DNA from: Trissonchulus latispiculum
Lineage: Eukaryota; Nematoda; Enoplea; Enoplida; Ironidae
Assembly: GCA_030248195.1 (NCBI GenBank)
Contig: JASAND010027828.1
Span: 62,001-126,000, forward strand
DNA: 64,000 nt
Direction: 5' to 3'
The translations under genes and the position numbers were made by a program. The notes beneath the pieces are model-generated. The model saw only the letters and a list, made by a program, of their open reading frames with translations. It had not been told where the DNA came from and searched no databases. This document shows, in pieces, positions 1 to 64,000 of the stretch. The stretch's first letter is position 1. Each line of letters starts with the position of its first letter.

Positions 1-314
1 ACCCCCCTTGACGCCGCCCTATACATGTACGGCGTCCAAACGGGGGGTCGGGGTCTATGTTAGTATACTTACATGTTAAACTTGACGGGGCCCCAATTTG
101 TGTATGTGGTTTAAGCTCGTATGATTTACACATCTGTGTACAAAATATACAAGCACGAGCCCGACCCCCCGTTTGGACCCCGTACATGTATAGGGGCGTG
201 GTGAGGGGGGTCTGATTTATGGGGGGGGTCAGCCGATAGCGCGCATCGGATGTAGCGAGCTCATAATACATAGAGTATGCCAGCTGTCATACTCTTATGT
301 ATTATGTACTCTTG
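1..314. mobile_element. Palindromic foldback element, right part (copy 1)
   Basis: The segment is a long imperfect inverted repeat folding around positions 70-110. An arm near 20-55 (CTATACATGTACGGCGTCCA) is mirrored near 165-200. It ends in ATTATGTACTCTTG at 301-314, the same end as the elements at 6212-6643 and 32724-33145. The left end lies outside the window, so the TSD cannot be checked; GTTGTAG at 315-321 would be its right copy. The interior is of the same subfamily as 32724-33145, sharing blocks such as GGGGCCCAATTTG and ACAAAATATAC. No coding capacity is visible. Confidence 0.75.
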
Positions 315-357
315 GTTGTAGTAAATAGCACTAACTATTGTTTGTCACTGTTTTTGT

Positions 358-512
358 ATGCCGGGCCTTCACCGAGCCGACCGGGCCGCCGGGCCGACCG
401 GGCCTGCCGGGCCTTGAATCGGGCCTCCGGGCTCGGGCCGGGCCGAGCTCGGCCCGGCCCGGTCGGTTCAGCAGGCCTGGGCCGGGGCCGGAAAATTTCT
501 TAACGGTACAAC
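358..512. repeat. GC-rich hAT-like fragment, right end only
   Basis: This is a dense array of GGGCC/GGCCG motifs ending in TTAACGGTACAACTCTA. That end is nearly identical to the right end of the hAT-type element at 38217-39029 (TTAACGGCACAACCCTA). I cannot find a left end or TSD, so I treat it as a truncated copy. The short reading frame across it is a by-product of GC-rich composition. Confidence 0.6.
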
Positions 513-550
513 TCTAGTTATAGCCAACGGAGAGCTCTCTGCGGCATCTG

Positions 551-1662
551 TAGTGTTGGAAAATAAGAAAATTTTACGGGCCGGGCCGGCCCGCGGGCCG
601 ATGTAGTCCTACGGGCCGGGCCACGTGGGCCGGCCCGGGCCGCAAATTTCTACGGGCCGAAATGCCCGACGCCGAAAAAACTGCCCGAACTGTTAGGTAA
701 TTGATTTCAACATGTTTTACGTCGAATTTCAACTTATTTTACGGCTATTTTTAGGTATACCTATTTTTATGTCTTCCATTTTTCACAAACAACAAATAGC
801 AATAACAAGTGGCGACTGGTCAGCCGATTACGTGTTTGGTAAATATTACATTCTTCTGCAGAATTCCACACATTATCCATATAGAAATCCAAGCTGTCGC
901 TCCTACTCCACTCCTAACCTTATGTTACAATTCCGATTCCATTATTTTTCACAGAAAAAGTCCTACTTTTTCTGAAGCGTTTACTTCCTCCGACTAAATG
1001 TCTCTTGTGTTAAGTTTGTCCAAGTGCTTTATTTTGACATAAAAGTCTAATTTACATGACCAATAGCAGGGAATGATGAACTAAACCAAATTTCATTTAG
1101 TTTGTCTAACAAGGTTTTGGATGTTGGTTACGTTTCAAATTAGCAATTACAATCGCAAGCAAGTCTGCGCTTAAACTGCGAAGCGAACGATACCCCTTAC
1201 ATTAATACCAATACCATCAAACCTAATTATATAAGTGAATGTTTTCATTCCAATTGTTTTGCGACAACTGTTCACATATAAAAAGCTTCTACTCTACACC
1301 ATTCTCATAGACGTATATAACTTAAAAAGGATTAGGTATATCCAATAAGTAGTCTCCATATAACAACCTTAATACCGATACCCCAGATACCGGCACAGCT
1401 CAATTGTAACTTCCATTGTGTGTAATTAATCATCTTAAAACAAAGCCATTGCAAATCTGTAAATGAAACTTTGAATGTAGATTTGAAATTGCATCGAAAT
1501 TTATTGAAAAATTGCCATTTACCGTGTAAAAAACCGGCCCGGCCCGCGGCCCGCCACCGGCCCACGGGCAGGTGGCGGGCCGCCTATTTGTAATCTTGCG
1601 GGCCGGGCCGTCACCGAAAAATCCGAGCCCGCGGCCCGCCACCGGCCCGCGTCACAACTCTA
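551..1662. mobile_element. hAT-type non-autonomous element with 8-bp TSD
   Basis: The TSD GGCATCTG flanks the element exactly (543-550 and 1663-1670). The ends are TAGTGTTGG and CACAACTCTA, which are imperfect inverted repeats of the hAT type. Both subterminal regions are GGGCC/GGCCCGC arrays (578-670 and 1530-1650), while the interior (about 690-1520) is ordinary AT-rich DNA without a transposase frame. It must be mobilised in trans if it is active at all. Confidence 0.8.
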
Positions 1663-1955
1663 GGCATCTGTGCCTATGCACAGCAACGAAAATGTGAAAT
1701 TTTGAAAATCGCAACCAGATTGTTTTGATCACGCATTTCTCTCAACTCATGCAACCAATCAGAAAACGGTTTTAGACAGGCATGTTTGCCGAGGGCTATT
1801 TTTCATGGTTTCACTTTCACGTTTTGTCTTTCCGTTCGAGAGAAATAAGCATCCAAACTTAAAATTTTGACGAAAATCAGACAAAATGTACATGTTTATC
1901 AAAATCTTGAGCTTTTCTGATCACTAAACCCTACCTATAGCTGTAACAAGCACAT

Positions 1956-4900
1956 TAGGGTTGTATTGATTCAGCTATTTCGTTTTCGATTCAATTCAGT
2001 TCAGTGTTTCCATTTCTCAAATATATACGATTCGATTCAGTTCGATTTTCCCCATTCTGAACAAACTACGATTCGATTCAGATTTCCAAAATAGCGATTT
2101 TTGATTTTTTATTTCTGCAACAGATCACAATATTACGGGCACTATTGTAGTAGGGAACTAAGTTAAGGGGAGTCCATTGTTTGGTCATTTTTCTGAACCT
2201 CGATTTATGATATATTTTTTAAATTAAAGTCACATCTCTTAGGGAATTTGAGAAAACTCAACTCAAAGTAGAGGACAACATGTGCTACACCTTGGGAATT
2301 AAAAAGTTAGTAATTTAGTACTAGTGTCAAAAGAATCTGGAACATGGAGAAAGATTGCCGACATCGCTCGCCATCGTCGGAAAAGCATGGAAACGGATTG
2401 TAATTTGGTCGAGTTGCAAATTTTGATTAAAGGCTTTTAAAATTCGATGTTTTTTAAGATTAAAACTTTTAAGCCTTCCAAAGATCTCGCAAATTATACT
2501 ACAATTCATCAGGGATGGAAACTGGGTCATGGGTCATTGGGTCATGGGTCGTTTGGGTCGCTATTTTTGCATGGGTCACTGGGTCTTGGGTCACTAATTT
2601 TGGAAAACCTTTGGGTCAGTGTGGGTCTGGGTCAAGCTTCCTATGGGTCACTTTGGGTCTGGGTCAGCAATTTTAGTGGGTCATTTTGGGTCTGGGTCAC
2701 AGGGGTCTTGCCAAATCTTTAAAGTTTCAATTTTCGTGGTGGAAGTTTAGCTAGTTGTAAAGGCGAACCCATCATCTCTGAAAAATTTTCGCGCCTTCGG
2801 CGCGATCACTAACTAATTAGTTAAATTTACTAGTCATTTCGCAGAAATCACTAGAGTTAAGTGTGATTTACTCTGCCATTCTATATGAGCACGTATACAA
2901 AGGTGGACACATTTCGGTCGATTTTAAAAGTTTACAGCTTTCTTATCAATAAAAATAATAAAAAAGCTTGTCTGGGGTTGTGCATATTTAGTAATTCCAA
3001 ATTGAAAACCGCCGGCCCATGTTTAGCTGTTTTTTGTAAGAAAAACAAACAATTGATCAAGTTTCACAAAATGAGTGGAATGTACTTATTCTTGCATTTT
3101 TCCAAAAATTAAGAAAGTTAAAAACACTGCACAATAAGACAATCTCGGTTAGGGTCAGTCTGTGCAACGTTATTCTATTGGGACATCTGGGTCTGGGTCA
3201 CAAAAATTCTTGGGTCAGTTGGGTCTGGGTCACGAAACCGTTTGGGTCACTTGGGTCTGGGTCACTAAATTTTAAAATTTTATGGGTCACCTTGGGTCTG
3301 GGTCAATTTTGCGTTTGGGTCAAGTGGGTCATGGGTCATAAAAACTGACCCAGTTTCCATCCCTGCAATTCATAGGTTAACGCGGAGGTCTGGGGGAGTT
3401 CAACCAGGACAAGATACAAGCCCTATCTCCGTCGGGGACAAGGGTAACGAAAAAATGGCCAAGGGGTAGCCAAAAATAGCGGAAAAAATTAGTTTTTACA
3501 GTAAAATTCCAAAAGATTTTCGACTTCACCGTAATTTTTCAGCTAAAATGTTTAATTTCTCGGGAAAATCGGCCAAAATTTGGTAATTTTTTCCAAAAAT
3601 TGATGATTTTTTGCAAATTTTGATGAAAAATTGCAAATTTTAATAAAATTAGCGTTAATTTTGCGAAAAATTTTACAATTTTATTCTTGAGGCACAAGCC
3701 CCCTGAAAATTTTTGTTCAAGGTACAAGCCCCGTCAAAATTTTTTTGGGGACAAGCCCCCCCAGGACCCGATTCTATGTTAATGTATATACTACATACAT
3801 GTGAAACATTTTAAACTCCCAAATGAAAATTCAAACTAAAATCAATCACATTCCTTCTTCAGATGTTTCTAACGTTACCACGCGATGCCGGCTAGCTTTA
3901 TCTAGTTTTGATTTTTTGTCACTGACCAAAAATAAGCTAGAAACTTTTCCGTTACCTTCCATTTACGAACCTCTACCCTAGGTAAAATTACTCAACTACC
4001 CTAAAATATCTGACTTTAATTAAAGACTTGTCATAAACCGTATAATACATATAAAATATGCAAAAATGAACGAAGAATGTTGAATATTAGAATGGAAGCT
4101 CCGCTCCGATTCTTGTCTAGAAAGAAAGGACTTAGTGCCAGTAATTAAGGAAGTGGGTACAATGGGTAAGTCTACATGATCGAAAGCAATTGAGCATCGG
4201 ATAAGTTAAAAGGAAATGACATGCAGACCGACAAACTGCTCAGGTCCGACAAAAATGGGTAGACCCAGTTGTTCCAAAGTGGTGTAATTCACTGTGGAAA
4301 TAGAAAAAACTGCCCACTAAAGTCTAAATTTTGCCAATGGAAGAAAAGCCTGAATCAGCTTAATAATTTCAAGAATAATCAACATTAACCGCGAAATTTG
4401 TTTAATGTTAGCGTATGAATATTTGTAAACTCTTTTCTGTGATTACTTTGTAAAACTTTTGTGCCAGGAATGTTTTCAACGTGAAAATTTGATTGAAACT
4501 AACTAGTGGAAGTTATACAATTTATAAATAGACATTAATTGCTCAGCTTGTGACAGCTTGTAAAAGTCAACTGGTAAATTTTAGAATTTACACACTGTCA
4601 CAAAACTTAAAAAACCTAAAACCCAAAGCCGAAATAGCTGACAGAATTTCTCATTGCTGTAGATGGATGAATACAAACACGAAAAGAAGACGCAGACAAT
4701 AAACATACACACATACACCCTCACACATTTTCTCATACTTCTCTTAGTCTGCTGCCTATTTCCCCTGAATCAAAATGTGAATCAAAATGAATCAAAGATC
4801 AAAAATAACGATTCAACCTAAATATTTTTGATTTGATGCAGTTCGATTTTGCCATGAAAAGAGTAGCAGAGATTTGATGCAGTTCGATTTTCTGCACTGC

Positions 4901-4989
4901 AGATTCGATTCGATTCGATGCATCAAAAATCAAAAGTCGCATCAAAAGTGTTTTGATTCGATTCGAATCAAAAATCAAAAACAACAGTA
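1956..4989. mobile_element. Large hAT-type element with 8-bp TSD, carrying a nested element
   Basis: TSD AAGCACAT occurs at 1948-1955 and 4990-4997. The ends TAGGGTTGT and ACAACAGTA form a 7/9 inverted repeat. Subterminal GATTCGATTCAG-like repeats lie near both ends (about 1975-2110 and 4770-4985, in inverted sense). A complete second element sits inside at 2510-3365. I see no transposase; short frames in the interior are not coding. Some internal ACAAGCCCC/GGGGACAAG repeats (3410-3770) may be a further old insertion. Confidence 0.7.
2510..3365. mobile_element. hAT-type element with perfect 20-bp TIR, nested in 1956-4989
   Basis: Terminal inverted repeats CAGGGATGGAAACTGGGTCA (2510-2529) and their exact complement (3346-3365) are flanked by the 8-bp TSD CAATTCAT (2502-2509 and 3366-3373). 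Both subterminal zones are tandem variants of GGGTCTGGGTCA (2518-2705 and 3175-3345). The interior has no transposase frame. The perfect TIRs and TSD suggest it is younger than the host element. Confidence 0.9.
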
Positions 4990-5439
4990 AAGCACATTCT
5001 AAGCTTATAAATGATATAAAAAATTATCGTTGAATTCCAAGAATTGAGCAAATTACAGTCTTTCAAGGTTTGCTGCAATATCCGAACCAGCACCTTAAAC
5101 CGGCGGACGGCCTGAGAGGCCGACATCGGCTTCACGGACGACCGTCGGCATCGTGGCCGTTCTCAAACACTATGTAAGTATAGTACCTAACTCTTAAGGG
5201 GAAAATGGGGTTTACTGAATAAAAACTGCATAAACATACATAATCAATAAAAATATACGCAATAAAAGGCAATAAGCCATAATAAGTGCAAACAGATCAC
5301 AAAAGAAAATTTGACCCTTAAAACAGATTCATTGCAATATTTACAATACAGATTCAGAACTGACGGCGGGAGGGACCATACATAATGCCAAAGTTAAATA
5401 AAACGAACACCGAACAGTACACAAAGACACGAGCACTTA

Positions 5440-5728
5440 TTATAGCTGAGTTATAACAGCACTTTTTGATTCACAACCTCTGGATTCACAAACACCAAAT
5501 GCGGAAGAAGAAGAAGAAACGTGTCGCAATCCTGACGGGGGACTGCTGTTTCCCATAAGTGAAAGATTATGGTTATTAGAATTATTGCCATTAAAACTGG
5601 TGGGGAAAGTATCATAATTATTGCTATATACACAGGATGAGTCTTTATTTTGATGGCTTCCGTTTGCGTAGACGGAATGAGGATAGTCCAATCGTGATGT
5701 AGAAAAAGAATCTGGCAGGCCAGAAACC
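5440..5728 (-). CDS. EPB41L5: Coding exon 18 (C-terminus and stop)
   Basis: Acceptor GTTTTAG|G completes Gly; 95 residues rich in N and S, ending AVITQL then TAA-TAA. T-Q-L fits the class I PDZ-ligand pattern (S/T-x-hydrophobic); that role is inference. I found no clear AATAAA downstream on this strand. Confidence 0.85.
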
Positions 5729-8700
5729 CTAAAACAAAAATAAATAGTATCGATTCCACCTATTCTAGCCCTTATTGTTGCACTGTCCATAGCAAAAATG
5801 TAATATCGACTCCCATATGGCGGTAACTGTGTCCTCTTTCTAACCAATAAAACCTAAGGACTTCACCATTCAACTGGTAACTACCAAGGGTTAAATAGTA
5901 CGAAGAGTATTCTTCACTGTACGATTCCTAATGGAGTACGTTTACAGGATTATGGAGTATCCGTACTGTGTGTGTATCCATACAGTGTTAACCAGGTTTT
6001 CCAAGTGTTTGAAGCAAAACGCATCTGATTGGCTAACCGCTTACGTCACGTCAAAATTCCGTATAAGTATCCTCCGAGATCTCGGAGGTGGTCCATTTAC
6101 ACATGTTTCGAACCCAGGGTTCATTAACAACACTATTATACACAAAAGTCTATATTTTGATGGCTTCCGTTTCCGTAGGCGGAATGAGGATATCTTTATC
6201 ATTAGTTATAGCAAGAGTACATAATAACTAAGAGTGTGACAAGCGTCCCACTCTTAGTTATTAGGCTGCAGACATCATCTGCACAATAACGGCCTACCCC
6301 CCCCCCACAACTGAGTACCTGGTGACCCCCCCCCACAACTGAGTACCTGGTGACCCCCCCCCCACAACTGAGTACCAGGTACACAATTGTGTAGCAGCAC
6401 TCGCTTGTATGTTTACATGTTGAAGCTCAAAAGTGGCCAGCTGCTGATAGAATGTTTTTAGCTTCAACATGTAAACATACAAGCGAGTGCTGCTACACAA
6501 TTGTGTACCTGGTACTCAGTTGTGGGGGGGTCACCAGGTACTCAGTTGTGGGGGGGGGTAGGCCGTTATTGTGCAGATGATGTCTGCAGCCTAATAACTA
6601 AGAGTGGGACGCTTGTCACACTCTTAGTTATTATGTACTCTTGGTTATAGGCATTTCTATACATTTAACATTAAGATTCATCAGTAGTCGAAGTTGCAGC
6701 GATAAAAATTTGAAATATTTGACAAGACAAATATGTATATAATCATTTCTGTCTAAGCCAGACGACATACCCGTCGTCAGTGCCAAGGCTTTTCATAGAA
6801 TTCAATTTTGGAATTTTTGTAGATGTACTCGACGTCTCGGAGCGAGGAAAAGCGGAAGAGCTTGAAGACGAAGCAGAGGCAACTCCCGGATGGCTATATT
6901 TTATTGCATTATTCTGAAACATAAGAAACTAAAAGACCTGAGCGGAACCCGAATTTCAATATAAACATGACAGAAATCAGTGTTCAAATCAAATCAGGTA
7001 AACCTAAAATGGTTAGAAATTTTAAGAATAAAATAAATTAAAAATAAATTTAGAAAATACCTTAATTTCAATTTCAGGATAGCTTTGACTCAACTAATAA
7101 GTAAACTGTAAAATTTACAAAAACCACCCTACTATCCATACTTAAATATTGAAGCATAGCTAACAACAATACCGTTTCTCGAGTTAGTTCAGCTCTACTA
7201 TCATTGGCCGAACTGAAGGCATAGGCAGACGAAGACTGTAGCATAAGATGGGTGGTTGAGTTATGGCCAGAATATGACAACGGTTTAGGAATGTTAGAGG
7301 GTTTATTGGCAGAAGTAGCAGCAGTAGCAGCAGCAGCAGTAATAGGAACATCTGGCAAATCATCTGTAAGCAAACAGGTGGCCGGCGGAGAAGCAGAACC
7401 AAACGATTTGAAGCCAAACCGATGCGACCCCTGATCTACTCCTGCGGCACTGGCTGAAGGTCGTTGTCGCTGGACTGGCTCCATCTTGCCTGGTAAGGGC
7501 TTGCCTATTGAACTTCCACTTGGTCTAGGAATGGCAGTTTCGGCCGGCGGCTGCTTCTCAGCAGCACGACTGGCAACAGGATCAGTGCCGGGAGAGATAA
7601 AGGGCTGCTTTGATGATGGGGACTTGTCTAACAATGGTTCCTTTTCCCATGAAGATGACGACATCTAGAACAAGAGTGATGAAAAAATCGTGCTGAACTT
7701 ATGGAGACGAAATTGGATTCATAATAATATGGCCTGTCTCCCTCCGGCAGGAACATTCGACAAGCAGGGATTTCCTAATGAACAATGACAGAACAAGAAT
7801 GCGTATCTGTAGTACTCTAGTTATGTCAACTAATGGGTAAACTTGAGAATTTCCAATAGCGGGTTCTGGAGGAATGAGGCGATATTAAATAATTCAAAAC
7901 CAGAATCACTAAAACAATTTACCTGGACTGAACCGGAGGAAAATCGTGATTCGTAATCATCACTTCTAAATTCAAAGAAATTGTCACAATGAATTCAAAG
8001 AAACTGGTAGAATAAAGGATAAAAGTACTGGCGGTGTTTTATGACGAGGGCACGACACTCGAGGTAATAAATTTGTTACGAAAATATCGTGTATTATTTT
8101 AAAGCAAAATTAGACAGTTTCAGTTAAACTTATTGCCAACAGAGGTGGCCACCTCTGAATAAGGGAAAGCACGAAAAACTAAAAGTTAAGATTTCAAGTA
8201 AGAAGTAAAGACTAAAATAGGCCAATTAACTTTTCCAAAAAAGCAGTACATAGGACTAACGTACTCTGGAACTGAGTTTCGAAGTTTAGCCATTTCGTCC
8301 TCCGAATCTGAAATAAGCAAACAGTATTAGAAATCAATAAACAATCAGTCAGGAATTTATTAAGTCATAAATTACTGGATCTAATAACTAAACTCCACTT
8401 TATACTAATGAAAGAACAAACGAAACTAAGATTGTCACTCCAGCACCTCCGACCCGAAACATTCGGGCCTGCGGCGGGGATCGAACCCACAACCTTTGGC
8501 GATCTAGGCCAAAGCTCTACCGATTGAGCCACCCAGGCACAATCAAACCAAGCTTAAGTTTGAATTCGTTCCCAAACTGTAGTGACATTTTCCAATTTGA
8601 TAACAGAACGTCCAAACTCTTAGACGGAATGTTTTATAAATTACAATCTAGCTTAAATAATTTCTGATAACAGTATAATTCCAGTACAGAATAATTCCAT

Positions 8701-11700
8701 ACTTTGCTGCAAATTATTTGTTTTAACAAGGAGCACTGGAGGCTTGCTGTTGATTTCTTTCTGATTATTGGGCAAAATGTTGACATCTAATTTGTGCTTA
8801 AACTTTCGCTGAGCAGGAGGGGAGCTATCTAGACTTTTGAGCTGCAACTGAAGGGCTTCCGCATCTAAAACAAACATAAGCAAATACGTACAGTAAAATG
8901 TTTTAATACGACCACCGACCATGCAATATTACATCAATGCACTGGAAAAGATTCCATTTTCGAAAAAGTGAAACTGTGTGAATGTTTATACAAGTAACAG
9001 AAATGCTCCGCACAAAAGGAATAATATGTGTGTGTTGGGCCTACGTATGTCTATCCTTTAAATTCCGGTTGAGAAAGGCATAAATCCGACACAGCAACTT
9101 TTGGTGGTCGATAGTTGCGCAGCTCACTTAGGGCTTTCATTTGATACCAAATTTGACCATTTTCGAAAAAATTAATTTTAGACCCAAAATCGCCTAAGTC
9201 CCCACCCCACCCCACCACAGCACTCTACAGCCACTTTGGGCATGCAGTTCTATGACAACAGTTGCTCAGCTCACTTAGGACTTTCGTTTCATACCAAATT
9301 TGACCACTTTCGAAAAACTTTATTTTCGACCACGACCCCCCCCCCAACCGACTGACCCTTTAAACGGCAAACTGGAACCAGCCCAGCAAAATACAGGTAC
9401 GTGTGGTGTAGGTACGTCGGATGGCAAAACGAAGACCGGGAATGAGCTATACGTACCAGAAAACCCCAACAGACAAAGTTTCGAGAGGCCAGGTAAAGCC
9501 TACTATCGACCTCCAGGAAGCGGTTTCCGACTTGACCCTCCCGACGGCACAGTAGAACCAGCCCAGCAATATAGACACGTCACGCGGCAAAACGGATACC
9601 GGGAATGAGATGGGCACACCAGAAAACCCCTATAGACAGAGTTTTGAGAGGCCAGGTAGAGCCAACTATGGACCTCCAGGAAGCGGTTTCCGACTTGACG
9701 CTTCCGACCGCAAAGTGGAACCAGCCCAGCAAGATGGGTGCGTCTGACGGTAAAACTGACTGCGGGAATCGATTCTTCGTGCCAGAAAACCACTGGAAGA
9801 TTTCGGCTTTCAAAGTTGAATAGATAGCGAGAAATTTCGATTTTTCATTTTTCGAATTTTCGCCATTTTGACGGGCCATTGTGGTCGCTAGGGAAGTGAT
9901 AGGGAAACGCAACCTGGACCGTTAGTTAGTTCAATATATGTAATTTCTGAATATAGAAAGAAATCAGCTCCAGCTCGTAACGTTCGACCTGAGCGACGAC
10001 CAAAAAAAAATCGTCACTTTTCGCTATGAGCCGACTTTGCGGCGCCACTGCGCGCTGTGGCGCAGCGGCGGCGCAAAAAAAGTTGCGATTCTTAAATTCT
10101 GTAGAGGGTACTACTAGACCCTATAGCCCTTTAGGTTGGCCCACCCCTGCAGTTCACGTGAAAGCAGCGAACATTGTGCACAATACAACCATCAAATAGG
10201 AGAAACCGGGAAGAAACATCGCCGCCATAACCGGTCCAGGGAGCAACTTTTTAACGGTAAGTGATACGGGGCTGAAACTTCCCGAACATACTAAACTCGA
10301 TGTGCTCTACAATTTGCGCATGAAATCTGCGCAGCTTCTGCGCAGCTTATTTCACACTGTCTCCAGCCACTTTTCACACATATTATAGGGGTCGCTGCCG
10401 CGACCCCTATGAAAACACTAACTATGTGAATTTCTCATAAATGTCAAAATAACTACTAGACATCTTCGCAAAATTAAAGACTCGCTGTCTCTGATGCTTT
10501 AAATCATGTTGGCAGTAGCTTGTTTCCGCAAAATCTTACGGCAAAACAGCAATTTCTAGGACATTTTATCAAAAACAATTTTCTGGAACAACATGGATAA
10601 CGCAACCAAAGCAGTACGTCTCACGTTTTCCAAACGTACGCAGCTTAAACTCCATCTATTCCAGCCGCCCGAAATAAGCCTTTATAGGTCGGTCAGAGAA
10701 TTACGCGAAACCCAAACAAAAAGTCAACAATGAGCAGACTGAATTTATTAGTATTAGGATTAAGCCAAGGACGTAAATCTATATAAATTAAATAAATATA
10801 ATTTATTTTACTAACTGTATACACACGTGCATGTACGTATATACATTCTCCACAGTCTACACGCACCATCTGTGTCATCAAAAATGCGTATCATCCAACG
10901 TTGAAAAACCTACCCTTGGCACCTTGTAGCTTTCGTTGACTAGAACACTCAGCTTCTGGAACTAAAATATTCGAAGAAAAGCTAGCCTCCTGATTGGCAG
11001 CCTTCTTCTCACAGGAAAACACCAAATCGTCCAGTTTTCGTTCGGCAGACGAGACCTAAATAAAGATTAAATCCTCTAGGCAAACTGCCAATACAGTAAT
11101 GCTGACAATGAATTTCAAAAATTACAGTGTACGTCAATAAGAGTTCAACTAGCACAGACGTGCATTAAAATTCCTTTGAGGATCTGGTTCTCTAATGTAA
11201 GGAAACCATAGCTTTTCAGTTTTAGGTGCTACAAATAAGAAGAAATAAATAAGCTCAGCTACGTTATACAAGAGAAACTGCACAGAAAAAATAGTTAAAC
11301 ACACTTTTGAAGGCTCAAAGTCGACATGGATTATTGTAGCACCATGGGGGCAACTGGACGGCAACAGCGGGTCCTCAGGACCGCCACAGCAGCTATCATC
11401 CAGTGTTGACTCCAGCTTGGACGGAGATCCTCCCTTTCTGCCACCGGAGGCTGGGGATTTGCTGGAAACAGCCGGGGAACCCGATGGGTCGCCTTTTGAC
11501 GGAGACCACAGATTAGCAGCACTGGATTTCAGCAGCGGCTGAGCACCTGTTGTGGAAGCAGCGGTCAGCTCACGCGGCTCAGTAGCAGCAGCAGCAGACT
11601 GCTTCTGTGACGACTCTGCGGACCACCTGATGCCAGGATCAGTAAAGGAACTAGTAACACTGAAAATTAAATTAAATTAAAACCAACTAAATAATCACTG

Positions 11701-14700
11701 AACTTAGGAAAATTTAAGCAGAGAAAGGAGTGAACATAGAGGACATCCCACCCCATCTGTGCTTGGGGCTTGGAGTGACGAAGGATGCTGTGCTCCTCTA
11801 CCTTGCGTATCAGCAGTTAATGGATGTCTTATTACCGGAGCCGACAGGCCAAGAAGGTGTCTGCTCCAGCTTCCCATTGTGGGACAGCATTCAGGCGACG
11901 AAGCGAGAGTCATACTAGCTATGACTGATGGGGAGAGACAAAGGTAAATGCCCTCATATAGCCTCTTGGCTGAGTAGCCTGGCAATAATAACAACAACAA
12001 CAACATACAGGACACCATAGCGCACATACAAAAACAAAACCATCGAATATGTTAAGAAAACCACGAAATAGAAAACGATCACTAAAGTAATGCCAAATTT
12101 GTTCTATAACTATTTACAACGCCTTCGAATTAACACGAACAACATAACAAAAAGTTCACGTCTCACTAACTGTCTTACTCAAACTAAAAACAGTAGTAAA
12201 CGGTTTGCTGGAAAATCACGTATTACGTAACGTACCCAGAATCGGTTTTGACGGCAGATTCATCTCTTTTCTGCTTTCTAAGCCTTTCCCTGAGTACATG
12301 AGACTGTCTCTGCTCAAATCGCTGAGAGGGCCGACGCTCAAATCCAGAGCTTCGTCGCAGCTTATTCGGGGCTCTCGATGAAACCCTCTGGAATTCCGTT
12401 CGACCACTAAAACACATGTATCATCTCTTCAAATAAAAGCAAAAATCACAAAGCGACACCAATTTATTTTTGTGGAGCGACATCACATTCTCTTTAATGG
12501 TGGAATACCCCCCATTCTCCAGTCAGTATTTCCGGGTTCCTTGGATTCATTCGCTCCTTTCCAACTATTTAACTGACTAACCCCGTTCCGTAAAAAGCCA
12601 AGATGCTTAGTAACACATCCCAAATATTTGTGCCATTCCAACAAATTTTGCTTCAAGTCTCTAACCAGAACTTTTAGTCCAAATCCGTCTTTTCCGTTTT
12701 AACTAATTATTATTACTGTATTTAGCTCCTTCAACGAACTTTAACGAAAAACAGTCCTGCTTCAATAGCTTACAAGCTATGCAGCAAAAGCATTTCATCA
12801 TGTCTGGAGCGTAGTACAAACGGAGATAGCGAGACATCAAATAGCGAAACAGCATAAAACAACTTACTGATAGCTAAATCTAGAGCGCATACGGAAAAAG
12901 TGTTGTGAGCGATTTTTCGTCAAGGGCGCGGCCGTCAATCGGAAGAACACATGGTGCTCTACAGCACACTTCCACAGGTGCTTGGCTGCCTTGTGTGATG
13001 TTAGATTGAAGTTGAATGTGTGCTCTCGTTGGGCGCCCTAAAATAATAACAACGAACAAGTAACTATTAATTCAATTAGAAATTAGAAAAAGGGAAAATC
13101 AAGTCAATACAATCAAGACTAGAGTATAGTGCCAAAGATATCAAATATCAAAATAGTCGTTGCCAGTTCAAAAAATTTAAACTTCAAAGTCGCCATACGG
13201 ACAAAATGTAAAAAACAGCAAATGCAACTGATTTACAGAACACACAATACCACAAGAAGGTACAATACTAAAGGTGTACTCAGACTATAAACTGCAACAA
13301 TTAAGCTCAGCGACATAGAAACGTGACATGTCATCTGTCATCCGTTAAACTAAGTCACACTGCAGAGTAAACATTCAGTGCAACTACTCTCAGGGATGTC
13401 AATTTATCGCAGTCCTAAAGAGTGTCCAAGATTAAACAAGAACAAATTAATAAAATAAGACTGCGAATATAATAACAGATCACGATACGTTTCCAAACAA
13501 CAACAACGGAAACAACATAAACCATCATTCCACCCAGAGATACAAGACGTAGGAGCAATCTGTATCTTTTAAAAAAGGCCGATATTCACATTTCCTATGA
13601 ATGAAACATAATACATTTAAAAAATACACGATTTGAACGTCCGTTTTAATTCACTTTTAGTTAGAAATACGATAAACTTGATGGTTGAAGTTGAGTAAAG
13701 GTTCAAAATTTCAAATTTTTCTACAGAATCTATCAAGCTCGCGAACACATTTCTACAGTTTCGGCAATTTCTAAAAGATTATGCACAAAGACAGCCCAAC
13801 AGGATCAGTCTTTTTTGGATTCTGAGATTCAGGGAATAAGTTAAACCACTTACATTTTCATCGTCCTCAATCACAACCAAACTGAGTTTCTTCCGCTTGA
13901 AATCCAACCGAGTTATCTTAGGCCTAAACAGTAAATGAACATAAACACTACTATCAAAAGCACAAAGCCATCACTTGGAACTCTGAACCTACAGAGTCAC
14001 CAGCTCAACAGACTTCCCACCCAACTCCTACTACGTATATATTGACTATGGATGTAATTAAGTACAAGAAGTTTTGTTTGTAAATTTTAAATCCTTAGAA
14101 ATTTATTAAATATATAAGACAAAAATGTTTAAAAAGCAGCCTGAACCTGCGAACAGTGACGGACAAGCCACGGTCTCAAAATTTTGCCATACCCCCCGGC
14201 TAACGTTCAATAATCCGAGCCGTGCCCCGACCTGAGCCCTCGGCCTGCGTCAAAACTCTTCTACCCACAGCCTTTAAAATAATCGGATGCGTCGGCAACT
14301 GCCGTGCCGGTGCCTCCCAGGCTACATACCAGAAGAAAAGACCAATCTTTGTCTGTCCTTCGAATACCAGAACACCCGTTGGAGTCAATCCTAGCATATA
14401 TTCATTGCCATCTTTACCCTACAAAATACAAAATTTACCAGACATACATAAACAATAAAAAATAACTTAAGCAATAAAAACTAACTTAAACAGATATGTT
14501 AGCGCCTAAAGATAACAAATCAAGGACAAACGGGTAAGACATACCATAACCGTATGCTTATCAATTCCATAACCGTCCAACCATTTTGCTCTGTTCAAGT
14601 AATTTGACTCGGCTGTGGCAGGGGCTTGTCCAGTCAGTTCCTTGAATCGCTCGATAACCTCTAGCTCAAACTCTTCCGTTTGATTCGGCACAAAGCGAAA

Positions 14701-17700
14701 GGATGAGATAAAGGCTGGCGTGTGAGTGTCCGGATCATAATCGCCGAGTTCCGCTGATAAAGATGAAAAATATAGCCATGATAAAAGCCACCTATTCTGG
14801 GTAGCACGACAATAACAGCAACAACAAAATATACAGAAAACAGATCCAACAGAAATCTTACCTATATGTTTTAAAATAATATGTGACAGTATATTGCTAT
14901 AAAGTAATTACATTGTAACGCCAAAGCTGCAAGATCAATGGAAACATCTGGAGGGCACACTAATCTTCCAGACAAGATATCGTTTTTCAGTTGAAGGAAA
15001 AACTGGTACCTAAAATAATCGCAGAAAATTCTAATGTTATTTGAACAAAACATTCCTAAAAAATACATAATAATCTTCGTGGTATAACTAAACATAAACA
15101 CATTCTGAAATGCTAGTTATGCAAAAGCTCACCTTGTCAATTCTTCATGCAAATTATTGGGCTCTGACGAGTAGAACTTTACACGAAATCGAAAAGTGAA
15201 TGGCGGTCCAACTGAAATAGAAGAATAATAATAGTACACACGAGCTAGAAATAAGAATCAGTTATTAGCACCTTAATGCTGAATCCAATTTCTAACATAA
15301 TAAGCTCGCCTGATTTAACCATATTTTAGCGAAGAGTCGCACTATACAACAGTGGCATCATAAGCAGGAACAGTGTGTGCACAAGTCAACCGCACAAACT
15401 TTAATGGAAATCAAGGTTACGAAAATAACGCTCCCCTATTAGCTTTCGTATTCTCAAAAATCCCACGCATGCTATCCGAAATTTCAATATATTATCCATC
15501 TATCTGTAACAAATAATACTCAAATATCACTGGACTAAGAAGAATTTCCGTAAACTTTAATTCCAGCAGACTTACTAGGCACTTGTTTCTTAATGATTTT
15601 TGTGGCATCCAACCAATGCTGTAATAAATGAACAAAAACTAAGAAAAACTGTTGAAAATTGTAACAGCTTTTGCACTTAACCTTAAACTAAGCTTCACTA
15701 GCGTAGCCAGAAAAAAATTTCGGGGGGGATGCAAAATTTTTTCGGGGGTCTGGGGGGCGGAGCCCCCCAGAAGCTGAGAAATTTTTCTATTTCGTGACCT
15801 CCGTGGAATTTTTACAGAGCATTCGTTGAAATTACAATAATATTTAAGGTGCAGTGCGTGTTCATGCACCCAAATGACGCAGAAGGTGGTCAAAGTACAT
15901 CAAATAGGGTAATTGCTACTCGTTTTTAGGCGCGAAACACGTATCATAACGGTACAATACACTTATTTCGCGCCGTAGGCGCGAAAATTTTTTGAAAAAT
16001 AGGCGTTTTACACATAGCAGGAAAAAATTCCTGGGGGGCAACACAATTTCACAGGGTGTACCAAAAATTATTTTGCGCGGTCCCCCTTCGCCCAACGGGG
16101 GGGGGGGGGGCTGGCGTGACGAGCCAAGGCAGGTATAATAGCAACGATGACGACATTTTCGAAATATATAAGAGCAAATATGCAGCCTTGTCTTCTATTT
16201 GTCACTTCTTTTGCACTCAATTCACACATTGTCATCTGCTTGCCAGTGTCATTAAAAATACTTATATACATACGACAGAATTTTTGTTAGGTTTTTCTGA
16301 ATCATTCATAATAATTCCTGCTAAATTGCGCAACTTTGACATCATGAACAGCGCTCGCTTCGCTCGCGCTGCGCGGTCCCCCTGTTTTTGCTTGCGCACT
16401 GCGCGGTCCCCCCAGAAATTAGGGTGTATATACCTGGTACACCCTGAGTACACCCCTTGCGCATGTATGCTCGGGGGGGGGGGGGAATTCACCCCATTCC
16501 CCCCCCCCTGAGTACACCCCTTGCGCATGTATGCTCGGGGGGGGGGGGAATTCACCCCATTCCCCCCCCCTGGCTACGCCCCTGTATATATTAGTCTCAT
16601 TTCATTTCCACTAAACATTTCAAAGCATAAGCTTGCGATTACTCCAAACCGCCAAACAAAATACACAATTATATAATTGATTCTTGTAGAAATTGTTAAA
16701 AAACAACTATATATAGAGATGCATCTAATATATACATCTGGCTTACTTCTACTGAGCCCCCATCCAGGGCGGCCCCAAACCCCCAAATTTCAACATCCAC
16801 CCCGTAAGCAAGTTTACCATTTTTACCCTAAATTTTCAAAAAATTTCCATTTTCGCTATTTTAGATAAAAATATATAGAATTAGTTTTTAGCGATTTTTA
16901 GCAGGTTTTTAACAAAGAAACCTAAAAAAATCGTAAAAATATTTCTAAAATATGCCCCCCCCCCCGATTTTGGTGAGCCCCCAACGAAGAGGGCCTTCTT
17001 CGAGCCCCCCCCCTAAACTGGCTTATTTTTAGGCAAAAATTTATGGGGGGGGCTTCATGGGGGGCCCCCCCATCGATGGGGGGGGCTGACCCAAAATGGG
17101 GGGGCATATTTTGGAAAAAATTTTCGAATTTTTGCGGGTTTTTCGTGTAAAAATGCGTAAAAATCGCTAAAAAATGAATAATTTTAAGTGGTTTTTAGGC
17201 TAAAATAGTGAAAATTTCGTTAAAAATCCGGCGAAGCCGGAAAAATTTTTGAAAATTTAGGGTAAAAACGGTAGAATTTGGCAATTTTTGGGGTTACGGG
17301 GGGGGGAGGTCGGAATTTATGGGGGGGCATTTCATGGGGGGGGCTCCTCGAATGGGGGGGGGGAGGTCGCCGAATGGGTGGCGGCCCCCCACCCCCCCCC
17401 CCAGTAAAAATAAGCCAGCTAAATTTTGGCATAGAAGTAAGCCAAAACGTAAAGTTTAGGTTTGTGCATAACACAAATTAAAGAACTTGAAACAGGATAA
17501 ACGGCGCCGGTTTTAAACAATTTCAAATTTTACCTTCAAAAAGTATATAGAATTCTTAGCAAATGTCCGTAAGAAAAGTTTTGTTAAAGTTGTTAAATTT
17601 TTGTGTAAAAACAATTTTTTGTGTAATTACACGGAGTGGAGAATTCCCAGTAAATTTACATTAAATTCTCGAAAAACCTGTAAAAATCTGTAAATTTGAT

Positions 17701-20615
17701 AGCAAGCCAGTAGAACCCTGAAACTTGCGTGAAGAACTGGTAAACATGGCTTAAAAGCTTATTTGCTTTACAAACAAGTGTTCTAGAATGCAAATAATAT
17801 TGAAAATTAAAAAACAAATAAATAATTCAAATGTGTAATGCAAGCGGGTTTACGCATCTGCCCGCATTAATTTCGGGCATATATACAGGTAATTTACGCA
17901 GTTGCACGGACACGTAGCGATACGTAACTGTTAAGATTTGAAATGGTGTTTATCCGCCCGGCACATGAGTAAATTATCCATTGCCCGGGAACTTAATTAA
18001 ATGTCCGATTTATGCGTTTGCCGGTAACAGCTGTATCCAACAATGATGTACGTATATATAACCGTGACGGAAGTACAAGACATAAACATTACCTGGACAT
18101 GGTAATGATCCATAAACTGTAATCCAAAATAATCAGTTTCAACTAAATCCAAGTTTGCAAAAACTTGCTCGTACAGTTCTGATCCAATGGCTTTCTTCTG
18201 AAACACAATGTATAATAGTATATATTGTCCCGGAGACTTCCGCTTGATCAGTAAGAGTATAGGAAGTCCAGACGCTAATGTATCCGGGATTATTACATAA
18301 AGAAGGTAAAACTGCTGAGCTCGATGATATCCCGTCAAAACTTTTGAAAATTTGTGCGTCTGAGCTCGCTCATTCACTCCCTGTTCTATAGCAATGTTCA
18401 CAAAAAAAATCAAAAATCGAATTTTTGCTGGCAATTTCGCAAATGAAGTCCGATCGAAAAACTTTTAGTACGTATGGAACGGTATTGACCCCCTCTAGCT
18501 GTGGTGCAAATTTCATGCCGGTAGCCCTTGTGTAGCGTGAGTTATAAAAAATTTTTGTGATTTTTTTTTTGTGAACGAATTCACAAAAAAAAATCACTTG
18601 TTCACAAAAAAATCACCACCGGATCTGATCTCAGGATATAGCTAGGAAATTTTTCTTTTCATGCATAAATAGAGCATAGTCCATAGTGTTATTATGTAAA
18701 AAAATTTGGACCCCCAAGTTTCTTTTGCACCGGCTGAACTTCGAATTTTGGTTCTCGGCCCCCGGGTCCAAAGTGGCTACCCAGGCCAATATGCTTGACC
18801 CTTACTATTGATACCAGGAAGCTAGGAATCCACTTATTTTGTGTTCTATTGCTCTAGTAAGCACAGAACAAACAATTTGGCGGAGTAATTTCGCATCTGG
18901 AATGGTCACGTGACTTGGCCTAGGGTCACGTGACCTGGGTCGGGGTCACGTGACTGACCAAAAATTTTAATTCAAGGTCCCAGAAGCCTAAAAACTCGCC
19001 TATATAGGTTTTTCGGTGCGTAGAATTCAAATTTGGCATTAGTTTTCAGGTAGCTTTTGCCCAGATAGGTGATCCTGACCACCCCCTGGGTCCGGAGGGT
19101 CCGGGCCGGGTCCATCGGCCGGACCGTCTGCCAGAAAGGGGTTGAGGTACCTAAAACATGCTCTATATAGGTTTTTTGGGTCGCTGAGCTCGAATTTGGC
19201 ATTAGTTTTACCCTAGCGCTTGCCCCAGAGGCATTTTACAAAAATTTGGTAGTGATTTTTTTTTGTGAATTTGTTCACAAAAAAAAATCACCCGCCGGTG
19301 GCGAACCCAGAGGACATGGCAGGGAATCCAATATATGGTTGGATAGCTTAGAGTTAGGACATGTCACATGCATAATATGGGGTAGCTGCGCAAAGTCCAT
19401 AGTGAGCACTAGCGTAGCAAGAAAAAAATTTCGGGAGGGGGAATGCAAATTTTTTTGGGGGTCTGGGGGGCGGAGCCCCCCACAAGCTGAGAAATTTTTC
19501 TATTTCGTGACCTTCGTGGAATTTTTACAGAGTATTCGTTGAAATTACAATGATTTTTAAGGCGCAGTGCGTGTTCATGCACCCAAATGATGCAGAAGGT
19601 GGAAAAATACACCAAATAGGTACTCGTTTTTAAGCGCGAAACACGTGTTATAACGGTACAATACAGTTATTTCGCGCCGAAGGCGCGAAAATTTTTTGAA
19701 AAATGGGCGTTTTACACATAGCAGGAAAAAATCCTGGGGGGCAACACAATTTCGGGGGGGGGAATTCCCCCCATTCCCCCCCCTGGCTACGCGCCTGATA
19801 GTGAGTACCAGCAAAAATTTCAATTTTGGTGCGGAGTTGTCCGAGGGTCCGATTTTGGGTGGGTCGACTATTTTGGGCACCCTAGTCGGAGGAGTTGGGC
19901 CTCGGCAGTCAAACTTACATATGTTTAGGTTGGGACCTGTGGCTATTACCATGCAAAAAATTTTCTGGCTGCGGCTTGTTGTTAGCCGTCTAGGTGGGTG
20001 ATTTTTTTTGTGAATTTTCGGGGTGATTTTTTTTTTGTGAACATTGCTATATTCTCTGAATGTCTATCCTCTGGCGCAGTATACATATACCAGATAACTA
20101 GAAAATTACAATATTTATTTCTTGCATATATAAATTGTAAAACAGACTTATATATCGCAAAAATGGGTAGATTTAATGGTCAAAACACAGAAATTGAGCA
20201 CAAATCTCCGACGAAGACGGAAAAGCTTTGAAAATCTGGTACCATAAAGGGCACCTTCAGGCTTTGGGGGAGGTCGTTTATGGGGCCTCCCACCCTTGCC
20301 CGCCACCTAGAATAAGCCCAGCTAAAATCCTATACATACATATACGTATGTATACAGCTCATACAAGTAGCTCACACCAAGGTGGAGTTTTCCCGCAAGA
20401 TCGAGTGGGCTTTATTCCGCTTGACTACATTATCATACATCCTCACAAAAAGTAATTTTTAAACCATACAACTTTACCGGAACACATATGGTCAAATCAG
20501 TTCCATCCAAAAGCATCACTTTGCATTCGATTTCACCTTTTTTGGGACCACTTCTCGGTTCATACGTTTTAGCGAAAGACTTCGGGCGACCCCGAAGGGT
20601 CAAAAATCTCATCAT
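5440..20615 (-). CDS. EPB41L5: FERM-domain protein of the Yurt/EPB41L5 group, 18 coding exons
   Basis: Family proteins are membrane-cortex adaptors that bind Crumbs tails through FERM and act in epithelial polarity and actomyosin/adhesion control. Exons joined on the minus strand total 2841 nt, giving 946 codons plus TAA; all introns are GT-AG and all phases agree. FERM is about residues 28-320: F1 contains [11 protein letters not shown] and [15 protein letters not shown]2 contains [20 protein letters not shown] and [11 protein letters not shown]3 contains [20 protein letters not shown] and [10 protein letters not shown]. The FERM-adjacent segment (about 320-375) has RSRFSYHGRTEFQ and [10 protein letters not shown]. 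The remainder is Ser/Pro-rich and ends in T-Q-L, a possible class I PDZ ligand. The length is close to Drosophila Yurt and longer than the human protein. The start is the first of two adjacent ATGs; an in-frame TAA lies eight codons upstream. No 5' UTR exon or promoter was identified. EPB41L4B is the main alternative name. Confidence 0.92.
6131..6193 (-). pseudogene. Duplicated fragment of exon 18 in intron 17
   Basis: Positions 6148-6192 match exon 18 positions 5641-5685 at 42 of 45 bases, and weaker similarity continues to about 6131. Read in the exon frame, the copy still resembles [15 protein letters not shown], with V to A, A to G and K to I changes and no stop in that stretch. I see no pyrimidine-rich acceptor directly upstream. 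The palindromic element at 6212 is inserted 18 bp beyond the copy. Confidence 0.7.
6212..6643. mobile_element. Perfect palindromic element with 7-bp TSD (copy 2)
   Basis: The TSD GTTATAG is at 6205-6211 and 6644-6650. The outer ~85 bp of each arm are exact reverse complements, beginning CAAGAGTACATAATAACTAA. Each arm also contains its own hairpin (AACTAAGAGTG with CACTCTTAGTT), so the element can fold as a cruciform with side stems. C-run blocks with ACAACTGAGTACCTGGTGAC repeats flank an unpaired centre near 6420-6460. It lies in intron 17 of the EPB41L5-like gene and has no coding capacity. Confidence 0.88.
6771..6913 (-). CDS. EPB41L5: Coding exon 17 (tail)
   Basis: Acceptor GTTTCAG|AAT; a Ser-rich segment followed by [17 protein letters not shown]; donor GG|GTATGT, phase 2. 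Intron 17 (5729-6770) contains the palindromic element at 6212-6643. Confidence 0.82.
7173..7664 (-). CDS. EPB41L5: Coding exon 16 (long low-complexity tail)
   Basis: 492 nt, acceptor TTCTAG|ATG; 164 residues rich in S, P and A, with an Ala/Thr run encoded by GCT/GCA repeats near 7310-7345; donor ACG|GTATTG, phase 0. The frame stays open for 32 codons into the intron, so a read-through isoform is possible but unproven. Confidence 0.8.
7923..7965 (-). CDS. EPB41L5: Coding micro-exon 15
   Basis: 43 nt, acceptor ATTTAG|A completes Glu; encodes [14 protein letters not shown]; donor CAG|GTAAAT, phase 0. Confidence 0.75.
8265..8307 (-). CDS. EPB41L5: Coding micro-exon 14
   Basis: 43 nt, acceptor TTTCAG|AT, encodes [13 protein letters not shown]; donor GA|GTACGT, phase 2. 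Its phases fit the neighbours on both sides. Confidence 0.75.
8467..8538 (-). repeat. tRNA-like repeat (SINE head or tRNA pseudogene)
   Basis: 72 nt folding as a cloverleaf. The acceptor stem pairs at 6 of 7 positions, the D-stem is GCTC/GAGC, the anticodon stem TTGGC/GCCAA with loop CTAGATC, and the T-arm contains GGTTCGATCCC. A and B boxes fit consensus. The apparent anticodon AGA would be serine, but there is no long variable arm, so a working tRNA-Ser is unlikely. It sits in intron 13, same strand as the gene. Confidence 0.55.
8703..8864 (-). CDS. EPB41L5: Coding exon 13 (tail)
   Basis: Acceptor GTTTTAG|AT completes Asp; encodes [20 protein letters not shown] and FKHKLDVN; donor A|GTATGG, phase 1, is the weakest donor of the gene, but it is the one that links in phase to exon 14. 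Confidence 0.75.
9361..9800. repeat. Degenerate tandem repeat, units of about 163-180 bp
   Basis: A block containing CCAGCCCAGCAA recurs at 9378, 9558 and 9721, and GACCTCCAGGAAGCGGTTTC recurs near 9509 and 9671. About two and a half diverged units lie in intron 12. Open frames on both strands here are repeat by-products. Confidence 0.7.
10914..11055 (-). CDS. EPB41L5: Coding exon 12 (tail)
   Basis: Acceptor ATTTAG|GTC; encodes [20 protein letters not shown] and more; donor G|GTAGGT, phase 1. The charged stretch may be helical. Confidence 0.8.
11305..11659 (-). CDS. EPB41L5: Coding exon 11 (Ser/Pro/Ala-rich tail)
   Basis: Acceptor TTTTCAG|T completes Gly; 118 further residues of low complexity rich in S, P, A and G, ending HVDFEPSK; donor AAA|GTGTGT, phase 0. 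Tail sequence is poorly conserved in this family, so the call rests on phase and position. Confidence 0.8.
11700..12005 (-). repeat. Possible retroposon fragment ending in (CAA)n
   Basis: In intron 10, a non-repetitive block ends in a CAA/AATAATAACAAC tail near 11978-12005. A similar tail (GACAATAACAGCAACAACAAA) follows a TAGCACG motif at 14804-14828 in intron 5. The pattern suggests SINE/LINE 3' ends, but I cannot name the family. Confidence 0.35.
12236..12406 (-). CDS. EPB41L5: Coding exon 10 (FERM-adjacent region)
   Basis: Acceptor GTTTTAG|T completes His; encodes [20 protein letters not shown] and a basic stretch ending KTDS; donor GG|GTACGT, phase 2. The FERRPS block matches EPB41L5/EPB41L4B-type FERM-adjacent segments. 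Confidence 0.9.
12868..13037 (-). CDS. EPB41L5: Coding exon 9 (end of FERM, start of FERM-adjacent region)
   Basis: Acceptor TTTTAG|GGC; encodes [20 protein letters not shown], then [14 protein letters not shown] and RMRSRFSY; donor CA|GTAAGT, phase 2. Confidence 0.95.
13854..13923 (-). CDS. EPB41L5: Coding exon 8 (FERM F3)
   Basis: Acceptor TTTAG|G completes Trp; encodes [20 protein letters not shown] and DEN; donor AAT|GTAAGT, phase 0. Confidence 0.95.
14330..14418 (-). CDS. EPB41L5: Coding exon 7 (FERM F3, PH-like)
   Basis: Acceptor TTGTAG|GGT; encodes [19 protein letters not shown], then [10 protein letters not shown]; donor TG|GTATGT, phase 2. This is the most recognisable F3 block of the family. 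Confidence 0.95.
14545..14753 (-). CDS. EPB41L5: Coding exon 6 (FERM F2 to F3)
   Basis: Acceptor TATCAG|CG completes Ser; encodes [29 protein letters not shown], then [20 protein letters not shown]; donor ATG|GTATGT, phase 0. Confidence 0.95.
14912..15009 (-). CDS. EPB41L5: Coding exon 5 (FERM F2)
   Basis: Acceptor TTTTAG|G completes an Arg codon; encodes [19 protein letters not shown] and the start of the F2 helical bundle; donor T|GTAATT, phase 1. Confidence 0.93.
15133..15211 (-). CDS. EPB41L5: Coding exon 4 (FERM F1-F2)
   Basis: Acceptor TTTCAG|TT in phase 1; encodes [20 protein letters not shown] and HEELT; donor AG|GTGAGC, phase 2. Confidence 0.93.
15576..15618 (-). CDS. EPB41L5: Coding exon 3 (FERM F1)
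   Basis: A short 43-nt exon, acceptor TTACAG|CAT, encoding [14 protein letters not shown] plus one base; donor A|GTAAGT, phase 1. Intron 2 (15619-18092) carries a MITE and G-run foldback DNA. Confidence 0.9.
15696..16584. mobile_element. hAT-like MITE, CACTAGCGTAGCCAG ends (copy A)
   Basis: It starts CACTAGCGTAGCCAG and ends CTGGCTACGCCCCTG, with the same TTTCGGGGGGG and GGGGTCTGGGGGGCGGAGCC blocks as copy B at 19407-19797. It is more than twice as long and contains a tandem duplication of GAGTACACCCCTTGCGCATG units (16447-16565). I find no matching 8-bp TSD, so this may be a recombinant of two insertions. It lies in intron 2. Confidence 0.65.
16920..17410. repeat. G-run/C-run foldback DNA in intron 2
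   Basis: Two inverted-repeat clusters, around 16950-17105 and 17290-17405, alternate long G and C runs with ATTTATGGGGGGG and CCCCCCATCGATGGGG. They can form hairpins or G-rich structures. No ends or TSD can be assigned. Confidence 0.5.
18093..18197 (-). CDS. EPB41L5: Coding exon 2 (FERM F1)
   Basis: The acceptor is TTTCAG|AAG and the donor CAG|GTAATG, both phase 0, giving 35 residues including [19 protein letters not shown]. Intron 1 (18198-20477) contains a TIR element with a nested hAT copy. Confidence 0.92.
18387..20051. mobile_element. TIR element in intron 1 with GTGATTTTTTTTGTGAA palindromes
   Basis: The left end TATAGCAATGTTCACAAAAA (18387 on) is mirrored at the right end (about 20025-20051), with TA possibly the target duplication. 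Related palindromes built from GTGATTTTTTTTGTGAA and its complement recur at about 18559-18617, 19251-19290 and 19998-20045. The interior includes GTCACGTGAC-rich DNA (18903-18957) and a nested hAT-like MITE (19407-19797). No transposase frame is visible. Confidence 0.6.
19407..19797. mobile_element. hAT-like MITE with 8-bp TSD (copy B)
   Basis: Ends CACTAGCGTAGCAAG and CTGGCTACGCGCCTG are imperfect inverted repeats. The 8-bp TSD ATAGTGAG is exact at 19399-19406 and 19798-19805. The body is closely similar to both ends of copy A (15696-16584), including the motif GGAATTTTTACAGAG. It is nested in the intron-1 TIR element. Confidence 0.85.
20478..20615 (-). CDS. EPB41L5: Coding exon 1 (start codon; F1 lobe begins)
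   Basis: This exon encodes 46 residues from ATG-ATG. A basic N-terminus is followed by [17 protein letters not shown], the first strands of FERM F1. The donor is CCG|GTAAAG, phase 0. Confidence 0.85.
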
Positions 20616-23150
20616 TGTCGAATCAGCAAAAACATAATCTTAAATAACGGACAGATATGACTAGACGTGTATATATATACAATGTACAGTTATACAGTTG
20701 AAAAACTAGGAGGGCCCGTCCCGAAAGCGCACAAAATTGGTAAGACCATTTTAAGGAAAAACATAAACAGGAATAAGATACATGCATGGGCCATGTGTAT
20801 AATTGCCCCATATGTACGTATATGGGGCATGAGATTTTGCTCCATATCAGAATATTTTTACAGGGGAGGGCGGAGGGCCCCCAGAAAATGCCTTTCCCCC
20901 GAAATCGCCCCCTCCCGGGATCTTTTGGTGCCCCAATTTTTGCCAAAAATAGGCCAATTTTCAAAAATGGTCCGGCTTCGCTCGAAATTTTTTCGTAAAA
21001 ATAGCTATTTTAGCTTAAATCCTGGCATTTTTGAGTACTTTTTGCGTTTCACCATGCAAAATTTTTTGGCTCATTTTTGCAAAAAATTCTCCCCCCCCCC
21101 CAAAATTTCTTCCCCCCCCCCGGCCCGGCGGGGGGGGGGAGGAAGCCCTCCCTCCAGAAAAAATCCCTAAAAAATACCCTGCATATGTATATGGAGCCAG
21201 TTCTTTGCTCCATATGCATGGGGCAAGAATTCTGTGCCCCATATTCATATGGTCCAACATCTTTACCCCATGTGCACATGGGACAAAGAGCTTTTGCCCC
21301 ATATGGAAATAACAGCAATTCTGAGTAAGTTTTTTCATTTCAAACGTTAATTCAAGCAAAAATATTATTTAACTACGTCAATATTAATTGATGCAAAACT
21401 GAGATTGAAGGTGGAAAATTACAGAAGATAAATGAAATATCTACATTTGAAATTCTTAAAATTTTCAAACAAACTTGCCGAATATGCAAATGGGCAAAAT
21501 ATCTTGCCCCTTATGCAACTGGGGCTATTATGGTCCGTAAGTGCAGTGTGCACTGTGTGTGACTGTAGCGTAATAATGCAAAGTTTTTCGTGTCGGGGAA
21601 AAAATCCAATGCGAAAAACCCATCGGCGGGAAAAACACACTAGGATTTTTTGCTGGAAGGGTGCCAGAACAATTTTGACGGTGCCATTCGAAAGAGAGGG
21701 TTGTTTTTAGTAGGTCTACATCGAAAAATACCGACATTTCTTAAAAATTTCAGGAAAAATTGAATTTTGAAAATTTAGTATGTTTAACACATAAACATAT
21801 ATAAGGCTAATTTTGGAAATTTTTTAAAAGTGTTTATTTTTGGCAGTTTAAGCATCCTATCGTGTAGAAAACGTGTTTTTCCTGTATTTAGAGCCAAACT
21901 AGACCAATTTTAAGGCAAAAATAAGCATTTTTGGCCAAAATTGAAATTTTGGCTTGGCACCATGTCCGATTTAGACCCCCTGGACCACCAATAACAGAAC
22001 AAACCCAGGTAAAACCTATACCAATTTAATCCATAGGCTCTATTAAACAAATGTACGTATGTATTAGTTTGACCTTTCCTGCTAACGGTTAGAAAAATAT
22101 TCAATTTTGAAAAATGGGGTTTTCCCCCGCCGATGGGTCTTTCCCCGCCAACTCTAGGTCACCCCCAGGTCGCACCGGAGGTGTTAGAGCAGTGTGGCAT
22201 ATACCATCATGAAGCGCAACAGATGCCCTATACATACATACAATCCGCTTTGATATAGATCTTTCCAGTAGTTCAGGGTGGCCAGCCAAAGTTAGCCATA
22301 TTTCGGCACTTGGACGGGCCAAAATTTTCGAAAATTTCAAAGTCCCAAAAAATTTGCAGGGAAGCAGCGGGAGCAACAATAATACAGCCTCTAGGGTTAT
22401 TTTGGACGCTCTTCAAGATAGGCTATTAAAATCCTATATAGCTCATACCGGTAAGCCCACACTGGAGGTGGGTTTTTCCCCGCATATTAAAATGGGTTTT
22501 CCCCCGCTTGACTATATTTTACTTGATTATATAAAATTAGCAGTCGCTAAAAATAACTGAAATTGAGAAATTTTTTCAGATTTTGACCGAAAACATAGGT
22601 GTGGCTGGCGAAAAAAAGCGGGGGTGGGGGGTTTGAAAAAAGTAGGGAGGGGGGTCTGTCAAAAAAGGGGGAAGGGGGTCGAAAAAAGTCGATTTGGGGG
22701 GAGGGGTAAGAAAAATTTTCTAGGGGGGGTTGGCGAAAAATTTCGAAAAAAGTCGGGTTTTCGTTAAAAAATGAAACATTTTCTCAATTTACAGCTATTT
22801 CTAACGATTTTTAGCTTAATTAAGCGAATTCTGGCAATTTTTCGCTAATTTTTGGAAAAATTTAGAATTCTTAGCTAAAAATTTGCAAAAATTTAGGTTG
22901 GGGTTTGAAAATTTTTAGGGGGGAGGGGTCTGAAAAAATCGATTTGGGGGGAGGGGTCTGAAAAAATCGATTTGGGGGGAGGGGTAGGAAAAACTTTTTA
23001 GGGGGGGGGTTGGCGACCCCTCCATTTTGGGGAGGGGTCCCCCCCCCCCCCTAACACACCTGTGACCGAAAAACTATTTTCCGCCGACCTAAACCGACTT
23101 TTTCCGACCCCCCCCCCCCTACTTTTTTCCAAACCCCACAAAACGTCCAT
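20616..23150. other. Repeat-rich DNA upstream of the EPB41L5-like gene
   Basis: No gene is supported. The stretch holds palindromic CCCCATATG/CATATGGGGC motifs (20800-20835 and 21180-21305), long C and G runs (21090-21140, 22620-23120), and two diverged copies of a block ending CCGCTTGACTA (20383-20433 and 22465-22515). A promoter or 5' UTR exon for the minus-strand gene could lie here, but I see no motif that decides it. Confidence 0.6.
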
Positions 23151-25480
23151 TTTATGAAAACAACTAGAAAAAATAAAATTTTTTCTTATTGTTTTCTATA
23201 TTGTTTTCTACAGTTAACAAATTTTTTCTAATTGTTTTCTAATTATTTTCTAATTGTTTTCTAAATTAAAAACAATTAAAAAATAAGATGTTAATTGTTT
23301 TCTTTATTTTTCCAATTGTTTTCCATGCTCGAAAATAATTCAAATTTTTGTCCAAAAGGTTGCTGATAGTTTCCAGCGTGTTTCTTGCGTAAAATACTGC
23401 GAATTTTAAAGTATGAAGAATTATGAAGTTCAGATAAAAATACGCAGCCAAAAACAAAAATACGCAGCCGAAAATTCGTTAGTTGGAATTTCAAGAGTAG
23501 TTAAATTTATTTCTTGAAACAGTTTACCGTAATTTGGGCTCTGGCTTGTTCTGGGGACTGCCGCTCCCCAGACCCTCAACTTTCCTCTTCGCTGATTTCG
23601 ACATTGGTCTTGTATACATACAAGAACCAAAAATTCTCCTTCGTCGCATGTAAAATACATATAACTACTCTCTAGGCAAGGTTGAACAAACACGGAAACT
23701 AGCCTGTAAAATGCAAATGAGCGGCGTTGAGGTTGTAAATTAAGGAACACAAGTTGAAAACGCTTGACGTATGAGCCTGTCCTGCAACGAAACTCATATT
23801 GGCGTATGTCATAATATAATTTGTTGATATTTGACCTTCACATAAATAGTACATAAAGCTTTTCATTACAAAATCGTCCTTCATAAAGCTTGTCACTTAA
23901 ACATTAAAGGAACAAGTTAGGTTGCATACCATTATTTTTCCTTTTTCGGAATTTATTTCTGGGATGAAGTGAACAAAAATAAAAATCCTTCCAAATTTTA
24001 AAGAAATAAATAAACTCCCTCGTGCTAGTCCAAACATTTTCCCTTTACATTATATCCACATAAAAACACATTAAAATTCCTATATTAGTAGTGCATGCGA
24101 CCTCTGCCAGACCAGAAATTTCATTACAAATATATTAGACGAATTTTCAATCAGAACTGTACTGTCCCATAAGCTGAGATATAAAAATAAGACAGCAATA
24201 CCAACAGTTTGAAATTCTTAAATACACGTGGAAAATCACATTTACTTTGGGCGATGACTTCAACTGAAGATATTTTTAAACTTAACTAAAGCTGAAACTA
24301 TTCTTAAATATGGACCGAAACTGAGACTGAAACTATTTTCCGTCTCCGACTAAAACTGAAATCAACTTAGACTGCCGACTAAAACTGAAACTAAAATGGG
24401 ATGCTGAAACAACATTAGTTGCATATTCATAAAATAATACTCTGCAGGCTGGAAACCGTACTGTTTTAATGAACTGAAACTGAAATCGAAACTACGTTGT
24501 TTACGTTACCGACTGTAACTAACTATTTCAAATGACTAACTAAAACTGAAACTAAAATCGGCTACTGAAACAACACTAAACAAATCTTGGAATGAAACCG
24601 ACAGTGTCATAAACTTGATTTTTGGCTACAACTACAACCCTACAAACCTCTGCTATAGGGCTGGACAGCCACATAAAACTAGTCTTTAAGAGACCTTTCT
24701 GAAAGCTACAACCTAAAATGATTTTGCGGCCACTTAAATTTGCCATTTGTCTAGACTTATCTGTCAACTGCAACATAAATGAGTAAGATTTATATAGCAT
24801 CTATTAGGGATAGGTTTAATCGTTGTATAAGTACTTTACAGCACACCATAGCATTGTTCACTAATTTCAACTGCTCACGCAGTATCGGAAGCTACGAATG
24901 TGGGGTACGAGTGCGTGAAGCGAACAAATGCCACGCACGGAGTCTATTTTCAAGTTTTCCGGATTTGAACCTGAATAATTCTGTAACAGTTAGATTTCGA
25001 ACGCTAATATTCTAAGTTATTTTTGAAAACATATGTGTGAAAATGAGCGAAATCCGTGAGTATCGATTTTTGACCAAAGTGACCCCCTCCCTTAAATGGG
25101 CTACAGTACAGCGTAAAACATATTTACTGCTTGCGAAGTACACGAAGTCCGAAAACTTCATGAAATTAGTGACATTTCGCTAAATTTTGATAAGTTTTCG
25201 AAGATATTAGCGAAGTTCACATAATTTTCATGAAGTTCGCAAACTTCGAAAAAAATTAAATTTTAAATTTTACTGTAAATATGCTAGAATATTTGTAATG
25301 TTATGGATGAATTAAAACTCAAAAAGTTATGAAAAACTCACTAAAACCATGGATGGTGATCTGAAGTGGATTTGTTATTGCTATATTTTGCGAATGTAAG
25401 TTGCTCAGAACATAGAATGTGTGAACGTCCAAGCAGTTATTGTGTTTATTGATAATTATGTGAGTACCAGAGTTGTCAGT
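23151..25480. other. AT-rich intergenic DNA with simple repeats
   Basis: Contains TTGTTTTCTAA repeats (23180-23310) and a CTGAAACTGAAA-rich block (24290-24570) with a CTGAAACAACACTA end, resembling the short hAT element at 49897-50180, but without a recognisable left end or TSD. No supported gene. Confidence 0.5.
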
Positions 25481-27432
25481 CGGTTCAAAACACCCAGAAA
25501 TTCACCAATAGGGACATAGGGTCTAGCGTGCTTAGGAAATAAGGTTAGAAATAGCACTATAACCCGCTTAAATGACGCAAGAATAGAATAGGAACTCAGT
25601 GGAATACGGTTTATTAAGGATTAATCAGGGTATTAACTAATATCGGAGGGGTCGTTACCCTTCCAGGGTCAGTAATAGGCCCTAATCATAGTCTCTGATT
25701 AAGTAACGGAGGAGTCATTACTCTTTACTTACGTTACTCTAGGCCTTACAAGGCCCCCGATTGTTGAAAATATTCCGAAATTTTCATTTAAGGTAAACTA
25801 AAATGAATGAAGAGAAAAGTTTAATAAACGTGTCGCCTAAGAAGTAGCAAGTTATCAAGGAAAACTCTGTTAAAAGACGTCTTTAAACGGTTTATACGGT
25901 TATTCAGCTCACAGGTTGGAAGATGGGTCACTAAAATGTAATTATTCATTAGCTAAGTGCATGAAATAATGTTAAGGGACATTAATAGGTGTTAGCTAGG
26001 TCTAATTAGCAGTGATTTGGCAATAATTAATGAATTTTGAAGATTTTTGGTAAAAATACAACTTAGGCTTATCTGAAAGGCAATTTTTTCCTGATTCTAA
26101 AAAGCCAAACCCGGTCTTTTAACTCCCAATAACGCGAAAGATACAGGCTAAAACGTTTTGGGAGATTACATTTTAATTACCTAATATTGGCCTTACGTGA
26201 ACTTTGTAACAGAACGTAACAATCACGTGTTGTTACGTTCATTCATTCTCCTATTCATTCTTGGGCTTCTGTTGGCCCTCACCCAGCAAAGACTTGCCTT
26301 GCAGAGAAGGAGTTAGTACACACCTTAGGTGTGAAAATAGGTTCGGAGGGGCATAACTCTCTCCCAAATTAATAAAATAAAACGAAATTAAGTGGATCTA
26401 GGTAGTTTTGTACGTAGAATATTAATATCTAGTTTTTAACTCCTAAAAAATTATGTAGTTCCTTGTATGCACTAGTTTTTGCGCAACAATTGCCCTCCTG
26501 TATCCTTTGGTAGAGACTCCAAGTTCCAGCGGGGGAGAGCAATTGTTGCTGGGATTAACGAGCGGCCTCCCTTGTTCTCGGCCGAAGGGTCACGCCCAAA
26601 AGGAAAAGAAAGGGGCTTGGAAACAAGGGAGCGCCTGAAAATAATAAAAATAAAATTTACAAAAATATTACGGCCAAAGCGGCAATTAATATCTATTTTT
26701 TCTTAATGGGCCCCGAGAGGCCTTTACTTCGTATTATTTCAATTTTTGATTCGGGGAAATTAATTTTTTAAGTAGCAAACTTCCCCCTAATGGTTACCTC
26801 TACATGTTAACCAAAACGTCTGGAAAGTTTCTGGAAATTCAGCTTGGGGAATCCATCAAACAAGGGGTCAGTTGGAGGGTCATAACTCCAGACCCCCCAT
26901 TAATCTCCATTCCGGTGGGCCATTCGTGCAAACAGCCCACGTCGGGTCTGAGTTTAAGAGGATTTCCAGAAAAGTCTGGAAATCCTGCTTTCTTCAAAGA
27001 GGCCCGGCAATAGCATAAGGTCAGTGAGCTGTCAGACTCCTGTCAGCTCACGGAAAATTCTAAATCTTGATCAGTGTTTGCTTCAGCTCCGGCCGAGAGC
27101 GGTCGTGTATCCCCCTCTAAAAGTGCGTCTCCTGGTGTGCCAGCGTTTTGGTCGGAGAATCCCCAACGCACTTCTCTCCCCCCTTAGGAACACGAGTTAG
27201 GGATCTCTCTGACCCCCGCACAGGTCAGAGAGGGAAACTGAGTGAACACGAAGCAAACGACAACACAATTGAGGTAATATGAGCGCATTATGCTCGGCCA
27301 TTCCCACAGAAAACGCAATTTCTCCAGGTTTTAGAAGGCCTTTTTGGCCTATTTTTAACCGTGGTTTTTCGGCCTTCGGGCCTTAACTTCCAATCAAAAT
27401 TGTGGCCTTTTGGCCAATTCTCTATCGATAAT
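25481..27432. other. Unassigned, probably transposon-derived sequence
   Basis: No gene recognised. There is an imperfect inverted repeat around CGGCCTCCCTTGTTCTCGGC and a partial complement (26570-26635), plus several GGCC-rich stretches (27330-27415). Short frames here have no recognisable domains. Confidence 0.4.
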
Positions 27433-27680
27433 CAGCGAGCCCTCGTGGCCAGTATTTTTCTTTTCCAATCAGTGAGCCCTCGTGGCCAGTATTTTTTACT
27501 TTCGATCAGCGAGCCCTCGTGGCCAGTATTTTTCACCTTTTATCAGCGAGCCCTCGTGGCCAGTATTTTTCACCTTTTAACAGCGAGCCCTCGTGGCCAG
27601 TATTTTTCACCTTTTAACAGCGAGCCCTCGTGGCCAGTGTTTTTCACCTTTTTAACCAGCGAGCCCTCGTGGCCAGTTAC
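27433..27680. repeat. 37-bp tandem repeat, 7 copies
   Basis: The core CAGCGAGCCCTCGTGGCCAG starts at 27433, 27470 (one mismatch), 27507, 27544, 27581, 27618 and 27657. Spacing is exactly 37 bp five times and then 39. The core runs on into TATTTTT, and the remaining ~10 bp vary. Because 37 is not a multiple of three, frames rotate and the long frame here is not a protein repeat. No cas genes or CRISPR-like spacers: this is a minisatellite. Confidence 0.9.
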
Positions 27681-29100
27681 TTTTTCATGTTTTGGGGTTT
27701 CTTTTAGTAATGACGGGATCTTGAGTGGGGACCCGCCCCTGAGCTGAGTTAGGAACAATTCTCCCCACAGCCGGCAATTAGGAATTGCCGGCCGTAATCG
27801 CAAAGATAGGCACTATTGAAGCTAAGCAACATTGTCTGTAACTACGAAGTGTAACCTTGTGTAGGTCGGCTACCTAAAGTTAATAGGAATTAAATCTCAG
27901 GAATTGGTTTAATTATTAATTATCCAGTTGTTTTGCGGGGAATGGCCGACTTCCCCAGTTAATTTACTTACACAAAAACTGTCCTTAGCGGAAAGATGTG
28001 TGTATAATTTTGTTCTTGTTGTAATAATTGCCGAGCAATTATTACTCGTTCAGCTTTGCAAATAAATTGTCAAAGTTCCGAACTTCTCAATCTTTATCAA
28101 AAATACGAAAGTTTACAAATTTCAAGTTTAGGACGAAGGTCAGTAAATTCCCAAACTCCGACAAAAATGTGCATACAAAGAGTAGATAGGTTTAAATAGA
28201 AAAGTACTAGGATTCGTATTATGTATGTTATTCAGTCGTTTGTGTAATTGTTGGTATGATTGTGATGTTAATTGTGTGAATGTGATCCCTAAATTTACGT
28301 AGAATTGGCTTCTTGGGTAAATTCCTTATGGATTATGAGGTTCCAAGTTTAGCCCCATTTCTAGAGTGAGAATGATAGGCAGAAATTGTGTAATTGTGAG
28401 TGTGAATGAGGGTATACCATGTAAATTCCCTTTGTTTGATAAGGGTCTTGGAAATGCCAGAATGAAAGCGTAAGCACTCGGATATTAGGTAGGAACTGGG
28501 CCAAATTGAGTAGCAATTTAGCCCCTAATCGCATATAATTAAGGATTTACTTTGTTTAAAACTTAGCAGTATGCTTGACGCGAAACTGTCAATTTTGGAG
28601 TGAATGTAGTTGAGTTTTGCTTGAATATTGGTATATTCGGCGGTTCAAAACAGGTTCTGCAGCCTAGGGTCACGGGGACCCCGTATTAGGTCTGTAAGTC
28701 TGTTGGATTTCCGATCATCCGTGTAGGTAGCCCTGTGATTAGGGGGCGGATGAGCCGCATTCATGGAATCCAGAATTGCACGAATTAGAAGTCTAACAGA
28801 AATTATGCTCAAAATAACAGGAGAAATCACCATAATTAAGTGTTTCATAGCTATTGTCCGATTAACGGATTAGCAGATCATTTAAGTTCTGAGCCCGGAA
28901 AACATTATAGTTGTGTGTGTTAGCAAATCCCTAGTTAGGCAGGTGTTTACTCGGTGTAATTTTAGTTAAAAAAATAAGGGTACCAGTTATCTAGTTTAAA
29001 ATAGTTATTAGTTCAGGATTCATAGCTTTAGTGGTTTAAATTACGTTAGTTTAGTTAGTTAATGGTCAGCGTTACAACGCAAAGGAATGAACCAAACTGA
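27681..29100. other. Unassigned AT-rich intergenic sequence
   Basis: I see no gene, repeat ends or RNA gene. A short inverted repeat (CCGGCAATTAGGAATTGCCGG, broken at its centre) lies at 27771-27791. Confidence 0.4.
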
Positions 29101-29115
29101 AAGAAAAGAAATAAA

Positions 29116-29187
29116 CCCGTGCTGAGACTTGAACTCAGGACCTTCGGCGGGTTGGGCCGATGCTCATCCATTGAGCCACATCGGGTT
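29116..29187 (-). repeat. tRNA-like repeat, degenerate
   Basis: A 72-nt cloverleaf-like sequence with D-stem GCTC/GAGC, anticodon stem TCGGC/GCCGA, T-stem CTGAG/CTCAG with TTCAAGT loop, and an acceptor stem pairing at only 5 of 7 positions. Position 33 of the anticodon loop is C instead of T. It resembles a tRNA-derived SINE or pseudogene more than a working tRNA. Confidence 0.5.
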
Positions 29188-29469
29188 ATGATTAGAACGC
29201 TTTACTGTACTTATGTCTATTTAACTTCTGCCTACTGTTTGAAGTTACCGCTTTGCGATAACAAAACTCCAAACTGTACTTCTGCCTACAAATCAAAACT
29301 AAAAATTTTACTTGTGCCTACAATTTGACCTTTACTAATCAGAACTGTACTTCAGCCTACAAATGCCTACCGTAATATTTAAATCTTTTACAAACAAAGG
29401 AATAAGATTTCTGTCAAAGTAACAAGAAAATTTAAGTATTAAAACTCAAGGAATCAATGTGACATAGGG

Positions 29470-29600
29470 CCTTTTCAGGAAAGAGTAGGGTAGAGTAGAG
29501 TTGAGTAGAGTAGAGTAGAGTTAAAATTAACTCTTTTCATGCAACGTTGGAGTTAATTTTAACTCTGTGTGTTTTAACTCTGCTTAACCCTACTGAGTTA
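29470..29600. repeat. GGGCCTTTTC-ended element fragment
   Basis: Begins GGGCCTTTTC, then (GTAGA)n and GTTAAAATTAACTCT repeats, the same order as the left arm of the complete element at 48987-51462. The right end is not recognisable, so this is a partial or decayed copy. Confidence 0.6.
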
Positions 29601-32600
29601 AAAACTAGAGAATTAAAAAGAAAAATTTTTTCCAGCGATTGTCGAGCATTTAGTTCGCAAACCAGACGGTTGCCCCTTAGCAGATGCGTTCTATGCAAAA
29701 ATATCCCTGGACCATTTTTTAGTTGCCCCAATTGCTGCTTTCTAGCTAAGGTTGCCGGCTTGCCAAATTTGGAAAAATAGGCAAAATCAAAGTTACGCAT
29801 ACATTTTAGCTAATTTCTGCATAAGAGCGATTTCATACCTATTTAAAAAAGGGTAACCAGCTATTAGATATAACCGATGTTTCTCGAAAAATTTTTACTT
29901 CAGTCTGCAAAAAACCTGGAAAATTATACTCTTCGAAAATCCAGTAAAAAGTTTTTGGAGAAACAAAATTAGTTTAGTTATTTCATTAAGAAGAGAAAAT
30001 GTTCAGCAACATTTTGATCTAAAGACGACTTCTTAACTCCAAGTAATGGGTGAGTAATAATGGTTCAAAGTTGATATTTCCAAACGGAATCACCACCTTA
30101 AACCATGCTCTTATCTGACTATGTGTTTGAAAATTTGCGAAAAATTTGTCCACTTGTGTTTGTTTGTTTTCTGTTTATTTCTTATTTATTTCTCTACTAT
30201 TTCTGATTTATTTTGGTAGTATGTGTTGGAGTAGAAGCAGTTATTGAGTATGTAATGAGTATTGAGTTATGTAAGGAGTGTAGCAGTACTTATGGCTTGT
30301 TGATTACATTGTTGACAATTGAACATAATTTATATCTAACAAACAGGATTACGGTATTTGTAGGCAGAATGACAGTTTTCACCTTTCCAGACTAATATGT
30401 AGGCATAAGTACAATCTTGAGTTTTGGAGGATTAGTGTAGGCAGAAGTAGAGCCTTGAGTTTTGTCACATTGTAGGCAGAAGTTAAATAGGCATAAGTAC
30501 AGGACACGATTAGAACTAAAACAGTTTTTCAAGCTCTACAAGAATATGTAACTTTCGTTCAAATTCGCGTTCATCAAAGTTTTGTTAATTTATATGCCGG
30601 TTTTGCACGAGTACTGACATGTGCTCGTGTGAAAGGGTGGTTGTGCGTGCGACTTCCACTCGGCTGGCTGCTGGGGTTGTCAGCGCCGGATCGAATAGCG
30701 GTTCGGTACGCCCCCTGTTAGGGCACTAGGATACGTGGAAGGTAGATTTAAAAGTAGACGTAGTTCGGTAGGTCGGTAGGTCGGTAAGTAGGGACTGCGT
30801 AGAATGGCTGCTGAGACAGTGAGTGAGTGAGTTTTTGCATTTTTGGCATAAACTAAGTGAAATTAATTATATGCGAAAACTCACTCCAAACGCAGCCTAT
30901 TATCTGTATTTTAAGACCAAGTAATTAATATAAGCAGGAAAACCATTTAATTGTAGAGCTTTAAATCAAATAACCAGTATTTATTAATTCTTAGTTAGCA
31001 TTACGTAAGTTTCAGTAGTTTAATATATGTGAATAAGTAGGCGTAGTTAGGCTAATTGCAGTAAATAATAGGTGTTTGACCATCTTCCAACCATAGAAAT
31101 TCACAAAAAGGCCGAGTTTCGTTCATATTTGGGATTATCAGCGGGCCTATTTCCCGTGGCAAATCAGCGAAACTAGGCCAAAACCAGGCCGGAAATACAA
31201 GCTCTGTCCCGTCATTTTGTCTGTTCCAGAGAACCTGCAAACTTCTGTCAGAATCCGTTTGTATTAATCTAAAACGGCCCAAACGGCCCGGTTTGTACAA
31301 CTAAAAGGTAGAGGCAAGCGAATTGTCAAATAAGGCGCAAACCGTGAATCTTATATGCGTTTTCAGGGTTGTTCCGCCCAACTGTAAGTTCAGTCAGGCC
31401 CAAGCGGGCCCAAAAAAATAGGAACATAACGAATAATTTCGTCCAAGCAAAGAATTACGTCAAATGTAGCCAAATTCACTACATTACAACCTAAAATTGC
31501 CAGGAAGGCCCATTTGGTGACAAGAAATTACTAGAAACGATTAACATTGTCAAAGAAGCAATAACCAACGATTTTTGAGCCATTTCGTTAATTCACAAGC
31601 TCAAACGGGGCCCAAAATGCACATTTTGGGCCTGGAAAGCAAAAGAACGAGTAATGATTGCTGGGTTCGATTCCCGCACCGTAACCTTGTACTAATGGGG
31701 TTTAACCCATTTGATTCAGGTACGGAAAGAAGCCCTGTCCTGCCGAAATTTGCATCCGAGATTCCAGTACGGTGGACCCAGTTCAGAACTTTGATTCAGT
31801 CAGGTTATTGGTATCAGTATTGTCCGGAAAAGGACCTAGTCAGTTGGAAAGCGATTATCAGTGAATTGTATCAGTCCGAGTCAGTCTAGCGATGGTACAT
31901 TGGAAGCTGAATGATCTTGTAGAGTAGACCACGGCAGAGACAGCAACAGACCAAACCTGATCAAGTTGGGGAATCCGATTGTCCAATACAGAGTGAACTT
32001 TCATTATCTCCCAAGCCAAAAACAGCTTTAACCCATTTTCAATCTGAAATGTCAATTTCCTGCATTCTAAAGTCCAAAACTGTCTCCCCGGCCTCCTTGC
32101 TTTGATTCCCTTCCAGAAGACCAGAAGACCTTTGTTGTATAACTGTACTAATTTTCTATTAATTAGAGATAAGTAAGGAAGGACTGCCCAACTCCCAACT
32201 GTTTCGATTTCCTCAAATTCAATCTCACATAGCATCCCTAAACTGTGTGTCGGAGCGAAAGCGGTGACCGACTTTCGGGGGCTCACCCAAAGACCGACCC
32301 TAGGTTTACAATTAGTAATTTAGTTTATTGTGATACTAGTTTGACAGTCCTATTGTAAGGGGACGTATAAAGAGTAACAAAGCACAAGCATATAGGGTAA
32401 CACATAGCATATAGGGAACTTGAGGTAGAAAGAGTCAGTAGATTAGAAGGGTGTAAAAGGCGTTAAGAGTATCGACCTTGTCCCAATAACTTAATCAAAG
32501 TTTGTAATATTATTCCAAATTGGAATAATATTAATAATAACCTAAAGGGAAATATCTGGCAACTCTGGTACAGTAAATTTGTACTGTATCACACTATATT

Positions 32601-32716
32601 GTAGTTGAACCGTTGGTATTGTAGTAGTTTACTCATTGAACGCATAGTTTGTAATAATTATAATTGTATCGGTTTCATTAACATTAAATCATCTGCGTGT
32701 TAGCTACTGAGTCTTA
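29601..32716. other. Unassigned intergenic sequence
   Basis: No gene is supported. A frame at about 31730-31889 (plus) reads like protein (it includes GYWYQYCPEKDLVSWKAII) but I recognise no family. A motif AGCATATAGGGAACT at 32407-32421 recurs near 36667, and TTAACCCATTTGATTCAG occurs at both 31700 and 35909, suggesting shared repeat origin. Confidence 0.4.
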
Positions 32717-32723
32717 TTACGAG

Positions 32724-33145
32724 CAAGAGTACATAATGATAAGAGTGTGACAAGCGTCACATTCTATGCAATGAAGGTAAAAACTATGCGATGCGCGCTA
32801 ACGGCTTACCCCCCCCCCCCCCCACAAATTGACCCCCTCTCACACCGCCCCTGTATGGGTACGTGGTCCAAACGGGGGTCGCTCACTGCTTTGCATAATT
32901 ATACGCTGCAATTAACAGGGGCCCAATTTGGGGAGGGGGTGCAAACGTGTATGCTTAACACACAGATGTACAAAATATACTAAGCGAGTGAGCGACCCCC
33001 GTTTGGAACTATGTACCCATATAGGGGCGGTGTGAGAGGGGGTCAATTTGTGGGGGGGGGTAAGCCGTTAGCGCGCATCGCATAGTTTTTGCCTTCATTG
33101 CATAGAGTGTGACGCTTGTCACACTCTTATCATTATGTACTCTTG
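32724..33145. mobile_element. Palindromic element with 7-bp TSD (copy 3)
   Basis: The TSD TTACGAG is at 32717-32723 and 33146-33152. The ends CAAGAGTACATAATGATAAG and their complement match copies 1 and 2. Each arm holds a hairpin (GAGTGTGAC with GTCACA/GTCACAC). C/G runs and GTCCAAACGGGGGTCGCTCA with its mirrored complement make the interior palindromic. Insertion fell into a short tandem repeat whose unit reads AAAGGCGCGTTTGCCT and GGTGCGTTTACCGTT (33169-33257). Confidence 0.9.
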
Positions 33146-33152
33146 TTACGAG

Positions 33153-36100
33153 TAATAAAGGCGCGTTTGCCTACGAAAAACGGTGCGTTTACCGTTGAGT
33201 CTTACTACAAGCACATAAAGGCGCGTTTGCCTTCGAATACGGTGCGTTTACCGTTCAGCCACCAATCTCAGGAATCCAGGACAAACTCGTCACGAGTAAG
33301 TTTTCCTGGCAATCTCTGTCTCGAAGATCCAGTGAGGAACTCATCCAAACCCAGTGCTACCTACGAAAAGCAAGTGCTGACCCCGCTTGCTGTTCACTTG
33401 GAAATCAGGAGCCTCAAACGAACTCACCGACGAAGACCCCAACCAAGGTTGGCCGCAGAGAATCTCTGATTTTGGAACACCACCTTTCAGAGATCTGGTG
33501 CCTAAGTCTGTTTCATTGCGAGCAGACGTGCTGACCTTCCGTGTAATTAGAAGATTAGAGCCTAGAGCAGATCGTGTCTCGGATCTTGCTCACTTCATTA
33601 CATATTTGTATAGCGTAAGATTCCTAATTAAAAACACAACTTCGTTAAAATTAGCTCATTTGTAACGAAAATGGAAAATTTAATAAGCTGAAAATGGTGT
33701 TTTGAAGGCTCTACTAAAAAGCTCTAACTATTCATGAAATTCCCTTTCTAACGAGACCAAGATCAGCATTCTAGGTGCCCCCGGTCAAAAGTTACGCTGG
33801 GAGCATGGAGTTTTGAGCTGTAAGAATTGTGTGTGTTCGGCGAGAATAACAAGAGTATTGAGAAAGCGCTGGGTTCTTTAAACTGAGGTCAATTAAAAAG
33901 CTCTTGCTAATGCAGTTCCAGGCTATTAGAAAATGTAAGAATTTTGTGGTATGGTTCCTTAAATCAAAAGCTATACTGGGAGCAGATTTGCGAAGTTGTC
34001 TTTTAGAACGAATGAAATCTGCATGAGCGGTGGCTGGCTGGGTCCGCCTCAACTTGTGTGGATTGGAGTTATTTTCAAACACTTTAACAAGCAGGTCTTT
34101 AGTCCCAAGAAGCCTCCCAAGTTTCGTAATCAAAAATTACCTCCTAAAAACAGAAAGCACGCATACAAAATAATACGATACGTTTTGTACTTGTATTTAG
34201 CTAGGTTTGTACTGTTAATAGTATGTTTTAGTATTTCTGTCTGTAGTTGCTTACGTACGAATTAATGTACCTTATTAATTGTGGGTTCATAATTACGTTT
34301 ATAATTGTATCTGTTTGTAAAGGAAATCCGTTCACCATACGTTGAGGCTGAGATTAGTTCGTTTTCTAACCCCTTTAATTTTGCTGCATCCATCGAATGG
34401 GGTTCATCTACAGGTCCCTACTATTGAGTTATGTGTGTGTGATGTGTGTGAGTGAAGGCCAGCAAAGGCCAGCCTGAGTGTCTAGCATTGAGTCTGCGTA
34501 TGTGTGAGGCTCAGCGCTACCTTTTCACGTCCCTGGACTGATATCATACGCATAGGTCAGACAGAGGGGAACCCCTCTGAAATTCAGGCACAAGTCACCC
34601 CTGAAAGAAAGAAAAGAAAGAAATTAACAAGTAATAGTAACGAATAGGTAATAATAGGTCTCTAGCTAAGTTTTAGATTAGGTAGAAGTTTCTAATAACT
34701 TAGGTACTGCTTATTTCATCTTGGGCTTCCAGGCCCCCTGTCCGTATTACGATTTCTTCTCCTTCCTTCTTCTCTAGTTTCTTCGTCCGCCTGTCGGTCT
34801 GCCTTTGGATTCCTCATTTGCTTGGCAAACAAACTTCACGTCTTTAGAAATCAGCTTCAGGACAAAGGTCCTTGAAAACAAAGACGCCATAAAAGTTTAG
34901 GGCCAGGGCTGTTGAGGTACTTTGGGCCACTCGAAAACGGACCCAAAGCCATAAAAAATTATGTAACTAAGATGACAAACAGCCCAGGCGCAAATTCAAA
35001 AGAAGGAGGCTGGGTCTTCCTTTTCAAATCAACCAATGACGAAAGGCGATCATGAAAGCAACCAATCATCGAAAGATGATTGCAAAAGACACGAGGAAAA
35101 AGTTAACCTGAGAGCAAAATTGTAAACTCCAGTCAGTCTGTGATTTGGGGTTAGTGACGAGCGGTCGTCTGTCTTCTCTCGCGTGGTCTAAATTCTGGGG
35201 GGAAAATCACAGACATCCCATGAGTTGTTCTGTTGGGAGAGGTTCTGCCTCTCCCCTTCTAGGATACCCCCTTCAAAACTTTTCTCCCACTCGGACCCTA
35301 GGTTGGGATTGGGGTACACCTTGGGTGGAAGGTTAACCTAAAATGGGGTTGGGCTTCAGAAGCCCAGTTTCAAAATCCTCCCTCTAGGATGAGCGGTCCC
35401 ACTACCTTCTAGGATTTATAACTCTTGTAAGTGCGAGTCTAAAAACACCTAATCGGACCTTGAGTCCCTCTCTCGAGACATTATACGTTCAAATCGGGCC
35501 CTCGCCGCCCTAGATTATTTGACATCTCTATTGCTTTCATGATTGTACGCTAATATCAGTTGATATTAGCTGGATTTCCCTGAATTTCCTGAAGAGGAAA
35601 TTCAGGAGTGCGTCATTGGTGGGGGATTTCCAATGGAAATCCCCTCAACTTGTTTTCCTAACGTTAAAAGACAAGATTTCCACCAAAACCTTCTCTTTTT
35701 CTCTTCACGTTTGTCGAAAACGTCTAAAAGAAGAATTTTAATCCATCTAATCATCTTTCCTAATTTCACAAGTTCTCGCTAATTTTTGCTCAAAAATCCT
35801 GATCCTGGGTAGGTCTGCTGTTTCCGAGTCAGAATTAGCAAACTTTCACCTTTGTCCTGACGAAATCCAGTTAATATCGCTGAATCCGGGTTAAAACCGA
35901 CAAGGTTTTAACCCATTTGATTCAGTTCTAGCGAGTGCCGCCTTCGGGCCTCCGATCTCTTTCTCTGCCTCGCTGCGATTCTTCTGCCTCTCCGCTTCCG
36001 CCGTTCCGTGATCTCTCCGGATCCCGGATCAACGCCTGCCTGCTCTACTGCTGTCCGGATATCAGTCCTCCCCGGTTCTGCCTGCTGACCTTCCAGTGTG

Positions 36101-37100
36101 AGTGCATCCTTGGATCACCCCTGGCCTTTCCTCCCTGGTTCTTCTGTCTCTGTGCTGCTCTGTCCGGATTCTCTTGGTTCTTTGCTCTGCCAAAGTGCGT
36201 AAGACTCTCTCTCACAAATTACGGCGCTTTGCCGGTTTCAGCATCTCTCTCAGTAGAATCCTGTGCCGTAGCTGATTTGAGAGCCATCCTCTGGCTTAGG
36301 GACACACCTTTGGAAATCTAGGTCTGTCATATCTGGGATTGGAGTGTGGGTTGGCTGTTCAGTTGATCCTATTGAAGAATTCGAAGATCCTTGCCAAAAC
36401 CGTTGACTTTTAACTGTTTATTTTGTATTGAAAAATGTATACTCTCTCTCTGCCTAAAATTGTCAGTTCTTTGATCTGCTCTGTTTTGACTTGCTCTGCT
36501 GAATCTGCTCAAATTCTCTCTCTCTAAAGTTCAAACAAATCTAAAGTTTACAGGTCGTCCTCTTAGCAGAGGATAGAATAGTTATTAGTTTTCTGCTGGT
36601 GCGTATTGCTGGTAACTATTCGTGACCTGGGATTGGGTGGACTTGTGCACACTTTTCAGGTACATATAGGGAGCATATAGGGAACTTCCCCCCTCCTCGA
36701 CCCCGGAAATCAAATCATTGTGTGACTGCGAATCAATTCGCAGTCTGAGAATAGCGAGTACTGGTTAGGTGAGTGTGACTGTGTGAGTGTGTGCGGCAAC
36801 CAGTAGGCTAAAATATTAATCTAACCAAAATTTTACTAGGTTTCAGCTCTAGTTCTTCTTCTGCTAAGACTTCGAAGTAGGGACCTGTGACTGATCATAG
36901 ATTTGGGTTTAGTTGTTAGGCGGTGAACGGATTCCTCTTGTATCAGTTTTTGCAACAGATTTGTAGTGTGCTTGATCTTGTTTGTTTGTGCTGTTTAATA
37001 TTGAGGTAACTTGACATAGTAAATAGTTGATTAGGATCAGAACTTAAGTCGTTGTAGTTGGTATTAGATTGGATAGGAAACCGCTGAGTCGACGATATCT
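33153..37100. other. Unassigned, probably retroelement-derived sequence
   Basis: I recognise no gene. Pyrimidine-rich stretches (35930-36170) create long but featureless frames. GT-rich tracts occur at 34430-34455 and 36765-36795. LTR boundaries could not be found. Confidence 0.35.
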
Positions 37101-37108
37101 GGAAAATA

Positions 37109-37532
37109 GATCAGTCTGGAGCCCATTGAGTTTGTCTACGGAGACGCTGACGACGAAGGAAATCTTAGCGATATTAGTGAGCCTGAGAACCAACTGAATT
37201 TGCCGTTTCATCAGTGTCCTGAGTGTCACAATCAGTACAGTTTTAGCATCCTTTTCCTAGTTCACGAGGGTAGTTCTCTAGTTGAGCCTGAGCATTCGGA
37301 GGTAACCTTCTATTGCAACTGTTCTCAGCCGTGGAATCGTGCTGAGATTGAAGCTTGGACTGTTGATAGCGAGCCCGAAGGAAGCCCTCATACGGAGCCC
37401 TGGTCTTGCGTGTTCGAGTGTGATAGTTGTTCTGACTTTAAGGTTCTCTTCTGTTGCGCAGTGACCCCTGGTACGGATCCGTGGGTAGCAGTTAAGCATC
37501 GCAACTGTTCCCTTGATAAGTACTGGCCTTGA
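37109..37532 (+). CDS. Cys-rich open frame of unknown origin (no clear start)
   Basis: Open from just after an in-frame TAG near 37106 to TGA at 37530-37532, without an ATG in the recognisable part. It encodes paired cysteines, CPEC, CNC and CDSC among acidic residues, a pattern that could bind zinc. No family is recognised. The surroundings are repeat-derived, so it may be a retroelement accessory remnant or an exon of an unplaced gene. Confidence 0.35.
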
Positions 37533-38216
37533 GGCACTAGTGAACTCACGTACCCTACAGGCGGACCGTCTGGATTAGGTTAGACCCACACTAGGCTAGC
37601 TTGATCCTTAGACCTAAGAGTTGATCCCAGCATCTTCTCGCTGTCTGCCTCTGTGTAGCAAGGAATTTTGGACCCCTGGATTTCAGCCTCTTTGTTACAC
37701 ATTTCAGGTAGTGCAGAAGTAGTTTAAGCCATTTTGTTTGTCGGACTGAAATTGTGTGTGACCGTGTGACAGACAACTGTGACGATAGAAGAAAACAAAA
37801 ACAAACGATTTTTCATGTTGTAATGGAACTTGCAACATATTATTCAACATTATCCGTGTCCATTTTCAAAAAAATAAATACTAATCAAATGTTAGATAGA
37901 AGCAACTTACTTAAGTTTCACCTTTAGTTAGCTCCCATTAGCTGAAGAAATTTTTAAATATAGTAAAAAATATATATTTTTTGAATATTTATTTTGGAGG
38001 AAGCAGGCAAGTAGCCTTAAAATGTAACATGTTTTTGTTTCCGAAAAAACGTTTGAAAACATTCTGTACCTTTCACCAACAAAACCAAACAAGCTAAAAA
38101 AATTAAGGAGAAACTTGAGCAGTGAACAAAGAATTTGCAAATCTGCCTCACCGTGAAAAAAATTTAAATGTCAGCGGCCCACTAAACTTAACTACTATCC
38201 AACTCTTGGCCCCTGT

Positions 38217-39029
38217 TAGAGTTGTGCCGGGGCCTTGTATCGGGCCTCAAGCCCCGGGCCGGGCCGGTCACGGTCACGGCCCCGGGCCTCTTTTTATGAG
38301 AGAGGCCCGGCCCGGGCCCGGGCCCGGCCGGACGCTTCGGATGGCCCGATTCGTGACCACCCGGCCTCCCGGGCCGGCCCGGGCCCGGTCAGGCCAGGGT
38401 GATGTTGGGTTTTTGATTAAGTCTAAGACGGATTTTTGTTTTGTCCCTATATTTGGCAGTGTTGAATTTATTATGGCCTTTGCGTATGCGATGTCTTCTG
38501 AGGATGTTTTGTGATATAACCAACAAGAAATCAGACATTTCGTAAACAAATTTTGCCTAAGGACCTGATTTGGTGCTGGTAAGTGTTAAAAATATTAACA
38601 GATTCGGCAATGAACTGCAGAGAATGGTAGATTTAATAGTTGAACAGGTATAGTCGACTGATTGGGTCTCATTGAGTAATATGAATGTGATTGGCTAGTT
38701 AGCATTCTGAGATAGGCTCTCGCAGCGCTACCCAAAGGTTCAGAAGAATAAGTATGTTATATTGCAAACGCCTGTCTTAAAGTGGTGGTTTTTCACCTAA
38801 TATGACAGTACAATATTAAGTGCCGTAAAATCCTACCGAAAATGGCATGTCTAGGCTTGAATCTGACGGCCCGGGCTTTGTAACGGATCGGGCCCCAGCG
38901 CCGAGAATCGAACCCGGGCCTTGTATCGGGCCTCGGGCCTCCGGGCCGGGCCCGGGTCACGGTCACGGTCGATAAAGTAGGCCCGGGCCCGGCCCGGGCC
39001 GGGGTAAATCACTTAACGGCACAACCCTA
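38217..39029. mobile_element. hAT-type element with 8-bp TSD
   Basis: TSD GCCCCTGT (38209-38216 and 39030-39037) is exact. TIRs TAGAGTTGTGCCG and CGGCACAACCCTA agree at 12 of 13 positions. GGGCC/GGCCCGGG arrays lie inside both ends (38225-38395 and 38930-39003). The middle has no transposase frame. It is of the same family as the fragment at 358-512. Confidence 0.88.
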
Positions 39030-39102
39030 GCCCCTGTCAAGATAAAAGTTAGAACGCTTGTGCGTTTGTATCCAGGTTTTTGATTTGTACGTGACTGACT
39101 AC

Positions 39103-39855
39103 CAGTGATGGAACCGGGTCACTTAGGCTTGACCCGGTGACCCGGTTGAGTCCTGACCCGGTGACCCGGTTTTCCAGAAAATTCGAAAAGTTGCAAAAAA
39201 TTTTCGATTTTGCCTAAGAACGCTACAGTTTTGGCGTCCATGTTCCATAACCACTTTGAAAAGAATAACTATGACATACATATGTTTGCTCTAGGTTTTC
39301 TTGAAATGTGTTTAATGGTATAGCTGTAGCATTTTCTAAATTTATTCAGAAATTAGTTGCAAAACCAATAATTTATCCGTCTGCGAAATTTTGCAGGATC
39401 TAATATGAGTACTTGTCAAAAAAAAGGAGTACTTTAAAAATTTGGTTTTCATTACGTACTGAGTTAATTAAATTAAATTGTTCATTTACCTTCAACGTTT
39501 ACCTTGGTTGTGAAAATAAACTGCTAACCATATTGTACAAAATAGAGTTATGCAATAACCATGGAACTTCATAAAGCTAAAATTAAAAAGCTAAGCAATA
39601 AATTGCCAGAGACTGACAGATTCAAATAACCTCAAGCTGCGAAAGTGCTCAAGACTAAAACGTAGAAAAAAAAGCAAATTAATATTGTACATATAGAACA
39701 AAAATTCAACCTAAAATTTTAGTTTGGTAAGCCAAAAATTTCTAAAATTTGATGTAGATTCAGGAAACCGGGTCAAGACCGGGTCGAAGCTCTTGACCCG
39801 GTGACCCGGTCCAAAAAGTGACCCGAACTGACCCTGTGACCCGGTTTCATCTCTG
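39103..39855. mobile_element. hAT-type element with CAGTGATGGAACCGGGTCA ends
   Basis: The ends CAGTGATGGAACCGGGTCAC and GTGACCCGGTTTCATCTCTG are inverted repeats. TSD CTGACTAC (39095-39102) and CTGACTGC (39856-39863) differ at one base. GACCCGGTGACCCGGT repeats occupy both subterminal zones. No coding capacity. The end is similar in form to CAGGGATGGAAACTGGGTCA at 2510. Confidence 0.85.
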
Positions 39856-39863
39856 CTGACTGC

Positions 39864-40544
39864 TACGTTGCGGATCCTTTCCTTTAGCAGGCGCTTCAGC
39901 AGATATAACTTGTTTATGATATGTACAATGTATCTCAAAATTTAGACTGAAATTAGTGTGTATGCTACATCCCATATCCACAATATGGGTATCAATCGAA
40001 AGCTAAGCGAAAAGAAGAAAAAGAAGAACAAGTTCGTCCAAGATCTAAGTCCAGGCAACGCACACTTATCGGTGCACCCGGACTCCAGAACGCTCAGAAC
40101 CTCCAGCAAACACTTAAAACTAGACAGTAGAGGATCAAATCTCATGGAAAAATTTCAGAACCCCCATCAAAAAATGAAACTAAACATAGTTATGGATCAA
40201 ATCTCATCAAAAATTTAAGAACCCCCATGAATATAAAATCTCCAAGAAAAAAAAGTGGTACATCAGAAAGCATCAAAAAGTGATTATTATCTTGATATGG
40301 TGGGCCCAACTCTTAGAGCCCAATATCAAAATCAGAAGTACCAAGAACTAAAAGAAATGAAGGTTTTTATTTGCCAAACTTGAAATTTGATTTTATATTT
40401 AACATAAATTTTAAAGTTTGCACTGAAAAATATACGAAATTTCTAGAAATACCGGTGTTCGTCAATGTCCCTGATATTCCTGGTCGCATGAATCCTGGTT
40501 AGAGTAATTGGCACACATTAAACTCGTAGTTCCCCAACCTCCTT
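39864..40544. other. Short intergenic stretch, nothing recognised
   Basis: No gene, RNA or repeat ends recognised. A purine-rich run lies at 39998-40032. Confidence 0.4.
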
Positions 40545-40549
40545 ACAAG

Positions 40550-41201
40550 TGTGAAGTACTATGCGTGTACCTCTGTAATAAACTATTATCGGACTTCACT
40601 AGATGATTGCAAGTAGGTATTCAGTGTGTGATATCCAGTCCTAGCCAGGTGAGAAGAGAAGCAACAGAATTATAGATTAGCGAGTAGATTCGAGTGGGGT
40701 CACCTATGAGCCCTAGACGACCGTCTCCTATAGCTAATAGATCAAATTAACCGCTAGATTTTACTATGACAAATACAAAATACTCATACTAACTTTAAAA
40801 TGGACATACAAAACTAATAGAGAGTACAAAAGGGGGCACGATAACAAAACACAAAGAGCACTAGGGAGGGCGTTACCCACTCCCGTACACCTAAACTTCG
40901 CCCCACGTCTCCTACCCAACTGATGAAAGTCACCCTACCACAATGCTGACGACACTCCAACTGACGTAAACCTACACTCTCTCACTTATATATACTTTGT
41001 GCTAGTGGCGTAGCTAGCCCAAAAAGAAATCACCTTTATCATTCACGAATGAGACAAATGTCGAAATAGCTCAGATTTGTACAATTTCATCAAATAGAAT
41101 ACACTTTACGCTACGCATATGAAGATAACGCCACACATACTTTTTAGTGCTGCGCTGCAGCGCAGCTAGTTACTAATGCCCTAAATGGGTAATATCCCAC
41201 A
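40550..41201 (-). repeat. 3' LTR of the minus-strand retrotransposon
   Basis: 652 bp, TGTGGG...TTCACA in element sense (TG...CA). I saw one mismatch against the 5' LTR, at 41159 (A here, T at 52841), near the palindrome CTGCGCTGCAGCGCAG. Confidence 0.93.
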
Positions 41202-41223
41202 AAATACCCCCTCTTTTCCGCCG
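41202..41223 (-). other. Polypurine tract
   Basis: In element sense the sequence just before the 3' LTR reads GGCGGAAAAGAGGGGGTATT, a typical plus-strand primer position. This supports the minus orientation. Confidence 0.75.
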
Positions 41224-43305
41224 CCGGCCCCCCGCGCGGCGATCAATACGGGTGGCACACAAAGTTAAACAATGGTAAAACTGGATTACATTAGTTTTGG
41301 GATCCCAAGTAGTAGTTTTAGAGGTAAAACAGACTGTTAGACCTAGCTAAGGTTAAAAGTGGAGCCAAACGATCCCCACAGCCTGCGAACTACGCGGCTC
41401 ACAGACAAGTCCGGACTGACACTTCGGACTGACACTTCGGACTGGACACTGGGTAAAACTGTGTCGGCTGTGACCGAAACTAAACACAAAACCAACTTAG
41501 ACAGACGAAACGAACATACGAAACAAACGACTAAGCGAAACAAACTATTGACGACTTTTGAGAAACACAGACAACTACGTAAATTTCGAAAACAGTACAA
41601 TAAACACCCGTATGGACCCCCACGCGCAAGGCCGAACAGACAGAAAAGACAGGATACAACGGGGACACTACCCACTAGGGAACCCATCCCAACAATCACA
41701 AACCCCACACTTAAAATCCAAACAGGAACCCCCCACAGAAGAAACCAACTAGAATCCTATAGATAAACAGCAAAATAGAAACAGTCACTAGCGGTTTATT
41801 ATGCATATGTAAACAAAAAATCAGTAAACAAAGAAAATTATCATAAGGCAAACATGTTAAGGCAGGAGTAAAAACGGCAAAACATGGCCTAGCTATCAAA
41901 AGAAATAAACACAAACAATAGGGAGCACCCTGAACAAAAGAAACCGGGGAACAAATAGACTGGATCCCTCCCTTACTGAACAATATGAAGGATCAACCCC
42001 CCTTTCTTATATTTCACAAAAACAGACACAAAAAATGGAATGAAAACGTAACTCACAACAAATACACAACAAAGGGAGAACCAAAACGTCCAGAGCGTGC
42101 CGGGGATAGGACCCAAGACATCATAAACGGAGCAGGCAAACCAGAACTAAATCACCGGGTAGCCAACCCGCCACCAGATCAAAGATAGAGGGGCGACGAC
42201 AACCCCCACAATCAGGTCAGTCGCCCTAGAACAGTCAAACCCAGACGGGTAGCAGTATAGAAATGCAAAGGCGGCCAAGATGTACTGCCGCCACAACAGT
42301 CAAAAGTACAGAACCAGCGAACATCGTGAGCCGGCAGGACAGGCTCCGCATACAACCGTTGAAAGACCACTACAGGGCCCATCCAAAACAACCAAAGGCC
42401 AAACCATGGCCAGAAGGCCAATAAGCCAACCCAACCCAATACAAATGGCAGAACAGTTAATAGGCAGCAAACAGTAAAGATGGTGAAAAAGCACGGTAGG
42501 GTAGCACAGTCTGGACAGACAGGGCTGGAGAGCCACACTGCCGAAATAGCACAAACACCAACCCATCCGACTGCCGAAGACAGGGTCCAAAACGACTAGG
42601 GGCACCGGTATCCACTTAGTTGCCTGGACTCCGAACAGCATCCGTCGAGGGAGGCACGCTCATCGCGACAAGGGGGTGTGGGTTCCGTACAGTAGCAAAC
42701 AACCATTCACCTAAACACAAAAACAAAAATTAAAGTACTGTGAATAAAGCAAGACCAGTATAGAATCAATGCAAAACGATAAGCAAAACAGATTTATAAA
42801 ACACAGCATGGATATAGTAAAGCCCGCAACTGTAGCACGACCGCGGCGGTATGAGTACCCCAAAGATGACCCAGGTTTAGGTAACAACCTTTGGAGACCC
42901 ACACCACAGCGAAAACCCGAAAGTAAAACCGTAAAGTACTAGTCAAGTGTAAATAGATAAGAAACAAGGGTCTGGGGGAGACGGGCCACTCCGTGTCCCA
43001 GTCTTAGGTCTACAAAGTGACTCGCCCACCCCAGGACCCCTTCAAACCATAAGGTATAAACGCGTGAAATAATAAGTATGCCCGAGCGAACCAGAAAACT
43101 AGATAAAAATTCGACAAACAGAAGAAGAAAAAAATTTTTTCAAAATAAAATTTAATCGAAGAAAGAGACCCCTAAGGTCAGCATAGAAAGGTTGAATAAT
43201 CAAGGAAATATGAACGAAATTTTTAAAGAATCAGCTCGGGTACAAAGCTTTTCAGAGAATTTCCACACGGGGCTGCAGAACAACAACAACGCACAACAAC
43301 GCCCC
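41224..43305 (-). other. Retrotransposon 3' region without recognised genes
   Basis: In element sense this is T/G-rich, giving hydrophobic but unrelated short frames on the minus strand (for example 42212-42538 and 42300-42641 overlap in different frames). No single frame runs through, and no envelope or chromodomain features are seen. It may be long 3' UTR or decayed coding sequence. Confidence 0.45.
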
Positions 43306-44340
43306 CTACACATTTTCGGCCTCAATCACCCTAACCTCCTGTACCCGGTAGTCTGCTCGCATTGCCGTAACCAAGTCCGGCAGGTCAGAGAACAGTTCGC
43401 TCCGTAAGACCATGTGGAGCTTGCCCATCCAATTTTGATGGGGAGCCGTAGTGGTCGGATTTAAACACGTCAAACGCGTGTAATCCTGTGGCCCCATGTG
43501 GTTAAGCATGGTCTTCGCCTTACCGACTCCCCAGTACACGTTCTCAGAGGCTTCGACGATGAGTCGAACTCCCGTCGACGCTAGCCACTCACGATATGAT
43601 GGGCAAACCTGAGCCTTTGCTCGAGTAACATCGAGCATAACAAATGCTCGCACATGGACTTTGGGATGTTCCCAGAAACGTCGAAACGGAACTGACCGAT
43701 CAAACCAGCCCCTGGTGTAATGCTTCGACCCCTGCATAGCCTGAAACGGGTGACCCCGCGAGGCCAGGTATCGAGCCGGCTCAGGCAAGCAAAACCAGTA
43801 GTCGATTTTACGATGATGGTAACCGCTCTCCGAAAAACGGTATTCATGCCCATAGATGTTCAAATACGGGTGGTGACCCCGTTCGCCCGTGTCCGGAATA
43901 CGGTGCATGTTAGAAGCCACCATGTGTTCACCCGAACCCTGTTGTCCCGTTTCCACAACAGCTGAAATACCAGAGGTCGTGATAGACCCGAGTATTGTAG
44001 AGCCCGAACTTACTAATGGTAATCCCGAACTTGTTGCAAGAAGGCCCGAACTTTTTGGGGGGGGTCCCGAACTTATCGGAGCGAATCCCGAACTTATCGC
44101 GACAGAGACCGAACTTATCGGAGCAGAGCCCGAACTTGTCGGGACAGAGCCCGAACTTATCGGGACAAAGCCCGAACTTATCGGGACAGAGCCCGAACTT
44201 GTCGGGAGCCCGAACTTAAGTTTCAATAGTTTGAGCATCAGGGGGAGGTGAATAGGGGGCGGAGGGGGGGCGTACAACCCCACCCGACATGACCCCGGAG
44301 CAGGAACGCCAAAATGCTCGAAATGATCATGCTGCGCCAT
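43306..44340 (-). CDS. NADAR-domain (YbiA-like) protein encoded by the retrotransposon
   Basis: From ATG at 44340 the ORF is 344 codons; the frame is open upstream to a TAA near 44456. Residues 1-45 are Pro-rich. Residues 46-120 are about ten 7-residue repeats of SGSVPIS type. Residues ~160-317 match the NADAR pattern: SESGYHHRK (170-178, the usual SEhxYQxxK site), AKAQVCP (241-247), TG then IVEAS (256-265), YWGVG (269-273) and NWMGKLHMVLR (303-313). NADAR proteins are linked to NAD/ADP-ribose chemistry, and bacterial members are reported to remove ADP-ribose from guanosine; activity here is inference. It starts 490 bp after the Gag-like frame stops, inside the same LTR pair and on the same strand, so it should be part of the element. 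How it is translated (splicing, re-initiation) is unknown. Confidence 0.78.
   Translation of the reverse strand: MAQHDHFEHFGVPAPGSCRVGLYAPPPPPIHLPLMLKLLKLKFGLPTSSGSVPISSGFVPISSGSVPTSSGSAPISSVSVAISSGFAPISSGPPPKSSGLLATSSGLPLVSSGSTILGSITTSGISAVVETGQQGSGEHMVASNMHRIPDTGERGHHPYLNIYGHEYRFSESGYHHRKIDYWFCLPEPARYLASRGHPFQAMQGSKHYTRGWFDRSVPFRRFWEHPKVHVRAFVMLDVTRAKAQVCPSYREWLASTGVRLIVEASENVYWGVGKAKTMLNHMGPQDYTRLTCLNPTTTAPHQNWMGKLHMVLRSELFSDLPDLVTAMRADYRVQEVRVIEAENV
43980..44217 (-). repeat. 21-bp tandem repeat coding for a 7-residue motif
   Basis: Units such as CCCGAACTTATCGGGACAGAG (one base over 20 in full, period 21) repeat about ten times with divergence growing toward 43990. On the minus strand they encode the SGSVPIS-type repeats at the N-terminus of the NADAR protein, in frame throughout. 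Confidence 0.85.
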
Positions 44341-44830
44341 CTGCTGCAATTGTTCAAGAGAAACCTGTTGAACTCGTGGAGGAAAATGTGCTGAACCCCC
44401 ACGAGTAGCAACAATACAAAAATGCTGAGAGACACACTCTAATTTAAGGAAGCATTATCCAAATTTTTACGGTTAGACATAATTATTCAAGAAAAGTATT
44501 CTACAGGTGCCCACACAATTTTATCGAAAGAAAAGGATTCAATCAAGGAAAAAAATTCAGAGAAAAGAAAAACACATGAACAGACCAAGATCAAAAGGTA
44601 GAGCCTAAAGTATGAAAAACTGACCGAAAAGTCCTGAAAATAACCTTAAAAGGGGCAATGCCCACAACCACAATTCAGATATAAACCTAAACATGAAGAA
44701 AACATAGATATGCCTAAAACCATTATATACGTATAAATTCTGAAATTGCAAAATTAACAAATTACAGCAAAACGAGATCAGTAGTGTGAGATACATACAT
44801 ACTACAGTTGAGGGGAAAATAAAATAGAGG

Positions 44831-47800
44831 TTACTGGTCGGGTGTCAATTCCATCAGAAACGGTTTGAATCTATTCACATGAACAGTTTCAGGAGGGGCA
44901 TCTACCTTGAAAGTAGATTGAATTTGACAGTTGGTAGGAGAAGTAACTTTAAGGACCCGGCAAGGCCCCTCAAAAGCCGGAAGGTATTTGCGGCTTGCCC
45001 CCTTCTGAATATTTGCTCGTGAAACGTCCTTCCAAACCATCATGCCTTCCTTATACTTAATAGGTTTACCCTTAGAATCATATTTGTCCTTGCGTTTTTT
45101 CTGGACCTGTGTACGTACATACGTATATTCCGAAATAGTGCCCCGAAAAAGGTCAGGCCACGGAATACGTACGTACCCGTGTTCGCCCGGATGTACTGAC
45201 GTGGATAGATAGTAATAATGCCTGTTGTTGTCCAAAGTTTGAGGCTGACTTTTATGAGATGTAGAAAAAATTTGTACAGAAGTCACAAGATCGGGATGAG
45301 AAAAGCTCGGTATGACAAGTTCGGGATGACTTAGACTTGAAAAAATATGTTCTGGGTGGTCCTGTGACGGAGGTTCAGCAGCTGAACCGGCCCGGTCGAA
45401 CCCAGGTGCAAGCTGAGCTGCCAACGAAGGCGACTCCAGGAGGGCGGGGTCAACCCCCCTCACCTCCTGAGGCCAACCTTCCCCCCATACAAGACCAAAT
45501 TTAGAAAAGGGAGGAGCCAAAAGAGTTTCTGACTCCTCCCGTAGCCGAAAAACCGGCTGGTCCTCCACCCAAACTTTAACTTCACCTGAAAAAGCTACAG
45601 AAATTAGAGGTAAACCCAAACTATGCCCTTCTTTAATAAAGGAAAGGTCCTTCCCCTGTAAAAGACACCATTTCAAAACTTTCTCCCCACCGTCTCCCAA
45701 GCTCAAGTCACTTGTTAGGGGAGGGTCGGGGGGTTCGGGTGGAGCTGTTACCCCTTTTTGTGCAGATTTCACTTCTGGAAGTTCATCTTGGACCTCACAA
45801 GCATCAATCGGAAGAATTTCAGCCATAGGGCATTTTACTGCCTTTACCCCCTCTTTTTGGGGTAGGTTCACACCTACCCCCTCTTTTTGGGGTAGACTCA
45901 GGGCTACCCCCTCTTTTTGAGGTAGATCCTCCGTTGGCCAGAAGGCAAAAGAAAAAACGCTATCATCTTCAAAAGCTGAATCAGTTGCCAACTTATACGT
46001 AAGAGCTGAGGCGACATGAGGGGGAGGGATACCCAAATTATCATCAACTGCAAAGACGATATCATTGATATAAGGGTCTTGAGAGACAGAAGCTTGAGAG
46101 GAATGTAGGGGCTTTTCTGGAACCGACACACCCCCCGGGGCGGGTCTGGATGGTGGATCGGCCGCACACCCAGACACGCCCCCACTGGTCCCAGTCCCAG
46201 AGGCCGCGTCAACCACCGCACCCTGTGACTGAGACACAGCGAGTCCCGCAGTCTGCTCCCAAGACATCACAATCGGTGAGGGAGATTCCCCATTCAGAGA
46301 GAGCAGAGGGGGAGGGTCGGGACCCTCCTCCACGGGTTGGACTACTTCGTCAGTTTCGGGCACCGCCACTTCACAGCGCAAAATATCTTCACGTTCGAGT
46401 TTTTCCGGCCACGCATCTGCGATGGCATGGCCCAAATCAAAAATTTGCTTCTTCAAAACCTCAGTAAACTTTTTCATATGATTATACGTATGCATGTGAA
46501 TAGCTGCTAACGTCGTAAAATTTGACTGGATCATAGAAAAAGACTGAACAATTTGTTCGGGAGTCGTATCCGCTGGAGAACCTACCCCAAACACGTGTAA
46601 CTCCGAAGGCTGTGGTTCGGTCTCAACATAACCTATAAGGTGTTCAACCCCTTTTTGTTGGGCCAAAACGCGGGGAGGGAGGGTGCCCCCCTGTGGATTT
46701 GCAACGCTCTGGTCTGATGCTCTAACAAAATGTTGTGCTAACGGTGCCGCCAAAGGTTGCGTGGTAACGCCTCGAACCGAGGGTGCTGGGGCCGGGGCCA
46801 AGGGTGCCGGCAAAGCAGACACGGCTGCACCAGGTGAAACAACTTGACCCGTGCTCTGAGCTGGCGGTGCCTCCCACTGTGGACCATATGCATGCTGGCC
46901 CGAAGAAGGCTGTGGGGCGGGCAGAGCTAAAGGGACAGGAGCAGGTTGTAAAGCTGGATAAACCGGCTGCTGTGCACAAAACTGCGGGTAAACTGGTACG
47001 TACTGAGTAACTCCAGCTACCTGTTCCCTGGGGAGAGGTCGCCCCCTCCAACCCGCCGGGGCCAACTGAGGGTATTTGTCCCAACAATTGTTAGGATCAT
47101 GGCCCCTCCTGCCACAGTGGAGGCACTTATCTTTGTGCTTATCCTCAAACCTAGGCCGTGCATCCTTCCCTTTTTCCCATAGTGCCCGAAGATCCTGCAA
47201 TTCCTTACGTAGCTGTTCCAACGGGTCGTTAGAACTCCCGCCCGGTTCTGCTCTCTCTGAGGATGCCACATGATAGATTGGGGGGTCATACGACAATCTA
47301 TCCCCTGGGGTGGGGCGTGGGGTTCGGGCGTCGAGTTTGTCAATCACCCGCAAAATGTCTTCCATAGACGGTTCCCCATACGCCCCCAAAGGGACGAGCG
47401 ACGCCGCGTACTTGTCATTTGCCCCGGCATAGACCTGCTGGACACAGTGCTTCTCCCGGTCACCCGGGTCACTCCAGATATCCAGCGCCAAAGCTTGCAA
47501 TTCCGAGATATATTTACGTATGTGTTCTCCGGGACGTTGAAGTCGGTAAACAAAAGCTGTATATTTTTGCTGGTACGACAACTGCGGTTTAGGAAACTGA
47601 GTTTTCAAAAGTTTCAAAATACTATCATATGAATCGATCATAGAAAGACCCGCACGGGAGGCATAAATTTGAGCCTTACCCGCCAATTTACTGTATAAAA
47701 GACGAGGCCACTGATCTTTGGGAATTTGATACGTTTCCACTGCAGATTCAAATTGTGGAAGCCAGTCTTCAACGTAGAGTAATTCTGGGTCAAACCGTGG

Positions 47801-48709
47801 AACGTCCCGGAGAATTTCTATATACGTACGAAAAAGGCGCGGGTCGTGACCTGAAACTGAAGCATCCGTGGCCACCATGGTCGCCGGAGTTGGGTGACGG
47901 ACAGGCGTCGCTCGTTCCTCCTTGTTAGAAAAAACCCCCTTTTGACTAACTTGCTGTGCAGAAAAACCCGGGGGGGCGCCCCCCCTATCTGGCGGAGGAG
48001 GCAAGTCAGAAGCCACCCTTGAATTTCCCAATACAAAATCTGACGTTTGGACATTCTGTGGACTGGTTTCCACCGTCTGATTTACAGCTGGCGCCGCCGG
48101 ACCTATAACCGCTTGGATAGGTCCCGGTACGTACGTATGGGCCGCCGGTTGTAAAGCAACAGAATTTCCAGCAGCAAATTGTGTCGGAGAATTATATACG
48201 TATACTGGATTTCCGTACATATCGACGGCATAATAGCCGGGTTGTGCCGCAGACGGCACAGGCTGCACAATCTGAGGTGTATACGTATATAATGGCTGCT
48301 GGACCGGGGATTGTGATTGAGAAAAACCCGGCATAGACGACAGCATTTGGGCCGGTTGTTGAACGTTTTGGGCGGCCTGTGCTTGACCTGACGGAGAAGC
48401 GCGCTGAAACGTACCTTGCGGGTGCTGTGCAGACGGTGGACACCAAACATGTCCTGAATTTTGACCAAAATTAGGTAATCCCCCTGAGGCGCCGTTTACA
48501 AGACTGGGGACTCCCAAAGTGGGTTGCCCCACCTGTCCCCGGGACGACGAGGCCGAACTGCACCCTTGATCTGACGTAAACTTAGACGTACTTTGCGACT
48601 GAGATTGGCACTCGGGCGCAGAAGATTCAGGTCGTCCCTGGGGAGACGGAACGGGCGCCCCCCGATTCTGATCATGTCCACCCAAACTTCTGTCGGGTTT
48701 TTCTGGCAT
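44831..48709 (-). CDS. Gag-like polyprotein fused to an integrase C-terminal domain
   Basis: 1292 codons without a stop. Residues 1-275 are P/Q/S-rich. About 295-460 is a retrotransposon Gag capsid-like helical region (DWLPQFESAVETY and FVYRLQRPGEHIRKYI). A zinc knuckle CLHCGRRGHDPNNC (CX2CX4HX4C) is at 529-542. Residues ~560-1200 are Pro/Glu-rich with three LPQKEGV repeats (DNA about 45840-45930). The last ~83 residues (YDSKGKPIKY to the end, with KYLPAFEGPCRVLKV and VHVNRFKPF) resemble the end of Ty3/Gypsy integrases. The enzymes normally lying between are missing, so this looks like an internal deletion that kept the frame open. The ATG at 48709 is not the original start: coding-like sequence continues upstream in other frames to 52203. 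Confidence 0.85.
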   Translation of the reverse strand: MPEKPDRSLGGHDQNRGAPVPSPQGRPESSAPECQSQSQSTSKFTSDQGCSSASSSRGQVGQPTLGVPSLVNGASGGLPNFGQNSGHVWCPPSAQHPQGTFQRASPSGQAQAAQNVQQPAQMLSSMPGFSQSQSPVQQPLYTYTPQIVQPVPSAAQPGYYAVDMYGNPVYVYNSPTQFAAGNSVALQPAAHTYVPGPIQAVIGPAAPAVNQTVETSPQNVQTSDFVLGNSRVASDLPPPPDRGGAPPGFSAQQVSQKGVFSNKEERATPVRHPTPATMVATDASVSGHDPRLFRTYIEILRDVPRFDPELLYVEDWLPQFESAVETYQIPKDQWPRLLYSKLAGKAQIYASRAGLSMIDSYDSILKLLKTQFPKPQLSYQQKYTAFVYRLQRPGEHIRKYISELQALALDIWSDPGDREKHCVQQVYAGANDKYAASLVPLGAYGEPSMEDILRVIDKLDARTPRPTPGDRLSYDPPIYHVASSERAEPGGSSNDPLEQLRKELQDLRALWEKGKDARPRFEDKHKDKCLHCGRRGHDPNNCWDKYPQLAPAGWRGRPLPREQVAGVTQYVPVYPQFCAQQPVYPALQPAPVPLALPAPQPSSGQHAYGPQWEAPPAQSTGQVVSPGAAVSALPAPLAPAPAPSVRGVTTQPLAAPLAQHFVRASDQSVANPQGGTLPPRVLAQQKGVEHLIGYVETEPQPSELHVFGVGSPADTTPEQIVQSFSMIQSNFTTLAAIHMHTYNHMKKFTEVLKKQIFDLGHAIADAWPEKLEREDILRCEVAVPETDEVVQPVEEGPDPPPLLSLNGESPSPIVMSWEQTAGLAVSQSQGAVVDAASGTGTSGGVSGCAADPPSRPAPGGVSVPEKPLHSSQASVSQDPYINDIVFAVDDNLGIPPPHVASALTYKLATDSAFEDDSVFSFAFWPTEDLPQKEGVALSLPQKEGVGVNLPQKEGVKAVKCPMAEILPIDACEVQDELPEVKSAQKGVTAPPEPPDPPLTSDLSLGDGGEKVLKWCLLQGKDLSFIKEGHSLGLPLISVAFSGEVKVWVEDQPVFRLREESETLLAPPFSKFGLVWGEGWPQEVRGVDPALLESPSLAAQLAPGFDRAGSAAEPPSQDHPEHIFSSLSHPELVIPSFSHPDLVTSVQIFSTSHKSQPQTLDNNRHYYYLSTSVHPGEHGYVRIPWPDLFRGTISEYTYVRTQVQKKRKDKYDSKGKPIKYKEGMMVWKDVSRANIQKGASRKYLPAFEGPCRVLKVTSPTNCQIQSTFKVDAPPETVHVNRFKPFLMELTPDQ

Positions 48710-48986
48710 ATCTTCCTGGGCCTGGGGAGAGGCCGCAGCTGCAGACTTCGCGGAGTGGGAGGGACTTGCTGATGTTGTAGCTGAATCAGGTCATTTTCAG
48801 AAGTTTGGTTCGGAACCGGTTCGGGATTATTTTCCCCCGAACTTTTCTCCCCCGATCTTTTTGATCCCGAACTTTTCCCCCCCCCAACAAATCAGAAACC
48901 GTGACTGGCGCCAAACCGAGGTCTTTCCGCCGGTAATCCAGATAATTCTGCATAGCTGACAAAAGTTGCTCGTCTTGCGAATCTGA
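48710..48986 (-). pseudogene. Gag segment with frame changes
   Basis: Protein-like sequence runs through all three minus frames in turn. From the transposon junction (48986) to a run of nine C (48877-48885) it continues the 52203 frame. It then shifts to a frame with SSGSKRSGEKSSG repeats, and near 48770 into the frame of the 1292-codon ORF. Either there are two indels, one of them at the homopolymer, or one or both are assembly errors. Confidence 0.6.
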
Positions 48987-51462
48987 GGGCCTTTTCGCGA
49001 ATGGGTAGAGTAGAGTAGAGTAGAGTAGAGTTAAAATTAACTCTTTTAACTCTTTTCGCGAATGCACAGAGTTAAATTTAACTCTGCCTGTTTTTAACTC
49101 TTTTAACTCTGCAGGGTTAAAAATCACAGAGTTAAAAGAGTTAAAACTGGGAGAGTTAAAATTAACTCTGTGCATTCGCGAAAAGAGTTAAAGGAGTTAA
49201 AACTGGGAGAGTTAAAATTAACTCTGTGCATTCGCGAAAAGGGTTAAAAGGGTTAAATCTGGGCGATCTGAAATTAATTCTCAGCATACTAGATAAAAGT
49301 CTAAATAATTCTCTTTTCGCAATATCCAACTTTTCACAATTTGAAAATTTTTAAAAAGTATATACTGCTCAACGTTGGGAAAATTTTAAATAAAATGACT
49401 AATAAGAAAAGAAAAAGATGATGTGTACTCATTTCTTCAATGAAGCGTTATCCGGTGTTAGGAAAGTGGACGAATCCCTGTGTGCAACTTGCAGTCTTTA
49501 ATCGATTTTGCTGAAAAGCTGCACGGATGCAGTTAAACAAACAATTGACCAAAACTTTAAGCATCGAAGGGGTTAACAACATTGGTAAAAATACAATCTA
49601 AAGGGAACCAACCAAACATTTTTCTATGATTTTCCTGAAAAGTTGCGTATACAAGAGGATTGATTCACTCTGGAAACCGAAAAATTTTTTGTCGCCGACT
49701 TTGCTGAAAGCATACAGGTTTTTGGCTCGCTGAGCACGAATTTGAAGGCCGTTCTTCGATTCAGCTTTTTGTTAGCTCAGTATAAGCTTACAACTTAAGC
49801 TTACATGTTTAGCTCATATCGACCTAACGGAATCGAAAACCGGACTTCAAATTCGTGTTCAGCGACCCCAGAAAACCCCTGTACGCAGCTTTTAAGTAGT
49901 GATGTTTCAGCACCTGAAACTGAAACTGAAAATAGTACAGCTCGATGCTTGAAACTGAAACTGAAACTGCAAAGAATCGACGACTGAAACTAAAACTGAA
50001 ACTGAATCTGAAAATCCGACGAGCAACCGCCTGAATCTGAAGCTGAAATTCAGATAAAATGAGGCCTGAAACTGAAACTGAATCTGAAACTGAAATTCGG
50101 ACGAGCAACCGCCTGAAACTGAAAATCCTCAATTAGCAGACCTGAAACTGAAAATAAATTGGGCGGCTGAAACATCAGCACTTTTAAGCAAAATCGGCGA
50201 CAAAAAAATTTCGGTTTCCCTTGGTCGCCCCCTGCGAATGGAAAAAATCGATTCTTGTGAAATAGAAAAATTATGTGATATTTGAACTCAGCGTGGTTGA
50301 AAACATATCCATACCAAATTTCAGCAGAATTAGTCATGTTTTAAAAATTCTGAGTGGTGGGGGCTAATCTGGAAAAGACCCCAGACAGAGCCCAACCCGC
50401 TGTACATATTTTCAGTAAAATAAGTTTCTCTTGGTTCTCCCAAGAACATAATTACCAAAAAAACAAACAGATGCAGCAAAATAAAATCGAAAATTATGAA
50501 TTGAAATTCAGCAGAGATTTCAAATTTGACTAGAAATGGTTGCCCTTAAATTGAACAATTGATCATGTACTGTCATTCTTGAGCATTACCAGTTCCAGCA
50601 AAATCCGCGTAACATTTGTCTAGATGTCCTTCCATAAAGTCTAAAGGTTCAAATTTTTTAAAGTTTACAGTAATTTTCATGGCTAAATTGGCGCTTTAAC
50701 CTATTTTTGAGAGAAAATTGAGCTTGCGGTTAGTTGTAGCGTCCCGTTGATTCGGCTTTCCATGTTGCAGCTCTCATACACACTTCTTCAAATTTGCATT
50801 CATAAAGTGGAGTTAAATAACTTGCAAAAATAATTTAGAGCTTATTTATAATTATAATTAATTATTTTAATTTAGCTATATAATTTTATTTAATTATCTT
50901 TTCTAACAATGCAGCATGTTTAAAACATTTTGTTCCATCTATTTTTATTTTATTAATTAGAATATTTCGTTGCCTTAGCGTAAACAATTCAGCAGAATAT
51001 TGACAAATGCTTAAGTAATTTTGAAGCATTATGAACCATCCAATGAAATTATGTCTTGTGCTTTCATTGGTTGGATTGTCTTGTCATATTGAAACCTTTA
51101 TTACGCGCGCAAAACGTGGCAATAACAATGTAAAGCATAGTAGATTTTAACTCGTTTAACCCGCGTGCTGAGACGCGGGTTAAAATTCAATGTAAAATAG
51201 CGAGAGCGAGTTAAAAGAGTTAAATTTAACCCATTCATGAAAAGGGTAGAGTTAAATTTAACTCTGCAGCTTTTTAACTCTACGTGTCGTTCATGAAAAG
51301 AGTAGAGTTAAAAGAGTTAATTTTTAACTCTTTTCGCGAATGACGGCAGAGTTAAAAATTTTAACTCTGCTTAACTCGCCGAGTTAAATTTAACTCTTTT
51401 AACCCATTCGCGAAAAGGATCGAGTTAATTTTAACCCGTTTAACCCATTCGCGAAAAGGCCC
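48987..51462. mobile_element. GGGCC-ended DNA transposon (Harbinger-like?) inserted in gag
   Basis: TIRs GGGCCTTTTCGCGAATGGGT and their near-perfect complement bound 2476 bp, with a 3-bp TSD TGA (48984-48986 and 51463-51465). Both arms are arrays of GTTAAAATTAACTCT and GTTAAAAGAGTTAAA with CGCGAATG/CGCGAAAAG punctuations (48995-49260 and 51140-51455). The interior is non-coding and hosts a hAT element at 49897-50180. GGGCC ends and 3-bp TSD suggest PIF/Harbinger relatives; no transposase is present. Removing the element and one TSD copy gives a continuous gag frame across the site. Confidence 0.85.
49897..50180. mobile_element. Short hAT-type element, CTGAAACTGAAA-rich
   Basis: TSD CTTTTAAG is exact at 49889-49896 and 50181-50188. 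TIRs TAGTGATGTTTCAGC and GCTGAAACATCAGCA pair at 12 of 15 positions. The whole body is made of CTGAAACTGAAA-type repeats in mirrored orientation. It lies inside the GGGCC element, making it the third nesting level. Confidence 0.88.
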
Positions 51463-51465
51463 TGA

Positions 51466-52203
51466 GTCATCAATTTCAACAGATTCATCAAAGGCATCAA
51501 ATTGGGGGCCGGGAGTGAGGATTTGCCCCTCCTGAGGCAAATCAGAAGTCTGCAGCAGTTCCGGTCCCCCAGACAAAGATTTTACTGTAGTTTCCTCCCC
51601 AGAAACTACTACTTCTGGGGGAATGGCATCTGATAGCACTTGGGGACCCCCCGACTGCGACGTTAGAGACCGGGAACCCGCAGACTGCGAAACTTGGGGA
51701 CGGATAGCCCCAGATTGTGACCGCGTCACTGGCCCCCCAAAAGTTTTATTTAAATGACCACCATACGGGGCCTCTGAAGATGTAGACGGGGCCGTGGAGG
51801 TAGAAACCCCCAACTGGGACTGGGTCCGGCGGGAACTTGTGGGTGGGGGGGGAATCCGGGAGGGTCCCCCTCGCCCCCCTGATCCTCTTTCTGTGACAGG
51901 TTTCGCCTTAGAATTTTGCCCTTCCCATAATTGTGGGGGAATATCGGGAACATAACCTTCCGGTCTCCTGGGGGTCCCCCTTCCAATGCCTGGGACGGTT
52001 CCTCCCGGACTAGTGTTGGGGGAGACACCCCCCCGACCACGACCCCCCGATTTTGCAATTCCTTGCTTTGAAGCCATGGGAGTCCCTCTATCTAAATCGA
52101 CCGGTCCGTCAAAATACGACAAGATCCCCCAAAGTTGTGCTCTTTGCTTATTTCGCTTATCGTGCTCCCTTTTCCTCTCAGAAAAAGCTAGAACTTTGGA
52201 CAT
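51466..52203 (-). CDS. Gag N-terminal part, interrupted by transposon
   Basis: ATG at 52203 lies just after the primer-binding-like site. About 246 codons are Gly/Pro/Arg/Ser-rich with no recognised domain, ending at the TSD of the inserted transposon. The annotated frame then runs ~35 codons into the transposon before a stop at 51361. The frame continues without shift on the other side of the insertion, so this was the original start of the Gag polyprotein. Confidence 0.75.
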
Positions 52204-52208
52204 CTACT

Positions 52209-52226
52209 GAAAAATCACGGTCGCCA
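52209..52226 (-). other. Primer-binding-site-like sequence
   Basis: In element sense TGGCGACCGTGATTTTTC starts 5 nt after the 5' LTR. A tRNA ending CACGGTCGCCA would pair with the first 11 nt; a tRNA-Arg type is my guess, unverified. Confidence 0.6.
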
Positions 52227-52231
52227 CTATT

Positions 52232-52883
52232 TGTGAAGTACTATGCGTGTACCTCTGTAATAAACTATTATCGGACTTCACTAGATGATTGCAAGTAGGT
52301 ATTCAGTGTGTGATATCCAGTCCTAGCCAGGTGAGAAGAGAAGCAACAGAATTATAGATTAGCGAGTAGATTCGAGTGGGGTCACCTATGAGCCCTAGAC
52401 GACCGTCTCCTATAGCTAATAGATCAAATTAACCGCTAGATTTTACTATGACAAATACAAAATACTCATACTAACTTTAAAATGGACATACAAAACTAAT
52501 AGAGAGTACAAAAGGGGGCACGATAACAAAACACAAAGAGCACTAGGGAGGGCGTTACCCACTCCCGTACACCTAAACTTCGCCCCACGTCTCCTACCCA
52601 ACTGATGAAAGTCACCCTACCACAATGCTGACGACACTCCAACTGACGTAAACCTACACTCTCTCACTTATATATACTTTGTGCTAGTGGCGTAGCTAGC
52701 CCAAAAAGAAATCACCTTTATCATTCACGAATGAGACAAATGTCGAAATAGCTCAGATTTGTACAATTTCATCAAATAGAATACACTTTACGCTACGCAT
52801 ATGAAGATAACGCCACACATACTTTTTAGTGCTGCGCTGCTGCGCAGCTAGTTACTAATGCCCTAAATGGGTAATATCCCACA
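52232..52883 (-). repeat. 5' LTR of the minus-strand retrotransposon
   Basis: 652 bp, a direct repeat of 40550-41201 with one visible difference. Followed by CAAG, matching the other flank. Confidence 0.93.
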
Positions 52884-52922
52884 CAAGGTGCTCCGACCAC
52901 AATACACGAGTGTTCCCCTCTG

Positions 52923-53750
52923 GGGCCTATTTCATCATTAGTCACAAGTTCACAAGTTTACAAGCCACAATGCAATTTCGGTTTCATCATCGATTAGTCA
53001 CAAGCCACAAGTCACAAGGAAAGTCACTACTTGTGACAAGTTGTCCACAAGTAGATTTTCCAGTTTCGGTTTCATCAAGCCACAAGCCACAAGTCACAAG
53101 TTCACAAGTCCCTTCAAACAGCTGAAAAATCCCACAAGTCAAAGTATCACTTGTGGCACTCAAATTTTAATTAATATAAAATAAATATTAAATGAATTTA
53201 CTCGTTTACTGAAGGACAACAACACTTTCTCGAAAGCGGAACAATTAACAAATGAAATGGCCTAAATTTTACTGAAATTTGCAGCGCCAAATTTTGGTAT
53301 AGATTTGAAGCTTTTTCTATGTATTAATCTGATTATTTACGCTGATTTATACAATTTTCATTCGTGTATCTAAATGTGGTAATTCTTTACTTAATTTACT
53401 TTTTTTTATCCATTTCTTTATTTTTATTTGCTTACTGAGCAATTTAACTTTCGAAAAGCCTTCAGTTCGCTGCATAATTCTTGAATTATTGTTTTTTGTT
53501 TAGGTACTGTAGTTCTCTGTCTCAAATTGCTTCTGTTTTGGCCTCTTCCTTCCCCACAAGTACTTTCCTGAACTTGTGAGCTCTGACGTCATTCCAGCGT
53601 GCTCGTCGTCTGTTATTTACTTGTGGCTTGTAACTGGCCACAAGTTGTCTGCAAATTTTGATGAAACCCAATTTTGGGTAGCTTGTGGCCACAAGTCACA
53701 AGTTCACAAGTTGTGGCTTGTGAACTTGTGACTAATGATGAAATCGGCCC
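52923..53750. mobile_element. GGGCC-ended TIR element with 3-bp TSD CTG
   Basis: The 34-bp TIRs (GGGCCTATTTCATCATTAG on the left, extending through CACAAGTTCACAAG) differ from their partner at one base. TSD CTG is at 52920-52922 and 53751-53753. CACAAGT/ACTTGTG repeats fill both subterminal zones; the interior is AT-rich and non-coding. End sequence and TSD length match the PIF/Harbinger pattern. Confidence 0.85.
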
Positions 53751-53753
53751 CTG

Positions 53754-55379
53754 TGGTGGGGGGATAGCCAAGAGGTGCAAGTTTGGTTGAGGGTAGCCAT
53801 AGGGGTCCCAGTTAGGGGAGGTCGTCGAGACAGGATAAGACTGGCTGCTGGCGACCCGCCCCTAAACGGGGACCTCTTCTGCCTACTACCCATGAAACGT
53901 GGACCCATTTTGGAAATTCAGTAAAACTACCGTAATCCTCTGCACTACCCCCCCACCACGTGGGCAGGGGCCTCTGCAATCTGATTGGCTGTGGGCTACC
54001 CCCCCCCCCCCCTTCCCACAACACGGAGGAGGGGTATACGCTGTCGATTTGGCAGACCCCTCCTCACAAAACGGGGAAACATTCACGTATTTTAAATGTG
54101 GTCGGAGCACCGTTACGCAAAGCCCAGAAGAGGAGCCATCAAGTGTTTACTCTTCTTCTAACATATAGTGCAATTATGCACTCTTGATTTCAGCCCTCTG
54201 TGAGGCTGTCTACCTCAGTACCGACAACAGGTCCGATTTATTATCGACATCATCTTTATGTACTCACACGGAAATAAGCTTACATACGTAATATATATAA
54301 CTGAATGCCAAAAACAACATTAACAACAACTAAACATTTTCTGGATGATATTGCTAAACAAGACCACAACGAGAGGAAATAATAAAACACTCATGATTTG
54401 TAATAGACAAAAGCTGCTTACTGAAAAACACTAAAACATCTTTAAACATCAAACAGTAAACTATCAATACAAATCTAACAGTGACTGAGCAAAACTACAA
54501 TAATTAGAGTTGGCTGTTGAAATAGCAGTCTGATTTCTCCCGATATATTGTTTCCAGATTTGCACTCTTGAAATCCATGCGTATGGCAAAGTAATGAGAA
54601 TGAAAAATCCCTCATTCTTCAACGATTGAGAGCGATATGCAAAAAAGTAAAAGTTGATGACTATAATGCCATTTATAATAGTTTAGGCTGAAAAGGGATA
54701 CAGTTTACAGCTTATGGCAGAAAAAGGTACACAACCATCATTAAGCAGTTGAACACAAATTACCGCAAGAAAGCCAAATACGTACCGGTCTACAATAAAA
54801 ACAGGATACAGTAAAGGATCTTAATAAAATAAAACCTATAGTTACGCAGCTACGATCATCCTGCATAAGGTTAAACCCATAATTAGGACAAAGCAATTCA
54901 ATTCTCACAATAAGTCTCCCAAAGTTTACAACTAAATTCCAAATTTGCTATTGCATTCAGAAAGCAATCAATTTTTCAACAACGAAAGTTGGTACTTAAC
55001 TGAAAAATGTGGCAATCACCAATAGGTTGAAATTGGAAACTGACTTGATACAGGAACAAAATTAATTATTTCAAAGCTTTATACAACTTTGTAAAAGAAA
55101 GCACGTATTTGACTAAAACAAAGTCTGCTAAATGAACAGCACAAGATGATACAAAATCTAGCTTTTGTCCAGTTTCGATAATAGTGGGCAAAACAAGATT
55201 TAAAGCGAACAATAGCACATAGGTGAGATCAAAAGTACAAAATGTAAGAAAATACATCTCTTACACTAGCATGAAAAAACATGTCGGATAAATATGCTCG
55301 TTTATTAAAGGTACAATTCCCTCCACCAAGTCTTGGGAGCGGGAGAGGGGGGGGCTGCAGTCATGAGCTAAATACAAGC
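53754..55379. other. Intergenic sequence, nothing recognised
   Basis: GC-rich at 53754-54060 with a C run at 54001-54013 and inverted-repeat look (ACTACCCCCCCACC and GGGTAGCC). The rest is AT-rich without gene-like frames, RNA genes or element ends. Confidence 0.4.
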
Positions 55380-55672
55380 TTTCATACAACGTGAAAGCAG
55401 ATTTATGTCAATGTTTTCGTATTGTTAAAGGGATTGATAAGGTTGATTTTTCTGACTATTTAATGTATAGGGATGATACCGGTATGAGAGGTCATACTCT
55501 AATGCTACAACCAGCGTTTTCACGCAGAAACGAAAAAAAGAACTTTTTCAGTAATAGGGTTGTAAAAGTTTGGAATTCTCTCCCCAATGAGTGCGTGACT
55601 ACTGAAACACTAGCCTCCTTTAAACGTAAGTTGGAAGGACTCAACCTGAGCGCATTCTGCAAGATCGCTTGA
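55380..55672 (+). pseudogene. 5'-truncated LINE, C-terminal end of ORF2
   Basis: About 93 codons read like the last part of CR1/Jockey-type non-LTR reverse transcriptase proteins: a YNVKADLCQCFRIVKGIDKV block, then RGHTL, then NFFSNRVVKVWNSLPNECV and SFKRKL, ending at TGA. No start or RT core is present, as expected of a 5'-truncated copy. The frame itself is intact. Confidence 0.8.
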
Positions 55673-57267
55673 TATGCTTTAATTATATACATCGTAATTT
55701 CGTTATCTTCTATGTATTATGGAATCACGTAAGCAGTTGTTTGTGCAACTCTGTGAATATCCTGTTCAGTAAAGCGTTTTATTTTTTGTACGACTGTACT
55801 GTAATGTGTGAGTGTGATGTGTGTTGTGTGTAATTTTAGTGAGTTTATTTTAGTGTGAAATTTTAGTAAGAGTGGTGTTTTTGATGAGAAATATGTGTTG
55901 TGTAAATTTGTGTTGAAATTGGTGTGAAAGTGATTATTTTCTATGTTAAAAAATGCGTGTGTTTTATTCAGCCCACTTAGCGACTAGGTGGCGCTGTTTG
56001 TCCTTTGAAGTTTCTCTGTGGATGCTCGCTGAGCATCCAGTTTGCAAGAGGGTCTCAAAATTCAGCCAATCAAAATCTACTAGGCATCTCTCTCAGCCTT
56101 CACTTTAAAAACCAGTCAGTCTTCTCTTTTTGTTGTCTAGCGTGCGGTCGGTCGTTTAATTCTGCCTAGCGTATTTTTATATAGTGCCTCTCTCTACGTC
56201 TCTTGGATTTCAAGAAGGGTTGTAAGTTAATGATTTTAGTTTTCTTCCTTCTAGTAGACTCCGAGGCGACCTCGTGGGTCGACCTAAATTTATTGGTAAT
56301 ATTTTATTGAGCTTTATTCCCTTTTAATCTAATTCTTTAATATGTACGTTTATTTTAGAAAGAAAGTTTTAGTAGGTCGTTACAAGTAACTTAGTTCAGC
56401 CGCGACGGCTTAGGGATATAACTTTGAGATAATAATTTTGAAGGGGTTTAAACAAATTTGCGAGGTTTGATTTGTTCTTTATAAGCTGTTTTATAATCGT
56501 ATCGAATAGTTATTCATGTTTAGTGTATGTTTGGTTATTTCTTGAGTGGTAGTTTAGTCTAAATTTCTCTGTTGTCGTACTTTTATTTGATGAATATTTA
56601 AATGTTTAAAAATTACGATGCTATGTATCTTTCGGGAGTTTCTCCCTTTGTCTACTTATATTAAATGTGGTCTCAGTAGATGAGCCATTAGGGAACTTTA
56701 GTTAGGTTTTTATTAGAATTGTATAGTCGGTAGGTAGGACTTTGAGTCATTTCCCAAGTCTAGGTAGGCTAATAATTCACTGAGCGTGTATTAAATTTAA
56801 ATCAAAGTTTCGTTAGTAGTTGAGTAGTTAGACTGTCATTTGCCCCTTTAGCCAGTTCCTTTATCCATTTCTTAAGCTTAGTTAGTTCTTGGCGAGATCT
56901 GCCCAGGTCGACTGGAACATAAGTCTCCTCCAGGTTCGCCGTTTCCATACGCGCACAGTTTCCACCCGTAAAGTTTGGTTGCCCTAACACTTCCAACTTT
57001 ACATTAGGCTGCCAGTCTTCGACCTTTGTCTTTTTATTGTTCCTGTTCTAGTTTATTGTTGTCTTCTTGTTTTTCCTGTTTTTGTCATTATAGTAGTGTA
57101 TTTGTGTTGTGCTTTCTCGGATTTGATCTCCTAATATTTTGCTTGTATAAATCACTTGGTCGTTCTTTTAATCGTTCTGTTTTAACTTAATTTGCTATTT
57201 TAACTAATTGTACGTGCTTAATTGTTGATTCTCTTTTTCTTGTAATTTTCTTTTTGGCTTTTCTATC
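55673..57267 (+). other. Probable 5' LTR/leader of the Ty3/Gypsy element
   Basis: No gene-like frame on the plus strand. GT-rich tract at 55800-55960, a TATATAG motif at 56180-56186 followed by pyrimidine-rich DNA, and T-rich leader up to the gag ATG. The 3' LTR lies beyond the window, so LTR limits and primer-binding site cannot be set. A 64-codon minus frame at 56802-56996 is not recognised. Confidence 0.45.
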
Positions 57268-59823
57268 ATGTCTGTTCAGCATTCACCTGCGAAAACGTCC
57301 AAGGCTTCGACCAAGCCGGCCGATACGGCCTCTTCAAGTGACACGGCGGACAACCGACCCTTGAACGCAGACGGGTTTGGGCGGCTATTCCCTCCATCTA
57401 ACTTGAGTAAGAATTCCTCTACTCAATCATCGTCTAGCCAGGCCTCGGCGGGCCCTGCATCTACAAGCGCTGCGCTTAGTAGACCGTTCTTGCGATCAGA
57501 TTCGGCCAAAAATAAGGCCTCCAAAAGGGGGGAATTATTCGAAGATGTCATGGATCAGGGTCACGACGACCAACAAGAGGATGAGACCTCACAGAAGACC
57601 GATGAATTCCTGTCACCCACCGATCAGGGTGAAGTTATCGAAGAGGAATGGGACGAACAGGCAAGCATTAGAGATCAGCTGGAGTTCCTCCGGCTTAAAC
57701 TGGCTCGGATTGATTCTACTCTCCGGGACAGAGAACCTGATAAGGATCCGCTAGCAGCACCGGTACCAGGTATGTCTGATGTTTCGGATTTAAGAGCTTT
57801 TGTAAATCAACTGGAATTGAATTTATTCCAGCAGCGCCCACGGTTGGGGTCGGATAGTTCCATCATACGTAAGCAACCAGGCGCGAGACCTTTCCCTCCG
57901 TTTACCCGCCCTAAGCCTCGACGGCAAGAGGGGGGTGCACCCTCGCGACATTCGGGGCTAGCAGGCCCTAGTGAACCAGCAGTGGCTGGCCCACGATATC
58001 GCTCAACAGCTCATATTGACCTCACACGGTCAAAACGCCCGAAACGGGCTAGCAGCAGCCAACGGCCAGACGGGGGCGATCCAGAACAAGATCCGGATAA
58101 GAAACCGAAAGTGCGCGGACCCATGGATGCGTGGGTGGTCCCGCTACGGGACCAACCCACTGTACCGGTCCGACACCGGCCCCAAACGCCGGATACCGCT
58201 GGCCTCTTCCGGGTGAGAGGCCTGACTGAGCAGGAATACGGGGTGATCAGGGGCCTGCTTACAGCATGGATAGCAGACATCCCACAACAAACCTGGGAGG
58301 CACTCGAACAGAACTTCCCTCGAGTTTGTATGGAGCTGTTGCGTATGTGGCCCAACCCCAGCATGGATCCAGATGCAGGGGCTCCCCCATTTCGAATGGG
58401 GCAGTCTCAGCCAGCTCGGCAGCCGAGCCCGGAACCGGTCCGTAGTCGCAGAGGGAGCCCACAGCGGGCCCCACCAATTGTGGATCTGGATTCCTCTGAT
58501 GACCAGGTGAGAGGTTCACCGGTGGCGCAACCCCGCCGGCGGAGAGATGATATACGGCGGTCTAGAACCCCATCACGGGGCTACCAGTCCCCATCCCCTG
58601 TGCGTAGAACGCCTAGCCCTAGGCGCTATTCGCGGGACCGGGATTACCCTGCCTCTCGACGAGAGCGGTCGCAACGACCACGTATTTCAGAGCAGCGAGA
58701 ACCCTCCTCATACGAGAGTTTTAAACATCTGGGTGAATACCTGAAGGGTTTTAAGGGGGTTAAACCCTTTCAAGGGTCACAGAGTAACATCAAGTTTACT
58801 AGTTGGTTGGCGAATTTCGAAACCACAGTAAAGGTTCATGACGTGCCAGCTGGTATGAAGTATAGAATTTTGTGGACCTTACTTGATGACAAGGTCAAAG
58901 AATCCATGACCCCCTGTCCACCGGATACTTTCGAGGACCTAGTGACTAGGATCCGACAGTTGTATGAACCCTTGCCCGTTACTACGGAACAATATGCTGA
59001 ACAATTTTACAGCCGGATGCAGGAACCGCGCGAAAAGCCGCATGACTATATGGCAGCGCTGCGCTTGCTAGCAGTGCAAGCATTTCCATTCGAACCTGGT
59101 TTCGATCGGGAAAAGAAGGTGGTGGCTCAGTTCAAACGAGGTTTGAAGGCGGATTTGCGATCTAGAATGGCGGCCCCATTGGCCGACATCCAATTCTGGC
59201 CCCATGTGCGGGAGAACGACTTGATCACTCGGGCTCTCCATATTGTGGAGTCAGTACAGGTAGAACTGGATAAGGAACAGGCCGTTATGGTCTTTAGTGC
59301 CCAGAGTCAGGGACCACGAGGCTATAATGCCACTCAGGGGCGACCCCAACAGGACCAACAGCGGCCTCAAGGGCAAAGCCAGAATCAGAACCAGACTCGT
59401 AACCAGGGTTATCAACGGAACGACGAACGACCACCACCACGCGCGCCTATGGGCAGGTGTTGGCAATGCGGTCAGGTCGGCCATAGGCAACAACAGTGCC
59501 CCGATTACCTGCAATACCTGAGTCAGAATAATCAGGGCCAACAGCAGGCTAGGGGTTACGTCCATCGACAGTACCGGGATGGAGGCCAGGAGGGTGACCC
59601 CCCTGCCCGGAGTCGCTACGACCAGAACCAACGGAACCAAGGACCAAGGAATCAGGACCAGCGTAACCAACAGGAGCCGCAACGGCAACAAGGCCAGCAG
59701 GACCAGAGGAATCAACGTCAACAGCCGGTTAGACCCCGCTCTATTAGCCGGGGTTATGTAGGCCCACGTCGGTATGAAGGTTTCCCGGAAACGGGAAACG
59801 AGAACGCGGGGCACGGGCAGTAG
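57268..59823 (+). CDS. gag: Gag of Ty3/Gypsy-type retrotransposon
   Basis: 851 codons from ATG to TAG. Residues 1-480 are Ser/Pro/Arg-rich and low complexity, with an acidic heptad-like stretch near 130-160. Residues ~481-680 form the capsid-like region (FTSWLANFETTVKVHDV, YDYMAAL-like DYMAALRLLAV, VVAQFKRGLKADLRSRM). The zinc knuckle CWQCGQVGHRQQQC (CX2CX4HX4C) is at 731-744, followed by a Q/N/R-rich tail. The last codons overlap a -1 frameshift signal. Gag should form particles and package the element RNA. The long N-terminal extension makes it larger than most Gypsy Gags. Confidence 0.92.
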   Translation: MSVQHSPAKTSKASTKPADTASSSDTADNRPLNADGFGRLFPPSNLSKNSSTQSSSSQASAGPASTSAALSRPFLRSDSAKNKASKRGELFEDVMDQGHDDQQEDETSQKTDEFLSPTDQGEVIEEEWDEQASIRDQLEFLRLKLARIDSTLRDREPDKDPLAAPVPGMSDVSDLRAFVNQLELNLFQQRPRLGSDSSIIRKQPGARPFPPFTRPKPRRQEGGAPSRHSGLAGPSEPAVAGPRYRSTAHIDLTRSKRPKRASSSQRPDGGDPEQDPDKKPKVRGPMDAWVVPLRDQPTVPVRHRPQTPDTAGLFRVRGLTEQEYGVIRGLLTAWIADIPQQTWEALEQNFPRVCMELLRMWPNPSMDPDAGAPPFRMGQSQPARQPSPEPVRSRRGSPQRAPPIVDLDSSDDQVRGSPVAQPRRRRDDIRRSRTPSRGYQSPSPVRRTPSPRRYSRDRDYPASRRERSQRPRISEQREPSSYESFKHLGEYLKGFKGVKPFQGSQSNIKFTSWLANFETTVKVHDVPAGMKYRILWTLLDDKVKESMTPCPPDTFEDLVTRIRQLYEPLPVTTEQYAEQFYSRMQEPREKPHDYMAALRLLAVQAFPFEPGFDREKKVVAQFKRGLKADLRSRMAAPLADIQFWPHVRENDLITRALHIVESVQVELDKEQAVMVFSAQSQGPRGYNATQGRPQQDQQRPQGQSQNQNQTRNQGYQRNDERPPPRAPMGRCWQCGQVGHRQQQCPDYLQYLSQNNQGQQQARGYVHRQYRDGGQEGDPPARSRYDQNQRNQGPRNQDQRNQQEPQRQQGQQDQRNQRQQPVRPRSISRGYVGPRRYEGFPETGNENAGHGQ

Positions 59824-59842
59824 ACCTGGCCCCGTGTCCCGC
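59793..59842 (+). promoter_or_regulatory. -1 programmed ribosomal frameshift signal, gag-pol junction
   Basis: The heptamer GGGAAAC (59793-59799) is in the X XXY YYZ phase of gag (G GGA AAC). After a 6-nt spacer comes a 12-bp stem, GCGGGGCACGGG (59806-59817) with CCCGTGTCCCGC (59831-59842), with one G-U pair and a 13-nt loop that contains the gag TAG. Loop bases AGACC (59822-59826) could pair with GGTCT (59867-59871) to make a pseudoknot; that part is inference. The -1 frame is open from 59778, so the slip site lies inside the short overlap window. Confidence 0.88.
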
Positions 59843-62800
59843 ACCGACAAAGCCGTCTGGTGATATGGTCTGTGCGGTCCAAGCGTTTGTTGTTACTAAT
59901 TCTAATTTTTCTAACAAGTCTGATAACGAACCTTATTGGAATCATGGTGGTCTCTGGAGTAGTGACTCGGAAAGTGAGGGTGAAGGAGGCGACCCCCTTC
60001 CCCCACAACCTCAAGAACCCGTATGTTTATATCTGAATAAAGACACGAATTACGACGTAAACCCGTGGAAATGTCCGTGTAAGACTTGCAAACAGGTACG
60101 TAGACGGGCTGAATGGTTCCCAGAAGAGGAAGTGGTCCTCGCCAATGGAGGTTTCCCGGATGGGGGTGACGTAGTCTATGATGGCGAAGGCAACCTTCGG
60201 CCATATAAATACTGGAACCGCTGGCGTAAAGAAGTGAAACCCTTCGGCGACGGAGGGGCCTCCCAACGCCCAGTCCCATATAATAGGCGCTGGAAACAAG
60301 CACCGGGTACGGAGTGGAACATGCTCTCAGTAGTGCGTAAGGCCATGAAGTGGCAGGAACAGTCCGCAGCCATGGCGGCACAGACTCGTGCTAGGCAACC
60401 TGGCACGGGCACAGCTCGGAGGCAAAGGAAAACATCTACCTCGAAGGAGGTACAGACGGATCCTATTGAGGTTATTCGGCCTTTACAACAATGGACGCCA
60501 ACTCGGACAGAGAATCCATCAGGAGCTGGGGCTAATCGCAAAAGCCCTGGGGAAAACCAGGCCCCTGTGAATGGGGAGCAAGCTAAAAGCCCTGGGGAAA
60601 ACCAACCCTCGGGTAATGGGCTTTCAGCAGTAAGCACTGGGGAAACCCCAACGTCAGATCTGGCGGTCACCACTCAGGTGGTGCCGGAAACTCCTATCCA
60701 TACGAAGAAACCGCCCAGTATCGTGATTACTGGGGCGTCCCCACCCAAGCGACCGAGTTCTTTGAAACCTTGGTCGGCAGCGAACAACCCTAGCCGACGA
60801 GAGCTCACGGAAACGGACGTATCGGATGACGAATCTGGTACTTCAGGCCTAACATTGGCGCCAGTTGAAGTTCATAGGTCTGGAGCTACTCCAGTAACAC
60901 CTCTAAAATTGCGAAAGGACACTCAGGGTGAATGGGAACAGGTGGAAAAAGGGACGAAACATCCGAAAACACCGGCACAATCCGGTGTACCTACCCGAAA
61001 TAGATTTGCCCTATTGGAAACCCCGGAGTATGCAGAAATTCGTCAAGGCTGGGCAACTGTCAATCAAGCTGTCGAACAAGCGCAAGTGGTCGCCCAGTCT
61101 ATTGGCGAACAGATTCAACAATTGGCTGTTAACGTAATGTCCGTGACGGACCAGGTACGTCAGTCTACCCAGAGCTTTGAACAACTATTGGCCGAGTTTG
61201 TTCAGAAGGATTATGAGCGGACCTTAGAACTTCAACAGCAGGGAACCCTCCGTGAACCAGACCAGCCTATCTGGTCGGAGGACCCGCCGCAACCCCGCAA
61301 GGGCAGACGGGGAATTCGCCTAAACGACCCGAATGAGATCATTGTGCTGGATAGCACACCTGTAGACGAGGATCCGGCGCCTGTAGCACAGGAAGAGACT
61401 TCCACTAATAGGGGCGACGTTCCAGAACTACAACAGCAAGAGGTCGTAACAACCTCTGGAGCACCCACTCCATCTGGAAACTCAGTTGAACGTGACACGA
61501 CTACGGTAGGTCAGCAAGACGTAACTCCTACTGATCTGGGAGACAAGTACGGAATCTGGGATTTAGAGCAACAGCTTCGTGCTGCCCTTAGTCCAGCTCA
61601 ACGAGTTGAGTTTAATTTAGATGTAGAAGCCACCGACACCGAGGATGATAGTGGGCAACCCACAGCGCAGAATAAGCACCTAAACAGAGCGGTCCTCTCT
61701 GTCCTGGATGGAACGTCCCCATTCTTTGTCTCGCAGTGTACTCATATTGCCTTGAAGAAAAGTCCGTATGTGATTGTGGAAGTTAGAGGCATCAAGACAC
61801 TAGCCCTGCTGGATACAGGGGCCAATATTTGCCTAATGTCCAAACATTTCTTCGATCAACTTAACAGCAACAAACGCTTACATCTGGACGAAACGAAAGC
61901 TACGGAGGTGGCTACGGCTGCCGACGACCGGAGCCTAGCCATATTGGGAACAACCAAGATTGCCTTCAAATTGCACGGCGTTCGGTATGAATACACATTT
62001 AACGTGACAAATAGTTTACAGCAAGACTTTATCATCGGCTATGATTTTCAGGCGGATCATAATTGGGTGATTTTTCCCCATCAACATCTGCTTTTATGCG
62101 ACAGAAAGAAGGTACCCCTGCTGACTCCAGGCGACCTGCAGGCGTTAGCTAACCGTTTCAGTATAGCGGTGTCCTGCACGGTCTATTATTGTATGCGGGA
62201 AACGTGTAAGTTACCTCCTAGGTCGGAAGTTATGGTACCGGTTCGTTGTTGGCTTGGGGGTGCGGTAAAGCCAGCTATCAATCAGGCAGTCGTGTTCGAA
62301 CCATCAGAGGAAGTCTTGGAAGACTACGAAGTCTACCCAGTGCCTGGTGTTTTGGAAGTTTCTTCGCAGGTAAATTACATCAAGGTCTATAATCCCCTGG
62401 ATCGAACGGCCCAATTGCCAAAGGGGCTACCCCTCGGCCAAGCGGAACCGGTTACTACGGTTACGGAACGCCAAGGGTTTCGGTATGCTGCGGAGTTAGG
62501 TGTTAATTTTGCACAAGCGCATCCTCATCTGGCTAGCTGGGCGACCCATCCAGCCACCCGCTTAAACGAGAAAGAGTTACGTCACGCCCTCGAGGAGGTT
62601 GAACAATTGGAGCCGTACCACCCAGGTGACACGGTGCCTATGGTTAATAGCGTGGGTAATCCGATACCAGTTCCAAGGTGGGTCGACCCCACGGTGTGTG
62701 TCGCTGAGGCTGACCAGAGCTGGGGTTACGAGGAACCCCCGGCATTGACTGAGAAAGGCCTTCAAGCCTTTAATGATATGCACTATTCCGCTGACGAAAT

Positions 62801-64000
62801 GACTCCACAACCTATGCCATCTTTAGAGGAACGTCAACAATTTATTGATGAGAACGTAGATTTTGAGTCTATGTTTCTTGATGATGAAGGTAAAGCGGAA
62901 TTAAGAGATATATTGGTCGAATTTTATGATGTGGTTGCCAGACCGGGCAACCCGGGACGGACCAAAGTAGACCAACATGTGATTGATACCGGTAAGGAAG
63001 GGCCAGTAAAGGGTAGGTCTTATCGGTATAACCCCAAGGATAAAGCGGAAATTGAGAAGCATATACGGGCAATGTTGGATGAAGGGGTCTGCTCCCCTTC
63101 TACTAGTCCTTGGTCTTCCCCATGTATCTTGGTCGGCAAGAAGGACGGGACCACACGTTTAGTCATTGACTATCGACGGCTAAACAAAATTACGAAGAAG
63201 GATAATTATCCGTTGCCCAAAATCGACGAAATATTGGATCAACTCCAAGGGGCAGTGATTTTCTCGACTATCGATCTAGCGGCTGGGTACTGGCAGGTTG
63301 AGGTCTACCCAGAACACAGGGAGAAAACAGCCTTTGTATCCCATATGGGCCTTTTCCATATGAATGTCATGCCGTTCGGGTTGTGCAACGCTCCCGCAAC
63401 ATTTCAGCGTCTAATGGAAAAGGTTTTGACGGATTTACCGGTATATATTGACGATGTTTTGATTCCATCTACAGATCAAGATGCGCACTTAGCAATGATC
63501 AGGTCGACCCTGACTCGTCTGCGCGACAATGGACTGCGTATTAAACTTAAGAAATGTTGCTTTGCTCGTGAATCAGTGCCCTTCCTGGGTCACTATGTGG
63601 GCCGGAACGGCATTAGTGTGGACCCGGACAAGGTTAAGGCTGTGTCTCAGCTTAGGCCACCAAAGGATGTGAAGGGCATTCGATCCTTTCTAGGAATGTG
63701 CGGTTACTACCGAAGGTTTGTGCTCAATTATGCTAAGGTAGCCGCCCCTCTAACGGACTTATTGAAGAAAGGCGTGCCGTTTGTTTGGTCGGAAGCTTGT
63801 CAACATGCATTTGAGGAGCTGAAACGGCATTTGACTCAAGCCCCAGTGTTAGCTTTTCCCGATTTTGACAAAACCTTTTATGTGTCATCTGATGCCAGTA
63901 AGCAGGGTTTTGGTGCTATTTTGGAGCAACAATTTTCGGTGCCACGTAGCGCCGATAAACCGAATGGACCACGGGTGCTACGTGAGCGACCAGTCGCCTA
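59799..64000 (+). CDS. pol: Pol of Ty3/Gypsy element (protease, RT, RNase H start), runs off window
   Basis: Open in the -1 frame from the slip site to the window end; the first ATG is 59865. Counting from that ATG: residues 1-~620 are an unusual pre-protease region with CPCKTC near residue 70, repeated KSPGENQ-like units and acidic/Pro-rich stretches. The aspartic protease has LLDTGANICLMS (Asp codon 61812, residue 650) and a later IIGYDF. Reverse transcriptase starts near 1030, with FSTIDLAAGYWQ, MPFGLCNAPATFQ and YIDD (63444-63455, residue 1194), then FLGMCGYYRRF. RNase H starts with SSDASKQGFGAIL (Asp codon 63891). No stop or missing catalytic residue was seen. RNase H and integrase would continue past 64000. 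Expression is most likely as a Gag-Pol fusion through the frameshift signal. Confidence 0.93.

What the first reader, a model, noticed from the sequence alone, without database searches (positions are those of the whole stretch)
43306..44340. LTR retrotransposon encodes its own NADAR (YbiA-like) protein
The ORF lies between matched LTRs, on the element's coding strand, and is intact over 344 codons. Its second half has the NADAR signature order (SExxYHHRK, AKAQxCP, TG-x4-VEA, YWGVG, NWMGKLHMVLR). NADAR domains belong to NAD/ADP-ribose biochemistry, and bacterial relatives are reported to reverse guanosine ADP-ribosylation. A retroelement carrying one could be countering a host ADP-ribosylation defence against its nucleic acid or particles, or using it in packaging. 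The defence role is speculation; the domain and its location are what the sequence shows.
Basis: partly seen in the sequence, partly recalled or inferred. Interest (0 to 1): 0.88.

Follow-up and report, generated by a model that had tools for sequence, protein, structure and literature searches.

The report
NADAR gene carried by LTR retrotransposons
A family of virus-like jumping genes in this genome carries its own copy of an enzyme domain that, in relatives, strips ADP-ribose off DNA and RNA; selection has kept that domain, so it probably does useful work for the element.

Summary
Window 43306-44340 (minus strand) is a 344-codon ORF ending in a NADAR domain (PF08719, E 7e-7, under the curated cut-off; best structure matches are two NADAR/YbiA entries). 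It lies in an LTR element: 652-nt LTRs, 1 mismatch, duplication CTTG. dN/dS against three relatives is 0.11-0.13, and the aligned catalytic E, K, E are kept.

Corrections: the window copy is a recent deletion derivative lacking RT, RNase H and integrase core, and its ORF is an in-frame remnant of a protein whose open frame in relatives reaches 1,650-1,790 aa, after pol. A second Ty3/Gypsy-type lineage carries NADAR at the end of another post-pol protein, and Polinton-like elements carry a separate one.

Retroelement NADARs are already reported (Ectocarpus Gypsy Pol; oyster Tx1 LINE ORF1), so this is a new variant of a known kind. Removal of ADP-ribose from element nucleic acid is the likeliest role; untested.

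The parts
52884..52887 (.). target-site duplication CTTG, 5' side of the element
52232..52883 (-). 5' LTR, 652 nt, TG..CA
   Evidence: 1 mismatch with the 3' LTR
52215..52226 (-). primer-binding-site-like stretch (complement of a tRNA-Arg 3' end: recalled, not tested)
   Evidence: read; tRNA identity recalled
51361..52203 (-). 5' ORF of 280 aa, cut by the insert; its last codons lie in the insert
   Evidence: no Pfam match
48987..51462 (.). insert with inverted ends GGGCCTTTTCGCGAA and flanking TCA; MITE-like, not part of the element; borders read by eye
   Evidence: read; internal repeats
44831..48709 (-). gag ORF, 1292 aa, fused in frame to an integrase C-terminal remnant
   Evidence: capsid region matches the gag of the neighbouring Gypsy element (BLASTP 5e-8 for the single pair)
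47030..47842 (-). gag stretch used as query in the genome search
   Evidence: 143 matches
47084..47125 (-). CCHC zinc-knuckle pattern in gag
   Evidence: read by eye; no Pfam match
44861..44968 (-). Integrase_p58_C remnant, suggesting that pol once lay between gag and here
   Evidence: PF22938 E 1.6e-4, 22.1 bits, below cut-off 27; relative L042 has RT/RH/IN just after the matching gag end
43306..44340 (-). NADAR ORF, 344 codons, in-frame deletion remnant of a roughly 1.7-kilo-residue protein
44066..44207 (-). 21-nt tandem repeat coding the serine/glycine spacer
   Evidence: longer in relative L037
43393..43929 (-). NADAR domain
   Evidence: PF08719, Foldseek/VIA-align
43828..43830 (-). Glu171 codon, aligned with catalytic E43 of the P. 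nicotianae NADAR by motif and spacing
43807..43809 (-). Lys178 codon (K50 equivalent)
43552..43554 (-). Glu263 codon (E125 equivalent, YbiA-type)
41207..41219 (-). polypurine tract
   Evidence: read
40550..41201 (-). 3' LTR, 652 nt
40546..40549 (.). target-site duplication CTTG, 3' side

Best explanation
The NADAR domain is the conserved C-terminal domain of a large protein (open frames of about 1,650-1,790 aa in the longest copies) encoded downstream of gag-pol, where retroviruses keep env, in a family of Ty3/Gypsy-type LTR elements. The window holds a young, non-autonomous copy. In-frame deletions removed the pol core and some 600 aa of the NADAR protein but left the gag ORF and the NADAR domain open. 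Most likely mechanism: the domain hydrolyses ADP-ribose from guanine (or a related N-glycosidic ADP-ribose adduct) on the element's RNA or cDNA, undoing a host ADP-ribosylation that would block reverse transcription or translation. Shown: domain, fold match, catalytic residues, linkage to gag, purifying selection, RT/RH/IN in one relative. Inferred: substrate, host enzyme, benefit to the element.
For: Profile and fold matches. E171, K178, E263, N303 and G306 are kept in 25 of 25 NADARs aligned from this genome, the window included (4 further fetched loci, L005, L007, L008 and L031, were left out), and E, K, E, W, N, G in 4 of 4 close copies. In C11078 the stretch between gag and NADAR holds RT E 1e-27, RNase H 1e-33 and integrase 2.5e-15 in one frame. 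Window NADAR against L037, L040, L041: dN/dS 0.111, 0.130, 0.131, substitutions piling up at third positions; the shifted-frame control on the L037 pair loses the signal. All or part of the window element's LTR lies 3' of NADAR in 3 of 3 close relatives fetched with that flank. Published: all NADARs tested removed ADP-ribose from guanosine in RNA (PMC11833690, passages) and guanine de-ADP-ribosylation is conserved in a eukaryotic NADAR (PMC11543638, sections 11-12 and passages).
Against: No enzymatic, expression or transposition data. The window's own Pfam score is below the curated cut-off. The domain is far from all NADARs compared: in the tree it has a branch of 4.61 and sits, weakly (77/78), beside a bacterial NADAR and not with the other element-borne ones, so its substrate may differ. 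No host ADP-ribosyltransferase was looked for. Two of the three relatives used for dN/dS (L040, L041) have broken long ORFs, so the ratio records past constraint; dS saturates beyond the close family (8 of 16 pairs). 2 of 34 shared contigs have gag and NADAR on opposite strands and 1 nearest pair has NADAR 5' of gag. Only one relative was checked for pol and found to have it; in C6745 no pol was found in the 7 kb fetched upstream.
Confidence: 0.6

Rival explanations
1. Passenger: a host NADAR gene happened to insert into this one copy, or was captured once without function.
For: Seen in the window alone, one copy could not exclude this; LTRs only 1 of 652 different mean an ORF could stay open without selection.
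Against: Many copies carry it 3' of gag with dN/dS 0.11-0.13 in the four compared, and five contigs (C7396, C1341, C14536, C9016, C21460) with only 52-53% gag identity also carry it at 49-52% NADAR identity.
Confidence: 0.03
2. The domain processes small ADP-ribose or NAD-derived molecules (immune signals, NAD metabolism) rather than nucleic acid.
For: Proposed for phage and other DNA-virus NADARs (PMC9503650, passages); YbiA itself cleaves riboflavin intermediates (PMC11543638, passages).
Against: For eukaryotic RNA viruses the same authors favour macromolecular ADP-ribose. The riboflavin equivalog model scores 21.6 against a cut-off of 73.7.
Confidence: 0.25
3. The domain has become a binding or structural module (for example ADP-ribose reader, RNA binder in the particle) without catalysis.
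For: It sits at the end of a long protein with a repetitive spacer. A nematode trans-splicing protein turned up in a search for NADAR (PMC9303266, search listing only).
Against: The three catalytic residues are kept in 25 of 25 copies aligned.
Confidence: 0.15

Closest known systems
Ectocarpus Gypsy lineage with NADAR (e.g. Gypsy-12_Ec32; PMC12477816, section 5 part 1 of 2 and find passages)
   Same: A Ty3/Gypsy element lineage with a conserved YbiA-type NADAR; authors suggest processing of the RNA intermediate.
   [quoted passage not shown] here it ends a separate large ORF after pol. No sequence comparison was possible.
Crassostrea gigas Tx1 LINE ORF1 NADARs (mentioned in PMC12477816)
   Same: Retroelement-encoded NADAR, animal host.
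   Different: Non-LTR element, ORF1 position.
NADAR of Phytophthora nicotianae (PDB 8bau) and E. coli YbiA (2b3w)
   Different: 19-25% identity in those alignments; an extra loop before the last helix and a long N-terminal extension here.
DarT1-associated NADAR antitoxins (BC4488 family; PMC11543638)
   Same: NADAR domain; guanine ADP-ribose hydrolysis in those.
   Different: They use Asp where this protein has Glu263.
Positive-strand RNA virus NADARs (PMC9503650, passages)
   Same: NADAR in an RNA-genome parasite's polyprotein, proposed to undo host ADP-ribosylation.
   Different: Not reverse-transcribing elements.

Membership tests
NADAR superfamily (PF08719) | profile match over the domain | tested here: met
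   E 7e-7, 30.1 bits, under the cut-off 35.1; relative L038 35.4 bits, over it; relative L037 22.3, under it
NADAR superfamily (PF08719) | YbiA/NADAR fold | tested here: met
NADAR superfamily (PF08719) | catalytic Glu and Lys (E43/K50 of P. nicotianae) | tested here: met
   E171 and K178, same spacing of 7
NADAR, YbiA subfamily | Glu in the last strand (E125), not Asp or His | tested here: met
   E263; Glu in 25 of 25 aligned
NADAR, BC4488/DarT1-associated subfamily | Asp at that place, DarT neighbour | tested here: not met
   Glu263; no DarT search was made beyond the Pfam scans of the element
YbiA riboflavin N-glycosidase (TIGR02464 equivalog) | score above equivalog cut-off | tested here: not met
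   21.6 against 73.7 bits
NADAR superfamily (PF08719) | ADP-ribosyl hydrolase activity | not testable with these tools
   needs enzyme assay
Ty3/Gypsy LTR retrotransposon | LTRs, short target-site duplication, gag | tested here: met
Ty3/Gypsy LTR retrotransposon | RT, RNase H, integrase in the window copy | tested here: not met
   only an integrase C-terminal remnant; gag ORF and minus-strand frames of the rest searched
Ty3/Gypsy LTR retrotransposon | RT, RNase H, integrase in a relative with the same gag and NADAR | tested here: met
   C11078 (L042): RT 1.1e-27, RNase H 1e-33, integrase 2.5e-15; one relative examined this way
[quoted passage not shown]
   NADAR lies 3' of the integrase remnant in the window and 3' of gag and pol in C11078

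The most novel reading that the evidence does not exclude
NADAR has become a shared tool of unrelated mobile elements in one animal-like genome: two Ty3/Gypsy-type lineages (a 1.7-kilo-residue post-pol protein; an exonuclease-like-NADAR protein followed by a kinase) and Polinton-like elements. This would mean that the host marks invading nucleic acid by ADP-ribosylation as a genome defence, and that the elements answer with eraser enzymes.
Probability: 0.35. Interest if true: 0.9.

Novelty: new variant of a known kind. Interest (0 to 1): 0.72.

Why it matters
ADP-ribosylation of nucleic acid is established as toxin and phage defence in bacteria, while its role in animals is open. A retroelement family that keeps an eraser's active site under strong purifying selection, with other mobile elements of the same genome also carrying the domain, points to a substrate worth finding. 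It also gives a direct test: look for ADP-ribosylated retroelement RNA or cDNA in this host.

Tried and rejected
Protein searches with the whole ORF (7,987 candidates scored) and with its NADAR part (110 candidates) found no relative at E 1e-3 in 5.8 billion proteins. A five-sequence alignment found 1,503 proteins, 120 listed; the named ones are bacterial or phage NADAR/YbiA, most have no name; the best BLASTP of the window ORF to those 120 is E 6e-9. The second-type NADAR of the same genome (L012) gives E 1.6e-10 in a small three-sequence comparison, so the two are not strictly comparable. Viral-contig scans with NADAR and gag: no relatives. An alignment of diverse NADARs was too variable for locus scans. 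Host-gene insertion: rejected (see rivals). Tree placement of the window NADAR: long branch, weakly beside a bacterial row, unsure. The exonuclease-like N-terminus of the second lineage matches PF01612 only weakly (L016 E 9.6e-5, 22.7 against a cut-off of 23.6; L019 0.083; L020 0.19; none in L012 and L015: 3 of 5 tested); the window's own family gave no such match (0 of 2, L038 and L039). PDB gave nothing for L012, and a profile of the five does not detect the N-terminus of the window's family, so I do not claim an exonuclease there. The LTR was never counted genome-wide: its search did not complete. The neighbouring element's large post-pol ORF (L014) has no Pfam match and no detectable NADAR. 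Pol upstream of the long NADAR ORF was not found in C6745 within the 7 kb fetched, so that copy's layout is unresolved. Paper searches about NADAR in retroelements: 104 papers, 20 listed; 71, 40 listed; 2; 2; 1,548, 15 listed; PMC12477816 is the only listed one I saw that treats it. NADAR with Polinton: 0 papers (on the same terms and on NADAR with Maverick failed). The library is open-access only.

Full report
What is in the window. The element runs on the minus strand from 52883 to 40550. Its two LTRs are 652 nt, differ at 1 position, begin TG and end CA, and are flanked by the 4-bp duplication CTTG. After the 5' LTR come a primer-binding-like stretch, a 280-aa ORF cut by a 2.5-kb MITE-like insert whose borders I read by eye, and a 1292-aa gag ORF. 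The gag capsid region matches the gag of the next element in the window (BLASTP 5e-8 for that pair). The end of the gag ORF is an integrase C-terminal remnant (PF22938 E 1.6e-4, below cut-off). No RT, RNase H or integrase core was found in the gag ORF or in the three minus-strand frames of 41202-44830 and 48710-52231; the other frames were not scanned. The NADAR ORF follows, 344 codons on the same strand, then 2.1 kb, a polypurine tract and the 3' LTR. One difference in 652 means the insertion is young, so the open ORF in this copy alone proves nothing about selection.

The domain. Pfam (under its cut-off), PHROGs, an HMM of database NADARs with shuffled controls, and structure comparison agree on NADAR. 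The AlphaFold2 model is poor overall (pLDDT 56.6) but has blocks at 70-94 in 141-180, 221-270 and 301-320; the only PDB matches with Foldseek probability 1.00 are YbiA and the P. nicotianae NADAR, both at E 3.4e-3. E171 and K178 have the spacing of E43 and K50, and E263 falls where E125 does (PMC11543638 section 12). These residues, with N303 and G306, are identical in 25 of 25 NADARs aligned from this genome: the window's, 10 of the second lineage and 14 Polinton-type, several of them near-copies. Four more fetched loci (L005, L007, L008, L031) were not put into that alignment. Two residues invariant in the 33-row mostly bacterial alignment, R220 and W223, are not kept in the other NADARs of this genome.

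The genome test. PF08719 alone gives 2,478 first-look candidates in the window's genome; 150 were scored and all 150 exceed the cut-off, at 124.6-150.3 bits. The window's NADAR, at 30 bits, is far below that range, so that list shows other families. With the window NADAR (208 aa) as query: 1,013 candidates, 150 scored, 159 matches, of which 150 rows are listed, the window and partial or broken matches included; a first set lies at 69-90% identity and a second at 46-55%. With gag as query: 2,597 candidates, 142 scored, 143 matches. The 150 NADAR rows (147 contigs) and 143 gag rows (140 contigs) share 34 contigs, against about 1 expected by even draw. On 32 of 34 the nearest pair is on one strand, and on 31 NADAR is 3' of gag within 20 kb. 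The exceptions are C13669 (nearest gag on the other side; a second gag lies 14 kb off on the expected side), C16019 and C6209 (opposite strands). Distances between lower coordinates fall in three groups: 3.7-4.8 kb (8, the window among them), 5.6-7.3 kb (8), 11.2-15.3 kb (14), plus one at 18 kb. I read the long group as gag-pol plus the full NADAR protein and the short ones as deleted forms; that reading was checked in one copy only. C11078, from the long group, has RT, RNase H and integrase in one open frame between gag and NADAR, and just before the RT lies a stretch matching window gag residues 1025-1201 at 69%.

The full protein. In C6745 the NADAR ends an open frame of 1,790 aa (pieces), and in C3784 one of 1,650 aa. 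Window residues 48-141 match L037 ORF residues 184-277 and 137-344 match 886-1093, so the window ORF has lost about 600 aa in frame. In three close relatives fetched (L037, L040, L041) all or part of the window element's LTR follows the NADAR end; in L040 the LTR match is about 190 nt. The long ORF is open in L037 and broken in L040 and L041.

Selection. Window against L037, L040, L041 over 208 codons: dN/dS 0.111, 0.130, 0.131; among the relatives 0.088-0.121; substitutions by codon position 33/17/78, 19/16/58, 18/14/59. Reading the L037 pair in shifted frames removes the contrast.

Other carriers. I fetched 20 further NADAR loci chosen from the 150 rows. Eight are of a second type: a protein of 688-731 aa in L015, L019 and L020 (in pieces in L033) that ends in NADAR; 4 of the 8 (L015, L019, L020, L033) have Gypsy pol upstream on the same strand, and L016, L017, L018 and L027 show none in the stretch. 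The other 12 have Polinton-type NADARs, 10 of them with a packaging-ATPase or capsid match in the stretch, L021 and L025 without. The C20750 copy of the second type is bounded by 701-nt LTRs, 98.3% identical, and holds gag, aspartic protease, RT, RNase H, integrase, a kinase domain (E 3.5e-24) and a match to a viral fusion glycoprotein profile (PF24664 E 7.6e-10); its NADAR protein is broken. A kinase was also found by Pfam beside the NADAR protein in L012 (E 4e-18); other loci were not tested for it. Of 16 NADAR pairs, 8 have saturated dS. The rest: second type 0.062, 0.064 and one pair without amino-acid change; Polinton type 0.04-0.13 in 5 pairs. In a 32-row tree the six second-type NADARs form one group (100/100) and join the Polinton ones (95/98); the window's does not join them.

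Mechanism. NADARs are the only hydrolases found in one study to remove ADP-ribose from guanosine in RNA (PMC11833690, passages), and a eukaryotic one acts on guanine-ADP-ribose in DNA (PMC11543638, sections 11-12 and passages). A retroelement exposes both RNA and cDNA. The simplest reading is that the protein, packaged or made in the cell, cleans element nucleic acid of ADP-ribose. I put the anatomy at about 0.95 and this mechanism at about 0.4.

Known or new. [quoted passage not shown] In the listings I saw I found no report of a post-pol NADAR protein, of the exonuclease-like-NADAR/kinase arrangement, or of NADAR with Polinton.

Noticed in passing
L035, L033, L036 (G000 C20750): LTR element (701-nt LTRs, 98.3%) with gag, fusion-glycoprotein-like match, protease, RT/RH/IN, a NADAR protein broken in this copy, and a kinase ORF after pol.
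   Followed up: partly
L005-L010, L022-L024, L026, L028-L032, L034: Polinton-like stretches with a NADAR gene near an A32-type packaging ATPase and/or capsid-like ORFs; L006 also has a TATA-binding-protein ORF (E 5.7e-37) beside it.
   Followed up: partly
window 48987-51462: MITE-like insert with ends GGGCCTTTTCGCGAA and flanking TCA inside the element's 5' ORF; a related stretch lies at 29495-29618.
   Followed up: no
window 57229-64000 and L014 1-9562: A second Gypsy element on the plus strand with gag, pol and a 2,246-aa open frame after pol that has no Pfam match and no detectable NADAR.
   Followed up: partly
L020 3097-4740: Weak match to a PARP14 WWE domain (E 0.16) in the NADAR protein of the second type; probably chance but on theme.
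   Followed up: no
   Followed up: no
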